From Bryum argenteum (Eukaryota; Streptophyta; Bryopsida; Bryales; Bryaceae), in NCBI GenBank assembly GCA_037043015.1, contig CM073325.1, forward strand, positions 13,495,001-13,559,000: 64,000 bases of DNA, read 5' to 3'. Made by a program: the position numbers and the translations under genes. Positions within the stretch are counted from its first letter, which is position 1. Each line of letters starts with the position of its first letter. The notes under the pieces are model-generated. The model ran no database searches. It saw only the letters and a list, made by a program, of their open reading frames with translations, and was not told where the DNA came from. This document shows positions 1 through 64,000 of the stretch, one piece after another.

Positions 1-531
1 ACTTCCACATCTTGGGCATTGTGGGATGCTCTTGAGCATCCCGCAACATTAGGTTGGAAAGAGTCCCGGTCCAAACTAGTCCCCGGAGAGAACTAGTGCC
101 GGATTCCGGGAGGATTTCCGGCAAAGTCCCGAATGGGGTGAGAAACAAGAGTGGAAGGGGACTAGTGGGAAGTTGGACAATGGATAAGGGCGGTTAGCTC
201 CGGGGGTGATTAGTAGCACCCTTGGGAGCTTGGACATGTGTGGAAGGCCGCCCCGTGCCACCAAGTGGCATGCCCATGTGTTGGTGGGACTTCCGGGTTG
301 GCATACCCATGTGTTGGTGGGAGTTCCGGGTAATGAGTACCGGATAATGAGTTATGGAGTCAAGGTGGGTTGGACACCTTGACTTAGAATGGTGCTAACA
401 TTGTATGTGTGGGGCACATGCAAGTGTTAGCAAAGTCGTGGCCGGTTGCTACCAACTAAGTGAGCTGTGATTCCGCTACCAAGTAAGGCTCACTAAGAAA
501 AAGAAGAGTTGGAGTAATTAGGGTCGCGACA
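1..531 (+). repeat. 5' LTR of D1 (family A, 3' portion only)
   Basis: This matches 6244-6772 almost base for base and ends with GGGTCGCGACA directly before the primer-binding site. Family-A LTRs in sense orientation start TGTCACATCC and end CGCGACA. The first roughly 990 bases lie upstream of the window. Confidence 0.93.
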
Positions 532-533
532 TT

Positions 534-548
534 TGGTATCAGAGCAGG
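534..548 (+). promoter_or_regulatory. Primer-binding site of D1 (initiator tRNA-Met)
   Basis: TGGTATCAGAGCAGG lies two bases after the LTR end. It is complementary to the 3' end of plant initiator tRNA-Met, the usual primer of chromoviruses, and fixes the element's orientation as plus. Confidence 0.93.
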
Positions 549-577
549 CTACGCAACGGGATCCAATCAAGAGTAGG

Positions 578-1690
578 ATGGCACCAGAGGCCGGAAGCTC
601 GCGATGTGGCCCGAAGACACGTAGTTAAGCCTTTGAGGCCGGGGTTGCCCCTCATGAGGAGTCTTCTTTAGGTCCATCGAATGTGCGGATGGAAATAAAA
701 GAGGAGCAAGGGGAAGCAAAAGAAGTTGCTAGTGGTGAGGAGGTCACTCACCATGAGGAGGAAGAAAATCCTCTAAGTCCCGTTCCCGGGAATCACGGCC
801 ACAAGCGGAAGGTACGAGATGAATGGTTCAATGAGCTTGTCAAAACTCTTCAAGTCTTGGAAGAAGAGATTAAGGAGCTCAAGGGAAGGGCATCATGCCC
901 TTCTTTCTGCAAGTTGTGGAAGATCAACTTGCCCTCTTCCTTCACGGGATTGGGCAAGGTAAACAAGGTCAAGGACTTCATTGTGGAACTTGAGCTCAAC
1001 TTTGAGGCCCAAAGAGCTCGTGAAGAGGACAAGATCAACATTACCGTGACCTTCTTGAAAGAGCATGCTCTTTTGTGGTGGACTTGTTACCGGGATGAGA
1101 ACGCGGCAGTGGTGAGCAACTTGACTTGGACCGGTTTCAAGGGGATCCTAAGTGATCGCTTCACCCCGGAGTACCAAGAGATTCGGGATGGCATGGCCCT
1201 TGTGCAATTGGAGCAAACGGGCACCTTTCATGCCTATGTGAAGGATTTCAATGCACATTTGAATGTGCTCCCGAAGTTAGATGAATTGGCCAAATAGGTC
1301 ATTTTCTTCAATGGACTCTAAGGTTGGGTGGAGCGGGCATTATTCAAGATGCCGAAATTGCCGGAGACTTGTGCCGAGTTGCTCAAGTTGGCAAAATCGA
1401 TTGGTGATGATGAAGGTCACCAAAAGGCCTCTAAAGAGAGGGCCTCAACCGGAAAGCAAGGCAAATTACTATCCAAGAGCCAACATAAGAAAAATGGTCG
1501 GCAAAAACTTTAGGGTGGTGAGAGTAGGCCTTTCAAGGATGGGAAGGACAAGTTTGCCAAGGACAAGCCCAAAGTGGGGACAAGTCCAAAATAAAAAGAG
1601 ACAAGTTACATTACTTGTTTGAATTGTGGTGAAGAGGACCACATGGCAATGCATTGCTCCAAACAAAAGGGGCAACCCACTCCTTCATAA
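578..1690 (+). pseudogene. D1 gag (broken)
   Basis: Remnant of the capsid/nucleocapsid polyprotein, starting at an ATG equivalent to the D2 gag start. The acidic N-terminus is followed by a retrotransposon-gag capsid domain around 850-1300 (the motif ALLWWT is visible) and a zinc knuckle near 1626-1665 reading CLNCGEEDHMAMHC (C-X2-C-X4-H-X4-C). Breaks include a TAG at 1295-1297, a stop near 1320, and frame changes before the knuckle. Protein similarity to the D2 gag is about 80% by eye, so it belongs to the same family but is not functional. Confidence 0.85.
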
Positions 1691-2144
1691 GTCCCGAAGC
1701 TTCGAAGAGGATGGGCTTGCATTTGAGTAAGCAAGCTCATTCAAGTGAGGTTTGCAAAAAGGCAAGCTCCACGAAACATGCCTTGTAGCTATAGAAGTGG
1801 AAGTGGAGTGTCAAAACTTCACCTTTGTGGAAAACTTCATTATAAGTGAGATGGATGGGATTGATCTCATCTTATGTAAGACTTCCTCTGATACCGATGA
1901 GGTAAAGATAATGAAGCGGCCATTGAGAGTGGTTGCCAACCCCGAAGGCAGGGAGATTGAGTTAGAGTTCACCAAGGCTCTCAACGTGTTAGGGAGTAGG
2001 ATCAACTTGGTGAACTTGGAGGAGTTAGAGGAAACCGGTTCTTGATAATGCTAAGGACCGATTTGGGAGTTGAAGGGAACAAGCCCGCTTCTAACTCCAC
2101 ACCTCCTAAGTGGATTTGGGAGGTCATCTAAGGCTTTGGTGATG
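1691..2144 (+). pseudogene. D1 protease remnant lacking the catalytic motif
   Basis: The segment corresponds to the C-terminal part of the aspartic protease in D2 (the region around MDGIDLIL). In D2 the active site LDTGATHSF lies between the zinc knuckle and this part. In D1 the sequence jumps from the knuckle directly to the bases after the active-site aspartate, so the catalytic residue is deleted. The remnant ends at the deletion junction at 2135-2144. It cannot encode a working protease. Confidence 0.8.
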
Positions 2145-2999
2145 CCTTTTGGGTTGTGCAACGCCCCATCAATGTTCACAATCCTCATGAATACGATATC
2201 CATCAAGAGATGGATGGGCTTGTCATTGTTACATTCATGACATATTGGTGATCTCCAAAACGGCGGAAGTGCATGCATAGCACCTTGCAATTGTGCTAAA
2301 AAAAAAAAAAAACTTAGGGACAATAAGTTACATGCAAATGGGGAGAAGAGTGAGTTTGGCTTGCTAGAGATGGAGATCTTGGGACACATTATGACGTGGC
2401 AAAGTGACAAACCGGACCACAAGAAGGTGAAAGCAATCAAGAAGGGGAGCCAACCCACTTCACAAAGGAAAGTGAGGTCATTGTTTGGGTTGGCCTATTA
2501 TTATGAGAGGTTCATAAAGAACTTCTCCAAGATTGTTAAGCCCATGTCCGGTTTGCTTAAGAAAAACTTGGCCTTGGATGGGACCGATTCATGTGTGCAA
2601 GCATTTGAAAAAAAAAAAAAACTCAAGGAGAAGCTCTCCTCCCCGCCGGTATTGAAGTTCCCGGAGTTTGATAAGCCTTTTGAGGTGCACACCGATGCAA
2701 GAGACTTTGCCATCGGGGGAATACTCACGCAAGAAGGAAGGCCAATTGCATTTGAGAGCAAGAAATTTGATGGCACTCAAATCAATTGGCCAACGCATGA
2801 AAAGGAGATGGTTGCCATGGTGCATTGTTTGAAGACATGGCAACATTACCTTGGTCTCTATGAGATCAAGGTATTCACCAATAATGTTTCATTGAAGTAC
2901 TTTGAAACATAAGCCTAAGTTACACCCAAGCAATTGAGGTGGCATGTTACCTTAGTGCTTATAAATGTGGAGTTGATTCACAAGCCGGGCCGAGTGAAT
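2135..2999 (+). pseudogene. D1 reverse transcriptase/RNase H remnant, RT N-half deleted
   Basis: The reading enters RT at MPFGLCNAPS, passes a damaged region where the catalytic FIDD box should be, then the RT connection (the FGLAYYYERF region) and RNase H (VHTDARDFAIGGIL and onward). All of RT upstream of MPFG, present in D2 at 32320-32743, is missing. The junction sits on the ten bases TTTGGTGATG that occur at both edges of the missing piece in D2. Poly-A runs at 2298-2312 and 2609-2621 add frameshifts. Confidence 0.82.
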
Positions 3000-4409
3000 G
3001 GGCGCCGGATGCACTAGGTTGGAAGGTGAACATAAGTCAAATACCACGCAAGTCTTGAGAGTGATGTATGCGGGAGAAGGTGATTTGGCAAAACGGATAA
3101 GGGAGGCGTATTTAAAAGACCCCGAGGCTCAAAAGTTCTTATGTGAACTTAAGTGTGGCATGAAGCGCAAAGGTATCCGGCTTCATCAATCTATGATCAA
3201 GTTAAAGCAAAATAGGGTGTGTATTCCAAAGGGCATGTGGAGGTTGAGTGTGCTCAAGGAGGAGCATGACAACCGCTTGGCCGGGCATAGGGGGGGGGGA
3301 GAAGTCCACCATATGTTTGGTTTCAAAGAGGTTCTATTGGCCCGAAATGAAGGAACACATTGCCCATTATGTGAAGACTTGTATCACTTGAATGTCAAGC
3401 CAACCGGGCGCCATATCAAAAGCACGTGGGTTTGTTACGGCCTTTGCCTATCCGGGATGGTCCATGGGAGTGTGTCTCCATGGATTTTATTACAAGCCTT
3501 CCGGAGTCACGAGGAAGTGACGCCATCTTTGTGGTGGTGGATAGCTTTTGTAAGTTGGCAAGGATGGAGCCAACAAAAGGGATGGTGACCGCTTTTGACA
3601 AGGTGGTGCTCCTTTTTCAGTGTTTGGTGCCGGCACCATGGGTTGCCGAAGACCAAAGTGAACAAAGTGATTACTTGGGTTTGGCGGTTGGTAGCCATAA
3701 TGCATTGAGGCATGGTGCTATGAGTCAATCGCCGCCCAAGGTGGCTTATGTGTGAAGCCACTTATGCCTAACAACCTAGCTTTTGAATGGATTGCAATCG
3801 GAGATGGAACAAAGCCAAGGTGCAAAAGACTTGGTAGCCAAGAGATAGCAACTTATTGAAAAGGACCAAGAAAACCTAGACAAGGCCCGAAGAGATATGT
3901 GAAACAAGTTAACAAAGGGCGGCGCCATGAGGAGTATGAGGAGGGCTAAAAGGTGTAGAAGAATGTGAAAAATCTCACCTTACCGGATGGCTTGACTCCC
4001 ATATCCATGGCAAAGTATGTGAGTCCATTTGTCATTGCAAAACGGTTGTTTGAGGATGTGTATAAGTTGGACTTACCACCGGAGACCATGATTCATCCCA
4101 CCTTCCATGTCTCATTGCTCAAGCTATATCACAAAGATAAGGTGAGGCCGGAACGCAAGCAAGTGTAACGGCCTCCACCTGAACTACTTGGTGATCACTT
4201 GGAGTTTGGAGTGAAAGGCATTATGAACTGCTGGATCACCAAGAAAAAGGGCAAATAATACATAGTGAAGAGGCGGGGGTACCATGAGAAGGAAGCAACA
4301 TGGGTTGAGGCCAAAGTCCATGGCCAATGCAAAGGGGATGGTGGAAAGGTATGAAAGCCAACGGAGATCCAAGACACCGAGAAAGCATTGATGAGGACAT
4401 CAACCTTTG
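2998..4409 (+). pseudogene. D1 integrase and chromodomain remnant
   Basis: The integrase zinc-binding region begins around 3060-3400 and is followed by the core (GPWECVSMDFITSLPES near 3465) in several frames. A large part of the core that D2 keeps (the DRDPKF and NGQTERVN-type motifs) is absent after about 3660. The C-terminal region resumes near 3880 with the piece around HPTFHVSLLK and a chromodomain-like end near 4190-4290 that carries a TAA. Too many stops and deletions remain for activity. The order (RNase H, integrase, chromodomain) is what identifies the family. Confidence 0.8.
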
Positions 4410-5242
4410 AAGTGGGGGTGAATCACCACACTTGTGTACACTTGGCCTAAGTTTTGTCTAGCATTTGGTGCAAATGGTGCAAATGACACATGTTGTAATA
4501 CTTGGTTGACAATTAAGTTGCTGGCAAGTTCCTTGATTGCATGTTGGAAGTGAGATGAGTCCTAATCTCATTTTGGATTGCTAGGTTGGTTAGAAGAGGT
4601 TGAAGGATACGCAAAGCCAATACTTGGAATGCTGCAAAACAGGGACCTTGGCTTGGGAGTTGTGAGTGGGTGAACCCCCACAACTCTTAAGCTTAGGACT
4701 TGCTCGGGCGGGAGCAAGGTAGTAGTGGCGGGCTCATAAAAGTGCCCTTTGCGGGTTGACCATCGTCAACGCATGGCTTGATCACCCATGTCTCGGTAGA
4801 GTGAAGCAAAGGCTAGGTCGGGCGGGACTTAGCATTACCCCTAGGCGAGCAAAGTTCACCACTTGAGAGCCTAAGTGTTTGAAAAGAGGGCTTGGTGTTG
4901 CGACCAAGAAAGTGTTGGTTAGCCTTGAATTCAATCCTAAGTCATGTGAGTATGATGGGCTAGTTGAGCCTAACTTGGGGCCATTGGGGGCATTCCAAGT
5001 GAGTCTCAAAGTGGATAGGTCTAGTTTATGTGGGTCCTTCCAAGGAAAGTCCTTGGGTAGAAAGGACCTTAGACCTATCGGGTGCCACCTTTGAGACTTA
5101 GCCATTTTTCAAGTAATAGGATGCTTGGAGCATTGCGGGGCTAGCTACCCTGGAACGCAGTGCAAGTGCCAAGGAGGCGGCTACCTCAAGAACTTGGTAC
5201 TCCCGACAAGAGAGATTGTCGAGGAGGGCATCGACGCTGTTT
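4410..5242 (+). other. D1 3' noncoding tail
   Basis: About 830 bases between the end of the polyprotein and the purine tract have no supported ORF. The same tail, about equally long, occurs in D2 at 29065-29893 on the other strand, so it is a family character. It is conserved well enough to be aligned by eye, for example around TTGGTGTTGCGACCAAGA at 4889. Confidence 0.7.
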
Positions 5243-5254
5243 GGTGGGGGTGAG
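5243..5254 (+). promoter_or_regulatory. Polypurine tract of D1
   Basis: GGTGGGGGTGAG directly precedes the TGTCACATCC start of the 3' LTR. The same tract is present in reverse complement next to the 3' LTR of D2 (29053-29064). Confidence 0.8.
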
Positions 5255-6772
5255 TGTCACATCCCTTTCCAAAGGATGCCCGAACACCGTGGTGAGCCGA
5301 GAGGACCCCGGGAGTGACGCCCCGGGCTTGGCAAGAGACAAGGTGAGGTGACCAAGGGGAGTCCCGAGCAAACAGCACGCAATGGCGTCGTGCTCGGGAC
5401 GAACTTGGTGGCGTGGTTTACATGGTTGGAAACCTTGTTTGAGCACGCATCCATGGGTCCAAAGAACGCGCAATTTGGAGTTGTGAGTCATGAGATATGG
5501 CTCTCCAAAGTTGGAGCGCGTTCCGGGACACTCCGGGACTCGGGAGTGTTGCCTTTCGGGACTCAAAATGTCGTCCCTCATGGATGGCGGCATGTTGCAT
5601 GTCTTTGGAAAGCTCTGGACAAGAGCTTTCCAAAATGCTAAGGCTCGTGAGGAGCAAAGCAATGCTTTGGGAGATATGGCTCTCCAAAGCATCGGGACTT
5701 CGGGACTCCGGGACTGCTGCCTCCCGGGACTCCCGAATGTTCAGAGGAGCATAGCTCCCACATGGAAGCTCCGATTGGGACAAGTGAGGACTCCATCGAC
5801 ATCTACTCGAAGAGTAGATGTCGAAAATGGGCTCGCACGTCTCATTTGGATAACTGAGCTACAAGTTAGCCCGAGAAGAAGATACGGCCCGTTTTTGAGA
5901 CTAAGGCAAAAACGGGTGGTCTTCCAAAACAAAAGTGTGTCACGGAAGGCCCCTCAACACAAGAGGGGGGGGCCTACCGAAGACTCAGAGAGTACTATGA
6001 GGAGGGGTGGTCTCCTCCTCACTTGCACATGGTGCCTTGAGGAGCCGGGGGTGGCTCTAAGGGGTGAGGCTTGAGATGGGGCCTCACTCCCGCACCTTGT
6101 GGAAAGTAGAGAGTGCTTTGGAGCATCTCTAAACATGGGGTAGGGAAGTGTCCCTCTTCAAGTTAGTCCCGTGATAAGTAGTGCGGTTCCCGGGAGTGAC
6201 CGGGAATGGCTCAAGAAGGTGAGGCATGGAAATGAAGCCTCACTTCCACATCTTGGGCATTGTGGGATGCTCTTGAGCATCCCGCAACATTAGGTTGGAA
6301 AGAGTCCCGGTCCAAACTAATCCCCGGAGAGAACTAGTGCCGGATTCCGGGAGGATTTCCGGCAAAGTCCCGAATGGGGTGAGAAACAAGAGTGGAAGGC
6401 GACTAGTGGGAAGTTGGACAATGGATAAGGGCGGTTAGCTCCGGGGGTGATTAGTAGCACCCTTGGGAGCTTGGACATTTGTGGAAGGCCGCCCCGTGCC
6501 ACCAAGTGGCATGCCCATGTGTTGGTGGGAGTTCCGGGTTGGCATACCCATGTGTTGGTGGGACTTCCGGGTAATGAGTACCGGATAATGAGTTATGGAG
6601 TCAAGGTGGGTTGGACACCTTGACTTAGATTGGTGCTAACATTGTATGTGTGGGGCACATGCAAGTGTTAGCAAAGTCGTGGCCGGTTGCTACCAACTAA
6701 GTGAGCTGTGATTCCGCTACCAAGTAAGGCTCACTAAGAAAAAGAAGAGTTGGAGTAATTAGGGTCGCGACA
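5255..6772 (+). repeat. 3' LTR of D1 (family A, 1518 bp)
   Basis: Runs from TGTCACATCC to GGTCGCGACA. It contains a series of perfect inverted repeats (5361-5400, 5604-5634, 5662-5692, 5797-5823, 5888-5916, 6264-6283) that recur in other family-A LTRs. It is followed by CAACA and then element C LTR sequence. Confidence 0.93.
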
Positions 6773-7042
6773 CAACAACCGGATGAGAACCCGGTGGACG
6801 GTATCACGGGAGAAGGGGCAGGACTCCCCGAGCAGGTTGAGGAGGTAGTACCTCACCCGGAGGCCCAAGTCAACGAAGTGGGAGATCCGGGCGAACAGAC
6901 TAGCGGGGATGAACTCGTGGCCCCTCAGGAACAGCAGGAGGAGCCCGTGGTCCCTCAGGAAGAAGTGGAAGTCCAACCCGTGCCCCCTCCATCGAAGTTG
7001 AAGGCACTCCGGGACAGGTGGAAGAGCCGGAGGACACAGTAA
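6773..7042 (+). pseudogene. C-terminal end of the LTR-encoded ORF of element C (5' LTR copy)
   Basis: An open frame of 90 codons ending KALRDRWKSRRTQ and TAA at 7040-7042. It corresponds to the end of the long ORF in the 3' LTR. It reads through the point where the 3' copy has a TAG at 21961, because two single-base differences (6899-6905) put GAA CAG ACT AGC in place of GAA CAG GAC TAG. It is rich in Glu, Pro and Gln. Everything upstream was separated by the D1 insertion. Confidence 0.75.
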
Positions 7043-8384
7043 AACCCGAGGTTTTACATCGACACTCGGGTCGATCAAAGAGGCAGATTCCCCTCCCCGC
7101 GAGTGGAAAGGCACTCCCAGGAGGAATACCCCGCCCCCAGACCCCTCGAGCCGCCCCACGCCGCCGGAAGAAGATATTAATTAGTAATTAGTTCGGTTAG
7201 AAGTAGTTAGAAATAGTAGATGTCTTTTTGGCCACTCACCAGGGAATCTCGGAGGCCCGGGAATTCCGGATCTGATAGGGTTTCCGGGAAATCCGGAACC
7301 CCCATGTACTTAGCGAAGGCTCTGCGGAGCACTTCGGGTCTTCTTTGTGATTTCCACAATTGTGAGTAAAGGTTGAACTTGCGTCCCATAAACTCGTACC
7401 CTTGTTGTATTTGTTGTGAGTCTGGGGATTCCGGGGTTGTGTGCATGTAAGTAAGGTCCGGGCTGGAGTGGGCACGGCGCGAGTCCCTTGCTGATTCGGT
7501 AGTCGCCATTTTAGCACTCGGTGAAGGAGTGTTGAAGGGGTAGTACGGTCGAGAGAAGTCCGAGTGAGAGAACCCGACTAGTCTCGAGAGCGTGTTTAGT
7601 CGATTAGTGAGAATTGCTACATCATCCGGAGTGGGCGAGACGCGTCGCACTGGCGAGTAAAGCCGCTCTAACCGTCAACCTCCCGGACGGGATATTCGGT
7701 TGAGGAGCTCCACCCCGAGGTGTCGCAGCCTTGGTTATTGACAAACCCTTCCCGGATCCGTTAGTGGGGACTTCACAGTCTAGTGGTGGGATGCCACTCA
7801 CCGAACTCCGAGTGGCAAGTAAAAACCCCCTTCTTGGATTAAGTAAGAGGAGAGAACCGGATTGTCACCGTGTGACCACACTGTTTGGGATGGAACCCGG
7901 AAAGTGGCAGTTGTAATAAGGGACTAACTCGAGGAGGAGTGAGGATAATAGAATGTACAAAGGTGAAACTCCGGTCACCTGGAACATCCGGTAGAGAGCG
8001 AAATTCCGCGCTTTTCCAAACTAATAGGAAGGATCCCTCCGAGGATTTACGGAGGTTAAACTAAATCACCCCTGGTTACTAGGTCCTAACCGGATGGGGT
8101 ACCATTTGAGCTGAAAGGGGAAACCGGATCAGCACCAAATAGGTCACCCTGGGGTTTTTGGGTCAAGGAAACAAAGACGTCTAAACCACCGAGCCTGCTG
8201 ACCCGGTGTACTCAGGTTGGGTTGGTCGTTGTAGCGTCAAACCGGTAGCCAAACCGGTCTTTATCTTGCTTTCACACTTCACAGAATCTCCGTGGAACGT
8301 TACCCGGAAGGTGGACCATTTTTCTAGGTTGTATAAGTAAAATTGGGCTATTTTTTGGTTTTTTCGGTTTGGTAACTCACGACA
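6773..8384 (+). repeat. 5' LTR of element C, 3' portion
   Basis: Direct repeat of 21832-23451, ending ACTCACGACA. It starts where D1 is inserted. It keeps the C-terminal end of the LTR-encoded ORF (6773-7042) without the TAG seen in the 3' copy. Most of it is nearly identical to the 3' copy; differences cluster at about 7450-7880. Confidence 0.92.
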
Positions 8385-8396
8385 TGAGTGAAACTT

Positions 8397-8413
8397 TGGC
8401 GCCGCTGGCGGGG
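8397..8413 (+). promoter_or_regulatory. Primer-binding site of element C (tRNA-Asp-like)
   Basis: TGGCGCCGCTGGCGGGG lies twelve bases after the LTR end. It resembles the tRNA-Asp primer site used by Athila/Tat elements (TGGCGCCGTTGCCGGGG), with two differences. The spacing from the LTR is longer than usual, so the exact primer is an inference. Confidence 0.7.
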
Positions 8414-8589
8414 ATTCTAAAGCTGTGAAGCCAAGAACTCTCCGGTGGGACGCTGAGTTTTTCTTTTTTGTAGATCCGGTGGATGCTGCGGGAGATCGGA
8501 ATGCTGGTGAGCTCGTCAGGACGAAGTCGCAAGTGTGAGTCGGACTGAACGAGGGAGAGGCCTGCTGAGGAATACCAGCAAGTTGCTTC

Positions 8590-11500
8590 ATGACTCAAGG
8601 GCAAACCAGCGAACCGGACTCACGACGTGTTACCCGGTCTGCGAGAAGAAGTACCATTCCGGCAGTTACCCCAACTGCCCAAGCACGAGAGTTTCCGTAC
8701 GGCCTAGAAGAAACGCTATACGCCGCGCCACCGGAAGAGGTTGTTGCTCCTGTGAGGGAGTTGAACGTACCAGCCCCTCCACCGGGTGTGGAGATACTAG
8801 TTGCACCGGAAGAAAGGAGGCCAAACCCCATGGAGGCTCCTGCCGGTCAAAGGAGGGCTGCTCCACTCACTCGCCTGAAGTATAACCGCTTCCAAGGAGA
8901 TGGTAGCAAGGACGTGGATGACTGGTTGCAAGAGTTCACCACCACGGTAAACGCGAACCAGGAAGACCCGGAGTCCCGGCTGAGAGTCTTCTCCGGAATG
9001 ATGAAGGGGGAAGCACTCAAGTGGTTCATGGATGTTCCGGATGAGGTGCGCAAGAACTGGGAGGAGCTCACGGCGCTGTTCCTTCATACCTTCCGTGAAG
9101 CGGGAGGGGAGACCAGAGCTCTGTGTCGCGACCCTAATTACTCCAACTCTTCTTTTTCTTAGTGAGCCTTACTTGGTAGCGGAATCACGGCTCACTTAGT
9201 TGGTAGCAACCGGCCACGACTTTGCTAACACTTGCATGTGCCCCACACACACAATGTTAGCACCATTCTAAGTCAAGGTGTCCAACCCACCTTGACTCTA
9301 TAACTCATTATCCGGTACTCATTACCCGGAACTCCCACCAACACATAGGTATGCCAACCCGGAACTCCCACCAACACATGGGCATGCCACTTGGTGGCAC
9401 GGGGCGGCCTTCCACAAATGTCCAAGCTCCCAAGGGTGCTACTAATCACCCCCGGAGCTAACCGCCCTTATCCATTGTCCAACTTCCCACTAGTCGCCTT
9501 CCACTCTTGTTTCTCACCCCATTCGGGACTTTGCCGGAAATCCTCCCGAATCCGCACTAGTTTTCCCGGGGACTAGTTTGGACCGGGACTCTTTCCAACC
9601 TAATGTTGCGGGATGCTCAAGAGCATCCCACAATGCCCAAGATGTAGGAGTGAGGCTTCCTTTCCATGCCTCACCTCTTGAGCCATTCCCGGTCACTCCC
9701 GAGAACCGGCACTACTTATCACGGGGACTAACTTGGAGAGGGACACTTCCCTACCCCATGTTTAGAAAGGCTCCAAAGCACTCTCTACTTTCCACAAGGT
9801 GCGGGAGTGAGGCCCCATCCCAAGCCTCACCCCTTGGAGCCACCCCGGCTCCTCAAGGCACCATGTGCAAGTGAGGAGGGAGACCACCCCTCCTCATAGT
9901 ACTCTCTGGAGTCTTCGGTAGGCCCCCCCCCTCTTGTGTTGAGGGGCCTTCCGTGACACACTTTTGTTTTGGAAGACCACCCGTTTTTGCCTTAGTCTCA
10001 AAAACGGGCCGTATCTTCTTCTCGGGCTAACTTGTAGCTCAGTTATCCAAATGGGACGTGCGAGCCCATTTTCGACATCTACTCTTTGAGTAGATGTCGA
10101 TGGACTCCCCACTTGTCCCAATTGGAGCTTCCATGTGGGAGCTATGCTCCTCTGAACATTCGGGAGTCCCGGGAGGCAGCAGTCCCGGAGTCCCGAAGTC
10201 CCGATGCTTTGGAGAGCCATATCTCCCAAAGCATTGCTTTGCTCCTCACGAGCCTTAGCATTTTGGAAAGCTCTTGTCCAGAGCTTTTCAAAGACATGCA
10301 ACATGCCGCCATCCATGAAGGACGACATTTTGAGTCCCGAAAGGCAACACTCCCGAGTCCCGGAGTGTCCCGGAACGCGCTGCAACTTTGGAGAGTCATA
10401 TCTCATGACTCACAACTCCAAATCGCGCGTTCTTTGGACCCATGGATGCGTGCTCAAACAAGGTTTCCAACCATGTAAGGCACGCCACCAAGTTCGTCCC
10501 GAGCACGACGCCATTGCGTGCTGTTTGCTCGGGACTCCCCTTGGTCACTTCACCTTGTCTCTTGCCAAGCCCGGGGCGTCACTCCCGGGGTCCTCTCGGC
10601 TCACCACGGTGTTCGGGCATCCTTTGGAAAGGGATGTGACACTCTGGGCCGGTTGAGCGAGATATCCAAGAAGAATTCTGAGAACATCCGGCAGTATGGT
10701 ATGAGGGTTAAGTCTCTCATGAATAAGGTCACAACGGACATTGCTCCAATTGTAGCCATTCAGTGGTACATAGCCGGTCTCCCGAATGAGATGGCCTTCC
10801 AGATCCGGAGGACCAAACCGGTTACACTCCGAGCGGCGATGGAGGCTGCTCAGGATTATGAGGACTCGGCCCTGTCTCTGCGCGATCCAAAGAAGGAGAA
10901 AAATAAGAAGCAGCGCGAGAAGGACCGCAAGAAGAAGAAGGAGGAAACGGAATCGGACAGCTCCGAGGACGACAGTGCTGCTGAGAAGGAGTCCGAGGAG
11001 GATGGCGATCCGGACAGCGAGTCGGACCCCCCGAAGAGGTCCAGCGGCAGCAAAGCCGCGAAATCCGGTAAAGAGAAGGCGACCATCAAGATCAAGGTCG
11101 AACCGGAAGACAACATGAAGCTCCTCCTGGACGAACTCCGCGCCATCAAGGTCAACCTCACGGAGAATCGGCCATCCCGGAAACTACCTTCGAGTATCAG
11201 GTCGAACGTGTGGTGTTCACGCTGCCGTGAGCCAGGCCATTTCGCTTCGGACTGCCCCCACGCAAAAGCGAAGAAACCTGTCCATTTCGTGGAGGCAGAG
11301 ACCGGCGTGGAGTACACCATGCCGGATGATGATGATTATGCGGATGGTGATGTCCAGTACATCTACCAGGTCCAAACCGGTTACGGAAGGGGAAGGGGGA
11401 ACCCTCCTCGACCGACCGGTAACCCAGGCAGATCCGGGCATGGGCGGGGAGCCAGTCCGAACGGCCCACCCGGAGATCAACGGAGTTACAGCTACTTGGA

Positions 11501-11657
11501 CAATGCCCAGTGCTACCGGTGCGGACAGTATGGTCATTATGCGACCGGGTGCTTCAACGAGCCCTTACAAGGTAACGGAGCTGTGCAAATCCTACCTTGT
11601 CAAAACTGTGGAGAGCATGGCCATAGAGAGACGAGTTGTCCAAAACCTCCTCGATAG
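8590..11657 (+). pseudogene. Element C gag, split by a solo LTR
   Basis: The frame opens with ATG at 8590, runs to 9123, and continues at 10647 after removal of the solo LTR and one CTCTG duplication. The retrotransposon-gag domain lies at about 8860-9120 and 10650-10860 (ALKWFMDVPDE is visible). It is followed by a highly charged Lys/Glu/Ser segment (10880-11130) and three CCHC knuckles: CSRCREPGHFASDC (11216), CYRCGQYGHYATGC (11512) and CQNCGEHGHRETSC (11600). The frame ends in TAG at 11655-11657. Apart from the insertion this gag looks intact, so the LTR arrived before much decay. Confidence 0.88.
9124..10641 (-). mobile_element. Solo LTR, family A, inside gag of C
   Basis: A single 1518-bp LTR in minus-sense orientation: the plus strand reads TGTCGCGACC to GATGTGACA. 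It is flanked by perfect 5-bp duplications CTCTG (9119-9123 and 10642-10646). No internal sequence remains, as expected after recombination between the two LTRs of a full element. It is very close by eye to the solo LTR at 25775-27294, including shared variants such as CCAATTGGAGCT. Confidence 0.95.
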
Positions 11658-11759
11658 AAGATTGCACCGAAAATGGTGGTGGAGCCACCTCGGGAGATGA
11701 CTGCGCTGAACTAAGCGCACACCGCCGGGGTCGACAATCCGCCTAAATGATGCCAGGAG

Positions 11760-12859
11760 GTGGAACTGCCGGACTTGGGGGAGGTTGCTGTGAACAAAGT
11801 CTCCACCCGCAGCTCCACCAAAGGCAATGAGGACTCCGGTAACCGGCGAAAGAAGAAGAGTACAAAGGCCAACCGGAAACGCAGTGATAGTCCGGGTGGT
11901 TACTCTGGGGACGTAAACCGGAGTAGCCAGCCACCAGTAGAACCACCCCCGGTAGAAGCAAAGAAAGTGGTGGAGTATGATAGGTTAGAAATAGACATAA
12001 CTGATGAAGTCAGGGACTCCTTGCTGAAGGAGGGTCCTAAACCGGAGGCGAAGAAGGTCCGGTTTGTGGATAATCCGGTGGTATTAAAACCGGGGCCCAA
12101 AGCAAGGGTGGATGAGTACGACATCCTGCAGGACGTCAAGGATCAACGCGCGAATGTCACGATCGGTCAACTCCTCCACGACAACGTCAACTACCAGAAG
12201 GTTATCCGGGAGGCTTGGATACAGAGAAGGAAGAAGAGGTACAAGCTTCCGGCGGTGGCAGTGAATTTTGCTGCCCTCGAGGATTACGGAGCCCCGCAAA
12301 ATACCATTGAAGTCGATGGCTGCAATATCCATAACGTTCCGGTGGATGGCGGATCCGGAGTTAACCTCATGCTGGAGGATACGGCATACGATCTCGGTTA
12401 CACGACTCTGGAGCGAACCGGCCTGGTACTACGGATGGCAGACCAATCTCGAGTAGTTCCGGTCGGCCTTCTCTCTCAAATCCCGTCCCGTGTAGGAAAG
12501 CAGACCTATTTGCTGAACTACGTGGTGATCCGGGTTAACGAGGGAAGACCATTCCGAATGCTGCTTGGACGACCATGGCTCTATCTGGCCAAGGTAGTGG
12601 TAGACTGGGGAGAGAAGGAATTCCGGGTTGGGAGACCCCCTGTCCGGATTCCTTGGAAACACGTCGCTCACGAAGGAGAGACCAGTGCAACTGAAGATTA
12701 CACCTCGGACTGGTCAGAGTCAGAACCGGAGTCCCAGGCGTGTTATCTGGTCGAGGAGTTTACCGGATTGGTGGAGAAGGATTTCGAATTCCCAGAGCAG
12801 GTCCCGGAGGAAGCACCCCTCCTGCAGTTGGACCCACTCCGGGAAGGGAAGACAGATGT
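11760..12859 (+). pseudogene. Element C pol N-terminus with aspartic protease
   Basis: The open frame from ATG 11760 has a Lys-rich start, then the protease core with VDGGSGVNLM near 12345 and the end of the fold around LLGRPWLYLAKVVVDWG at 12562. DGGS in place of DTG or DSG is typical of Tat-type proteases. The frame is interrupted by the solo LTR-B at 12860 and resumes in phase at 15685 (the duplicated GATGT is counted once). The frame between gag and this ORF is closed by TAG at 11655, so expression would need recoding or a separate start. Confidence 0.85.
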
Positions 12860-15679
12860 TGTCGCAACCCTTGCTAGCTCACCTTAGCTTACACCAACTT
12901 TTTCCCAACTCTAGCAAGTGTCACGAGCGCTAACTCTGCACATCCCCCACATGCACAAAGTTAGCTGTCACGACCCTAATTACTCCAACTCTTTCTTTTT
13001 CTTAGTGAGCCTTACTTGGTAGCGGAATCCCGGCTCACTTAGTTGGTAGCAACCGGCCACGACTTTGCTAACACTTGCATGTGCCCCACACACACAATGT
13101 TAGCACCATTCTAAGTCAAGGTGTCCAACCCACCTTGACTCTATAACTCATTATCCGGTACTCATTACCCGGAACTCCCACCAACACATGGGTATGCCAA
13201 CCCGGAACTCCCACCAACACATGGGCATGCCACTTGGTGGCACGGGGCGGCCTTCCACACATGTCCAAGCTCCCAAGGGTGCTACTAATCACCCCCGGAG
13301 CTAACCGCCCTTATCCATTTTCCAACTTCCCACTAGTCCCCTTCCACTCTTGTTTCTCACCCCATTCGGGACTTTGCCGAAATCCTCCCGAATCCGGCAC
13401 TAGTTTTCCCGGGGACTAGTTTGGAGCGGGACTCTTTCCAACCCAATGTTGCGGGATGCTCAAGAGCATCCCACAATGCCCAAGATGTAGAAGTAAGGCT
13501 TCCTTTCCATGCCTCACCTTCTTGAGCCATTCCCGGTCACTCCCGGGAACCGGCACTACTTATCACGGGGACTAACTTGGAGAGGGACACTTCCCAACCC
13601 CATGTTTAGAGAGGCTCCAAAGCACTCCCCATTTTCCACAAAGTGCGGGAGTGAGGCCCCATCTCAAGCCTCACCCCTTGGAGCCACCCCGGCTCCTCAA
13701 GGCACCATGTGCAAGTGAGGAGGGAGACCACCCCTCCTCATAGTACTCTCTGGAGTCTTCGGTAGGCCCCCCCCTCTTGTGTTGAGGGGCCTTCCGTGAC
13801 ACACTTTTGTTTTGGAAGACCACCCGTTTTTGCCTTAGTCTCAAAAACGGGCCGTATCTTCTTCTCGGGCTAACTTGTAGCTCAGTTATCCAAATGGGAC
13901 GTGCGAGCCCATTTTCGACATCTACTCTTTGAGTAGATGTCGATAGACTCCTCACTTGTCCCAATCGGAGCTTCCATGTGGGAGCTATGCTCCTCTGAAC
14001 ATTCGGGAGTCCCGGGAGGCAGCAGTCCCGGAGTCCCGAAGTCCCGATGCTTTGGAGAGCCATATCTCCCAAAGCATTGCTTTGCTCCTCACGAGCCTTA
14101 GCATTTTGGAAAGCTCTTGTCCAGAGCTTTCCAAAGACATGCAACATGCCGCCATCCATGAGGGACGACATTTTGAGGCCCGAAAGGCAACACTCCCGAG
14201 TCCCGGAGTGTCCCGGAACGCGCTCCAACTTTGGAGAGTCATATCTCATGACTCACAACTCCAAGTCGCGCGTTCTTTGGACCCATGGGTGCGTGCTCAA
14301 ACAAGGTTTCCAACCATGTAAGACACGCCACCAAGTTCGTCCCGAGCACGACGCCATTGCGTGCTGTTTGCTCGGGACTCCCCTTGGTCACTTCACCTTG
14401 TCTCTTGCCAAGCCCGGGGCGTCACTCCCGGGGTCCTCTCGGCTCACCACGGTGTTCGGGCATCCTTTGGAAAGGGATGTGACATTAGCTCTCCATACCA
14501 ACCACCAAGCTCACCGCTTGGTTATCAATCCCTCCTACTCATGCAACCGGGACTCAACCCCTTCGTAGGTAGCCAATGGTTAGGTGCGGACTTCCACTTA
14601 TGTCCAAGGCCCAACTTGGTGGCACTCCCATACCACGCGGCCTAACCGCACTTGGTGGTGTCTCCTCACCACCGCCCATGACCACCATGGTGACCCCAAG
14701 GCCACCAAGTAATCACAACGCCGGCGGTGAGACACCACCCCACATCGGTAGCACTCATGGTCCTCATTTTGCCTATATGAGTCCCCCTGGTGAAGCCCCA
14801 ACACTAGCTCCTCCACCGGGACTCACCTTGTCCTTATGAGCCACCGTGGTGAAGCCCCAACACTAGCTCCACCCACCGTGCCTCATTTTGCACTTTGAGT
14901 CCCCATGGTGGAGCCCCAACACTAGCTCCACCCATTGGGACTCACCTTGGCTTGGGAGTCCCCATGGTGAGGCCCCAACACTAGCCACACCACTCGGGAC
15001 TCCCACCTTGGTCACCACCAAGGCACCATGGGAGTGGGGAGGGAGACCAGCCCTCCCCATAGTATACTCTGTGGGATTCGGCAGCCCCCTGGTCCTAGGT
15101 GAAGGGCTGGACCCTCACACCTCTTAGTTTTGGAAGACCACCCAATCTCCCAATGCCTTAGCCGCTGGAAGGCCCCGGAGACTTCCCGAACCTTCCAGGG
15201 CTCGTATCTACCTCGTCCCGCATCCAAACGCGACGAGCGACCACTCTATCGACATCTACTCGTCAAGCAGATGCCGATAGACACCTTACTTGCCTCATTC
15301 CGACAAGTATTGAGGGAGTTATGCCCCTCTGAAGATTCGGGAGTCCCGGGCCAGCTTCCCAGTCCAGCACTGTCCCTGGACAGCACTCCCTTTTAGTCCC
15401 ACAATCTTCCAACTCCCATAACTTTTAGCTCACACCTCCAAATGAGGTGCTCCTTAGCATCCCGGAATCGTGGCAACATGAGCTTCCATAATCTCATGTC
15501 CATTCCGTCGTGGCTCCTAGTCTCCGTGGGTGAGAGGCGTCTCCGACGCCCGGGGTCCTCTCCCACACTAGGCCCACTTAGGTTCCCTTCACCTTGGCAC
15601 CCCAAGGCCCGGGCGTCACTCCGGTGTCCCCCTTGGGCCCTTGGTGTTGCGGTCACTCCTCAAGGAGAGGTGCGCGACA
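12860..15679 (-). mobile_element. Solo LTR, family B, in pol of C (itself interrupted)
   Basis: On the plus strand it runs from TGTCGCAACC to GTGCGCGACA, with 5-bp duplications GATGT at 12855-12859 and 15680-15684. Removing the nested family-A solo LTR and one TTAGC leaves 1296 bp, matching the 1294-bp copy at 51882-53175 in opposite orientation. It contains about four tandem units of roughly 70 bp (14720-14990) and an inverted repeat near 15250-15290 similar to one in family A. Confidence 0.95.
12966..14484 (-). mobile_element. Solo LTR, family A, nested in LTR-B
   Basis: A 1519-bp LTR from TGTCACGACC to GATGTGACA with 5-bp duplications TTAGC (12961-12965 and 14485-14489). It lies wholly inside the family-B solo LTR, which lies inside pol of C, giving a three-level nest. 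Confidence 0.95.
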
Positions 15680-15684
15680 GATGT

Positions 15685-17590
15685 GGAGGATCGTTCCCTG
15701 GGCGAATCATGTACCGCACTCACGGAGAAGTGGGTACGCCAACAACTGACTAACCCGGATACCCAACCTGTACGAATGGGAGGGGGGAGTCACTTGTCAT
15801 GGGGGCGTTGGATCCGGATCCAGAGGAGAAGGGACCTGAGAGGATCAAGAACGTAGTCTCACCCAAGGATTACGAGGAGATGGAAGTCCGGGCAGGACGA
15901 AAGTTCTACGTGGGGAAGACGTTAACCGCGGAAGAAAAGGAGGAATGCCGCCAACTGCTGGCGGAGTATTCCGACGTGTTCGCCTGACTCGAGCGACCTG
16001 AGGGGGATTCTTCCCATCCGGGGAACATGAAATCGATTTGATCGATGGAGCCGTTCGGTCGACAACGCCCGATCTGGGTTGAATCCAAGTACTCGGCCGA
16101 TGGTGAAGGAGGAGATAGATCGGTTGCTGGATGCAGGGTTCATCTACCCGGTCAACAACTCGGAGTGGGTTTCTCCGATAGTGGTTGTTCCGAAGAAAAC
16201 CGGGGCAGATGGGAAAGTGAAGATCCGTGTCTGCCAGGATTTCCGGAAACTCAATGCAGCCACCAAGAAGAACTACTACCCCTTACCCTTCACCGATGTC
16301 ATCCTCGATCATGTAGCTGGTCGGGAACTGTATAGCTTCCTCGACGGATTCTCGGGTTACAACCAGGTATCTATCCGGGCTAGCGATCAGCTGAAGACCA
16401 CCTTCACGACGGAATGGGGGACCTACGCGTTCAACCGGATGCCCTTCGGACTTTGTAACGCCCCGGGCACCTTCCAGAGGTTGATAATTGACATCTTTAA
16501 AGATTTCCTACGACATTTCCTGGAAGTCTTCATCGATGACTTCGCGGTTTTTGGAGACCGGAATAGTCACCTCTCCCACCTTCGCCAAACTTTCCAGCGC
16601 TGCAGAGAGACGGACCTCAAACTGCACCCCGGTAAATGCTTCTTCGGCATGGAAACCGGGTTGCTGTTAGGACATGTCGTTAGTCGGCAAGGGTTGCAAG
16701 TGGACACAGATAAGGTCAAGGTAATCCTGACCCTATCTCCACCCCGGACGGTGCGGGAAGTTCGAGGATTCCTTGGCTGTGTCGGGTACTACCGGAGATT
16801 TATCGATAGCTATGCACGGAGGGCGTCCCCTCTGACGGAGTTGCTGAAGAACAACCAGCCGTTCGTGTGGACATCCGAACGGCAGGCTGCGTTCGAGGAT
16901 CTGAAGAAGCAGTTGGTCAGTGCTCCAATCCTCTCCCCACCGGATTGGAAGAAGGAGTTCAATGTGACCATTGACGCGTCCGGATGGTGCCTAGGGGCCA
17001 TCTTGTGGCAAGCGGACGACCAAGGGCGGGAGAACCCGATTTACTACGCTAGCAGGCAGATGAGCTCCGCGGAGTGCAATTACACCACCACAGAGAGAGA
17101 AGCGTTAGCGGTGGTGTACTCCTGCAAGAAGTTCCGGCATTACCTCCTCGGTTACAAAGTCGTGTTCCACACGGACCATGACTCCCTGAAGTACCTTGTG
17201 AACAAGGCTGACCTATCCGGGAGGATTGCCCGGTGGATCCTACTCCTCCAGGAATTCGATTACGAGGTGAAGGTCAAATCCGGGAAAGCCAATTCCAATG
17301 CGGACTACCTCTCCAGGATGCGCGGGGACAAAGCTTTTGAGGATGTGCCGAGCCTTTTTCCGGACGAGTTTTCGGAAGGGAACCCGGTTCCCTCCACAGG
17401 AGTGTTTCACACTGAACAGGCACCCATATTGGACTATCAGGACATCATGGATTTTCTGAACAGGGGGGAGTATCCGGAAGGTATGTCAAGGGACCAGAAA
17501 AGCGTGTTCCAGTACAAAATGGCACCGTATACCCTCCTATCTGGGATCCTTTTCCGGATGGGACCTGATGATGTCATACGACGCTTTTGA
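15685..17590 (+). pseudogene. Element C reverse transcriptase and RNase H
   Basis: After the LTR-B the frame continues to about 15800, shifts, reads to a TGA at 15985-15987 (EYSDVFA), shifts again, and from about 16079 is open for 503 codons. RT motifs are clear: [23 protein letters not shown] and the catalytic FIDD at about 16531 (VFIDDFAVFG). The connection and RNase H follow (VTIDASGWCLGAILWQ near 16970, with catalytic Asp; HTDHDSLKYL near 17170). It ends at TGA 17588-17590, where the integrase frame overlaps. The damage is limited to frameshifts near 15800, 16000 and 17580. Confidence 0.87.
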
Positions 17591-18744
17591 GCCCTGATGA
17601 ACGCAAACCGGTAATAGAAGCACTTCACGCAGGCGATTCGGGAGGACACCTCGCAGCGATGAGCACGGTGAACCGGATCAAGAGTGCTGGTTATTGGTGG
17701 CCCTACATCATCCGTGACATGAAGAAGTATGTTCGAGTTGCGACGATGCCGGCAACCAACCGCCCCCCGCAGACTAAGCACCACTGGCCACTGACCCCCA
17801 TCATTCCCTTAGCCCCTTTTGTCAAATGGGGAATTGACTTCATCGGTCCAGTCAATCCGGTCAGCAGTGATCGGAAGAGGTACATAATCCTGGCCACGGA
17901 TTATGCCACCAAATGGGTAGAGGCCCGGGCTACAAGAGGAAACGACGCCCGTGTAGCAGCCCGGTTCCTTTTTGAAGAGATCATGATGCGTTTTGGGTAC
18001 CCCCTGGAGTTGGTGAGTGACCGGGGTAAGCACTTCATCAACGACATCGTGGAGGATCTAACCAAGAGGTATGCCATCAAACACCGGAAGACGACTCCGT
18101 ATAACCCGAAGGCTAATGGCCTTACGGAGCGGTCCAACAGAATCGTTGGCAAAATCCTCAGCAAGATGGTGTCAGCGCACAAGACGGATTGGGATCGCAA
18201 GCTGCCATCCGCCATACATGCTTACAACACCTCGGAGAAGACCACAACCGGGAAGGCCCCGTTCTTCATGGTGTTCGGTCAAGAATGCATCCACGGCATC
18301 GAGCTCAACATCGAGTCTCACCGGGTAATGGCAATCCGGATGGGGGAAAGAGTGGAGGATGACACCCCCCGGCTGATGGCCATTGACAATTTGGAGGAGC
18401 TGAGGGAGGAGGCCATTGAGAAAAACCGGGTGGAGCAAGAGAACCGTAAGGTAATCTACGACCGACGCCTTCCCCGGGATCACGGAATCCGAACCGAGAC
18501 GCTGGTCCTACTGTACGACAGCCGATTTATGGACTTCCCCGGAAAACTCCACACCCGGTGGATCGGACCTTACAAGGTCACGGAGGTCTTCGCCAATGGG
18601 TCATTGCAGTTGGAGGATTTGCAAGGTAACCCCCTACCAACCCGAACGAACGGATCTCGAGTAAAAAGGTACTACCCAGAATCAATTTCGGAGGCAGAAA
18701 CCGGGTCCGAGCCGGAGGATGCCTCAGCTGATGATTCCAGTTAG
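17587..18744 (+). pseudogene. Element C integrase
   Basis: An open frame of 385 codons. The N-terminal zinc domain keeps both histidines (ALHAGDSGGHLA) but lacks the two expected cysteines: 17731-17760 reads VRVATMPATNR where a CxxC pair belongs. In another frame the same bases give TGC GAC GAT, which suggests two compensating indels. The catalytic core has D (GIDFIGPV, 17830), D (SDRGKHF, 18015) and E (NGLTERSNR, 18117). The C-terminal domain around FMDFPGKLHTRWIGPY follows. There is no chromodomain, and the stop is TAG at 18742-18744. It is probably inactive because of the lost zinc ligands. Confidence 0.88.
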
Positions 18745-18790
18745 AGACAAACATGTTGAGAAGACGAATGTGTTCGCGGGGACGCTCACA

Positions 18791-18806
18791 TTTAAGAAAG
18801 GGGTAA
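18791..18806 (+). promoter_or_regulatory. Polypurine tract of element C
   Basis: TTTAAGAAAGGGGTAA lies directly before the TGTCGAACC start of the 3' LTR and 46 bases after the integrase stop. It is used here to place the LTR start, because the 5' LTR copy does not extend that far within the window. Confidence 0.72.
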
Positions 18807-19402
18807 TGTCGAACCATGTTCTCCAATATTTTTGTTTTTAGCAATTAATTAGGAGTAAAATGGTAATTTTAGCAAGTAGAAATAAAAATCGGTCGGCTTA
18901 AACCGGTTCGTAGATAGTAATTTTGTGTTAGGATCCCTCCGGCTAACCTTAGGGGATTTTTGAGCTTACCGGATATCCGTATTGGTATCCGGTTGATACC
19001 CTGAGATCACCGGATGGGCCGGTTCTCCTACCGGGCTGATGACCAGGGCCGCCGGTCGATCCGGAGAAAGGGCCGGAAAACTCGCGGGCGCCCGACAGAA
19101 CCACTGGCGGCTCAATGATGACCGGGGTAATTCCCGGTGTACGTCTCGAGCGCTGGGTGATGATGTCTCGGAAGGAGAACTCCGGTTTGCTGTTATTAGG
19201 AGCCGCCGCCTCCATTCTCAGCCATTCCAGTCCGCGCGTTTTGAGAGATCGAGCAGTCTTGAGCGCTCAGCAATCCGCGAGAGTTGAAAAAGTGAAGTTC
19301 TGTGAGGTTAGGGTTTCGGGAAGTAGGGTTTCTACCGGAGTCAGTCCGGGAAGGCAGGGAGAGAATATTTCCGGGCAGCTGCAGGAGAGTAGAACCGGAG
19401 CG

Positions 19403-22101
19403 ATGCCGAAGAGGAGGGAAGTCGTCCCATGGCGACCCGGGATGCCGATCCCCCTCAAGTCGGTGAAGCCGCAGGTGTCCGAGCTCCCACTGCACCAGGC
19501 GGAGCTGAGGGAGGACCTCCTCCGGATGGGGTGCGCCGGGCTGTACGATGCCCCGTGGGATTTGGCGGATCAGGCCATCATCGAGGAGACCATCACCCAC
19601 CGCTTCCCCGAGATGTACGTGACGCACCCCCTGAGGGGGAAGACGGATAACTGGGGACCTCGCCATTGGAGGGCGACCTACAAATTCCCGGACTCCCCGA
19701 TTGGCTACATCAAGAAGAAGGGCGACGACGGGTTGAGGAACCGGTTCCGCAGGGGGCCGACAGAGAAGGACGGGTTCAAACCGGAAGACTGCAAGGACCC
19801 CCGGGTGATGCGCCTCCTCCGGTTTCTCCTTCCCATACTCAGCCCGGATAAGCCGACCACCTGCACCGTGAAGCTGATGAAGGCCATCCTGGCAAATTAC
19901 GATGGGCGGATGCAGGTCGGATGGCATCACATCATCAACGAGGTGGTGCAGCGGGAGGTGGGGAAGATCGAAATCGGAGGGGTGCCCCCTCGCCCCTACC
20001 TCTTCCACCTCTATCAACGGCACGGCATCCTCACCGACCGGGAGATCTTCTACCGGCACGAGAAGCACGATCTCCCATCCGGGATCCGCAGGGCCGACCT
20101 CTTCAATCCGGGGGCGAGATGGAGGAAGTCCAGGCCACCGACCGGAGGGGTCACCGGAACCAGCCACTCGACAGACCAAGGCGGTGGGACCCGGTAAGCC
20201 GGACCAAAGACAAAGACTCCCGGGTGGCCGCGCAAGAAGGAGGAAGCAACCGGGTGAATCCTACCCGAGCTCACCAGACGATGCCCTCCCTGTTCATGCC
20301 GAATGCAGAGGAGGAAGAGGAAGAAGAAGAAGAGGTCGTCCCCCTCATCCGGAGGACAAGAGCCCAACAGAGGAGGGCCGAGGAGATAGCCGAGGCGGGT
20401 GGAGACCAGTCCGCAGAGGAGGACGACCAGGACGAAGACGACGAGGAAGAGGAAGAAGAGGAAGCCCCACCTCGACAGGCAAGACCATCCCGAGGGGTGA
20501 GGAGGAAGGACACGACGGGTTTTGGGAGGAGACATTCTCCCGTCCGACTCCCTCCTCCGGTAGAACAGGGAGGCCCAGACGAGGAGGTGGCTGCAGCGGG
20601 GGCCAATGCGGAGGTGCCTCCACCCGGAGAGAGACCCCCAGGAGGGAGAGTGCCCAACCTGAAGCGCAAGGCCAAGAAGAGGAAGAGGTCAGCAAGTCCG
20701 GTAGTACAACCGAGGGCCATCGAGGAGGAGCAGGCCCCAAGTCCGGACCCCGTACTAATGCAGGACCCGGCCCCTACTCCGGTAGAAGAACCGATCCCGG
20801 AGAGCCAGCCCAAGGTGAAGAGAAGGCTGATTATCACGGAGGAGGAAGACACTCCGGAGAGGACCACACCTCCCGGCCGGAGTTACCGGAGCAGGAGGAG
20901 CGACCCACCCCCCACCACCCCAAAGATCGATGGGCAGCCCCGGAGTCGTCCCCACAGGGGGTTGTGACCCCGGGACGGGAAACACCACCCCAAAGGCTCC
21001 CCCCGTCCCTACTACCGGATACCCAATGAGGGTATCCTCCACCCCATCCGGTTAGCCATGGAGGAGGTAGATCGGGAGAATGAACAGCTTGTTCACCTCC
21101 CCAAGCGCGACTCGAGCGGGTCTTCCAGGACCCTCAACGTGAAGAGGTATCCGGAGTTAGCCGAGGAGATGCAACAGAGACAACACCCGGCTAAGGAGGA
21201 GAGAAGGTAGAGCTGGTCTTTGAAGCCCCGGCCGAAGGAGAATGCATCCGTGGGAGTTCAGTGCATATCGGACCCCTCGGACACGGAGGCACATCCGGAG
21301 GTGGAAGCCCTCAGGAGGATTGTGCAGGAGCAGGAGGCTGCACTCCGGAAGCTGCAGAACATCGACAGGACGGTGTTGCACTCCATCCTGAAGGTGTTGC
21401 AACCGGATGCTGAGGCGCAGACGAAGGCGGCCTTCTATGATGCCCGGATTGGGATCAGCGAATCTCCCCAATCCCTGGAGTTGCTCAGGAGGCACGCAAC
21501 CGGTATCAACCAGTGCCTCAAGGAGTTCCGAACCCTCACGGGAAGGTTGCTGGGGGCCCTCCCCCACGTGGAGATGAAGGAAGCCCTTCCGGAAGAGGAG
21601 GTGCTCGCACCCCCAGAGGTGCCCACGGAGGGGCCGGTGCCCATGGAGATCGAGGAGGTGTCCCTGCCCGTTTCGGAGGAGCAGGGAATCCCAGTTGATG
21701 GTGGCGTTCCGGAGGACAGGGAGGAAGATCGAGATGTAACTCCCCCTCGGGGAGGTGACATCCCGAGTGAAGTAGGGCTACCCGGTCCCTCCGAGGTGGA
21801 AGAGGTGGTGGAAGGAGAGGTTAACCCCTCTCAACAACCGGATGAGAACCCGGTGGACGGTATCACGGGAGAAGGGGCAGGACTCCCCGAGCAGGTTGAG
21901 GAGGTAGTACCTCACCCGGAGGCCCAAGTCAACGAAGTGGGAGATCCGGGCGAACAGGACTAGCAGGATGAACTCGTGGCCCCTCAGGAACAGCAGGAGG
22001 AGCCCGTGGTCCCTCAGGAAGAAGTGGAAGTCCAACCCGTGCCCCCTCCATCGAAGTTGAAGGCACTCCGGGACAGGTGGAAGAGCCGGAGGACACAGTA
22101 A
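19403..22101 (+). pseudogene. Long ORF inside the LTR of element C (about 900 codons, broken)
   Basis: From ATG 19403 the frame reads about 260 codons that look like a folded domain (RHWRATYKFPDSP; then LMKAILANYDGRMQVGW to LYQRHGILTD near 19870-20035). The last part resembles, in pattern only, the plant-transposon-protein domain found in some plant Ty3 ORFs. A frameshift near 20180 leads to a low-complexity Glu/Pro/Arg-rich region (poly-Glu 20305-20335; RKAKKRKR near 20667) and a helical segment near 21290-21370. The C-terminus is acidic, ending in TAA at 22099-22101. Breaks are the frameshift, TGA 20965-20967, TAG 21208-21210 and TAG 21961-21963. Function is unknown. Being in the LTR, it would exist twice per element. 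Confidence 0.65.
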
Positions 22102-23451
22102 AACCCGAGGTTTTACATCGACACTCGGGTCGATCAAAGAGGCAGATTCCCCTCCCCGCGAGTGGAAAGGCACTCCCAGGAGGAATACCCCGCCCCCAGA
22201 CCCCTCGAGCCGCCCCACGCCGCCGGAAGAAGATATTAATTAGTAATTAGTTAGGTTAGAAGTAGTTAGAAATAGTAGATGCCTTTTTGGCCACTCACCC
22301 GGGAATCTTGGAGGCCCGGGAATTCCGGATCTGATAGGGTTTCCGGGAAATCCGGAACCCCCCTGTACTTAGCGAAGGCTCTGCGGAGCACTTCGGGTCT
22401 TCTTTGTGATTTCCACAATTGTGAGTAAAGGTTGAACTTGCGTCCCATAAACTCGTACCCTTGTTGTATTTGTTGTGAGTCTGGGGATTCCGGGGTTGTG
22501 TGCATGTAAGTAAGGTCTGGACGCTGGAGTGGGCACAGAGAGTCCCTTGCTGATTCGGTAGTCGCCATTTTAGCACTCGGTGAAGGAGTGTTGAAGGGGT
22601 AGTACGGTCAGGGAGAAGTCCGAGTGAGAGAACCCGACTAGTCTCGAGAGCGTGTTTAGTCAGTTAGTGAGAATTGCTACATCATCCGGAGTGGGCAGAG
22701 ACGCCGCACACAAGGCGAGTAAAGCCGCTCTAACCGTCAACCTCCCGGACGGGATATTCGGTTGAGGGAGCTCCACCCCGGAGGTGTACGCAGCCTTGGT
22801 TATTGACAAACCCTTCCCGGATCCGTTAGTGGGGACTTCACAGGTCTAGTGGTGGGATGCCACTCACTGAACTCCGAGTGGCAAGTAAAAACCCCCCTTC
22901 TTGGATTAAGTAAGAGGAGAGAACCGGATTGTCAGCTGTGTGACCCACTGTTTGGGATGGAACCCGGAAAGTGGCAGTTGTAATAAGGGACTAACTCCAG
23001 GAGGAGTGAGGATAATAGAATGTACAAAGGTGAAACTCCGGTCACCTGGAACATCCGGTAGAGAGCGAAATTCCGCGCTTTTCCAAACTAATAGGAAGGA
23101 TCCCTCCGAGGATTTACGGAGGTTAAACTAAATCACCCCTGGTTACTAGGTCCTAACCGGATGGGGTACCATTTGAGCTGAAAGGGGAAACCGGATCAGC
23201 ACCAAATAGGTCACCCTGGGGTTTTTGGGTCAAGGAAACAAAGACGTCTAAACCACCGAGCCTGCTGACCCGGTGTACTCAGGTTGGGTTGGTCGTTGTA
23301 GCGTCAAACCGGTAGCCAAACCGGTCTTTATCTTGCTTTCACACTTCACAGAATCTCCGTGGAACGTTACCCGGAAGGTGGACCATTTTTCTAGGTTGTA
23401 TAAGTAAAATTGGGCTATTTTTTGGTCTTCTCGGTTTGGTAACTCACGACA
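22102..23451 (+). other. Noncoding 3' part of the LTR of element C
   Basis: No supported ORF on either strand. It is repeated at 7043-8384. It has many short direct repeats of the ACCGG type and ends in a T-rich stretch before CACGACA. It probably holds the R/U5 part of the LTR, but I see no decisive promoter or poly-A signal. Confidence 0.6.
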
Positions 23452-24460
23452 AAAGGGGAAAAAGTAAGATATAAGTACGCACAAAATGTTGGGCGTTGCT
23501 TCTTCTGAAGCGGTTCGGAAGTGTCATTGTCGTAGTCATAAACTGGATCCGAATCGCCACTTTCTTCCTCAAAAGCGGTACCATCCACGTATGCCGATAA
23601 AAGTCCGTCAAATATCTCTTCATCAGCTTCAACAGCAATGAGATGACGGTTCGATCGCGCGCACGCAATCACGGAAGCACCTACATACCAGCAACCAACA
23701 TCAAAACTACAATATTGCATAAGTTGAATGAGAGTTGGTATAAGCAACAACTAACCAGTACTAGGGCTCCAGTCAAAAACGATTCCCCGCTCGTCTGTGA
23801 GAGAATCAATAAAGCATTGGATGAAGGAGGGATCCTTCTCTCGCGAGCCACGCCACGGAGTACCATCTTCCTTCTTACGAATGGAGTCATTGCTCGCAAA
23901 ATTAAAAACATGGTCCTCCTCGTCGAGAAGAATCGGCACACCTGCGTACTCTTTCGCAACCTGTCGTATGGAGAATCTGGTGGCAAAAGACTTCCGAACA
24001 AATACCTTTATGTGGAAGTTGTGAGTCTGCAAAATTCAATACATGAGAGTGATTTAAAAAAACATTGTAAATAATGATGAATGATGATTTGAATGCAGTA
24101 TGAAGACCGTACCGTTTTCACGTGGGGGTTCGTCGAGGCCATTGGCATGGGATTATATCCCCACCAATCTCGCACCATTCGGAATTCGAAAGCCTTTGAC
24201 TCGGCATCCAGAGCTTTCTCGACTCGACGGTCCTTGGGATGCATAACAAGTATCGCACCCTCATCTGTCAAGTTGTAGAAAGCAAAAAAGAACACACTCT
24301 CGAAGTAGCTTTTCTCTCGCTTGTTCCATGAAGGGATTTCGACGGACGACACGTCAGGCACGGGTAAGTTCTCGGGAACGTCTGCGTAGAGGAGATCAAT
24401 GCCGGGATGCGGGTGTTTCGTACCCATCTCCTTACATGGGTACTTCCTGTCCTTGCCAAT
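23452..24460 (-). other. Permuted DNA amino-methyltransferase-like domain
   Basis: Exons 24460-24113, 24026-23756 and 23680-23452 encode, in order, a motif-IV-like strand (IDLLYADVPEN), the following helix/strand pair (FAFYNLTDEGAILVMHP), a variable region, and then the SAM-binding motif (IVFDWSPSTGASVIACARS) with the motif-II acid (LIAVEAD). Catalytic motif first and SAM motif last is the beta-class arrangement of N4-cytosine/N6-adenine methyltransferases. The usual DPPY or SPPY is DVPE here, so activity is uncertain. The SAM loop SPSTGAS replaces FxGxG. The 3' end is cut by element C. Confidence 0.62.
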
Positions 24461-25774
24461 CTTTGGAAATCACAAAAACTTACACATGTTCTAAGCGATG
24501 AGTTCCCATCAGAATTTCGGAAAGAAACGAATGTAATAAAAAATTTAAGACTTAATACCTTTCTGATGTGGTTGATGATGTCCATGACTTGTGTGTCCCA
24601 ATCTTTTGTTTCATGAGCTGCCTTTTGAACAGAAGCTCCAATGTCCCCCTTTTCCAACTACATTGGAAGAGAAATAGTAATCTCAGAAGACAAACACTCT
24701 CCAACATGCTTCGGTTCAAGAAATGGGAGTGAAGCGAACTTCTTTCCGGAGTTGTGGTCGGCAGTGAAAGATTGAGGAGGGGACCCCGCATTCGTAAGAG
24801 CGCCTACAGAAATCTGAGTCAATGGTCGACCGCGTCTACCTGCATTGTTGGTCGCTCCATCTGAAGTCTGAGTCAAATCAGCTTCTTCTGGACCTGCAAC
24901 ATCTTGATGGAGCGGACCGATTTCATCGGGCTCTTGATCAAGATCAACGACAGGCTCCGCAGCGGCGTTGCGACGCTTTCTGTTTGCTCGGGTTCTAGGT
25001 TGTGGAACCGGTGAAGGAGGTTCCGAGGGTGAGACAGGTGCGCTTGGTAAAATGGAGACGTCTTCGTCGTCATCGTCATCGATCTCCATAGCAGCATTGC
25101 CTGTTGTGTTGGAAGTGAGGTTGCGAAGCAGATGTCTCTCTTCCTTGTGCACAAAGTTATCGTTGCACTCTAGGAACCAACCACCGGTCAGCAACTGTGA
25201 GTTGGAAAACCGACTCTGTTGGGCTTTGGAGAAGATGCTTGATGGATCATTTGAGACGGTTACGTCCTCGAGCTCAGCTGGAATGAACCACGAAGCCAAG
25301 GCTCCTTTCCCAACAAGCTCCTGTTTCAAGTACCTATAGTGAAGGAAACATATTACAATGACAAATTCAGTATAGCGTACTGGCAATCAGCGAAATGTGT
25401 AGGAAATTAAAAAGTTAAGTGAATACATACCGGAATAAGAGCCGTTTAGTAGTAACCTTGCCACCACTAATCTTCTGAATATCGGAACCTTTGATAAACT
25501 TGGGGCTGGCATTTTGAGCGAGGTAGTTCCCGAATGCCTTTTCCCATAAAAGCAATCTCCATTTCTCAACATATGCGGATGGCTTTAGTACCGCATCCGA
25601 CCACTGAATGGAAATGCTGCCATCCTCCAGAAGTTGTTGTATTCCACTTTCGAGGGATTGTTGTAACTTGAATGAAGTAGAACCTGTTAGGAAAAATAGA
25701 TATAGGATGACGACAGTATTTATTGGACAGAAGTTCAGTATAACATACCTGAGCCCAAAAAGAAGCACGATGCA

Positions 25775-27294
25775 TGTCGCGACCCTAATTACTCCAACTC
25801 TTCTTTTTCTTAGTGAGCCTTACTTGGTAGCGGAATCACGGCTCACTTAGTTGGTAGCAACCGGCCACGACTTTGCTAACACTTGCATGTGCCCCACACA
25901 TACAATGTTAGCACCATTCTAAGTCAAGGTGTCCAACCCACCTTGACTCTATAACTCATTATCCGGTACTCATTACCCGGAACTCCCACCAACACATAGG
26001 TATGCCAACCCGGAACTCCCACCAACACATGGGCATGCCACTTGGTGGCACGGGGCGGCCTTCCACAAATGTCCAAGCTCCCAAGGGTGCTACTAATCAC
26101 CCCCGGAGCTAACCGCCCTTATCCATTGTCCAACTTCCCACTAGTCGCCTTCCACTCTTGTTTCTCACCCCATTCGGGACTTTGCCGGAAATCCTCCCGG
26201 AATCCGGCACTAGTTTTCCCGGGGACTAGTTTGGACCGGGACTCTTTCCAACCTAATGTTGCGGGATGCTCAAGAGCATCCCACAATGCCCAAGATGTAG
26301 GAGTGAGGCTTCCTTTCCATGCCTCACCTTCTTGAGCCATTCCCGGTCACTCCCGGGAACCGGCACTACTTATCACGGGGACTAACTTGGAGAGGGACAC
26401 TTCCCTACCCCATGTTTAGAAAGGCTCCAAAGCACTCTCTACTTTCCACAAGGTGCGGGAGTAAGGCCCCATCCCAAGCCTCACCCCTTGGAGCCACCCC
26501 GGCTCCTCAAGGCACCATGTGCAAGTGAGGAGGGAGACCACCCCTCCTCATAGTACTCTCTGGAGTCTTCGGTAGGCCCCCCCCTCTTGTGTTGAGGGGC
26601 CTTCCGTGACACACTTTTGTTTTGGAAGACCACCCGTTTTTGCCTTAGTCTCAAAAACGGGCCGTATCTTCTTCTCGGGCTAACTTGTAGCTCAGTTATC
26701 CAAATGGGACGTGCGAGCCCATTTTCGACATCTACTCTTTGAGTAGATGTCGATGGACTCCCCACTTGTCCCAATTGGAGCTTCTATGTGGGAGCTATGC
26801 TCCTCTGAACATTCGGGAGTCCCGGGAGGCAGCAGTCCCGGAGTCCCGAAGTCCCGATGCTTTGGAGAGCCATATCTCCCAAAGCATTGCTTTGCTCCTC
26901 ACGAGCCTTAGCATTTTGGAAAGCTCTTGTCCAGAGCTTTTCAAAGACATGCAACATGCCGCCATCCATGAAGGACGACATTTTGAGTCCCGAAAGGCAA
27001 CACTCCCGAGTCCCGGAGTGTCCCGGAACGCGCTGCAACTTTGGAGAGTCATATCTCATGACTCACAACTCCAAATCGCGCGTTCTTTGGACCCATGGAT
27101 GCGTGCTCAAACAAGGTTTCCAACCATGTAAGACACGCCACCAAGTTCGTCCCGAGCACGATGCCATTGCGTGCTGTTTGCTCGGGACTCCCCTTGGTCA
27201 CTTCACCTTGTCTCTTGCCGAGCCCGGGGCGTCACTCCCGGAGTCCTCTCGGCTCACCACGGTGTTCGGGCATCCTTTGGAAAGGGATGTGACA
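25775..27294 (-). mobile_element. Solo LTR, family A, in an exon of the methyltransferase gene
   Basis: A 1520-bp LTR from TGTCGCGACC to GATGTGACA with 5-bp duplications ATGCA (25770-25774 and 27295-27299). Removing it and one duplication joins the coding sequence in frame (the minus strand reads LAFLHRASFWAQ across the site) up to a GTATGT donor. That shows the site was an intact exon at insertion. Confidence 0.95.
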
Positions 27295-27733
27295 ATGCAA
27301 AAATGCAAGCAATGTTTTATCATTCATAGGGCGTTCTACTGGGAAGTGGACAGATTCACGAACATCATCTGGCGCATTCCACCATTGGAGCCACTTTCCC
27401 TTAAAATCAAAGTGGACATTGGTGGTGGCTACCATGTGCAAACGTTCGATTGTCATGTCCGGCTTCAGGTTTTGGCTGTAGTGAGAATAGATCTGCATAT
27501 AGAACAAATTGAAGTAGTTAATTTCAGTATTGATCAATAACAGTATTGAGTCTCATTAGGAATTAAGTAGGTTGAATAATTTACCTCTTTCGGGAATACT
27601 TTTCCAAGTTGGTTATTGGCCACAGCAACCATATTGTCGAACTGTTTGCCACGAATGGATTTGATTTCCGATTTAATGGCGTTATCCATGGCACTCCAAA
27701 CTCCGGCCCAGTTTGCTTTTCTTTGGGGGTATT

Positions 27734-29052
27734 TGTCGCACCCCTAATTACTCCCAACTCTTTTTCTTCAAGTAAGCCTTACTTGGTAGCGGAATCACGA
27801 CTTACTTTGTTGGTAGCAACCGGCCACAACTTAGCTAACACTGCACATGCCAAGCACACACAATGTTAGCACTCTTTCTAGTCAAGGTGTCCAACCCACC
27901 TTGACTCCCCCAACTCATTACCCGGAACCCGTAAACCGGAACTTCCACAAAACACATGGGCATGCCACTTGGTGGCACGGGGCGGCCTTCCACACATGTC
28001 CAAGCTCCCAAGGGTGGCACTACTCACCCCCGGAGCTAACCGCCCTTGCATATTGTCCAACTCCCCACTAGTCCCCTTCCATTCATGTCTACACTCTCCA
28101 TTCGGGACATTACCGGAACCGCACTACTTTTCACGGGACTAGTTTGGAGCGGGACACTTTTCCAACCCAATGTTTCGGGATGCACACCACAAGCATCCCA
28201 TAGTGCCCAAGGTGCGGGAGTGAGGCTCCATCCCAAGCCTCACCCCTTAGAGCCACCCCGGCTCTCCTCGGCACCATGTGGAAGTGAGGAGGGAGACCAC
28301 TCCTCCTCATAGTACTCTCTGGAGTCTTCGGTAGGCCCCCCCCTCTTGTGTTGAGGGGCCTTCCGTGACACACTTTTGTTTTGGAAGACCACCCGTTTTT
28401 GCCTTAGCCTCAAAAACGGGCCGTATCTTCTTCTCGGGCTAACTTGTAGCTCAGTTATCCAAATGGGACGTGTGAGCCCATTTTCGACATCTACTCTTTG
28501 AGTAGATGTCGATAGACTCCTCACTTGTCCCAATCGGAGCTTCTATGTGGAAGCTATGCTCCCTTGAACATTCGGGAGTCCCGGGAGGCAGCAGTCCCGG
28601 AGTCCTGAAGTCCCGATGCTTTGGAGAGCCATATCTCCCAAAGCATTGCTTTGCTCCTCACGAGCCTTAGCATTTTGGAAAGCTCTTGTCTAGAGCTTTC
28701 CAAAGACATGCAACATGCCGCCATCCAAGAAGGACGACATTTTGAGTCCCGAAAGGTAACACTCCCGAGTCCCGGAGTGTCCCGGAACGCGCTCCAACTT
28801 TGGAGAGCCATATCTCATGACTCACAACTCCAAATCGCGCGTTCTTTGGACCTATGGGTGCGTGCTTGAACAAGGTTTCCAACCATGTAAAGCACACCAC
28901 CAAGTTCGTCCCGAGCACGACGCCATTGCGTGCTGTTTGCTCAGGACTCCCTTAGTCACTTCACCTTGTCTCTTGCCAAGCCCGGGACGTCACTCCCGGG
29001 GTCCTCTTGGCTCACCACGGTGTTCGGGCATCCTTTTGAAAGGGATGTGACA
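27734..29052 (-). repeat. 3' LTR of D2
   Basis: Begins next to the purine tract and ends (minus sense) GGGTGCGACA at 27734, followed by the GTATT duplication. Confidence 0.95.
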
Positions 29053-29064
29053 CTCACCCCCACC
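29053..29064 (-). promoter_or_regulatory. Polypurine tract of D2
   Basis: The minus strand reads GGTGGGGGTGAG directly before the 3' LTR, identical to D1. Confidence 0.8.
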
Positions 29065-29893
29065 AAACAGCGTCGATGCCCTCATCGACAATCTCTCTTG
29101 TCGGCAGTACCAAGTTCTTGAGGTAGCCTCCTCCTTGGCACTTGCATTGCGTTCGGGGTAGCTAGCCCCGCAATGCTCTAAGCATCCTTCCACTTAGAAA
29201 TTGGCTAAGTCCTCAAGGTGGCATTAGATAGGTCTAAGGTCCTCGGCACCCTAGAGTTTGCCTTCAAAGGACCTACTGAAATCTAGACCTATCTACTTTG
29301 AGACTTACTTGGAATGCCCCAATGGCCCCAAGTTAGGCTCAACTAGCCTATCATACTCACATGACTTAGGAATAAATTCAAGGCTAACCAATACTTTCTT
29401 GGTCGCAACACCAAGCCCTCTTTTAAGCACTTAGGCTCTCAAGTGGTGAACTTTGCTCGCCTAGGGATAATGCTAAGTCCCGCCCGACCTAGCCTTTGCT
29501 TCACCCTACCGAGACATGGATGGCCAACCCATGCGTTGACAATGGTCAACCCGCAAAGGGCACTTTTATGAGCCCGTGCCACTATCTTGCTCCCGCCCGA
29601 GCAAGTCCTAAGCTTGAGAGTCATGGGGATTCACCCACTCACAACTCCCAAGCCAAGGTCCCTGTTTTGCAGCATTCCAAGTATTGGCTTCGCGTATCCT
29701 TCAACCTCTTCCAACCAACCTAGCAATCCAACATGAGACTAGGACACATCTCACATTCAACATGCAATCACGGAAACTTGCCATTCAATTTGCAACTTTA
29801 TTGTCAACCAAGTATTACAACATGTGCAATTTGCACCAAATACTAGACAAAACTTAGGCCAAGTCTATACAAGTGTGGTGATTCACCCCCACT
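29065..29893 (-). other. D2 3' noncoding tail
   Basis: About 830 bases with no supported ORF, collinear with the D1 tail at 4410-5242. Confidence 0.7.
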
Positions 29894-31468
29894 TCAAAGG
29901 TTGATGTCCTCATCAATGCTTTCTCGGTGTCTTGGATCTCCGTTGGCTTTCATACCTTTCCACCATCTCCTTTGCATTTGCCATGTACTTGGCCTCAACC
30001 CATGTTGCTTCCTTCTCATGGTACCCCGCCACTTCACCAAGTATTCTTTGCCCTTCTTCTTGGTGTTCCGGCATTTCAAAATGCCTTCTACCTCGAACTC
30101 TAGGTGATCACCAACTAGTTCGGGTGGAGGCCGCAACACTTGCTTGCGTTCGGCCTCACACCTATCTTCGTGATATGGCTTGAGCAATGACACATGGAAG
30201 GTGGGGTGAACCTTGATCTCCGGTGGTAAGTCCAACTTATAAACATCCTCAAACAACCGTTTTGCAATGACAAATGGACCCGCATACTTTGCCATGAATT
30301 TGGGAGTCATGCCATCCGGTAAGGTGAAGTTCTTCACATTCAACCACACCTTTTGGCCCTCCTCATACTCCTCATGGCGCCGCCCTTTGTTAACTTGTTT
30401 CACATACCTCTTTTGTGCCTTGTCTAAGTACCACTTGGTCTTCTCAAGTAGTTGCTCTCTCTTGGCTACAAAGTCTTCAGCAACTTGGCTTCGTTCCAAC
30501 TCCGATTGCAGTCCTTCCAAAGCTAGGTCGGCAGGCATAAGTGGCTCAACTCCATAAGCCACCTTGAACGGCGATTGCCCCGTAGGCCGAATGCCTTGAT
30601 GCATTGTAGCTAAACTCCGCCAAACCCAAGTACTCACTCCAATCACTTTGGTCTGCACTCACATAGTTGCGAAGGTATTGATTCAAGACCCCATTCACCC
30701 GTTCCGTTTGCCCATCGGTTTGAGGGTGAAAAGCCGTACTAAATGTCAACTTTGTCTTCATCCTCCTAAACAAGTGCCTCCAAAATGCACTTGTAAACTT
30801 GGGGTCTCTATCGGATACAATCACCTTTGGCAATCCATGGTGCCGCCACCAAACGTTGAAAAAGAGCACCGCGTTTTCAAAGCGGTCGCCGTCCCTTTTG
30901 TTGGCTCCATCCTTGCCAACTTACTAAACCTATCAACCACCACAAAGATGGCGTCACTCCCTCGTGACTCCGGAAGGCTTGTAATGAAATCCATAGAGAC
31001 ACACTCCCATGGACCATCCGGGATAGGCAAAGGCCTTAACAAACCCACTTGCTTTCGGTATGACGCCCGGTTGGCTTGACAAGTGATACAAGTTTTCACA
31101 TAATGGGCAATGTCTTCCTTCATCCCGGGCCAATAGAACCTCTTTGAAACCGAGCATATGGTGGATTTCTCCCCCCTATGCCCGGCCAAGGGGTTGTCAT
31201 GCTCCTCCTTGAGCACACTCAACCTCAACTTGCCCTTTGGAACATACACCCTATTTTGCTTGAACTTGATCATACCTTGGTGAAGCCGGATACCTTTGGG
31301 CTTCTTGCCACACCTAAGTTCATCTAAGAACTTTTGAGCCTCGGGGTCTTTCATATATGCCTCTCTTATCCGCTTTGCCAAATCACCTTCTCCCGCATAC
31401 ATCACTCTCAAGACTTGCGTGGTACTTGGCCTATGTTCATCCTTCCGCTTTAGTGCGTCCGGCACCAC
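29894..31468 (-). pseudogene. D2 integrase with chromodomain
   Basis: Three overlapping frames (31468-30821, 30869-30546, 30658-29894). The HHCC zinc domain is complete (HDNPLAGHRG, then CITC). The catalytic residues are visible: D in CVSMDFITS, D in VSDRDPKF, E in DGQTERVNG. The C-terminal domain (TLPDGMTPKFMAKYAGPF) is followed by a chromodomain near 30090-30000 (FEVEGILKCRN, EYLVKWRG), which classes the family as a chromovirus; chromodomains can direct integration to marked chromatin. Shifts near 30830 and 30590 break the frame. Confidence 0.9.
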
Positions 31469-32743
31469 GTTCTCTCCGGCCCGGCTTGTGGATCAACTCC
31501 ACATTCATAAGCACTAAGGTATCATACCACCTCAATTGCTTTGGTGTGACTTTGGCTTGTGTCTCAAAGTACTTCAATGAAACATTATCGGTGAATACCT
31601 TGGTCTTGTGGAGACCAAGGTAGTGTTGCCATGTCTTCAAACAATGCACCACGGCAAACATCTCCTTTTCATGCGTTGGCCAATTGATTTGAGTGCCATC
31701 CAATTTCTTGCTCTCAAATGCAATTGGCCTTCCTTCTTGCATGAGCACTCCCCCGATGGCAAAGTCACTTGCATCGGTATGCACCTCAAAAGGCTTCTCA
31801 AACTCGGGGAACTTCAATACCGGTGGGGAGGAGAGTTTCTCCTTGAGTTCTTGAAAGGCTTGCTCACATGACTCGGTCCACTCCAAGGTCAAGTTCTTCT
31901 TAAGCAAATCGGACATGGGCTTAGCAATCTTCGAGAAGTTCTTTATGAACCTCCTATAATAATTAGCCAACCCAAGAAATGACCTCACTCCTTTTTGTGA
32001 AGTAGGCCGGCTCCACTTCTTGATTGCTTCTACTTTCTTGTGGTCCGGTTTGACACCTTGCCCCGTCATAATGTGTCCCAAGAACTCAATCTCTTGCAAG
32101 CCAAACTCACTTTTCTCCCCATTTGCATACAATTTATTGTCCCTAAGTTTTTGAAGCACAATTGCAAGGTGTTGTGCATGCTCTTCCTCGGTTTTGGAGA
32201 ACACCAATATGTCATCAATGTAGACAATGACAAACACATCCATCTCTTGATGGAACACCGTATTCATAAGGGTTGTGAACGTTGATGGGGCGTTGCACAA
32301 CCCAAAAGGCATCACCAAAAACTCATAAGACCCATATCTAGTCCTACAAGCGGTTTTCTCCACATCCTCACCGCAATCAAGATTTGGTAATATCCCGACT
32401 TCAAGTCGATCCGGCTAAAATACTTGGCCCCCGCCAACCGGTCAAAGAGATCATCAATTCGAGGCAAAGGGTAGTTGTTTTTGATAGTGATCTTATTGAG
32501 CGCCCGGTAATCCACGCACATGCGTAGTTTCCCTCCTTTCTTGTCCACAAACAAGACCGGTGCTCCATAAGGTGACTTGCTTTGGCGGATATATCCCTTT
32601 GCCAAAAGCTCATTGAGTTGTTTCTTCAACTCTACCAACTCCCTTTGGTTCATCCGGTAAGGTGCCTTGGATGGCGGTGCCGCTCCCGGCACCAACTCGA
32701 TCTTGTGATCAACCTCTCTTCGTGGCGGTAACTCATCCGGCAA
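31437..32743 (-). pseudogene. D2 reverse transcriptase and RNase H
   Basis: Two overlapping frames (32743-32312 and 32363-31437) make up RT and RNase H. The first carries the fingers and palm start ([33 protein letters not shown]). The second carries MPFGLCNAPSTF, the catalytic YIDD (VYIDDILVF near 32215), the connection (FLGLANYYRRFI) and RNase H (VHTDASDFAIGGVLMQEG). One shift near 32350 separates them. Lengths and spacing are normal for a chromovirus. Confidence 0.9.
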
Positions 32744-33861
32744 CTCCTCCGTGAGAACATCACCAAAGCCTTGGATGACCTCCCGAATACACTTGGGAGG
32801 TGTTGAGTTAGAAGTGGGCTTATTCCTTCAACTCCCAAATCGGTCCTTAGCATTATCAAGAACCGGGTTTCCTCTAACTCCTCTAAGTTCACCAAGTTGA
32901 TCCTACTCCCTAACATGTTGGGTGCCTTGGTGAACTCCAACTCAATCTCCTTGCCTTTGGGGTTGGCAACCACACTCAATGGCCGCCTCCTTATATCCAC
33001 CCCATAGGTGTCAAAGAAAGTATTACCCAAGATGAGATCAATCCCATCCATCTCACAAACCGTGAAGTTTTCCACAAAGGTGAAGTCTTGACACTTCACT
33101 TCTACTCCCGTAGCTACAAGGCATGTTTGGTGAGGCTTGCCTTTTGCAAACCTCACTTGGATGGGCTTGCTTGCCTTGCTCAAATGCAAGCCCATCCTCT
33201 TCGCAGCTTCCGGACTTATGAACGAGTGGGTTGCCCCTGTATCCAACAGAAAGCAATTGTCACTTTTACCAACAACTCCTTTTAGGAACAACAAGCCACC
33301 ACCTAACTTGGAGCAACTTGCTCTTGCAATGAAACCCCCTTCCAATAGGTGACTTGTAACAAGGATTCTCCTATTTTCCAAACTCACCTTTGGTTTGGAG
33401 CAATCCTTTGCCATGTGGCCCTTTTCTCCACAATTGTAACAAGTTATGTGACTTGTCTCCTTCTTGGACTTGTCCCCACTTTTGGTTTTGTCCTTGGCAA
33501 ACTTGTCCTTCCCATCCTTGGAAGGCCCACCCTCACCGCCTTTATGCTTTTGCCAACCATGTTTCTTGTGTTGGCGCTTTGACTGCGACTTGCCTTGCTC
33601 CCCGGTGGAAGTCCCTTCTTTGGGAGTCTTCCGGTGACCTTCATCATCACCAATTCTTTCTGCCAACTTGAGCAACTCGGCACAAGTTTCTGGCAGCTTT
33701 GGCATCCTAAATAATGCCCGCTCCGCCCAACCTTGGAGTCCATTGAAGAAAATGACCTTTTTGGCCAATTCATCTAACTTCGGGAGCACATTTAAATGTG
33801 CATTGAAATCTCTCACATAGGCATGAAGGGTGCCCGTTTGCTTCAATCGCACAAGGGCCAT
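32650..33861 (-). pseudogene. D2 gag C-terminus, zinc knuckle and protease
   Basis: An open frame of 403 codons: the rest of the capsid domain, a Lys-rich spacer, the zinc knuckle CYNCGEKGHMAKDC near 33440-33400, and the aspartic protease with LLDTGATHSFIS near 33255-33215, ending around FTKAPNMLGSRINLVNL. The last 70 or so codons after about 32870 are in the wrong frame, so a shift separates protease from RT. The catalytic DTG is intact, unlike in D1. Confidence 0.87.
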
Positions 33862-33939
33862 GCCATCCCGAATGTCTTGGTACTCGGGGTGAAGCGCTCA
33901 CTTAGGATCTCCTTGAAACCGGTCAAGTTAAGTTGCTCA

Positions 33940-34473
33940 CTACTCCCGCATTTTCATCCCGGAACGAGTCCACCACAAAAGAGCATGCTCTTTCAAGAAG
34001 GTCACGGCAATGGTGATCTTGTCCTCTTCACGAGCTCTTTGGGCCTCAAAGTAGAGCTCAAGTTCCACAATGAAGTCCTTGACCTTGTTTGCCTTGCCCA
34101 ATCCCGTGAAGGAAGAGGGCAAGTTAGTCTTGCACAACTTGCGGGAAGAAGGGCTTGATGCCCTCCCTTTGAGCTCCTTGATCTCTTTTTGCATGACTTG
34201 AAGAGTTTTGACAAGCTCATTAAACATTTCATCTCGTGCCTTCCGCTGGTAGCCTCGTTTCCCGGGAACGGGACTTGAGGGAACTTCTTCCTCATCATGG
34301 TGAGTGTCCTCCTCACCACTAGCAACTTCCCTTGGGTCCCCTTGCTCCTCTTGAATTTCCTCCCGCTCTTCTGAGACATCTTGAGAAAACTCCTCATTAG
34401 GGGCATCCCCGGCCTCAAGGGCTTGACTACGTGTGTTCGGGCCACGTCGCGAGCTTCCGGCCCCACGTGCCAT
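33940..34473 (-). pseudogene. D2 gag, N-terminal part
   Basis: Starts at ATG 34473 (MARGAGSSRRGPNTRS). An acidic segment is followed by the start of the gag capsid domain (FTGLGKANKVKDFIVELEL; HALLWWT). The frame is lost near 33950, where single-base deletions relative to D1 occur, and gag continues in another frame from 33861. The shift is small and could also be a consensus error in the assembly. Confidence 0.85.
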
Positions 34474-34502
34474 CCTACTCTTGATTGAATCCCGTCACGT
34501 AG

Positions 34503-34517
34503 CCTGCTCTGATACCA
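34503..34517 (-). promoter_or_regulatory. Primer-binding site of D2 (initiator tRNA-Met)
   Basis: The minus strand reads TGGTATCAGAGCAGG two bases after the LTR end, identical to the D1 site. Confidence 0.93.
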
Positions 34518-34519
34518 AG

Positions 34520-35840
34520 TGTCGCACCCCTAATTACTCCCAACTCTTTTTCTTCAAGTAAGCCTTACTTGGTAGCGGAATCACGACTTACTTTGTTGGT
34601 AGCAACCGGCCACAACTTAGCTAACACTGCACATGCCAAGCACACACAATGTTAGCACTCTTTCTAGTCAAGGTGTCCAACCCACCTTGACTCCCCCAAC
34701 TCATTACCCGGAACCCGTAAACCGGAACTTCCACAAAACACATGGGCATGCCACTTGGTGGCACGGGGCGGCCTTCCACACATGTCCAAGCTCCCAAGGG
34801 TGGCACTACTCACCCCCGGAGCTAACCGCCCTTGCATATTGTCCAACTCCCCACTAGTCCCCTTCCATTCATGTCTACACTCTCCATTCGGGACATTACC
34901 GGAAACCGCACTACTTTTCACGGGGACTAGTTTGGAGCGGGACACTTTTCCAACCCAATGTTTCGGGATGCACACCACAAGCATCCCATAGTGCCCAAGG
35001 TGCGGGAGTGAGGCTCCATCCCAAGCCTCACCCCTTAGAGCCACCCGGCTCTCCTCGGCACCATGTGGAAGTGAGGAGGGAGACCACTCCTCCTCATAGT
35101 ACTCTCTGGAGTCTTCGGTAGGCCCCCCCCTCTTGTGTTGAGGGGCCTTCCGTGACACACTTTTGTTTTGGAAGACCACCCGTTTTTGCCTTAGCCTCAA
35201 AAACGGGCCGTATCTTCTTCTCGGGCTAACTTGTAGCTCAGTTATCCAAATGGGACGTGTGAGCCCATTTTCGACATCTACTCTTTGAGTAGATGTCGAT
35301 AGACTCCTCACTTGTCCCAATCGGAGCTTCTATGTGGAAGCTATGCTCCCTTGAACATTCGGGAGTCCCGGGAGGCAGCAGTCCCGGAGTCCCGAAGTCC
35401 CGATGCTTTGGAGAGCCATATCTCCCAAAGCATTGCTTTGCTCCTCACGAGCCTTAGCATTTTGGAAAGCTCTTGTCTAGAGCTTTCCAAAGACATGCAA
35501 CATGCCGCCATCCAAGAAGGACGACATTTTGAGTCCCGAAAGGTAACACTCCCGAGTCCCGGAGTGTCCCGGAACGCGCTCCAACTTTGGAGAGCCATAT
35601 CTCATGACTCACAACTCCAAATCGCGCGTTCTTTGGACCTATGGGTGCGTGCTTGAACAAGGTTTCCAACCATGTAAAGCACACCACCAAGTTCGTCCCG
35701 AGCACGACGCCATTGCGTGCTGTTTGCTCGGGACTCCCCTTAGTCACTTCACCTTGTCTCTTGCCAAGCCCGGGACGTCACTCCCGGGGTCCTCTTGGCT
35801 CACCACGGTGTTCGGGCATCCTTTTGAAAGGGATGTGACA
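34520..35840 (-). repeat. 5' LTR of D2
   Basis: Minus-strand sense TGTCACATCC to GGTGCGACA, followed (leftward) by the primer site. It contains the same series of inverted repeats as the other family-A LTRs. Confidence 0.95.
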
Positions 35841-36260
35841 GTATTGGCGTAATAAGTAGCTTCTGCATTATCCGATGCTTTTGCTAACCTCCTCTACATG
35901 GCACAGAAGTAGTAGTCAGAACTTGTAATGAAATGAGTATAGGATAGCAATGTTTAGTACGTATTCAAAAGTCTTACCGCATACAAGAATTTGACGAAGA
36001 CGTCCAGTGTGACAGGATACCATGTTTCTTTTTTCGCTTTAGCGTTTTTGCAAATTTGGTAATCCTCCGGGGTAATCAGATCCTTGAAATCTTCAAGTTT
36101 CAACTTACCGAATTTCCTCATGCGTTGAAGCTTTGCACATAAACTGTCTTCGACATGGTCATGTTCGGTAGACCTAATCATCAAAAACAGATATGAGAAT
36201 ACGTGGAGGTTATGAAGTTATGAAAAAAAATTATTGAAAGAATGGTTTCAAGTACTAACC

Positions 36261-36700
36261 AATTGATGTCATTCATGGCGTCAAGAAGAAGATTGCTTTG
36301 ACCGCGAGCATCGAGAACGATGCAATCAACTGAGATGTACCATGATGGATCCATCAGGTGGTACCTCTCAATGTGACGCATCCACGCCGTCACACGGTGA
36401 TTACCTTCGTATACGTAGAAATATTTACCACTGAGATCATGAAGATCGGGATCCGACCTCAAAGTCTTCTCGAACTCTTCATTGGCATCTCTCCATAGCG
36501 GATTCTTCCATACACCGTCTTCTGCATCAACCTCTTTTTCTCTTCCTTTTCTATCGAATGGAGATACATACATTACCCGATCTCCTTCTCGGTAACCCTT
36601 GTTGAAATCGTTTTCGAGTTTCCTGACGTCTTGCTCTGAGATAGGTCGCACTTTTGGGTAACACAGCAAACGGCATAGTGGAATGAGCAGACGAGACTTC
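36261..36700 (-). other. ParB/sulfiredoxin-like domain of the methyltransferase gene
   Basis: Within the first exon, the stretch from KVRPISEQDVRKLENDF through YFYVYEGNHRVTAWMRH to ISVDCIVLDARG has the pattern of ParB/Srx folds. These show a strand-helix with a conserved parameter motif, then the signature GNHR (GxxR in the family) followed by a helix and a hydrophobic strand. In bacteria and phages ParB-like domains are DNA-binding or nuclease modules, and fusion to adenine/cytosine amino-methyltransferases is common. The assignment rests on motif pattern, not on a profile search. Confidence 0.6.
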
Positions 36701-37224
36701 TTAACAGGTTTGATACGGAACCTGTTAATGATTGCAATGGAATCACTCTTGTGAATCATTCGCATCTCGTTCGCACTCTATCCGGGGTCTTTGTTTTGAA
36801 GATGAGGGGGCATGTGAACTATGCCGACGTTGACACTCCCAGGCAAAGGAGATTCGTCGTCATCTGAGCGCGACTCATGTTCATCGAGATCTTGCATAGT
36901 CCTTGGAGGAAAATCGGGCGCAATAGGAGTATCGTGCGGCACTGTAGGAGAGATGCCTACGACGTCTTCTAGAGGGACGACTGTGCTGTCATCTTCAGCC
37001 GGAGCAGGAGCTGTTTGGAAGTTTTCAGAAGGTGTGGTATCTTCTTCGTCTACAGGAGATTGCATCTCGGATATAGTCATCTGACAATTCAAGAAACAAA
37101 ATACAACATCGCACAAGAATAATAAGAATAAATCGAGGTAGTGAATATTAATTCAAACATAAAGATCGTAAGAAAAACAATAAACGTCTCAAGTAATGTT
37201 ATCATAAAACTATTTGGATTTTAA

Positions 37225-40200
37225 CTACGCTGCAAGTCGTGGTGAACGACGTGGTGTAATTCTAGCTAACGCCCTGGTTTCGTCTCGACGAGCTTTCACT
37301 CCAGTGTAGTAATTGCGCATGTAATCTGCTCTTTCAACTCCATCAACGTATACACTTGGAGTGTTACGGACAGGAGGGGCAAGAGGCGGAGTTTCGGGAA
37401 CCGATGTCAGAGCTACTACTAAACGGCGAGACTCTACTACAGCCATAACATGAGATTTCATAGCCGTTAAGTCGCTGTCGGCATCAGATTCTTCCTCCAT
37501 AGATACAACTTTAAGTGTCAATGGATCCTGCATTAACACGTAGAACACTCAACATTAGTATGTACAGTAATTCACATACAATGAACATAACTAATAATAT
37601 ATTACAATATATCAAACCACGTTGCTCCAGTAGTCTTCGAGATACATACAAAACATATCGATATTACACATCCATTAAAGCTAAAAGGCCTAATGAAAGT
37701 TTGTGATCGCATCACACCATGACTCTGAATTCTACTTATCCTTCACATATAATCAAGGCGACAAAATGATGAACATTAGGAAGAGGTCCTTGACCAACTG
37801 AATGACTATCAGTAAGGCAATATTGCAGTCTCATCAAATAGGAGAGGACCATCACGAAGACCATCAAATAACCAAAAAAAAACCAAAGGGGTGCAGCCTT
37901 GCGGTACCGCAGGATAGCATCGAAAACACGACAAGCCCAAGAACAGAATCAGTCCCTTCCCGAAGCACTGCAGTGGGAGCCCTGTCTGGGATGCCGACAC
38001 CCTCCCGGTGCAAGCTACAGTCAAGACAAGGAGGGAGGACCAGCACGAAGACCATCAAATGACAAAATCAGACCAAAGGGGTGCAGCCTTGCGGTACCGC
38101 AGGATAGCATGAAGAAAACGTCAAGACCATCACGAGCCCCTGTCTGGGATGCCGACACCCTTGCCGACACCTTCCTCAGGCAACCCCGGCGCAAGCTCCA
38201 ATCCAGACGAACAGGGAGGACCACCACGAAGACCATCAAATGACAAACTGAAACCAAAGGGGTCCAGCCTTGCGGTACCGCATGATAGCATGAAGAAAAC
38301 GTATAGACCAGATGGGACTCATGTCCTTCCCGAAGCACTGCAGTGGGTCCCCTGTCTGGGATGCCGACACCCTTGCCGACACACTCCTCGGCCGACCCCG
38401 GCGCAAGCTCAATCAAGACGAACAGGGAGGACCACCACGAAGACCATCAAATTACAAAATTGATCCACGAAGACCATCAAATGACAAACTGAAACCAAAG
38501 GGGTCCAGCCTTGCGGTACCGCAGGATAGCATGGAATACCACGGCAAGACCAAGAACAGAATCAGTCCCATCCCGAAGCACTCGTGGGAGCCCTGTTTGG
38601 GATGCCGACACCCTCCCGGTGCAAGCTACAATCAAGACGAGCAGGGAGGACCAGCACGAAGACCATCAAATGACAAAATCAGACCAAAGGGGTGCAGCCT
38701 TGCGGTACCGCAGGATAGCATGAAGAAAACGTCAAGACCATCACGAGCCCCTGTCTGGGATGCCGACACCCTTGCCGACACCTTCCCCAGGCAACCCCGG
38801 CGCAAGCTCCAATCCAGACGAACAGGGAGGACCACCACGAAGACCATCAAATAACAAAATGGATCCACGAAGACCATCAAATTCGCAACTGAAATCAAAG
38901 GGGTCCAGCCTTGATGGTACCGCATGATAACATCGAAATCACGACAAGACCAAGAACAGAATCAGTCCTTCCCGAAGCACTGCAGTGGGAGCCCTGTCTG
39001 GGATGCCGACACCCTTGCCGACACCTTCCTCGAGCAACCCTGGCTCAAGCTCCAGTCAAGACAAACAGTGACGACCACCACGAAGACCATCAAATGACTA
39101 ACTGAAACCAAAGGGGTGCAGCCTTGCGGTACCGCAGGATAGCATCGAAAAGCACGACAAGCCCAAGAACAGAATCAGTCCCTTTCCGAAGCACTGCAGT
39201 GGGAGCCCTGTCTGGGATGCCAACACCCTTGTCAACACACTCATCGGCCAACCTCGGCGCAAGCTCCAATCCAGACGAACAGGGAGGACCACCACGGTGA
39301 CCATCCGACCATATGGCAATCAAATCGATGGGGTCAGCCCTGATAGCATCAAAAAAACGGAAAGACCAAGAACAAAAAAACGGCAAAACCAAAAACAGAA
39401 TTAGTCCTTCCCAAAGCACTCGTGGGAGCCCTTTCTGGTTTGCCTACACCCTCCCCTTCGAAGCTACAGTCAATACAAGCAGCGAGGACCAGCACGAAGA
39501 CCATCAAATGACAAAATCAGACCAAAGGGGTGCAGCCTTGCGGTACCGCAGGATAACTTGAAGAAAACGTCAAGACCATCACAAGCCCCTGTCTGGGATG
39601 CCGACACCCTTGCCGACACCTTCCTCAGGCAACCCTGGCTCATGCTCCAGTCAAGACAAACAGTGAGGACCAACACGAAGACCATCAAATTCGCAACTGA
39701 AACCAAAGGGGTCCAGCCTTGCGGTACCGCAGGATAGCATCGAAAAGCATGATAAGACCAAAAACAGAATCAGTCCTTCCCGAAGCTGCAGTGGGAGCCC
39801 CTGTCTAGAATGCCGACACCCTTGTCGACACCCTCCTCGTGCAACCCCGGCGCAAGCTCCAATTCAGACGAACAGGGAGGACCACCACGAAGACCATCAA
39901 ATGAAACTAATGGGGTGAGGCCTGCGGTACTGCTGGATTGCATAAACAAAATCGACAATACCAAGAAGAGAATCAGCCCATTCCCGAAGCACTCGTCGGT
40001 GCCCCCATGCAGGATGCCGGCATCCTCCTCAGGCAATCCCGGTGCAAGCTCAGTCAAGACGAACAGGGAGGACCACCACGAAGACTATCAAGATTCGCAA
40101 CTCTGTGCAATTCAGGCAGCGCATTCTCACCTTGAAGCCGTTTCGTTTCAAGTAGAATGCTTCGAATTCGGCGCGCGTTTTGGTTGCTCCTGGTTGGGGA

Positions 40201-40384
40201 TTATGTGATCTGTAATACTCCTCATAAAACTCCGCAAACAAGCTGGATTCGGACGATCAGAAACTCACATTCTCGGATCATCTTACTTCACGACGTTCTC
40301 TTCTTGGTGATTCTTCTCTTCAACTTGTTCCTCCAATCTCGCCATTTCTCCCTCTACTTGTGCAATCACAGCTCCTTCCTCCAT
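37225..40384 (-). CDS. Small spliced gene of unknown function, upstream of the methyltransferase gene
   Basis: Predicted exons: 40384-40287, 40242-40131 and 37527-37225. Donors are GTAAGA and GTGAGA, acceptors TCCAG and ATGCAG, and the phases agree (98+112+303 nt), giving 170 residues. The start has an amphipathic Glu-rich stretch (EGEMARLEEQVEEK) that could be a coiled coil. Exon 2 reads FAEFYEEYYRSHNPQPG. Exon 3 has an acidic patch and ends ITPRRSPRLAA before TAG at 37225-37227. The first intron is only 44 nt, short for plants, so exon 1 is the weakest part. The second intron is 2.6 kb and holds a tandem repeat. Exons 1-2 might also splice to the first exon of the methyltransferase gene at 37080, which begins at an acceptor. 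I recognise no family. Confidence 0.5.
37883..40090. repeat. Eleven-unit tandem repeat (about 180-240 bp period) inside an intron
   Basis: Units recur with a shared start (CCAAAGGGGTGCAGCCTTGC or close) at about 37883, 38072, 38254, 38493, 38684, 38895, 39107, 39320, 39521, 39703 and 39903. Each unit also carries CTGTCTGGGATGCCGACACC and a GAAGACCATCAAAT spacer. Unit lengths vary by internal deletion or duplication. It lies wholly within the 2.6-kb intron of the small gene. ORFs through it change frame between units and are not supported as coding. Confidence 0.88.
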
Positions 40385-41248
40385 CCCTAACTTGAGAGTT
40401 CAAAAGCAAAAAGAGGCCTTGAAAGATCATCGCTTTCAACCTCATTCTGGACGTCCACAGATTTCTAATTCCCAAATACAGCTACCCTTCTGACACACCT
40501 ATCGTTATATTCTCGACTCTCCAATTCCTACTCACTTTTTTATATTTAGAGTCTGACAAAGCTGCAAATTTGTTTCCTCCTCGCAGAAAGGCATGGCATC
40601 CCTGTCGCGCTTGTCAAGGAATCCAAATTCGGTGCACTGCATTAGGGTTTGCATGATCTGCCTCCATTAAACGGAGCTCAGTCCGCCTGTTCCGCCGGAC
40701 CGCCATTCCCGCGCTGCAGCGACGCCGAGCCTACCAGCTCACGCCTTCTTGCCTGCTGTCCGATCGCGAGCTACTAAGGAGGATATCCGGATCCCCTCTC
40801 CGGCCCTCTATACCCGGCCCCTCTCCGGCCCTCTATACCCGGCCCCTCTCCGGCCCTCTATACTCGGCCTGCCGTTACCCACATTCACTTAACCGGATCC
40901 CGATTGTAGCCCGCACTTACCCGGTTCGTCTACCCGAGCCCGTCACTTTTTACCTACCCGGCCCGTCCACGAGCCCGTCACTTTTTACCTTCCTGGCCCG
41001 CAGCCTACCCGCCCGCACCTACCCTGGTCATATTGGACTACTTCAATATATACTTTAAATGAATATTAGAAGTACTAAAAGTACCCGAAGTACAAGAAAT
41101 ATGAACTTAAGACCCGTAAATGACATTTCACCAAATAAAAGAATTTCCAAATATCAAACCAGGTTTCCACTTGAAAATAACTATTACATATATTTCTTTG
41201 GCAGAAGTCTACATCTATCATGAAACCATACGATGCCAAAACTCAACA
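40385..41248. other. Intergenic, with a short GC-rich tandem repeat
   Basis: No supported ORF. About three copies of a 24-base unit (CTCTCCGGCCCTCTATACCC plus GGCC) lie at 40795-40866, followed by a degenerate ACCCGGCCCGTC repeat to about 41020. The rest is AT-rich and would hold the 3' end of the two-exon gene that follows. Confidence 0.6.
40535..40544 (-). promoter_or_regulatory. Possible TATA box of the small spliced gene
   Basis: The minus strand reads TATAAAAAAG about 150 bases upstream of the proposed ATG at 40384. The distance allows a short 5' leader. This is pattern only. Confidence 0.3.
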
Positions 41249-42022
41249 CTACATCGAACGGAAGAATGGACTCTCGTTGATTGTGTACTTAACCAACCCT
41301 AAGTCCTCCCAGTAAACCAGGAAGTAGGGTTTCTCATGTACCTCCTTCTCTAATTCTTCATCGCTTCTGTCAACTTCTTCCGCTTCATCATTTTGTGTTT
41401 CCTGATGTAAAAGGGCTTCCGCTGTCTCCCGGACATCAGTGACTCTTTTCTCCTCATACATTGTTGCTTCATTTACTAATCGTTCATCTTCTTCTTCCAA
41501 TCCTCTCCGATCCTGATAACAACACATGTTCATATTAAACCATACTTGTTTTCGGAAATAGTTTGACCTTTATGAATATCATCATATTTGAAACATTTCC
41601 TACTTCATTACCTCATGTGTAGAGTCCACACCTCCATCGTCATCCCCATCCGCGCAAACAGCCTGACTGAACGTCTTGTACTGCCCTCTATTCCCTTCCT
41701 CCTCCTCTTCCTCACCTTTATCAGTCCCGACACTCTCCGGGACACTATCGAGGTTGAGCGACCGCATTTTGATAGTCCGCCTGAATGGCGGAAGCACATC
41801 ATCGTCGATCAAGATATCGTACCCGTCTGGTTCCTGATCATCACCGCTAGAGCTTATCCCATCGCGCTTCCTCATAGCACTACGTCTCTGTGCTTTAGAA
41901 TTAGTAAACTTCGTACCACCCCTCCGCTTTTTCTTTCTCTGACCTACCTCCTTTCCTCTCTCATTACCGCTAGCGATTTCGTCCATGTTGCTTGCAATGA
42001 GATAACTTTTCACACGTTCCAC
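41249..42022 (-). CDS. Two-exon acidic protein of unknown function
   Basis: Exon 1 is 42022-41612 and exon 2 is 41512-41249, separated by a 99-bp GT-AG intron (donor GAG|GTAATG, acceptor TTATCAG) in matching phase, giving 224 residues. The N-terminus is basic with a nuclear-localisation-like cluster (QRKKKRRGG). The middle and C-terminus are strongly acidic (a run of six Glu; EEVDRSDEELEKEVHEKP). The protein ends with a hydrophobic/aromatic tail (YFLVYWEDLGLVKY). It has the same strand and orientation as the two downstream genes. I recognise no domain. The TATA box 60 bases upstream supports the start. Confidence 0.58.
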
Positions 42023-42082
42023 TAAACTAGTCCGAGTGTTCTCACTGCAAACGAAGAGGCTGAAATATGATTTTCATCTCCA

Positions 42083-42090
42083 TTATATAA
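42083..42090 (-). promoter_or_regulatory. TATA box of the two-exon gene
   Basis: The minus strand reads TTATATAATGG, about 60 bases upstream of ATG 42022, a normal plant TATA position for a short leader. Confidence 0.5.
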
Positions 42091-42583
42091 GTTCCCCCAC
42101 GCGGCTAAGAAACCCTAATCAGCCAACGCGTATTCCCGAACATGCCGCTCTCACCGGGTCTGACAATTCAAAATAAGCTTACTTTTGAACGCATCTATTA
42201 TCCAACTAAATCTCTGACAATGACTGCCGCCGTCACTTTTCTTTCTCCACCTACTTAATTTATGGACGAATCTCATATTTTTAATCGTGACTACTTAATG
42301 CAATTCTGTCATACACAATATTTTAAGTATTACAATTACTGTGCTTTTGAATGATCTTGCTCACGATTAAGAGTATCGAGTGTATGTACGTTTTATTATA
42401 AGAAATTAGGTTTAATAGGTATTCAAATCGTATGCAAACACCCTACACCAATTTGTCGTATTTGAACATTTGAAACGCACCTCAGACTCTCTTTCTCTGC
42501 GCACTTGTTGATGTTGTCTTCCTCGCCTCCGTCTATCATGGCATCATCCGCTCCCCTCCCTCCCGCTGCAAACGTCATTGCCA
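42091..42583. other. AT-rich intergenic stretch
   Basis: No supported gene. Possible minus-strand coding around 42490-42580 was considered but has no clear splice partners. Confidence 0.5.
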
Positions 42584-42817
42584 TTAGGTCTGAAGGCTTA
42601 AGTCCCCAATCTGCATTCCTCCGGGTGTGGATGGAGTGGCTGAAGTCACACCGTCTTGGCTAGCAATTCGATTCGGGTTTGATGAGTCCTCTCTCTGGTT
42701 AGAGAAACATGTCTTAGATCCTACCTCTAATCTTGTCCAGTACTCTGTCCTAGTCATGGTTGTCTTATTAGACACAGACGGACGTCGAGGATGACACGAC
42801 ATGTCGGGGCGAGACAT
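42584..42817 (-). other. Short minus-strand ORF of 77 codons, doubtful
   Basis: An open frame starting MSRPDMSCHPRRPS. It is noted because a 19-base stretch in it (42758-42776) is the exact inverse of 51580-51598 in the first exon of the Mutator-like gene, so both sides of the large element carry the same short sequence facing outward. No family is recognised. It could be a truncated inverted copy of that gene's start or chance coding. Confidence 0.25.
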
Positions 42818-42939
42818 TGAGCCTCGTAATGTCTAATAGAATCTGAGAATCTTTTTTTACCCTGGATTTACCTGTCCCACGTTGCATCCTACGTGGGGTC
42901 GCCACGTAGTGTGTACCAAAGAATACGGTTCGCGATCGC

Positions 42940-43245
42940 GCTTACGTAGGGATCGACCGGGCGGTCGCGTCATCTAGACCGGCGGTCGCCTTAGCCGGAC
43001 CGGGCGGTCGCCTTCTCGACCGGCGGTCGCCTTAGCGACCGACGACGCCCGTGTCGACCGACGACGCTTCCGTCGACCGACGACGCTTCGCCCAGTCGAC
43101 CGACGATCGCCCATAAGCGACCGACGTTCGCCCCTAGGCGACCGCCGATACAGCCGATGGGCGAACGTCGCTCAGTAGGGCGACCGCCGATCCAGGTGAT
43201 GGGCGAACGTAGCTCATAGGGCGACCGGCGGTCTACCCTCTAGAA
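42940..43245. repeat. GC-rich palindromic array (GACCGNCGGTCGCC type)
   Basis: A dense run of short units such as GACCGGCGGTCGCC and GCGACCGACGATCGCCC. The unit is itself near-palindromic (GGCGACCG against CGGTCGCC). Similar arrays adjoin most copies of the AT-rich block: 43905-44080, 44550-44700, 45755-45885, 47285-47545 and 51095-51395. ORFs that run through them are not supported as coding. Confidence 0.85.
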
Positions 43246-44959
43246 ACGAAGGACATGAACTTTGAAGAGCCATAACTTTTTCATTCGGACTCTGTTTTTG
43301 ACGAAATCACTTGGGTTGGGTCCCAAATTAAGTCTAGTTTATGTAGTAAAAATTGCAGACTCATACGATTAAGTATGAAAAAATGGCATGCATTTTAGTC
43401 AAGGGAGTACTTGTTTCTTGGGTTTTTAAACATTTGGCATGTTTTACCATTGCAAGCCTATTATGTGACATCAAAAAGGTTTTTGCATGATGTGTTTTAG
43501 ACAAGTGTGATCTTTAAATGCATCCCACAATCTTTGTAGTTGGAAGTATTTTGATCCAAATAATTTTAGTATTGGCTTTGCAATGATATTTCTACGATGA
43601 AAAAAGTGAAAAAGTGGATGATTTTTGAAGAGATAGATCTCCTTCAACCATCGTTAAATTTTGAATTTATTTTTTAGAATGGGTTCCAATTACAGTGTTG
43701 TATTGGTGATAGGAACCTCGATCCATTCGAAGATATATTGAAGATAAGGTATAATTTGAGTGTAAGGGGTCTATTACTGGACTATATTAATTGTTTTGTA
43801 AACTATTTGGCAGTTTTTATCATTGCAAGACTACTATTCGAGCCATAGCGAAGTGTAAGGTGTATAGGGAAATAGAGAGGGAAAGTAGTATTTATACTTT
43901 GCTTGGACCGGCGGTCGCGTGAGCGACCGACGATCGCCCATGATCGACCGACGATCGCCCATGAGCGACCGACGTTCGCCCCTGGGCGACCGCCGATAGA
44001 GCTGAAAGGCGAACGCCGCTCAGTAGGGCGACCGCCGATCCAGGTGATGGGCGAACGTAGCTCATAGGGCGACCGGCGGTCTACCCTCTAGAAACGAAGG
44101 ACATGAACTTTGAAGAGCCATAACTTTTTCATTCGGACTCTGTTTTTGACGAAATCACTTGGGTTGGGTCCCAAATTAATCCTAGTTTATGTGGTGAAAA
44201 TTTCAGACCCATACGATTAAGTATGAAAAAATGGCATGCATTTTAGTGAAGGGAGTACTTGTTTCTTGGGTTTTTAAACATTTGGCATGTTTTACCATTG
44301 TTAGCCTATTATGTGACATCAAAATGGTTTTTGCATGATGTGTTTTAGACAAGTGTGATCTTTAGATGCATCCCACAATCTTTGTAGTTGGAAGTATTTT
44401 GATCCAGATAATTTTAGTATTGGCTTTGCAATGATATTTCTACGATGAAAAAAGTGAAAAAGTGGATGATTTTTGAAGAGATAGATCTCCTTCAACCATC
44501 GTTAAATTTTGAATTTTTATTTTAAAATGGATTCCAATTACAGAACGTTCATGGGCGATCGCGGGTTCCGCATGCGCGACCGCGGGTCCTGCATGGGCGA
44601 CCGCGGGTCCCGCATGGGCGACCGCGGGTCCCGCATGGCGATCGCCGGTCCGCTGCAATTGCAGTTTGGGGCGACCGGCAGTCTGGAAGGGCGAGTGCAC
44701 AAGAGCTCCCGCTCTTGCTCTTGGATCCTCTTTTACGCAATCCCTCAATCTCTCATATTCAAATTTGAAATTCACCGCTTCAAGCATCTTCTCCGTTCCC
44801 CCTCATTTCCCTTAAATCTCCCTTCATTTTTCATTCTCCATCTTCTTCAAATTTCATATTCTCCGCTTCTTCACATTTTCCATAATGAAATGAAAATGAT
44901 TGTCATGGTCAATTGGTCATGGCTTTTGGCCAAGACTTGGGAGCATGATAAATGAAAAA

Positions 44960-45750
44960 TGAATTTTTGAGTGCCTTGGACACTCTTCTGGTGCAAGATG
45001 GATTTAGACATGTACAAGTTTAATCTCAATTTTAAAATAAAATTCTCATTATTCTCTCTTTTACCCTCCCCTTTTTCTTCATTTTCTTTTTAAATAATTG
45101 TACTCTAGCCAATCAATGATTTTTGAGCCTCATGGTCTCCTTGATAGTAGTTGAGTTGAGGCATTTACTTCCACTCAACTACAATCAAGGAGACCATAAA
45201 AACATTATCCATTATGGATAAATTAGCATACTTTGGGGACTTTGAAGTTAGTGATCATTCTCCTTTCATCAAGTTATTGTAAAGCCAAATAGTCAATCTT
45301 GAGGGTCCACAATGTAAAGTGAGCCTAAGACAAGTAGTGTAAAGGTACCCTTATTTCAAGTTCCTATAATGTCTTAGTAGTAAATACAAGTGTTGAAAAT
45401 ATCTTGACTGTCATGATATTTAAGTTTGATTTATTCATCATAATATGGGCAAGTGATATCAAATACTTGCACGTCATTCACAAATAATGGGTTAAATATT
45501 ACTATGAGTAATTGGTTCATTAGAATGTTTGTAAATGGTTATTGTTGTCGACTTATAATATTTACCTTCATATGGTGGTCACTCAATTTTTTGCCAAATC
45601 TATAATATGTTATATATCACCCTTTAATTTGACAAGCAACTTTTTCCCTCACTTGTTACTAGGATATATGCACGAACCCCTTTCTCTTAATTGTATTAGA
45701 AGGCATTAATACTTAACCCGCCAAAATTTTCAAATGCCTCCCGCCAATGC
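44960..45750. other. AT-rich stretch without a gene
   Basis: No supported coding. A local inverted repeat exists at about 45130-45205, where CTCCTTGATAGTAGTTGAGT is answered by ACTCAACTACAATCAAGGAG. Confidence 0.55.
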
Positions 45751-45754
45751 CTCC

Positions 45755-47545
45755 CCCGACGATCGCCCATGAGCGACCGACGTTCGCCCCTAGGCGACCG
45801 CCGATACAGCCGATGGGCGAACGTCGGTCGCTAGGGCGACCGCCGATCCAGGTGATGGGCGAACGTAGCTCATAGGGCGACCGGCGGTCTACCCTCTTCG
45901 AACGAAGAACATGAACTTTGAAGAGCCATAACTTTTTCATTCGGACTCTGTTTTTGACGAAATCACTTGGGTTGGGTCCCAAATTGAGTCTAGTTTATGT
46001 GGTAAAAATTGCAGACTCATACGATTAAGTATGAAAAAATGGCATGCATTTTAGTCAAGGGAGTACTTGTTTCTTGGGTTTTTAAACATTTGGCATGTTT
46101 TACCATTGCAAGCCTATTATGTGACATCAAAAAGGTTTTTGCATGATGTGTTTTAGACAAGTGTGATCTTTAAATGCATCCCACAATCTTTGTAGTTGGA
46201 AGTATTTTGATCCAAATAATTTTAGTATTGGCTTTGCAATGATATTTCTAAGATGAAAAAAGTGAAAAAGTGGATGATTTTTGAAGAGATAGATCTCCTT
46301 CAACCATCGTTAAATTTTGAATTTTTATTTTAGAATGGATTCCAATTAGAGTGTTGTATTGGTGATAGAAACCTCGATTCATTCGAAGATATATTGAAGA
46401 TAACGTATAATTTGAGTGCTAGGGATCTAGGATTGGACTATATTAATTACTTTGTAAAATATTTGGCGGTTTTTATCATTATTGAATCATCTCTTCCCTC
46501 CTTTTATACACACACTCCAGTTCAACAAATTTAATTAATCCTAGGTATTTAATAGAAATTACTTACCTTCATCTTATAGGCCAAAACTTTTAATCATGTT
46601 TCATATAAAATACATAGGAAGTATAAATACATCTCTCCCTCTCTATTTCCCTATACACCTTACACTTCGCTATGGCTCGAATAGTAGTCTTGCAATGATA
46701 AAAACTGCCAAATAGTTTACAAAACAATTAATATAGTCCAGTAATAGACCCCTTACACTCAAATTATACCTTATCTTCAATATATCTTCGAATGAATCGA
46801 GGTTTCTATCACCAATACAACACTCTAATTGGAATCCATTCTAAAATGAAAATTCAAAATCTAACGATGGTTGAAGGAGATCTATCTCTTCAAAAATCAT
46901 CCACTTTTTCACTTTTTTCATCGTAGAAATATCATTGCAAAGCCAATACTAAAATTATCTGGATCAAAATACTTCCAACTACAAAGATTGTGGGATGCAT
47001 CTAAAGATCACACTTGTCTAAAACACATCATGCAAAAACCATTTTGATGTCACATAATAGGCTAACAATGGTAAAACATGCCAAATGTTTAAAAACCCAA
47101 GAAACAAGTACTCCCTTCACTAAAATGCATGCCATTTTTTCATACTTAATCGTATGGGTCTGAAATTTTCACCACATAAACTAGGATTAATTTGGGACCC
47201 AACCCAAGTGATTTCGTCAAAAACAGAGTCCGAATGAAAAAGTTATGGCTCTTCAAAGTTCATGTCCTTCGTTTCTAGAGGGTAGACCGCCGGTCGCCCT
47301 ATGAGCTACGTTCGCCCATCACCTGGATCGGCGGTCGCCCTAGCGACCGACGTTCGCCCATCCGCTGTATCGGCGGTCGCCCCGTCAGGAGGGGTGCGCG
47401 GAGGCTCGCGGACACTTTCTCCTTGGGTGCTTGCCCATCACGTAGACCGCCGGTCGCCCTGTCTGCGTCGTTCGCCCATCAACTGGATCGGCGGTCGCCC
47501 TAGCGACCGACGTTCATCCATCCGCTGTATTGGCGGTCGCGCGAT
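45755..47545. repeat. Large inverted repeat, arms of about 700 bp, loop of about 150 bp
   Basis: 45755-46480 is the inverse of about 46627-47380, including the GC-rich array at each outer end and the AT-rich block inside. The loop 46481-46626 is unique AT-rich sequence. Confidence 0.85.
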
Positions 47546-48325
47546 TTGGAGGTTTTGAATGAAGTTAACACCAAGTATCCTATACCATGCCAGGGTTGAA
47601 TCAAATTAACACCAAGTATTTCCTTCCATGTAAATCCAAGTTCCATGTGGCTTCTTTCATGATTTAATATATTTAATACGGTTAGAGAAAATAATAAAAC
47701 CACCTCCTCCCCCCTTTAGTATAACTTCCTCTATTACTTAGCATCCTACAAAGTCAAAGTAAATCATAACATGTAGATACGTTTCTCTTACGGGAAATTT
47801 TGTTCTTCCATAATTTTTATAAGGTCTTTTTTAGTCAACTCAAGTTTTAAAATCGTTATCCCTTTCCACAAATCTATTTTCCGTATATCATTCAATATTC
47901 TACTCATTCAAATGACTTACAAGTAAATGATGACCTATAGATGACATATCCCCACGATTTTCTAAATAACACCATCATTTCCATAGGGTCATCATTAGGT
48001 AGTCTAAGGGTTTAAATTGTCCCCTTACCCCCTTTATCTATTTTTTCTATTTTTGAAGTTTTGGTGTTTGTAAGTGCTTGTAACCAAAATCCACCCTATA
48101 GATCCTTTACTCCAACGATTTTTTTTTATAGCTCCATCATGTTCATAAGGTAGTTATTACATAGTCCAATTCTTTTTAATATATTTTTTCTCTCCATTTA
48201 ACTATTTTTTATCTATTATTTAAAGCTCTACTTACTTCGAAAATTCTATATTAATTTGGGAAAAATAGTACAGGTTGTCCTATAATATTTTTGATGGTTC
48301 CATCATTTTTATATGATCCATATTA
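47546..48325. other. AT-rich stretch without a gene
   Basis: No supported ORF. It opens with two direct copies of TTAACACCAAGTAT (47566 and 47607); otherwise I see nothing. Confidence 0.5.
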
Positions 48326-48328
48326 CCT

Positions 48329-48545
48329 ACACTAAATAGGTAGATTAGTGTTAGATACACTAATTTACATAAATAGGCTATAAGTTTTTACTATTAGTCA
48401 ATATTTGTACCCTCTACAATGGTGAAGATGGGGATCCTTACATAGTATTGGAATCGATACTCTTGGTAAAATTTTTATCCCAAAAGTAAAAACTTGTAGC
48501 ATTTGCAAATCTTATAAAAATCTAACACTAATGTACCTATTTAGT
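48329..48545. repeat. MITE-like inverted repeat
   Basis: The left arm CTACACTAAATAGGTAGATT (from about 48330) is answered by its inverse ending at 48545, over about 30 bases with one mismatch. A further match of AAGTTTTTACT inside the arms follows, so most of the ~215 bp can fold back. No coding. Confidence 0.6.
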
Positions 48546-48904
48546 GTAGTCCAAATGTTCAAATTACATTCCCCACTTTGTTTTCGTATGCATGTGCGCA
48601 CACCGCCTACTTTCACATGACTATTTAATTTTTAGAAATTCGGGAAAAATACTTTCGTTCGTCCTGTGCCCCTAAGATATATACCATATTTTTTACACAA
48701 TATGAATCACATAGGAAAGTTATCAACACCCCTTTCACTCCCTTTTTGCTTATATATTTACATATGCCCCCGTGCTTCAAACCCCGCAATTCAAATATCT
48801 ATATATATAAAAGAACACGATTACCTGCTAGCGATCCTTTGCAGGTTGCCCGACCTGATGCAGCCGGTTTTCTCTGTTTGCCCTTGGTGATCCTTCCCGG
48901 TAGT

Positions 48905-50070
48905 AGGGTGGTTTGCCCATGAGAGTATACAAAGTATGAAGAGTTTTAAAGATTTTGAAAGATTTCCGTAGGTGGTACTTGATTGTTATTAAGAATTTAT
49001 TAAATCTCATTAACATAACAAGAGTCAAAGGGACAAGGAATGTAGAACATGTAAAATGGAGCAAAGTAAGGAGTAAAGAGGAGATCAACGGAACATGGAA
49101 CAAGAACTAGGAATTGGGCACGGAGAATGGGAACAAAAACAAATAATGAGAACCATGAATGTATGATAGGAATTGGGAACAAATTATGGAAATCGGGAAC
49201 AAATGATGAAACCAAAAAGGGAAATTGGGGGATGGCCGGATGGGGGAGCCGGAATCGGGAACAAAAGATGGAAACCACGAATGGGAAATTAGAGGTTGGG
49301 GGTGATTAGTGAAGAAACAGAGAATGGGGAACCAGAATAGAACAGAGGACAGCTGGGAAGTAGGGATCCATGGAATGAAGGATAATTATCCTAAAATTCT
49401 TATAAAGCAAGGAGATACAATCAACGAGAGAATCAAGGATAGGGGTCAGTTCTTGAGGAGCACCAAATAAAAAGCTCATCCATCGGGATGAGGGGGAGAA
49501 TTTAATCAAAGACATGCATGGTCATGGCCATTATCAGTTGGTCATGTATACACGACATAAAGAGTAATTGTTCTAAAGATTTTGAAGAGTTCTCTAAATG
49601 GTATGTGGTTGTTATTAAGAGTTTATTAGATCCCAATAATAAAAATACAAGGAGTTAAATAGACAAGGAATATGGAACATAAAAATGGGAGCAAAGAAAG
49701 AGTCACTTGAGGGGAGATCAAGGGAACATCGGAGGGGAATCAGGAATCGAGATTAAAGGATAAGAATTATGAAAAGAGGATGAGAACTACTAACAAATAA
49801 TGAGAACCAAGAACGAATGATGGGAACTAGTACATACAAATGATGGAAACTAGGAACAAATGACGGAAACCAAAAAGGAAAGTTGTTGAAACACAAAAGA
49901 AATGATGAGAACGGGGAACGGGCCAAAGCATGGGTAACGTAGAAAAAGGGAACGCAGGACATGCTATAAATCTTAAAAAGTAGGAAGACCATTTACGAGG
50001 GAACCGAAGATAGGGTGTAGTTTTTGAAGAGCACCAAATAAAGTGCTTACCCATGGGACGAGGGGAACTT
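48905..50070. repeat. Diverged tandem duplication of about 580-640 bp, purine-rich
   Basis: 48905-49500 and about 49540-50070 share order and content. Both begin with a TTTTAAAGATTTTGAA-like stretch and TTGTTATTAAGA, continue through many GGGAACAAATGATG-like units, and close with GAGCACCAAATAAA and a GATGAGGGGGA-like end. No coding is supported on either strand. Confidence 0.75.
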
Positions 50071-50124
50071 ACTCACTAATTAATTGAATACTATTTTTAA
50101 TTTATTTTTTGTTCAAAGGACATC

Positions 50125-50379
50125 GGTATATAGAAGTCCTAACCTATATCCTTCGGACTAGGACATCAAAAAGGGCCGATCAATTATTATTTTTAAACAC
50201 GTAAAAAACTAAACATTTAAACTCAGGTATAAAAAGAAATACGTAAATGGAGGATTCTCAATAGGGTATAATTATTTTTTATACCTAGGTCTGAATTTTT
50301 TACATGTTTTCATAAATTTTGATCTTACCTTTTTGATGTCCGTGTCCGGAGGACACGAGTTAGGACTTGTCCCCATATA
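50125..50379. repeat. MITE-like fold-back repeat
   Basis: The left arm 50125-50220 is answered by the inverse of about 50270-50379. The matched pairs include AAGTCCTAAC with GTTAGGACTT, GACATCAAAAAGG with CCTTTTTGATGTC, and GGTATAAAAA with TTTTTATACC. No coding. Confidence 0.65.
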
Positions 50380-51541
50380 AATTCAACCACATAGGCGATC
50401 TTCGGTTGCTCAGGCGACCGCCGGTCCAGGCAAAGTATAAATACTACTCTCCCTCTCTATTTCCCTATACATCTTGGACTTCCCTATGACTCAAATAGTA
50501 GCCTTGCAATGATAAAAACTGCCAAATAGTTTACAAAACAATTAATATAGTCCAGTAATAGACCCCTTACACTCAAATTATACCTTATCTTCAATATATC
50601 TTCGAATGGATCGAGGTTCCTATCACCAATACAGCACTGTAATTGGAACCCATTCTAAAAAATAAATTCAAAATTTAACGATGGTTGAAGGAGATCTATC
50701 TCTTCAAAAATCATCCACTTTTTCACTTTTTTCATCGTAGAAATATCATTGCAAAGCCAATACTAAAATTATTTGGATCAAAATACTTCCAACTACAAAG
50801 ATTGTGGGATGCATTTAAAGATCACACTTGTCTAAAACAAATCATGCAAAAACCTTTTTGATGTCACATAATAGGCTTGCAATGGTAAAACATGCCAAAT
50901 GTTTAAAAACCCAAGAAACAAGTACTCCCTTGACTAAAATGCATGCCATTTTTTCATACTTAATCGTATGAGTCTGCAATTCTTACCACCTAAACTAGAC
51001 TTAATTTGGGACCCAACCCAAGTGATTTCGTCAAAAACAGAGTCCGAATGAAAAAGTTATGGCTCTTCAAAGTTCATGTCCTTCGTTTCTAGAGGGTAAA
51101 CCGCCGGTCGCCCTATGAGCTACGTTCGCCCATCACCTGGATCGGCGGTCGCCCCAACAGGAGGGGTCCAGATTGGCTCGCGGACACTTTGTCCTTGCCC
51201 CTAAGGTCGCCTAGAAGCGGTTGCCAGGGCGACCGCCGATCTCCATACTGGACCGCCGGTCGCCTACGCGCGGCAGCCAGGGCGATCGGCGATCGCAGCA
51301 GGCGACCGACGTTCGCCCCGGTGCGACCGTCCGTCGCCTAGCAAGGTCGCCCACCCGCGGTGCGACCGTCCGTCGCCTAGCAAGGTCGCCCACTGTGACG
51401 TGTATTTTGATTTTCCACGTCATTATCAACCCTACGCTACGTAGGAAAATAGCTTTTTACCTCAAGGTAAATCTCAACAAGTTTTTTACTATGTAATTTT
51501 TGGTACGGTCGACATTTTCGTCGACTCGACGTCTAACAGAC

Positions 51542-54500
51542 ATGTCCAATACGACAAATCAGACAGACATTCCGAAAATTGTGTCTAATAAGACAACCCT
51601 GGTCCTAGTCGAACCAGTCGACCTAGAGAGTAATTGTAAAATGTATAAGCTACGGCCTGGACAGTATCGATTGTTTGGCTTGACAGAGTCCGTTATGAAC
51701 GCCTCCACCGTCCTCCTCACTCCTCGTAGCTCTTCTACCATCTCCACAGTTGTCCCAGTTCTTGCTCGTGTCAAGGTCGAACCCGGACTGGAAGTCCGAA
51801 TCGGTATTTCTGATTCATCCGATGATGAAAGAAAAGCGTCCATCCAGTCCAATCGACTATCATCGAATCTGCCTCCCCCGTTGTCGCGCACCTCTCCTTG
51901 AGGAGTGCCCGCAACACCAAGGGCCCAAGGGGGACACCGGAGTGACGCCCGGGCCTTGGGGTGCCAAGGTGAAGGGAACCTAAGTGGGCCTAGTGTGGGA
52001 GAGGACCCCGGGCGTCGGAGACGCCTCTCACCCACGGAGACTAGGAGCCACGACGGAATGGACATGAGATTATGGAAGCTCATGTTGCCACGATTCCGGG
52101 ATGCTAAGGAGCACCTCATTTGGAGGTGTGAGCTAAAAGTTATGGGAGTTGGAAGATTGTGGGACTAAAGGGAGTGCTGTCCAGGGACAGTGCTGGACTG
52201 GGAAGCTGGCCCGGGACTCCCGAATCTTCAGAGGGGCATAACTCCCTCAATACTTGTCGGAATGAGGCAAGTAAGGTGTCTATCGGCATCTACTTGACGA
52301 GTAGATGTCGATAGAGTGGTCGCTCGTCGCGTTTGGATGCGGGACGAGGTAGATACGAGCCCTGGAAGGTTCGGGAAGTCTCCCGGGGCCTTCCAGCGGC
52401 TAAGGCATTGGGAGATTGGGTGGTCTTCCAAAACTAAGAGGTGTGAGGGTCCAGCCCTTCACCTAGGACCAGGGGCTGCCGAATCCCACAGAGTATACTA
52501 TGGGGAGGGCTGGTCTCCTCCCCACTCCCATGGTGCCTTGGTGGTGACCAAGGTGGGAGTCCCGAGTGGTGTGGCTAGTGTTGGGGCCTCACCATGGGGA
52601 CTCCCAAGCCAAGGTGAGTCCCAATGGGTGGAGCTAGTGTTGGGGCTCCACCATGGGGACTCAAAGTGCAAAATGAGGCACGGTGGGTGGAGCTAGTGTT
52701 GGGGCTTCACCACGGTGGCTCATAAGGACAAGGTGAGTCCCGGTGGGGGAGCTAGTGTTGGGGCTTCACCACGGGGACTCATATAGGCAAAATGAGGACC
52801 ATGAGTGCTACCGATGTGGGGTGGTGTCTCACCGCCGGCGTTGTGATTACTTGGTGGCCTTGGGGTCACCATGGTGGTCATGGGCGGTGGTGAGGAGACA
52901 CCACCAAGTGCGGTTAGGCCGCGTGGTATGGGAGTGCCACCAAGTTGGGCCTTGGACATAAGTGGAAGTCCGCACCTAACCATTGGCTACCTACGAAGGG
53001 GTTGAGTCCCGGTTGCATGAGTAGGAGGGATTGATAACCAAGCGGTGAGCTTGGTGGTTGGTATGGAGAGCTAACTTTGTGCATGTGGGGGATGTGCAGA
53101 GTTAGCGCTCGTGACACTTGCTAGAGTTGGGAAAAAGTTGGTGTAAGCTAAGGTGAGCTAGCAAGGGTTGCGACACCCGTCGTCTGGATTTGAATACAAT
53201 CTCAGAACCACCCCCGTTTCTCTTCCCGCGTCCAAAGTCGTAAAACCCAAAAACATTCTTTCCTCGCTCCGTAGACTAGGTAGTATGTCTCGCAACAAAA
53301 CTATACTCAAAAAAATTGATTTCCATTCCATTCGTACTCAGAGTGTCTCTTTTCTCCCACCCACTTTCAATGGTGATGTCCTATACATTCTCCCTCCTGT
53401 TCTACCAACTACTGCTGTCAAGGTAGCCAAATCTATGGAAGGGATGGACAAAAGATACGACGGCCATGTGTGGACTAGGACAATGACTACTAACATCAGT
53501 AACAACCTCGGTTTGTCTTTCCGCTACTCTAACTGTGTAGGGCATCTTCAATGCCACAATGACAAGTGCGGCTTCTTGCTACGACCTGACCGCAGAGCAC
53601 AAGTCAATGAGGTGGAGTTCGAGGGCTTTACCAAGGACCCCTTCTCGGTCGGCCACACGCCTCCTCCTTCTTCAACACTGGTCTGTAAGATCTGCAAAGA
53701 ACCTCCCGTTTGTGTTGCTCTATGCCCTTCTAAAATATTCTACGTATTCGGAGAGGAGAGTCAAGAGCGGGCGTGTGTGCATATCGGTACCCACGAACAT
53801 CCTGTTAAGGTCGGAGACTACAGATGTGCACGTAAAATAATTGATGAGTTAATAGAGGAGCACGTAGAACGTAACCCACAAGCTACCACGTCCAAAATAG
53901 TCATGGAGGCAAGCAAAGATTTACTCGGAAACCTACTTCTCCGTGAAGAAGGTGACCCTGTAACCGCCAAGCTCACCCTCCAAGAGCTAGAACCTATATT
54001 CGATCAGTGTAAAGAGCTGAACTCTCCCAGCGTGAGGAATCGTATTACCACTTTTAAGCACTTGCGCAGATACGGTGTTCTTGATGGGATCACCAAGCTT
54101 CGAGGCCTCAGCAACTGGGCTTACATCCAACGCAACCAATTCCCGGGCCAAGGAGATGAAAGTGACAAAGTGTTCATTTTCAAGATGTCTGAGGTCGGCC
54201 CCGGAAGCGGTGTTGACCTTGTTCGTCGTATGCAGCCCGGAGGCGACCTGTCCCACGCGTGGTTGATGTTCGACCACGTCAAGCGTGTCAAGAACTGGAC
54301 CACCATGGCGTGCCACGTTTATGACTCAAAAATCTGCCGCATTCTAACTATTGCTTGCTGTGATTTCCAGTCTGAAGACGGAGAAGCTCAAATCGTCTTC
54401 TGGAAGAACCTAAACCACGTCATGGGCAGGAACGGAGTGGAAGCGCCACAGTTTCAAGGGTTCATGGCCGATAGTGCGCAAGCCAACTGGAACGCTGTGC

Positions 54501-56502
54501 GGATCATTTACGGCTCCGGAGACCCTAAAGTGCCCATGGAAGGCCGCGAGCGGACTTGCTACTTCCATTGGACGCAATCACTAGAGAAACACACCAAACA
54601 ATACATCGTGCATGAGTTGCAGGATCAACATCGACATCTTTGTAAGCAATACAAAGATGCACGCACCATGGCTGAGGCAGAGACAAGATATTGGGCGATC
54701 CGAGCATGGTGGGCGTCCGCGCAGGCCACCTCTGACGTTGGATTAGGTCACCTCGAACACTGGCTTGCTTTCTGGCACTTCCGATACAGGCAGTGGGGTG
54801 GCTTCATGGAATTGGTGAGTCCACAGTCGCTACAGCAGTTTTTTACACGTGCATGTATGTCTACTAACTCTTTACAATCCATTTACTTTTTTACTATAGA
54901 ATATTCAGCTTTTAGGATTCTTTTCAGTAAGACTTATTTTTAAAAAATTTGAAAAAAATTCTATTTTTAGATCAGACTTGCGGTACAGCAAGTCTAACCC
55001 GCTCCAGACCTCGTGATCAACTTCTTTTGTTACTAAGTCAAATGTCTTTGCACCTTGCGGAAAATAAATATTCTCATGGAGGAGTCAAGAGATGCCTTCA
55101 TGTAACCTTGCGGAATCTATCCATAACAAATGGTTGCAAGCGTCCGCAACAAGGGTGGAGACTTGACGTTGCGTTACCGTTGATGATTATGTTCGTGCTT
55201 TCCTCCAAGTTGTAGGTTACCACGACTTCAACGGAGGTGGTAAGGGTGGTAATGGACCAACATCCGAAGAACTATTACTTCGTGTTGCCCATAAAGCTCA
55301 ACGTCGGGCGATCCATCGAGCCTCACAAAGCGCAAATGTCGAATATCCAGGAGCTGAAAATATTTGTACCCGCGACGCCCACCTTGAGGGGGCCGAGGTG
55401 TTCGGATCCAAGAAACGTAAGGCCGATGTTCCAATCGGAGCTGATGATGAAACGCACAGACCTGACACCGTGAGCTACTCACGTCCGCGAATTGGGAGAA
55501 GGGTTACCCGAGCTTGTGCTGAAAATCTGAGTACTATCCATGAAGTGGATGAAGTTGAGGAGCCATTGACAGTACCATCCACTTTTTTTTGGACCTACTA
55601 TTGAACGTGTGACCGCTGTTCAGGAGACTAAAGTAGACGAGAGGCTGTGGCACATTGCTCGTTTGAGGGAGAATTCTGCCAAGGCTTGTTGGGGTATCAT
55701 GCGAAAGAGTAAAAAAAGATGTGACTCACGAATTATTCAGAAGGGGAAGGCGACCGCAGCTCCAACTTACACTGGAGTATGGCAACGCCCTCAAGAGGGG
55801 CCAAGAAAAATTGATCAGTTCTTCTTTTGTGCGGATGATATTGTGGTGTGTGAAGGGGGTCATCGTCGCAAGTGGATTGAGCCATTCTCTCTAAGCGAGG
55901 ACAGACCTCCTATTCCTTCAATATGGCCTGTAAAGATAGGGACTAACCTTACACGTGATGAAATGGAGGCGTTAGAGAATGCGGGCTTTCGACTACCACA
56001 AAAAGAACGACTTCCTTACGAACCGCACTTTTAATTATGCTTTGCCCCACCAAGAGACTTGTCCCATATTCCAGCCTCCGAGAAGCCGGACGTGTTCCCT
56101 AGGTCAAGAAGATCGAAGAACATGAAACGCATTCCAGCTGTGACTTCAAAGCACATGAAGAATATTGAGTCTGCCACCTCAATGCAGGCCAAAATTCTGA
56201 AGGTGACCATGATCCCGCAGCCTGGTTTTGGATGTATCGTAGACTTGGAGTCGGATTCGGATGCAGTTTATAGACTTTCTATTAGTAAATTCCCGGATTG
56301 CTCATGCCCAGTGTTCAAGAAAACAATCTCTTCGTTAGGACGGAGAGATCCATACCGACCTTGCAAGCACCTATACTACATCACGGTATTGGTTTGCAAA
56401 TTTGATCCGGATGCAGACCTCTTCATCCACGCGGCCACTCTTAGTTTCAATGAGGTGAAGAAGATTTTAGAGGGAGGAATCCTAGACCATGCTACAGATT
56501 AG
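51542..56502 (+). pseudogene. Mutator-like (MULE) transposase gene, decayed and interrupted
   Basis: Exon 1 runs 51542-51881 plus 53181-54822 (a solo LTR-B and one CCCGT removed; the frame continues). It ends at the donor GTGAGT. A Cys/His-rich region (CVGHLQCHNDKC; ACVHIGTHEHP) near 53535-53800 looks like a GCM/WRKY-type or FLYWCH-type zinc finger. The MULE core follows, with FMADSAQANWNAV (probable second catalytic Asp, 54460) and CYFHWTQSLEKHTK. The next exon starts near 54972. It reads CNLAESIHNKWLQ, then HLEGAEVFGSKKRKAD, and finishes with a SWIM zinc finger (CSC near 56300, CKH near 56365), ending TAG 56500-56502. Stops near 55014, 55070, 55165 and 56034 and an extra T in the T-run near 55585 make it inactive. 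Confidence 0.8.
51882..53175 (+). mobile_element. Solo LTR, family B, in the transposase exon
   Basis: 1294 bp from TGTCGCGCACC to GGTTGCGACA with 5-bp duplications CCCGT (51877-51881 and 53176-53180). Removing it joins the transposase frame through LPPPSSGFEYN. It contains four tandem units of about 70 bp at 52570-52800 (shared core GCTAGTGTTGGGGCTTCACC) and the inverted repeat at 52281-52313. Confidence 0.95.
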
Positions 56503-57462
56503 AATGCCTTAAATCTACTCATTTACGTGCGCCATATGTAAGTCCCATGATTGGGTGTATGTGATATTTTTTCACAACTTATTAAATATAATTATACCAG
56601 TACCTACATGTACAACAAACATTGCCAATTTGTCTAACTTGGAGTACTAATCACTTAGTAATATTACCTTAGAAACCAATTGACATTTAGGATTTGAGAT
56701 GTAATGTCGAGTTTTGTAGCTTAAGTGTAACCAAATTCAAGGAATTTAAGCCATATTTTCCACGGGTTTGGGTCACTAAATCCACGGTAATAAGTCAAGA
56801 ATATTCGAATATTCTCGGGAATATTCGAAATTTATTCTCGAATTTTTTTAAATACTATTTTTAGAAACCTAGTTACTAAAAATACAACGTCAGCCCTAAA
56901 AAATCAAAAATCTTACCGCTCACCGCTCACCGCTCACCGCTCAACGCTCACACGGTAGCAACGTCCCTGATTCGTTAAAAAAAATATGTTTAAAATATGG
57001 CTCATTTAGGGTTTTTTTGCAAGGTATAACATAAAACTTGTCACATCGTTTTTGCAAATGACCAAAACTTTTACAACCCTTCACTTTGGAATCATAAATT
57101 AATTCTAGAACGTTGAGTGAATCAATGAACTTCACATCTACAACTTCTTGGTATTTACGTTTCATTGTTGATGATAACATCTTGTTATTAGCCATCTTAA
57201 CAACAAAAATGCAAATGCTATTGAAGATTAAAGCATGAAAAACCGCCTCTCACAATTATTAAGAAAAAAAAAATTATACACATCAACACCAACATTAGCA
57301 ATTTCAAACTATGTCAAATACAAAAGACAAGCTCATTCTCCTACAATGAGTCTCAAAAAATGCATACCCTACTTCCATTCAAACATCTCATATGAAGTGA
57401 TTAATAACCGCTTTTTGACAACACTAAATACAAACAATAACACTAATTATCAACAAGGTTAA
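56503..57462. other. AT-rich intergenic stretch
   Basis: No supported gene. It includes a five-unit run of the 7-mer ACCGCTC near 56918-56950. A minus-strand ORF of 84 codons at 56941-57195 has no recognisable features. The stretch may include the end of the Mutator-like element, but I cannot place an inverted end. Confidence 0.5.
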
Positions 57463-57747
57463 CCCCTAAAATCCAGGAAAACCGATTCGATTTTCTGGGA
57501 TTTCAGGCAGCTCATTTTAAGCATTGAAATTGATATTTTTGCCTAAGATTTTTATGGGGTACTCCCCATATAGTAATGTCTATGTGGTAGAATTTTCAAA
57601 GTCAAATTTTAATTTGATAACCTTTACCTAGAAACTTTAGGTTTCAAGTCCAAATTCCAAAAAGGGCAGTCTAAGATTAAATATTTTTAATATTTTTTTT
57701 TGAAATATGATTATTACCAAATCACTATTCAAATTTCAAAGTACTTG

Positions 57748-60700
57748 CGAAGTTCGCACTTCCGGACCCCAAGCACATATTTATGGGACCGAAGTTCGTA
57801 CTTCCGAGTCTCAAGTTCGTACTTGGGAGTCCCAAATTCGTACTTCGGGGTCCAAGTTCGTACTTCGGGGTCCCAAGTTCGTACTTCGGGGTCCCAAGTT
57901 CGTACTTCGGGGTCCTAAGTTCGTACTTCGGGGTCCCAAGTTCGTACTTGGGGTCCCAAGTTCGTACTTGGGGGTCCCAAGTTCATACTTGGGGGTCCCA
58001 AGTTCGTACTTGCGGGTACCAATTCCGTACTTCCGCGTCCCAAGTTCGTACTTCTGCTTCCCAAGTTCGTACTTGCGAGTCCCAAGTTCGTACTTGCGAG
58101 TCCAAAGTTCGTACTTGCGGGTCCCAAGGTCGTACTTGCGGGTCCCAAGGTCGTACTTGAGGGTCCCAAGTTCATACTTGGGTGTTCCAAATTTCATACC
58201 TGGGGGTCCAAAGTTCGTACTTAGGGGACTAGAGTTCGTATTTATGGGCCCCAAATTCGTACTTGCGGATCCCAAGCTCGTACTTGGGGGTCCCAAGTTC
58301 GTACATGCAGGTCCCAAGTTCGTACTTGGGGGTCCCTCGTTCGTACTTGGGGGTCCCAAAGTCGTACTTGCGGGTCCCAAGGTCGTACTTGCGGGTCCCA
58401 AGTTCATACTTGGGAGTCCCAAATTTCATACCTGGGGGTCCAAAGTTCGTACTTAAGGGATTAGAGTTCGTATTTATGGGCCCCAAATTCGTACTTGCGG
58501 ATCCCAAGCTCGTACTTGGGGGTCCCAAGTTCGTACTTGGGGGTCCCAAGTTCGTACTTGCGGGTCCCAAGTTCGTACTTGGGGGTCCCTGGTTCGTACT
58601 TGGGGGTCCCGAGTTCGTACTTGGGGGTCCCTGGTTCGTACTTGGGGGTCCCGAGTTCGTACTTGCGGGTCCCAAGTTCGTACTTGCGGGTCCCAAGTTC
58701 GTACTTCCGAGTCTCAAGTTCGTACTTGGGGGTCCCAAGTTCAGATTTGCGGGTCCAAGTTCGTCTTGGGGTCCCAAGTTCGTACTTGCGGGTCCCAAGT
58801 TCGTACTTGGGGGTCCCTGGTTCGTACTTGGGGGTCCCAAGTTCGTACTTGCGGGTCCCAAGTTCGTACTTGCGGGTCCCAAGTTCGTACTTCCGAGTCT
58901 CAAGTTAGTACTTGAGGGTCCCAAGTTCGTACTTGGGGGTCCCAAGTTCGTACTTGGGGGTCCCAAGTTCGATCCTGGGCGTCCCAAGTTCGTACTTGCG
59001 GGTCCCAATTCCGTACTTCTGCGTCCCAAGTTCGTACTTCTGCTTCCGAAGTTCGTACTTGTGAGTCCCAAGTTCGTACTTGCGGGTCCCAAATTCGTAC
59101 TTGGGGGTCCCAAGTTCGTACTTGCGGGTCCCAAGTTCGTACCTGCGGGTCCCAAGTTCGTACTTGCGGGTCCCAAGTTCGTACTTGGGAGTCCCAAGTT
59201 CATTCCTGGGGGTCCAAAGTTCGTACTTGCGGGTCCCAAGTTTGTACTTGAGGGTCCCAAGTTCTTACTTCCGAGTCTCAAGTTCGTACTTGGGGGTCCC
59301 AAATTCGTACTTCGCGGTCCCAAGTTCGTTCTTTGGGGTCCCAAGTTCGTACTTGGGGTTCCCAAGTTCGTACTTGGGGATCCCAAGTTCGTACTTCCGC
59401 GTTCCAGGTTCGTACTTCCGTGTCCCAAGTTCGTACTTGCGAGTCCAAAGTTCGTACTTGCGGGTCCCAAGGTCGTACTTGCGGGTCCCAAGTTCGTACT
59501 TGGGAGTCCCAAATTTCATACCTGGGGGTCCGAAGTTCGTACTTAGGGCCTTGAAGTTCGTACTTCGGGTCCCAAGTTCGTACTTGCGGGTCCCAAGTTT
59601 GTACTTGCGGGTCCCAAGTTCGTACTTGCGGGTCCCAAGTTCGTACTTGCGGGTCCCAAGTTCGTACTTGCAGGTCCCAAGTTCGTACTTGCGGGTCCCA
59701 AGTTCGTACTTGCGGGTCCCAATTCCGTACTTCCGCGTCCCAAGTTCGTACTTCTGCTTCCAAAGTTCGTACTTGTGAGTCCCAAGTTCGTACTTGCGAG
59801 TCCCAAGTTCGTTCTTGCGAGTCCCAAGTTCGTACTTGCGATTTCAAAGTTCGTACTTGCGGGTCCCAAGGTCGTACTTGCGGGTCCCAAGGTCGTACTT
59901 GCGGGTCCCAAGTTCATACTTGGGAGTCTCAAATTTCATACCTGGGGGTCAAAAGTTCGTACTTAGGGGTCTAGAGTTCGTATTTATGGGCCCCAAGTTC
60001 GTACTTGGGGGTCCCAAGTTCTTACTTGGGGGTCCCAAGTTCATAGTTGGGGGTCCTTAGTTCGTACTTGCGGGTCCCAAGTTCGTACTTGCGGGTCCCA
60101 AGTTCGTACTTGGGGGTCCCAAGTTCGTACTTGCGGGTCCCTAGTTCGTACTTGAGGTTCTCAAGTTCGTACTTGGGGGTCCCTGGTTCGTACTTGGCAG
60201 TCCCAAGTTCGTACTTGCGGGTCCCAAGTTCGTACTTGGGAGTCCCAAGTTCATTCCTGGGGGTCCAAAGTTCGTACTTGCGGGTCCCAAGTTTGTACTT
60301 GAGGGTCCCAAGTTACCTCCGAGTCTCAAGTTCGTACTTGGGGGTCCCAAGTTCGTACTTCGGGGTCCCAAGTTCGTACTTTGGGGTCCCAAGTTCGTAC
60401 TTGGGGTTCCCAAGTTCGTACTTGGGGGTCCCAAGTTCGTACTTCCGCGTCCCAAGTTCGTACTTCCGCGTCCCAAGTTCGTACTTCCGCGTCCCAAGTT
60501 TCTACTTGCGAGTCCAAAGTTCGTACTTGCGGGTCCCAAGTTCGTACTTGCGGGTCGCAAGTTCGTACCTGGGGGTCGCAAGTTCGTACTTGTGGGTCCC
60601 AAGATCGTACTTGCGGGTCCCAAGGTCGTACTTGGGGGTCCCTAGTTCGTACTTGGGGGTCCCAAGTTCATACTTGGGGGTCCCAAGTTCGTACCTGGGG

Positions 60701-61085
60701 GTCCAAAATTCGTACTTGGGGGTCTAGAGTTTGTATTTATGGGTCCCTAGTTCGTACTTGCGGATCTCAAGCTCGTACTTGGGAGTCCCAAATTCGTACT
60801 TGGGGGTGTCAAGTTCGTACTTGTGGGTCCCAAATTCGTACTTGGTTGTTCTAAGGTTGTACTTGCCGGCCTCAAGTTCTTTCTTGTGGGTCCCTAGTTC
60901 GTATTCGTAGGTCCAAAGTTTATACTTGCGGGTCCTAAGTTCATACTTGGGGGTCTGAGGTTCGTACTTGCGAGTGCCATGTTTGTACTTGCGGGTTCGA
61001 ATCTCGTACTTTCGGGTCCCAAGTTCGTACTTCTGGTCCCAAGTTTGCATTTAGAGATCCCAAGTTTGCATTTAGAGATCCCAAG
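57748..61085. repeat. 21-bp minisatellite, about 155 units
   Basis: The unit is close to CCCAAGTTCGTACTTGCGGGT, with variants (TTGGGGG, TTCGGGG, TTCCGCG) and occasional 20- or 22-base units. Because 21 is a multiple of three, long ORFs stay open in several frames on both strands (427 codons on each at 58229-59546), giving VPSSYLR-type heptads. They have no conserved start or codon signature and are not called coding. A block containing ATTTCATACCTGGGGG recurs at about 58187, 58420, 59506 and 59932, showing higher-order copying. Confidence 0.93.
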
Positions 61086-61089
61086 TTTG

Positions 61090-62133
61090 CATTTAGGCTT
61101 GTAATCAATTATAGTAAAGATGTCTTTTTTATTTAATTTTTAGATATAAATTAGCGTATTCTTAGTGACCTTGTTTGGACTTTAGTTCTATGCACTTACT
61201 TTAACCTCTACACGACCATGGTGTTTTGAGAGCTCCAAACTCTACAACTGCGATTTTATACCTCCTTGTAAACTTTGGAGTATGAAAATTCTTTCCTCAA
61301 TTTTTTGAGAATTTTAACTGTAGGATCTTAAAGATAACTACCATCAAAAGTAGTGTTCAAAATTTCAACTGTTGGATCTTTTCCATTTTTAAGATTATAA
61401 CATTCAAAGTCAATGCAAACGTTTTTTCAGCAGACATAGTCTACTTTGTGCAAAGGATAACATGATGCTTAACATCTCAAACATCTTGCTTATATTTTTT
61501 TCCATGTAGATAACTTAGTTGAGCATTACCATGCAAAATTTTAGACACCCATTTGGCTTTTTGATCCTTCATGCAATTTATTTACTAGAAGAAGGTATAA
61601 ATCAAGGATTTAGTAAACCATGCACCACATTTGTTGTATTTGGTTTAGGGGGAAAATGAATGGTGAGTAGGTGCCTTCATGAGTTTGTGAATTTTGAGAG
61701 AAAAGAAATTCAAAAAATTCCTAAATCCCAAATTTTAGCAAATTGTGAAAGAAAAAATTGTAATATTACAGAAATTTTGGATCTAGTTCTTGTAATATTT
61801 TGAAGGGTGCCCTTGTAGAATTGGTAAAAGTTTTGACTTGGGTCACTTAGAAAACTAAGTATGAAATCAGTCAAGAAAAGATTATTTTTTAAAAATCTCA
61901 AAAAACAGTTAAAAATAAATTTTTTTTTTCTGCCCGCCCCAAAGCTGAAAAAACAAAAATTTGGGTTTAAAAACTCCAAAAGTGGAATTTGACTTTGCAA
62001 TTTTTCCCACATACACCTTGTAGTATAGGGAACATCCAATAAAAATCTTAGGCAAAAATATTGATTCTAACCCCTTCATCTAAGCTGCCCGAAATAGCAA
62101 AAGCCCGATTTGATCCTCAAGGATCTTTAGGGG
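61090..62133. other. AT-rich right part of the piggyBac-like element
   Basis: No supported gene. It ends in the right inverted terminus (about 61950-62133). Confidence 0.55.
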
Positions 62134-64000
62134 TTAATAAAGTGAGAAAAATAGATTCCTAAATTTAGTTGGGATTTCAAGTTAGTACTTGGGGGTCCCT
62201 AGTTTGCACTAGTGGATCCCAAGTTCGTACTTGCGGGTCTCAAGTTAGCAAGGCATTTGTTTTCATACAAGAGCTTGGAGAATTATGTAAATAGAGGAGT
62301 AAGGAAGTATGTTCCGCAGAACTGCCCGCTGTTAAAAAGTACTCTATGGACCACCATACTATTGTAATACTGCTCTTTTATGTTAATTTCAGACCAGTTA
62401 TACTCTACTAAACCCATTACCCCAAATGTGGATTCATATACATATTAATATGTACTCCATTCAGTTAGCTTCCGTAGGCATATCATCAAGGGTAGGTCAA
62501 ACGGGCATTTTATTCACGCCAGACCTACAAGGGTTTGGTGTTCTTATTTATTTATTTATTTATTTATTCCATTCCTTATTCTGATACAGAATCGCATATT
62601 TAAATGCGAAGCAACGTTTCCAAGAAGGACGACTTACAGATTTCACTATTACGTCCATATCACAATACTTTGTCCTCTTAAAAAAAAAATCATCCGTACT
62701 GAACGAGGTCTTGCAAAATAACATCCCAATGTTACGAGGTGTCCTTCTCAAATTTTCACATTCACGTATCTCTAAGTACGCAGTCACAGCTATAGCATAA
62801 TGTAGGTGAGTATTTCCACTTCCTCAATTCTGAATCACAATCCAGGCCCCACAACAGAATATTGCAGGGTCTCGATATTGCAGCCTCTCACAATTGGCTG
62901 ATCCCAGCCTTCAATACTGTAGATTGCCAACTTTCTGGAAAACCACTTTCATGGGTCCAAAACGACCGGCCCGGTCAGAAGCGCAGTTGAATACGTCAGG
63001 TTTGCTTCCAGTGTCCGTGTCTAAATAAATACAGTATGGTGGCGGAAACACGGTTGTGACTGCGGCATTCGAGCTCAAGTGGCTTCCTCGTCGTTGCAGA
63101 ATGCAGATACAGACATTGGCGATGACTTTCAATGCTCTAGAGCATTGTCCCCTGTTATCGCAAACGGAAACAAGAAGAGTAACTCCAACTTATTTAGAGA
63201 TTGGCGTAGGTAAGCAAGCGTGAGTAGAGTGGAGGATGCATGTTTGGAGGTCATCACACCAATGGCAGGAATACTAACCCCTCAGAGTGTCGCAAACGGA
63301 ACTAGCTACTTGGGGGCAATGTTCGGGGAGACTTGGGCTTTATTACAATGACAGCCGGTTGATTTTCACAAAAAAACACATTAATGTCTAGACTCTCATA
63401 CTTGACCAGGCACCTTAAATCAACCACTAGAGTATTCCAAGTCCGCTCACAGGAAAATCATGCTACCTAGGTTCATGATAGTATTTCTCTCAATTGGTAT
63501 CATACATTGATTGGTTCAAACATAATATATAAAAATAACTAAATAAAATAAAAAATATGGTAGTTTCTTCATGATCGGTTTAAGGTGAACCTTCATATCG
63601 GTTAAGTGTATTAGTAACACTTCTGCTTTTAATTTATTTTGTAGTTTACATATTGGAGTTAACATAAGACTTGCCGTTACATTCTCATAACATTTATTTC
63701 TCTTTGAAGAAAAAAACACCCTCCATTGATACACCTCCGATGCCCGAATCACGAGCCTCCTAGTTTAGAATATTCTTCAGGCGGACTCCGACTCCTTATG
63801 TTTAGATCAACAACTTATTGAATTGATCAATAGCAATTCTACAGATTGTAAAGCAACTCATTCGGAGCTTTAGGCATTTCTCTTGCTCCCGCCCGATCAT
63901 AACTTACATCCTTGTTTCTTTCGTTGATGCCCGATCATAATTTACATCGTTGTTCCTTTCCTTGATACTTGTCTCTTCCACTTCTTTGATTTTTGTTTTC
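62134..64000. other. Intergenic sequence, nothing recognised
   Basis: A short stray piece of the 21-bp repeat lies at 62170-62250, outside the piggyBac-like element. A TTTA microsatellite is at 62544-62568. Minus-strand ORFs of 60-80 codons (62560-62787, 62911-63132, 63516-63752) show no family features. Two copies of a 40-base unit starting GCCCGATCATAA lie at 63891-63960. Confidence 0.55.

Follow-up and report, generated by a model that had tools for sequence, protein, structure and literature searches.

The gene predicted in the window as spliced, i.e., the stretch of 64,000 nucleotides that was analysed, is the cargo of a repeated DNA transposon that is best read as a Mutator-like element (MULE). 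The element has defined borders and target-site duplications and occurs in many copies, while the gene it carries has a conserved structure, evolves under selection and descends from a methyltransferase (MTase). We consider it reasonably probable that this Mutator-superfamily element encodes an MTase-derived accessory protein, which would bind the DNA of the element without carrying out ordinary adenine methylation.

The host genome contains no fewer than 40 copies each of the exon encoding GNHRVTAW and of the transposase end (40 were scored for each, making both counts lower bounds). Such a number of copies of the ParB-like exon rules out a single-copy host gene, and of the two possibilities offered by the initial annotation, host gene or mobile cargo, the repeated element with its borders and duplications establishes the latter. 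The copies have in common both ends, heptamers near these ends, and target-site duplications of 9–10 bp, which were present in all seven copies read at both ends (10/10 matching positions in five, 9/10 in one, and 9/9 in one). Terminal inverted repeats, which some MULEs lack, are present here as short, imperfect tips (GGACGTTGCTACCGTGTGAGCG and GGGGAAACCACCGGTGTGAGCG) followed by common GAGCGGT heptamers; where it was looked for, the exact heptamer was seen only near the ends, and that it might serve as the binding site of the cargo protein is a guess. The element is approximately 14–18 kb long and contains a transposase, a small acidic ORF, and the reported gene in opposite orientation, with the same order of transposase and cargo in the four copies that were followed across (C3:5.1 Mb, C3:0.5 Mb, C6, and C10). 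In both the C6 copy (18.3 kb; L060 with L028) and the C3:0.5 Mb copy (L061 with L024), the transposase exons and the cargo gene are open and the duplication matches at 10/10 positions.

The window holds a damaged copy (Table 1), which reaches beyond the originally annotated span (23452..37080) to the transposon terminus at 56966. From this transposase end it runs down to 23453, where it is cut short, and it carries four insertions and two stop codons; other copies still have the approximately 1.2 kb missing beyond 23453, which include exon 10 and the second terminus. Position 23453 was therefore rejected as an element end, given that other copies run on, and so was 42755, where a second repeat is inserted and past which other copies also continue; a Helitron reading of 42755 fell with that end. 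Telomere repeats at the terminus were likewise discarded, the repeats being ACCGCTC heptamers. The transposase gene of this copy is not open throughout. The product of the small ORF, which was also found in L029, L060, L061, and L062, is basic at its start and acidic in the remainder.

Table 1. Features of the transposon copy in the window (positions are those of the window)
Feature	Position	Strand	Remarks
Remains of one MULE-like transposon copy	23453..56966		
Exon 1, first part	36781..37080	-	ATG, variable tail; followed by TAG 36778-36780
Exon 1, second part	36260..36777	-	ParB-like domain with EGNHRVTAWMR
Exon 2	35978..36173	-	
Exon 3, first part	35841..35893	-	broken by full LTR element
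Exon 3, second part	27585..27733	-	
Exon 4, first part	27295..27492	-	broken by solo LTR
Exon 4, second part	25749..25774	-	
Exon 5	25431..25666	-	start placed at AG before TTACAACAA
Exon 6	24559..25333	-	TAG at 24658-24660
Exon 7	24113..24460	-	motif IV strand (LLYADVPENL) and subsequent MTase core
Exon 8	23756..24026	-	MTase core to motif I (VFDWSPST)
Exon 9	23479..23680	-	remainder of motif I and motif II acid (ASVIACARSNRHLIAVEAD)
Small ORF of the element	41252..41986	-	MDEIASG... and DRRGLEEE...; two exons by reading
Transposase gene	42538..56502	+	before 42755, then 51602-51885, then 53176-56502
Transposase-side terminus	56912..56966	+	ACCGCTC heptamers, ending CACACGGTAGCAACGTCC
Solo LTR in exon 4	25775..27294		ATGCA duplicated
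Full LTR element in exon 3	27734..35840	-	two LTRs, GTATT duplicated; presumably Ty3-type, from its open frames
Second repeat, inserted in transposase gene	42756..51601		GGTTGTCTTATTAGACACA near both ends, GTCCTAGTC duplicated
Further insertion in transposase gene	51886..53175		
Minisatellite inside the element	37840..40100		borders approximate; also in L009 and L010

The minus-strand spliced gene proposed by the initial annotation was recovered as a predicted gene from 37080 to 23479, in which each of the seven whole exons that were checked is bordered by an AG acceptor and a GT donor. Its details had to be revised: the model has ten exons instead of nine, the tenth having been lost from the window copy at the cut, and two LTR insertions (a solo LTR and a full LTR element, together three LTR copies) were found in the span instead of three retroelements. 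The single frame of about 1100 codons does not hold for the window copy, which has two TAGs at positions where L009 has Trp (36778-36780) and Tyr (24658-24660). It does hold for four of 15 related copies (L015, L020, L024, and L028), in which the ten-exon model contains no in-frame stop and the complete frame gives a product of approximately 1170 aa. These 15 are the copies onto which the model maps, out of 20 fetched, five (L009, L014, L018, L019, and L022) having been set aside for insertions or missing parts. The exon 5 start of the first gene model was dropped and moved by 18 nt, so that the tabulated start lies 18 nt inside the model mapped onto the other copies. Among the four open copies, dN/dS of the cargo gene was 0.15–0.21, far from chance. 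By part of the gene, the values were 0.05–0.07 in the ParB-like domain, 0.03–0.06 in the MTase domain, and 0.69–1.08 in the N-terminal tail.

The beta-class amino-MTase ancestry claimed for the C-terminal domain was supported by Pfam, hhalign, and the annotations of phage tblastn matches. Pfam N6_N4_Mtase matched in five of five family members, two of which are near-identical copies (best E 6.6e-4, below the curated cut-off where shown), and hhalign against five phage enzymes gave 95% over 55 columns around motif I, with a score of 60.0 vs. at most 26.8 in 60 column shuffles. The tblastn search in phages returned 287 records at E up to 10 (best E 3e-3); among the best 20 of these, several of them from near-identical phages, one had no annotation and the other 19 were all annotated as DNA methylases. 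Matches in plasmids were weak (best E 0.2), with 18 of 20 annotated as DNA methyltransferases among the matches listed and Escherichia making up 12 of the 22 records. The permuted order, with a motif-IV-like strand before the SAM-loop strand, was also upheld, motif IV being placed by one alignment with the five phage enzymes and a weak spanning tblastn hit, and the Pfam and hhalign matches falling after it.

These phage beta-class adenine methyltransferases (from Agrobacterium phage Atu_ph07, Enterococcus phage phiSHEF11, Vibrio phage 1.024.O, and two more) have an alignable core in the same permuted order at 17–21% identity, and the moss protein retains the strand of motif I and the acid of motif II. 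In contrast, their motif IV (DLPY, DPPY, or DIPY), HPTQKP or HPTEKP, and [AM]GSG are all replaced: the catalytic [DNS]PP[YFW] is absent, Ser takes the place of the first Gly in the SAM loop, and HPTQKP has been lost. Motif IV reads D-V-P in all 15 copies, followed by Glu in 13, Asp in L017, and Lys in L016, and D-A-P-E in the three Ceratodon proteins read. The aromatic residue of this motif normally stacks on the flipped base, and because it is missing from the 15 copies and the three Ceratodon proteins, the sequences do not support an ordinary active N6A enzyme, although its loss is compatible with catalysis of another kind. Profile searches against PDB gave no convincing match; with the MTase profile, dynein light chains (E 0.031–0.034) ranked above the adenine methyltransferase DpnA (E 0.42).

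For the N-terminal domain, the ParB label of the initial annotation is plausible. PHROG 1033 ("ParB-like partition protein") was matched by nine of 36 homologues (best E 0.0021), and a G-x-x-R type motif is present, with GNH invariant in the 36 aligned homologues and R kept in at least 90%. Pfam ParBc had no match in the gene product or in 10 homologues, hhalign against canonical ParBs gave 0.1–0.2%, inside the shuffled range, and the tblastn search for ParB in phages and the NCBIfam search yielded nothing useful.

Because the copies have the same ends, near-end heptamers, and 9–10 bp target-site duplications, we read the element as a MULE, and membership in another DDE superfamily (e.g., KDZ-like) appears quite unlikely. 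The transposase is large, with two open exons of 738 and 486–487 codons (dN/dS 0.11–0.20 in exon 1), and had no convincing Pfam match naming it as such among 23 members and two second-exon sequences: SWIM was matched in one of the two second-exon sequences at E 0.58. KDZ transposases are also large and may hold SWIM. The NLAES and C-x2-H patterns read by eye in the transposase, however, presumably fit a MULE, as do a weak Transposase_mut match (E 0.034 in one of the 23 members) and the length of the duplications, which is 9–11 bp for MULEs in most of the tabulated rows examined (PMC6446971).

Within a MULE, the gene could in principle be a passively captured host or phage fragment with no role for the element, as in Pack-MULEs, and gene capture by MULEs is indeed described (PMC4858842, PMC13317346). 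We regard this as highly improbable, as decay would be expected of a passive fragment, whereas the gene is complete in four of 15 copies with its exons kept, purifying selection acts across copies at dS of up to 0.40, and there are 85 homologues of the first exon elsewhere. The strong constraint on the MTase domain, together with the retained motif I strand and motif II acid, would also suit an active DNA methyltransferase whose motif IV is unusual (D[AV]PE) and which places 6mA or 4mC on element DNA; the second position of this motif varies in the phage enzymes too, and self-marking has been proposed for a brown algal protein in the account given in PMC12477816. Such activity is nevertheless doubtful in view of the replaced aromatic residue, the altered SAM loop, and the lost HPTQKP. 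An element-encoded DNA-binding helper is, judging from sequence, the most likely function, with perhaps an anti-silencing role.

The accessory protein would thus begin with a variable tail followed by the ParB-like domain, continue through a long middle region, and end in a domain derived from a beta-class amino-methyltransferase. The ParB-like domain would bind the element's own DNA, with the terminal heptamers or internal tandem repeats as candidate targets, and the MTase fold, devoid of the canonical DPPY site, would act without ordinary adenine methylation, so that element DNA might be shielded from host silencing or the transposase complex stabilised. This mode of action would be akin to that of VANC in VANDAL MULEs, although no kinship with VANC is proposed, and what was once a DNA-marking enzyme may have become a helper protein of the element. 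Our tentative proposal, to which we give slightly less than even chances, is that a MULE family of a land plant has remodelled a ParB-methyltransferase of prokaryote type. The resulting protein would be non-canonical and probably non-methylating, and would bind the element and either counter silencing or build the complex for transposition.

ParB-plus-methyltransferase accessory proteins were already reported in algal transposons (PMC12477816). As described there, the algal protein resembles the moss one in length (1104 vs. approximately 1170 aa), in its two domain types (the ParB-like part being only plausible here), and in that its gene is an addition to a large DNA transposon and lies on the other strand from the transposase; by the same description it differs in belonging to a Sola1 element. 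New here are the MULE-like element, the land plant host, and possibly the non-canonical motif IV. VANDAL MULEs also encode a second protein, VANC, which acts on the tandem-repeat targets of the element and removes methylation; set beside the moss protein by description, it differs in that the account in PMC5735166 does not present it as methyltransferase-derived. Genes of DNA-modification type are likewise carried by Mariner elements in algal virus genomes (methyltransferases; PMC3627910) and by fungal DNA transposons (TET/JBP; PMC12730594), but these involve other enzyme families, transposon groups, and hosts, and a ParB-like part goes unmentioned in the relevant passages of these sources.

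If our reading is true, transposon-borne ParB-methyltransferase proteins are not confined to algae but occur also in a land plant and in a further transposon superfamily, which would suggest a portable accessory module. Given an altered catalytic motif under strong selection, the question of whether proteins of this kind mark DNA or only bind to it can be tested directly. Gene editing is routine in mosses, where the role of an element-encoded anti-silencing candidate is testable.

Regarding origin, a phage or prophage type had been suggested. The MTase domain is alignable with phage beta-class enzymes, but a direct phage origin found no support, as scans of viral contigs and of prokaryote genome contigs, each run with two short peptide patterns, brought up no MTase or ParB-like relative that passed E 1e-3. 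The search with the whole protein returned Ceratodon proteins only, and the sole named homologues come from a moss, Ceratodon purpureus, in line with the earlier view of an intron-bearing gene in a plant-lineage host. Ceratodon has the altered active site as well, and this site lies in one of the two protein regions under the strongest constraint.

The genome assembly of the host comprises 25 contigs totalling 258.8 Mb, with the window at C5:13495001–13559000. It was searched at the DNA level with the exon carrying the GNHR motif, i.e., exon 1 of the spliced gene with its ParB-like part, and at least 40 copies were found at 87–100% identity (best 40 scored of 509 candidates). Surrounding stretches (n = 20) were compared with the window copy, where the match starts at 23453 and extends rightwards. 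The window copy is truncated at this position: related sequence goes on for ~0.7–1.3 kb in all 17 other copies compared there, 15 of which could be read to the end of the element on the side of the spliced gene, marked by ACCGCTC heptamers and ACACCGGTGGTTTCCCC or slight variants of it. In the direction of the transposase, the match runs to 42755 and resumes at 51602–51885 and 53176–56966, with a terminus of heptamers and CACACGGTAGCAACGTCC. Flanks were compared by script in the seven copies with both ends read: five had duplications identical in 10/10 positions (CTAGTGGAAT, CTGGGGGTGG, CATGACACAC, TATTGTGACA, CGCTACAAGG), one had CGACGCCGGC vs. CGGCGCCGGC (9/10 identical) and one had GACGGAGAG (9/9 identical). 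Element length was 18.3 kb for the copy on contig C6 (from coordinates) and about 13.8 kb for the one at 29.01 Mb on C3. Three insertions in the window copy are listed below; the largest of these, which contains several nested inverted copies of about 500–765 nt each, is probably another MULE.

Insertions within the window copy of the element
Feature	Coordinates	Location	Length	Duplication	Other
Solo LTR	25775–27294	inside exon 4		ATGCA	
Full LTR element	27734–35840	inside exon 3		GTATT	
Second repeat	42756–51601		8.8 kb	9 bp, GTCCTAGTC	GGTTGTCTTATTAGACACA near both ends

The transposase is open in two related copies (L060 and L061) over 738 codons, followed by an intron and another 487 or 486 codons, while a third (L062) has a stop within the first stretch. 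This first stretch had 142 homologues at E-values up to 0.01, and exon 1 evolved with dN/dS of 0.11–0.20 (three pairs). No convincing Pfam name was obtained for the transposase among 23 aligned members, Transposase_mut being matched by one (E 0.034), and SWIM was matched by one of the two second-exon sequences (E 0.58). The assignment to MULEs is thus based on duplications of 9–10 bp and on motifs recognized by eye, namely the NLAES and C-x2-H pattern and cysteines of SWIM-like type. Published MULEs have duplications of mostly 8–11 bp and often a SWIM domain (PMC6446971). A homologue of the transposase (P0059) and one of the ParB-like exon (P0174) come from contigs of identical length (674632), so the two genes may co-occur elsewhere.

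A ten-exon model of the cargo gene was drawn on one copy (L021) and transferred by alignment to 15 copies, four of which (L015, L020, L024, L028) were stop-free over 3525 nt; L010 had one stop and the remaining ten had more stops or frame changes. Given the exact duplications and these open copies, we infer that the MULE-like transposon was recently active. Borders were GT and AG throughout, apart from the model's exon 5 acceptor and single deviations in L016 (exon 6 donor) and L026 (exon 7 acceptor); in the window, all seven whole exons are preceded by AG and followed by GT. In the open copies, the modelled border of exon 5 probably lies 18 nt upstream of the true one, as an AG lies immediately 5' of TTACAACAATCC or TTCCAACAATCC in the window and in 11 of the 15 copies (all those showing that pattern), and six residues are missing at the start of exon 5 in three Ceratodon purpureus proteins; the predicted cargo protein would therefore have 1168 instead of 1174 aa. 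These proteins had 46–49% identity over 68% of the model (E 1e-207 to 1e-227), with further stretches missing in two of them (P0002 and P0003), and they start within exon 3, so they support the later junctions only. The named homologues point to a moss as the probable host. Exon 1 may start at its own ATG, and further 5' exons upstream of it, at 37228–37533 and near 40400, are possible. The ParB-like exon matched 85 proteins (weakest E 1.9e-12), including a fourth C. purpureus protein, KC19_VG030900 (P0140), whose name, through its V, suggests a location on the V sex chromosome. The gene described in the initial annotation is real and unusual, and of the two alternatives proposed there, host gene or mobile cargo, the second applies, with a MULE-like transposon as its carrier.

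Across the six pairs of the four open copies, dN/dS of the cargo gene was 0.153–0.205 (dS 0.05–0.40). When calculated by part for three of these pairs, the N-tail (residues 1–84) reached 0.69–1.08 and the remainder was constrained: ParB-like part 0.05–0.07, middle 0.12–0.14, linker 0.20–0.31, methyltransferase-like domain 0.03–0.06 and C-tail 0.11–0.31. The methyltransferase-like domain had the lowest values in two of the three pairs, while the ParB-like part was slightly lower between L020 and L028 (0.051 vs. 0.059).

In an alignment of 36 homologues of the ParB-like part, GNH was unchanged in every sequence; IPLCRL beside it and the strands that follow may correspond to the arrangement of a ParB/Srx-like domain. 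PHROG 1033 ("ParB-like partition protein") was matched by nine of the 36 (best E 0.0021). Hhalign comparisons were negative for P1 ParB, for a plasmid RepB and for six ParB N-domains (score of 13.6 for the last vs. up to 16.5 in 60 shuffles), hence the wording "ParB-like".

The predicted methyltransferase ancestry was supported by Pfam N6_N4_Mtase, found in all five members checked (best E 6.6e-4, below the curated cut-off where shown). A tblastn search of phages gave 287 records at E-values up to 10; among 20 of them, 19 were annotated, all as DNA methylases, and the best match among the records listed was Atu_ph07 (E 3e-3, 87% of the query). Five of these phage enzymes were matched by hhalign (95%, E 3.4e-8, 55 columns around motif I) with a score of 60.0 vs. 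a maximum of 26.8 in column-shuffled controls. The catalytic motif IV reads DLPYG, DPPYN, DPPYG or DIPYG in the phages but aligns with DVPEN here and DAPEG in Ceratodon, a column resting on this one alignment and the Atu_ph07 match, as the Pfam and hhalign matches start after it. Among the 15 copies, D-V-P is followed by E in 13, D in L017 and K in L016; the aromatic residue of this motif normally stacks on the base. In motif I, the SAM loop, [AM]GSG of the phages aligns with S[AP]STG, and the phage HPTQKP or HPTEKP aligns with GSREKDP.

The cargo protein would serve the element as a DNA-binding helper, probably without methylation, a strong form of the reading that we hold tentatively, just short of favouring it. 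The VANC proteins of Arabidopsis VANDAL MULEs serve as the functional precedent for anti-silencing by a factor that the element itself encodes (PMC5735166; PMC10398659). This kind of gene is already known from algae; the transposon superfamily, the host group and the altered catalytic motif are new here. No land-plant transposon carrying ParB or a methyltransferase, nor a moss MULE with a methyltransferase, was named in the literature searched (titles and abstract starts, few subscription journals), an absence that is thus weakly supported.

The element also contains a small conserved ORF (41252–41986 in the window), with a basic start and an acidic rest, and, between this ORF and the cargo gene, a minisatellite (37840–40100) that is present in L009 and L010 too, varies among copies and is a candidate binding array. 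Another minisatellite of the window (57700–60900) has a 21-bp spacing and several frames open on both strands. Positions 1–22300 hold more retroelement-like gag and pol open frames, and also stretches of the LTR family found in exons 3 and 4.
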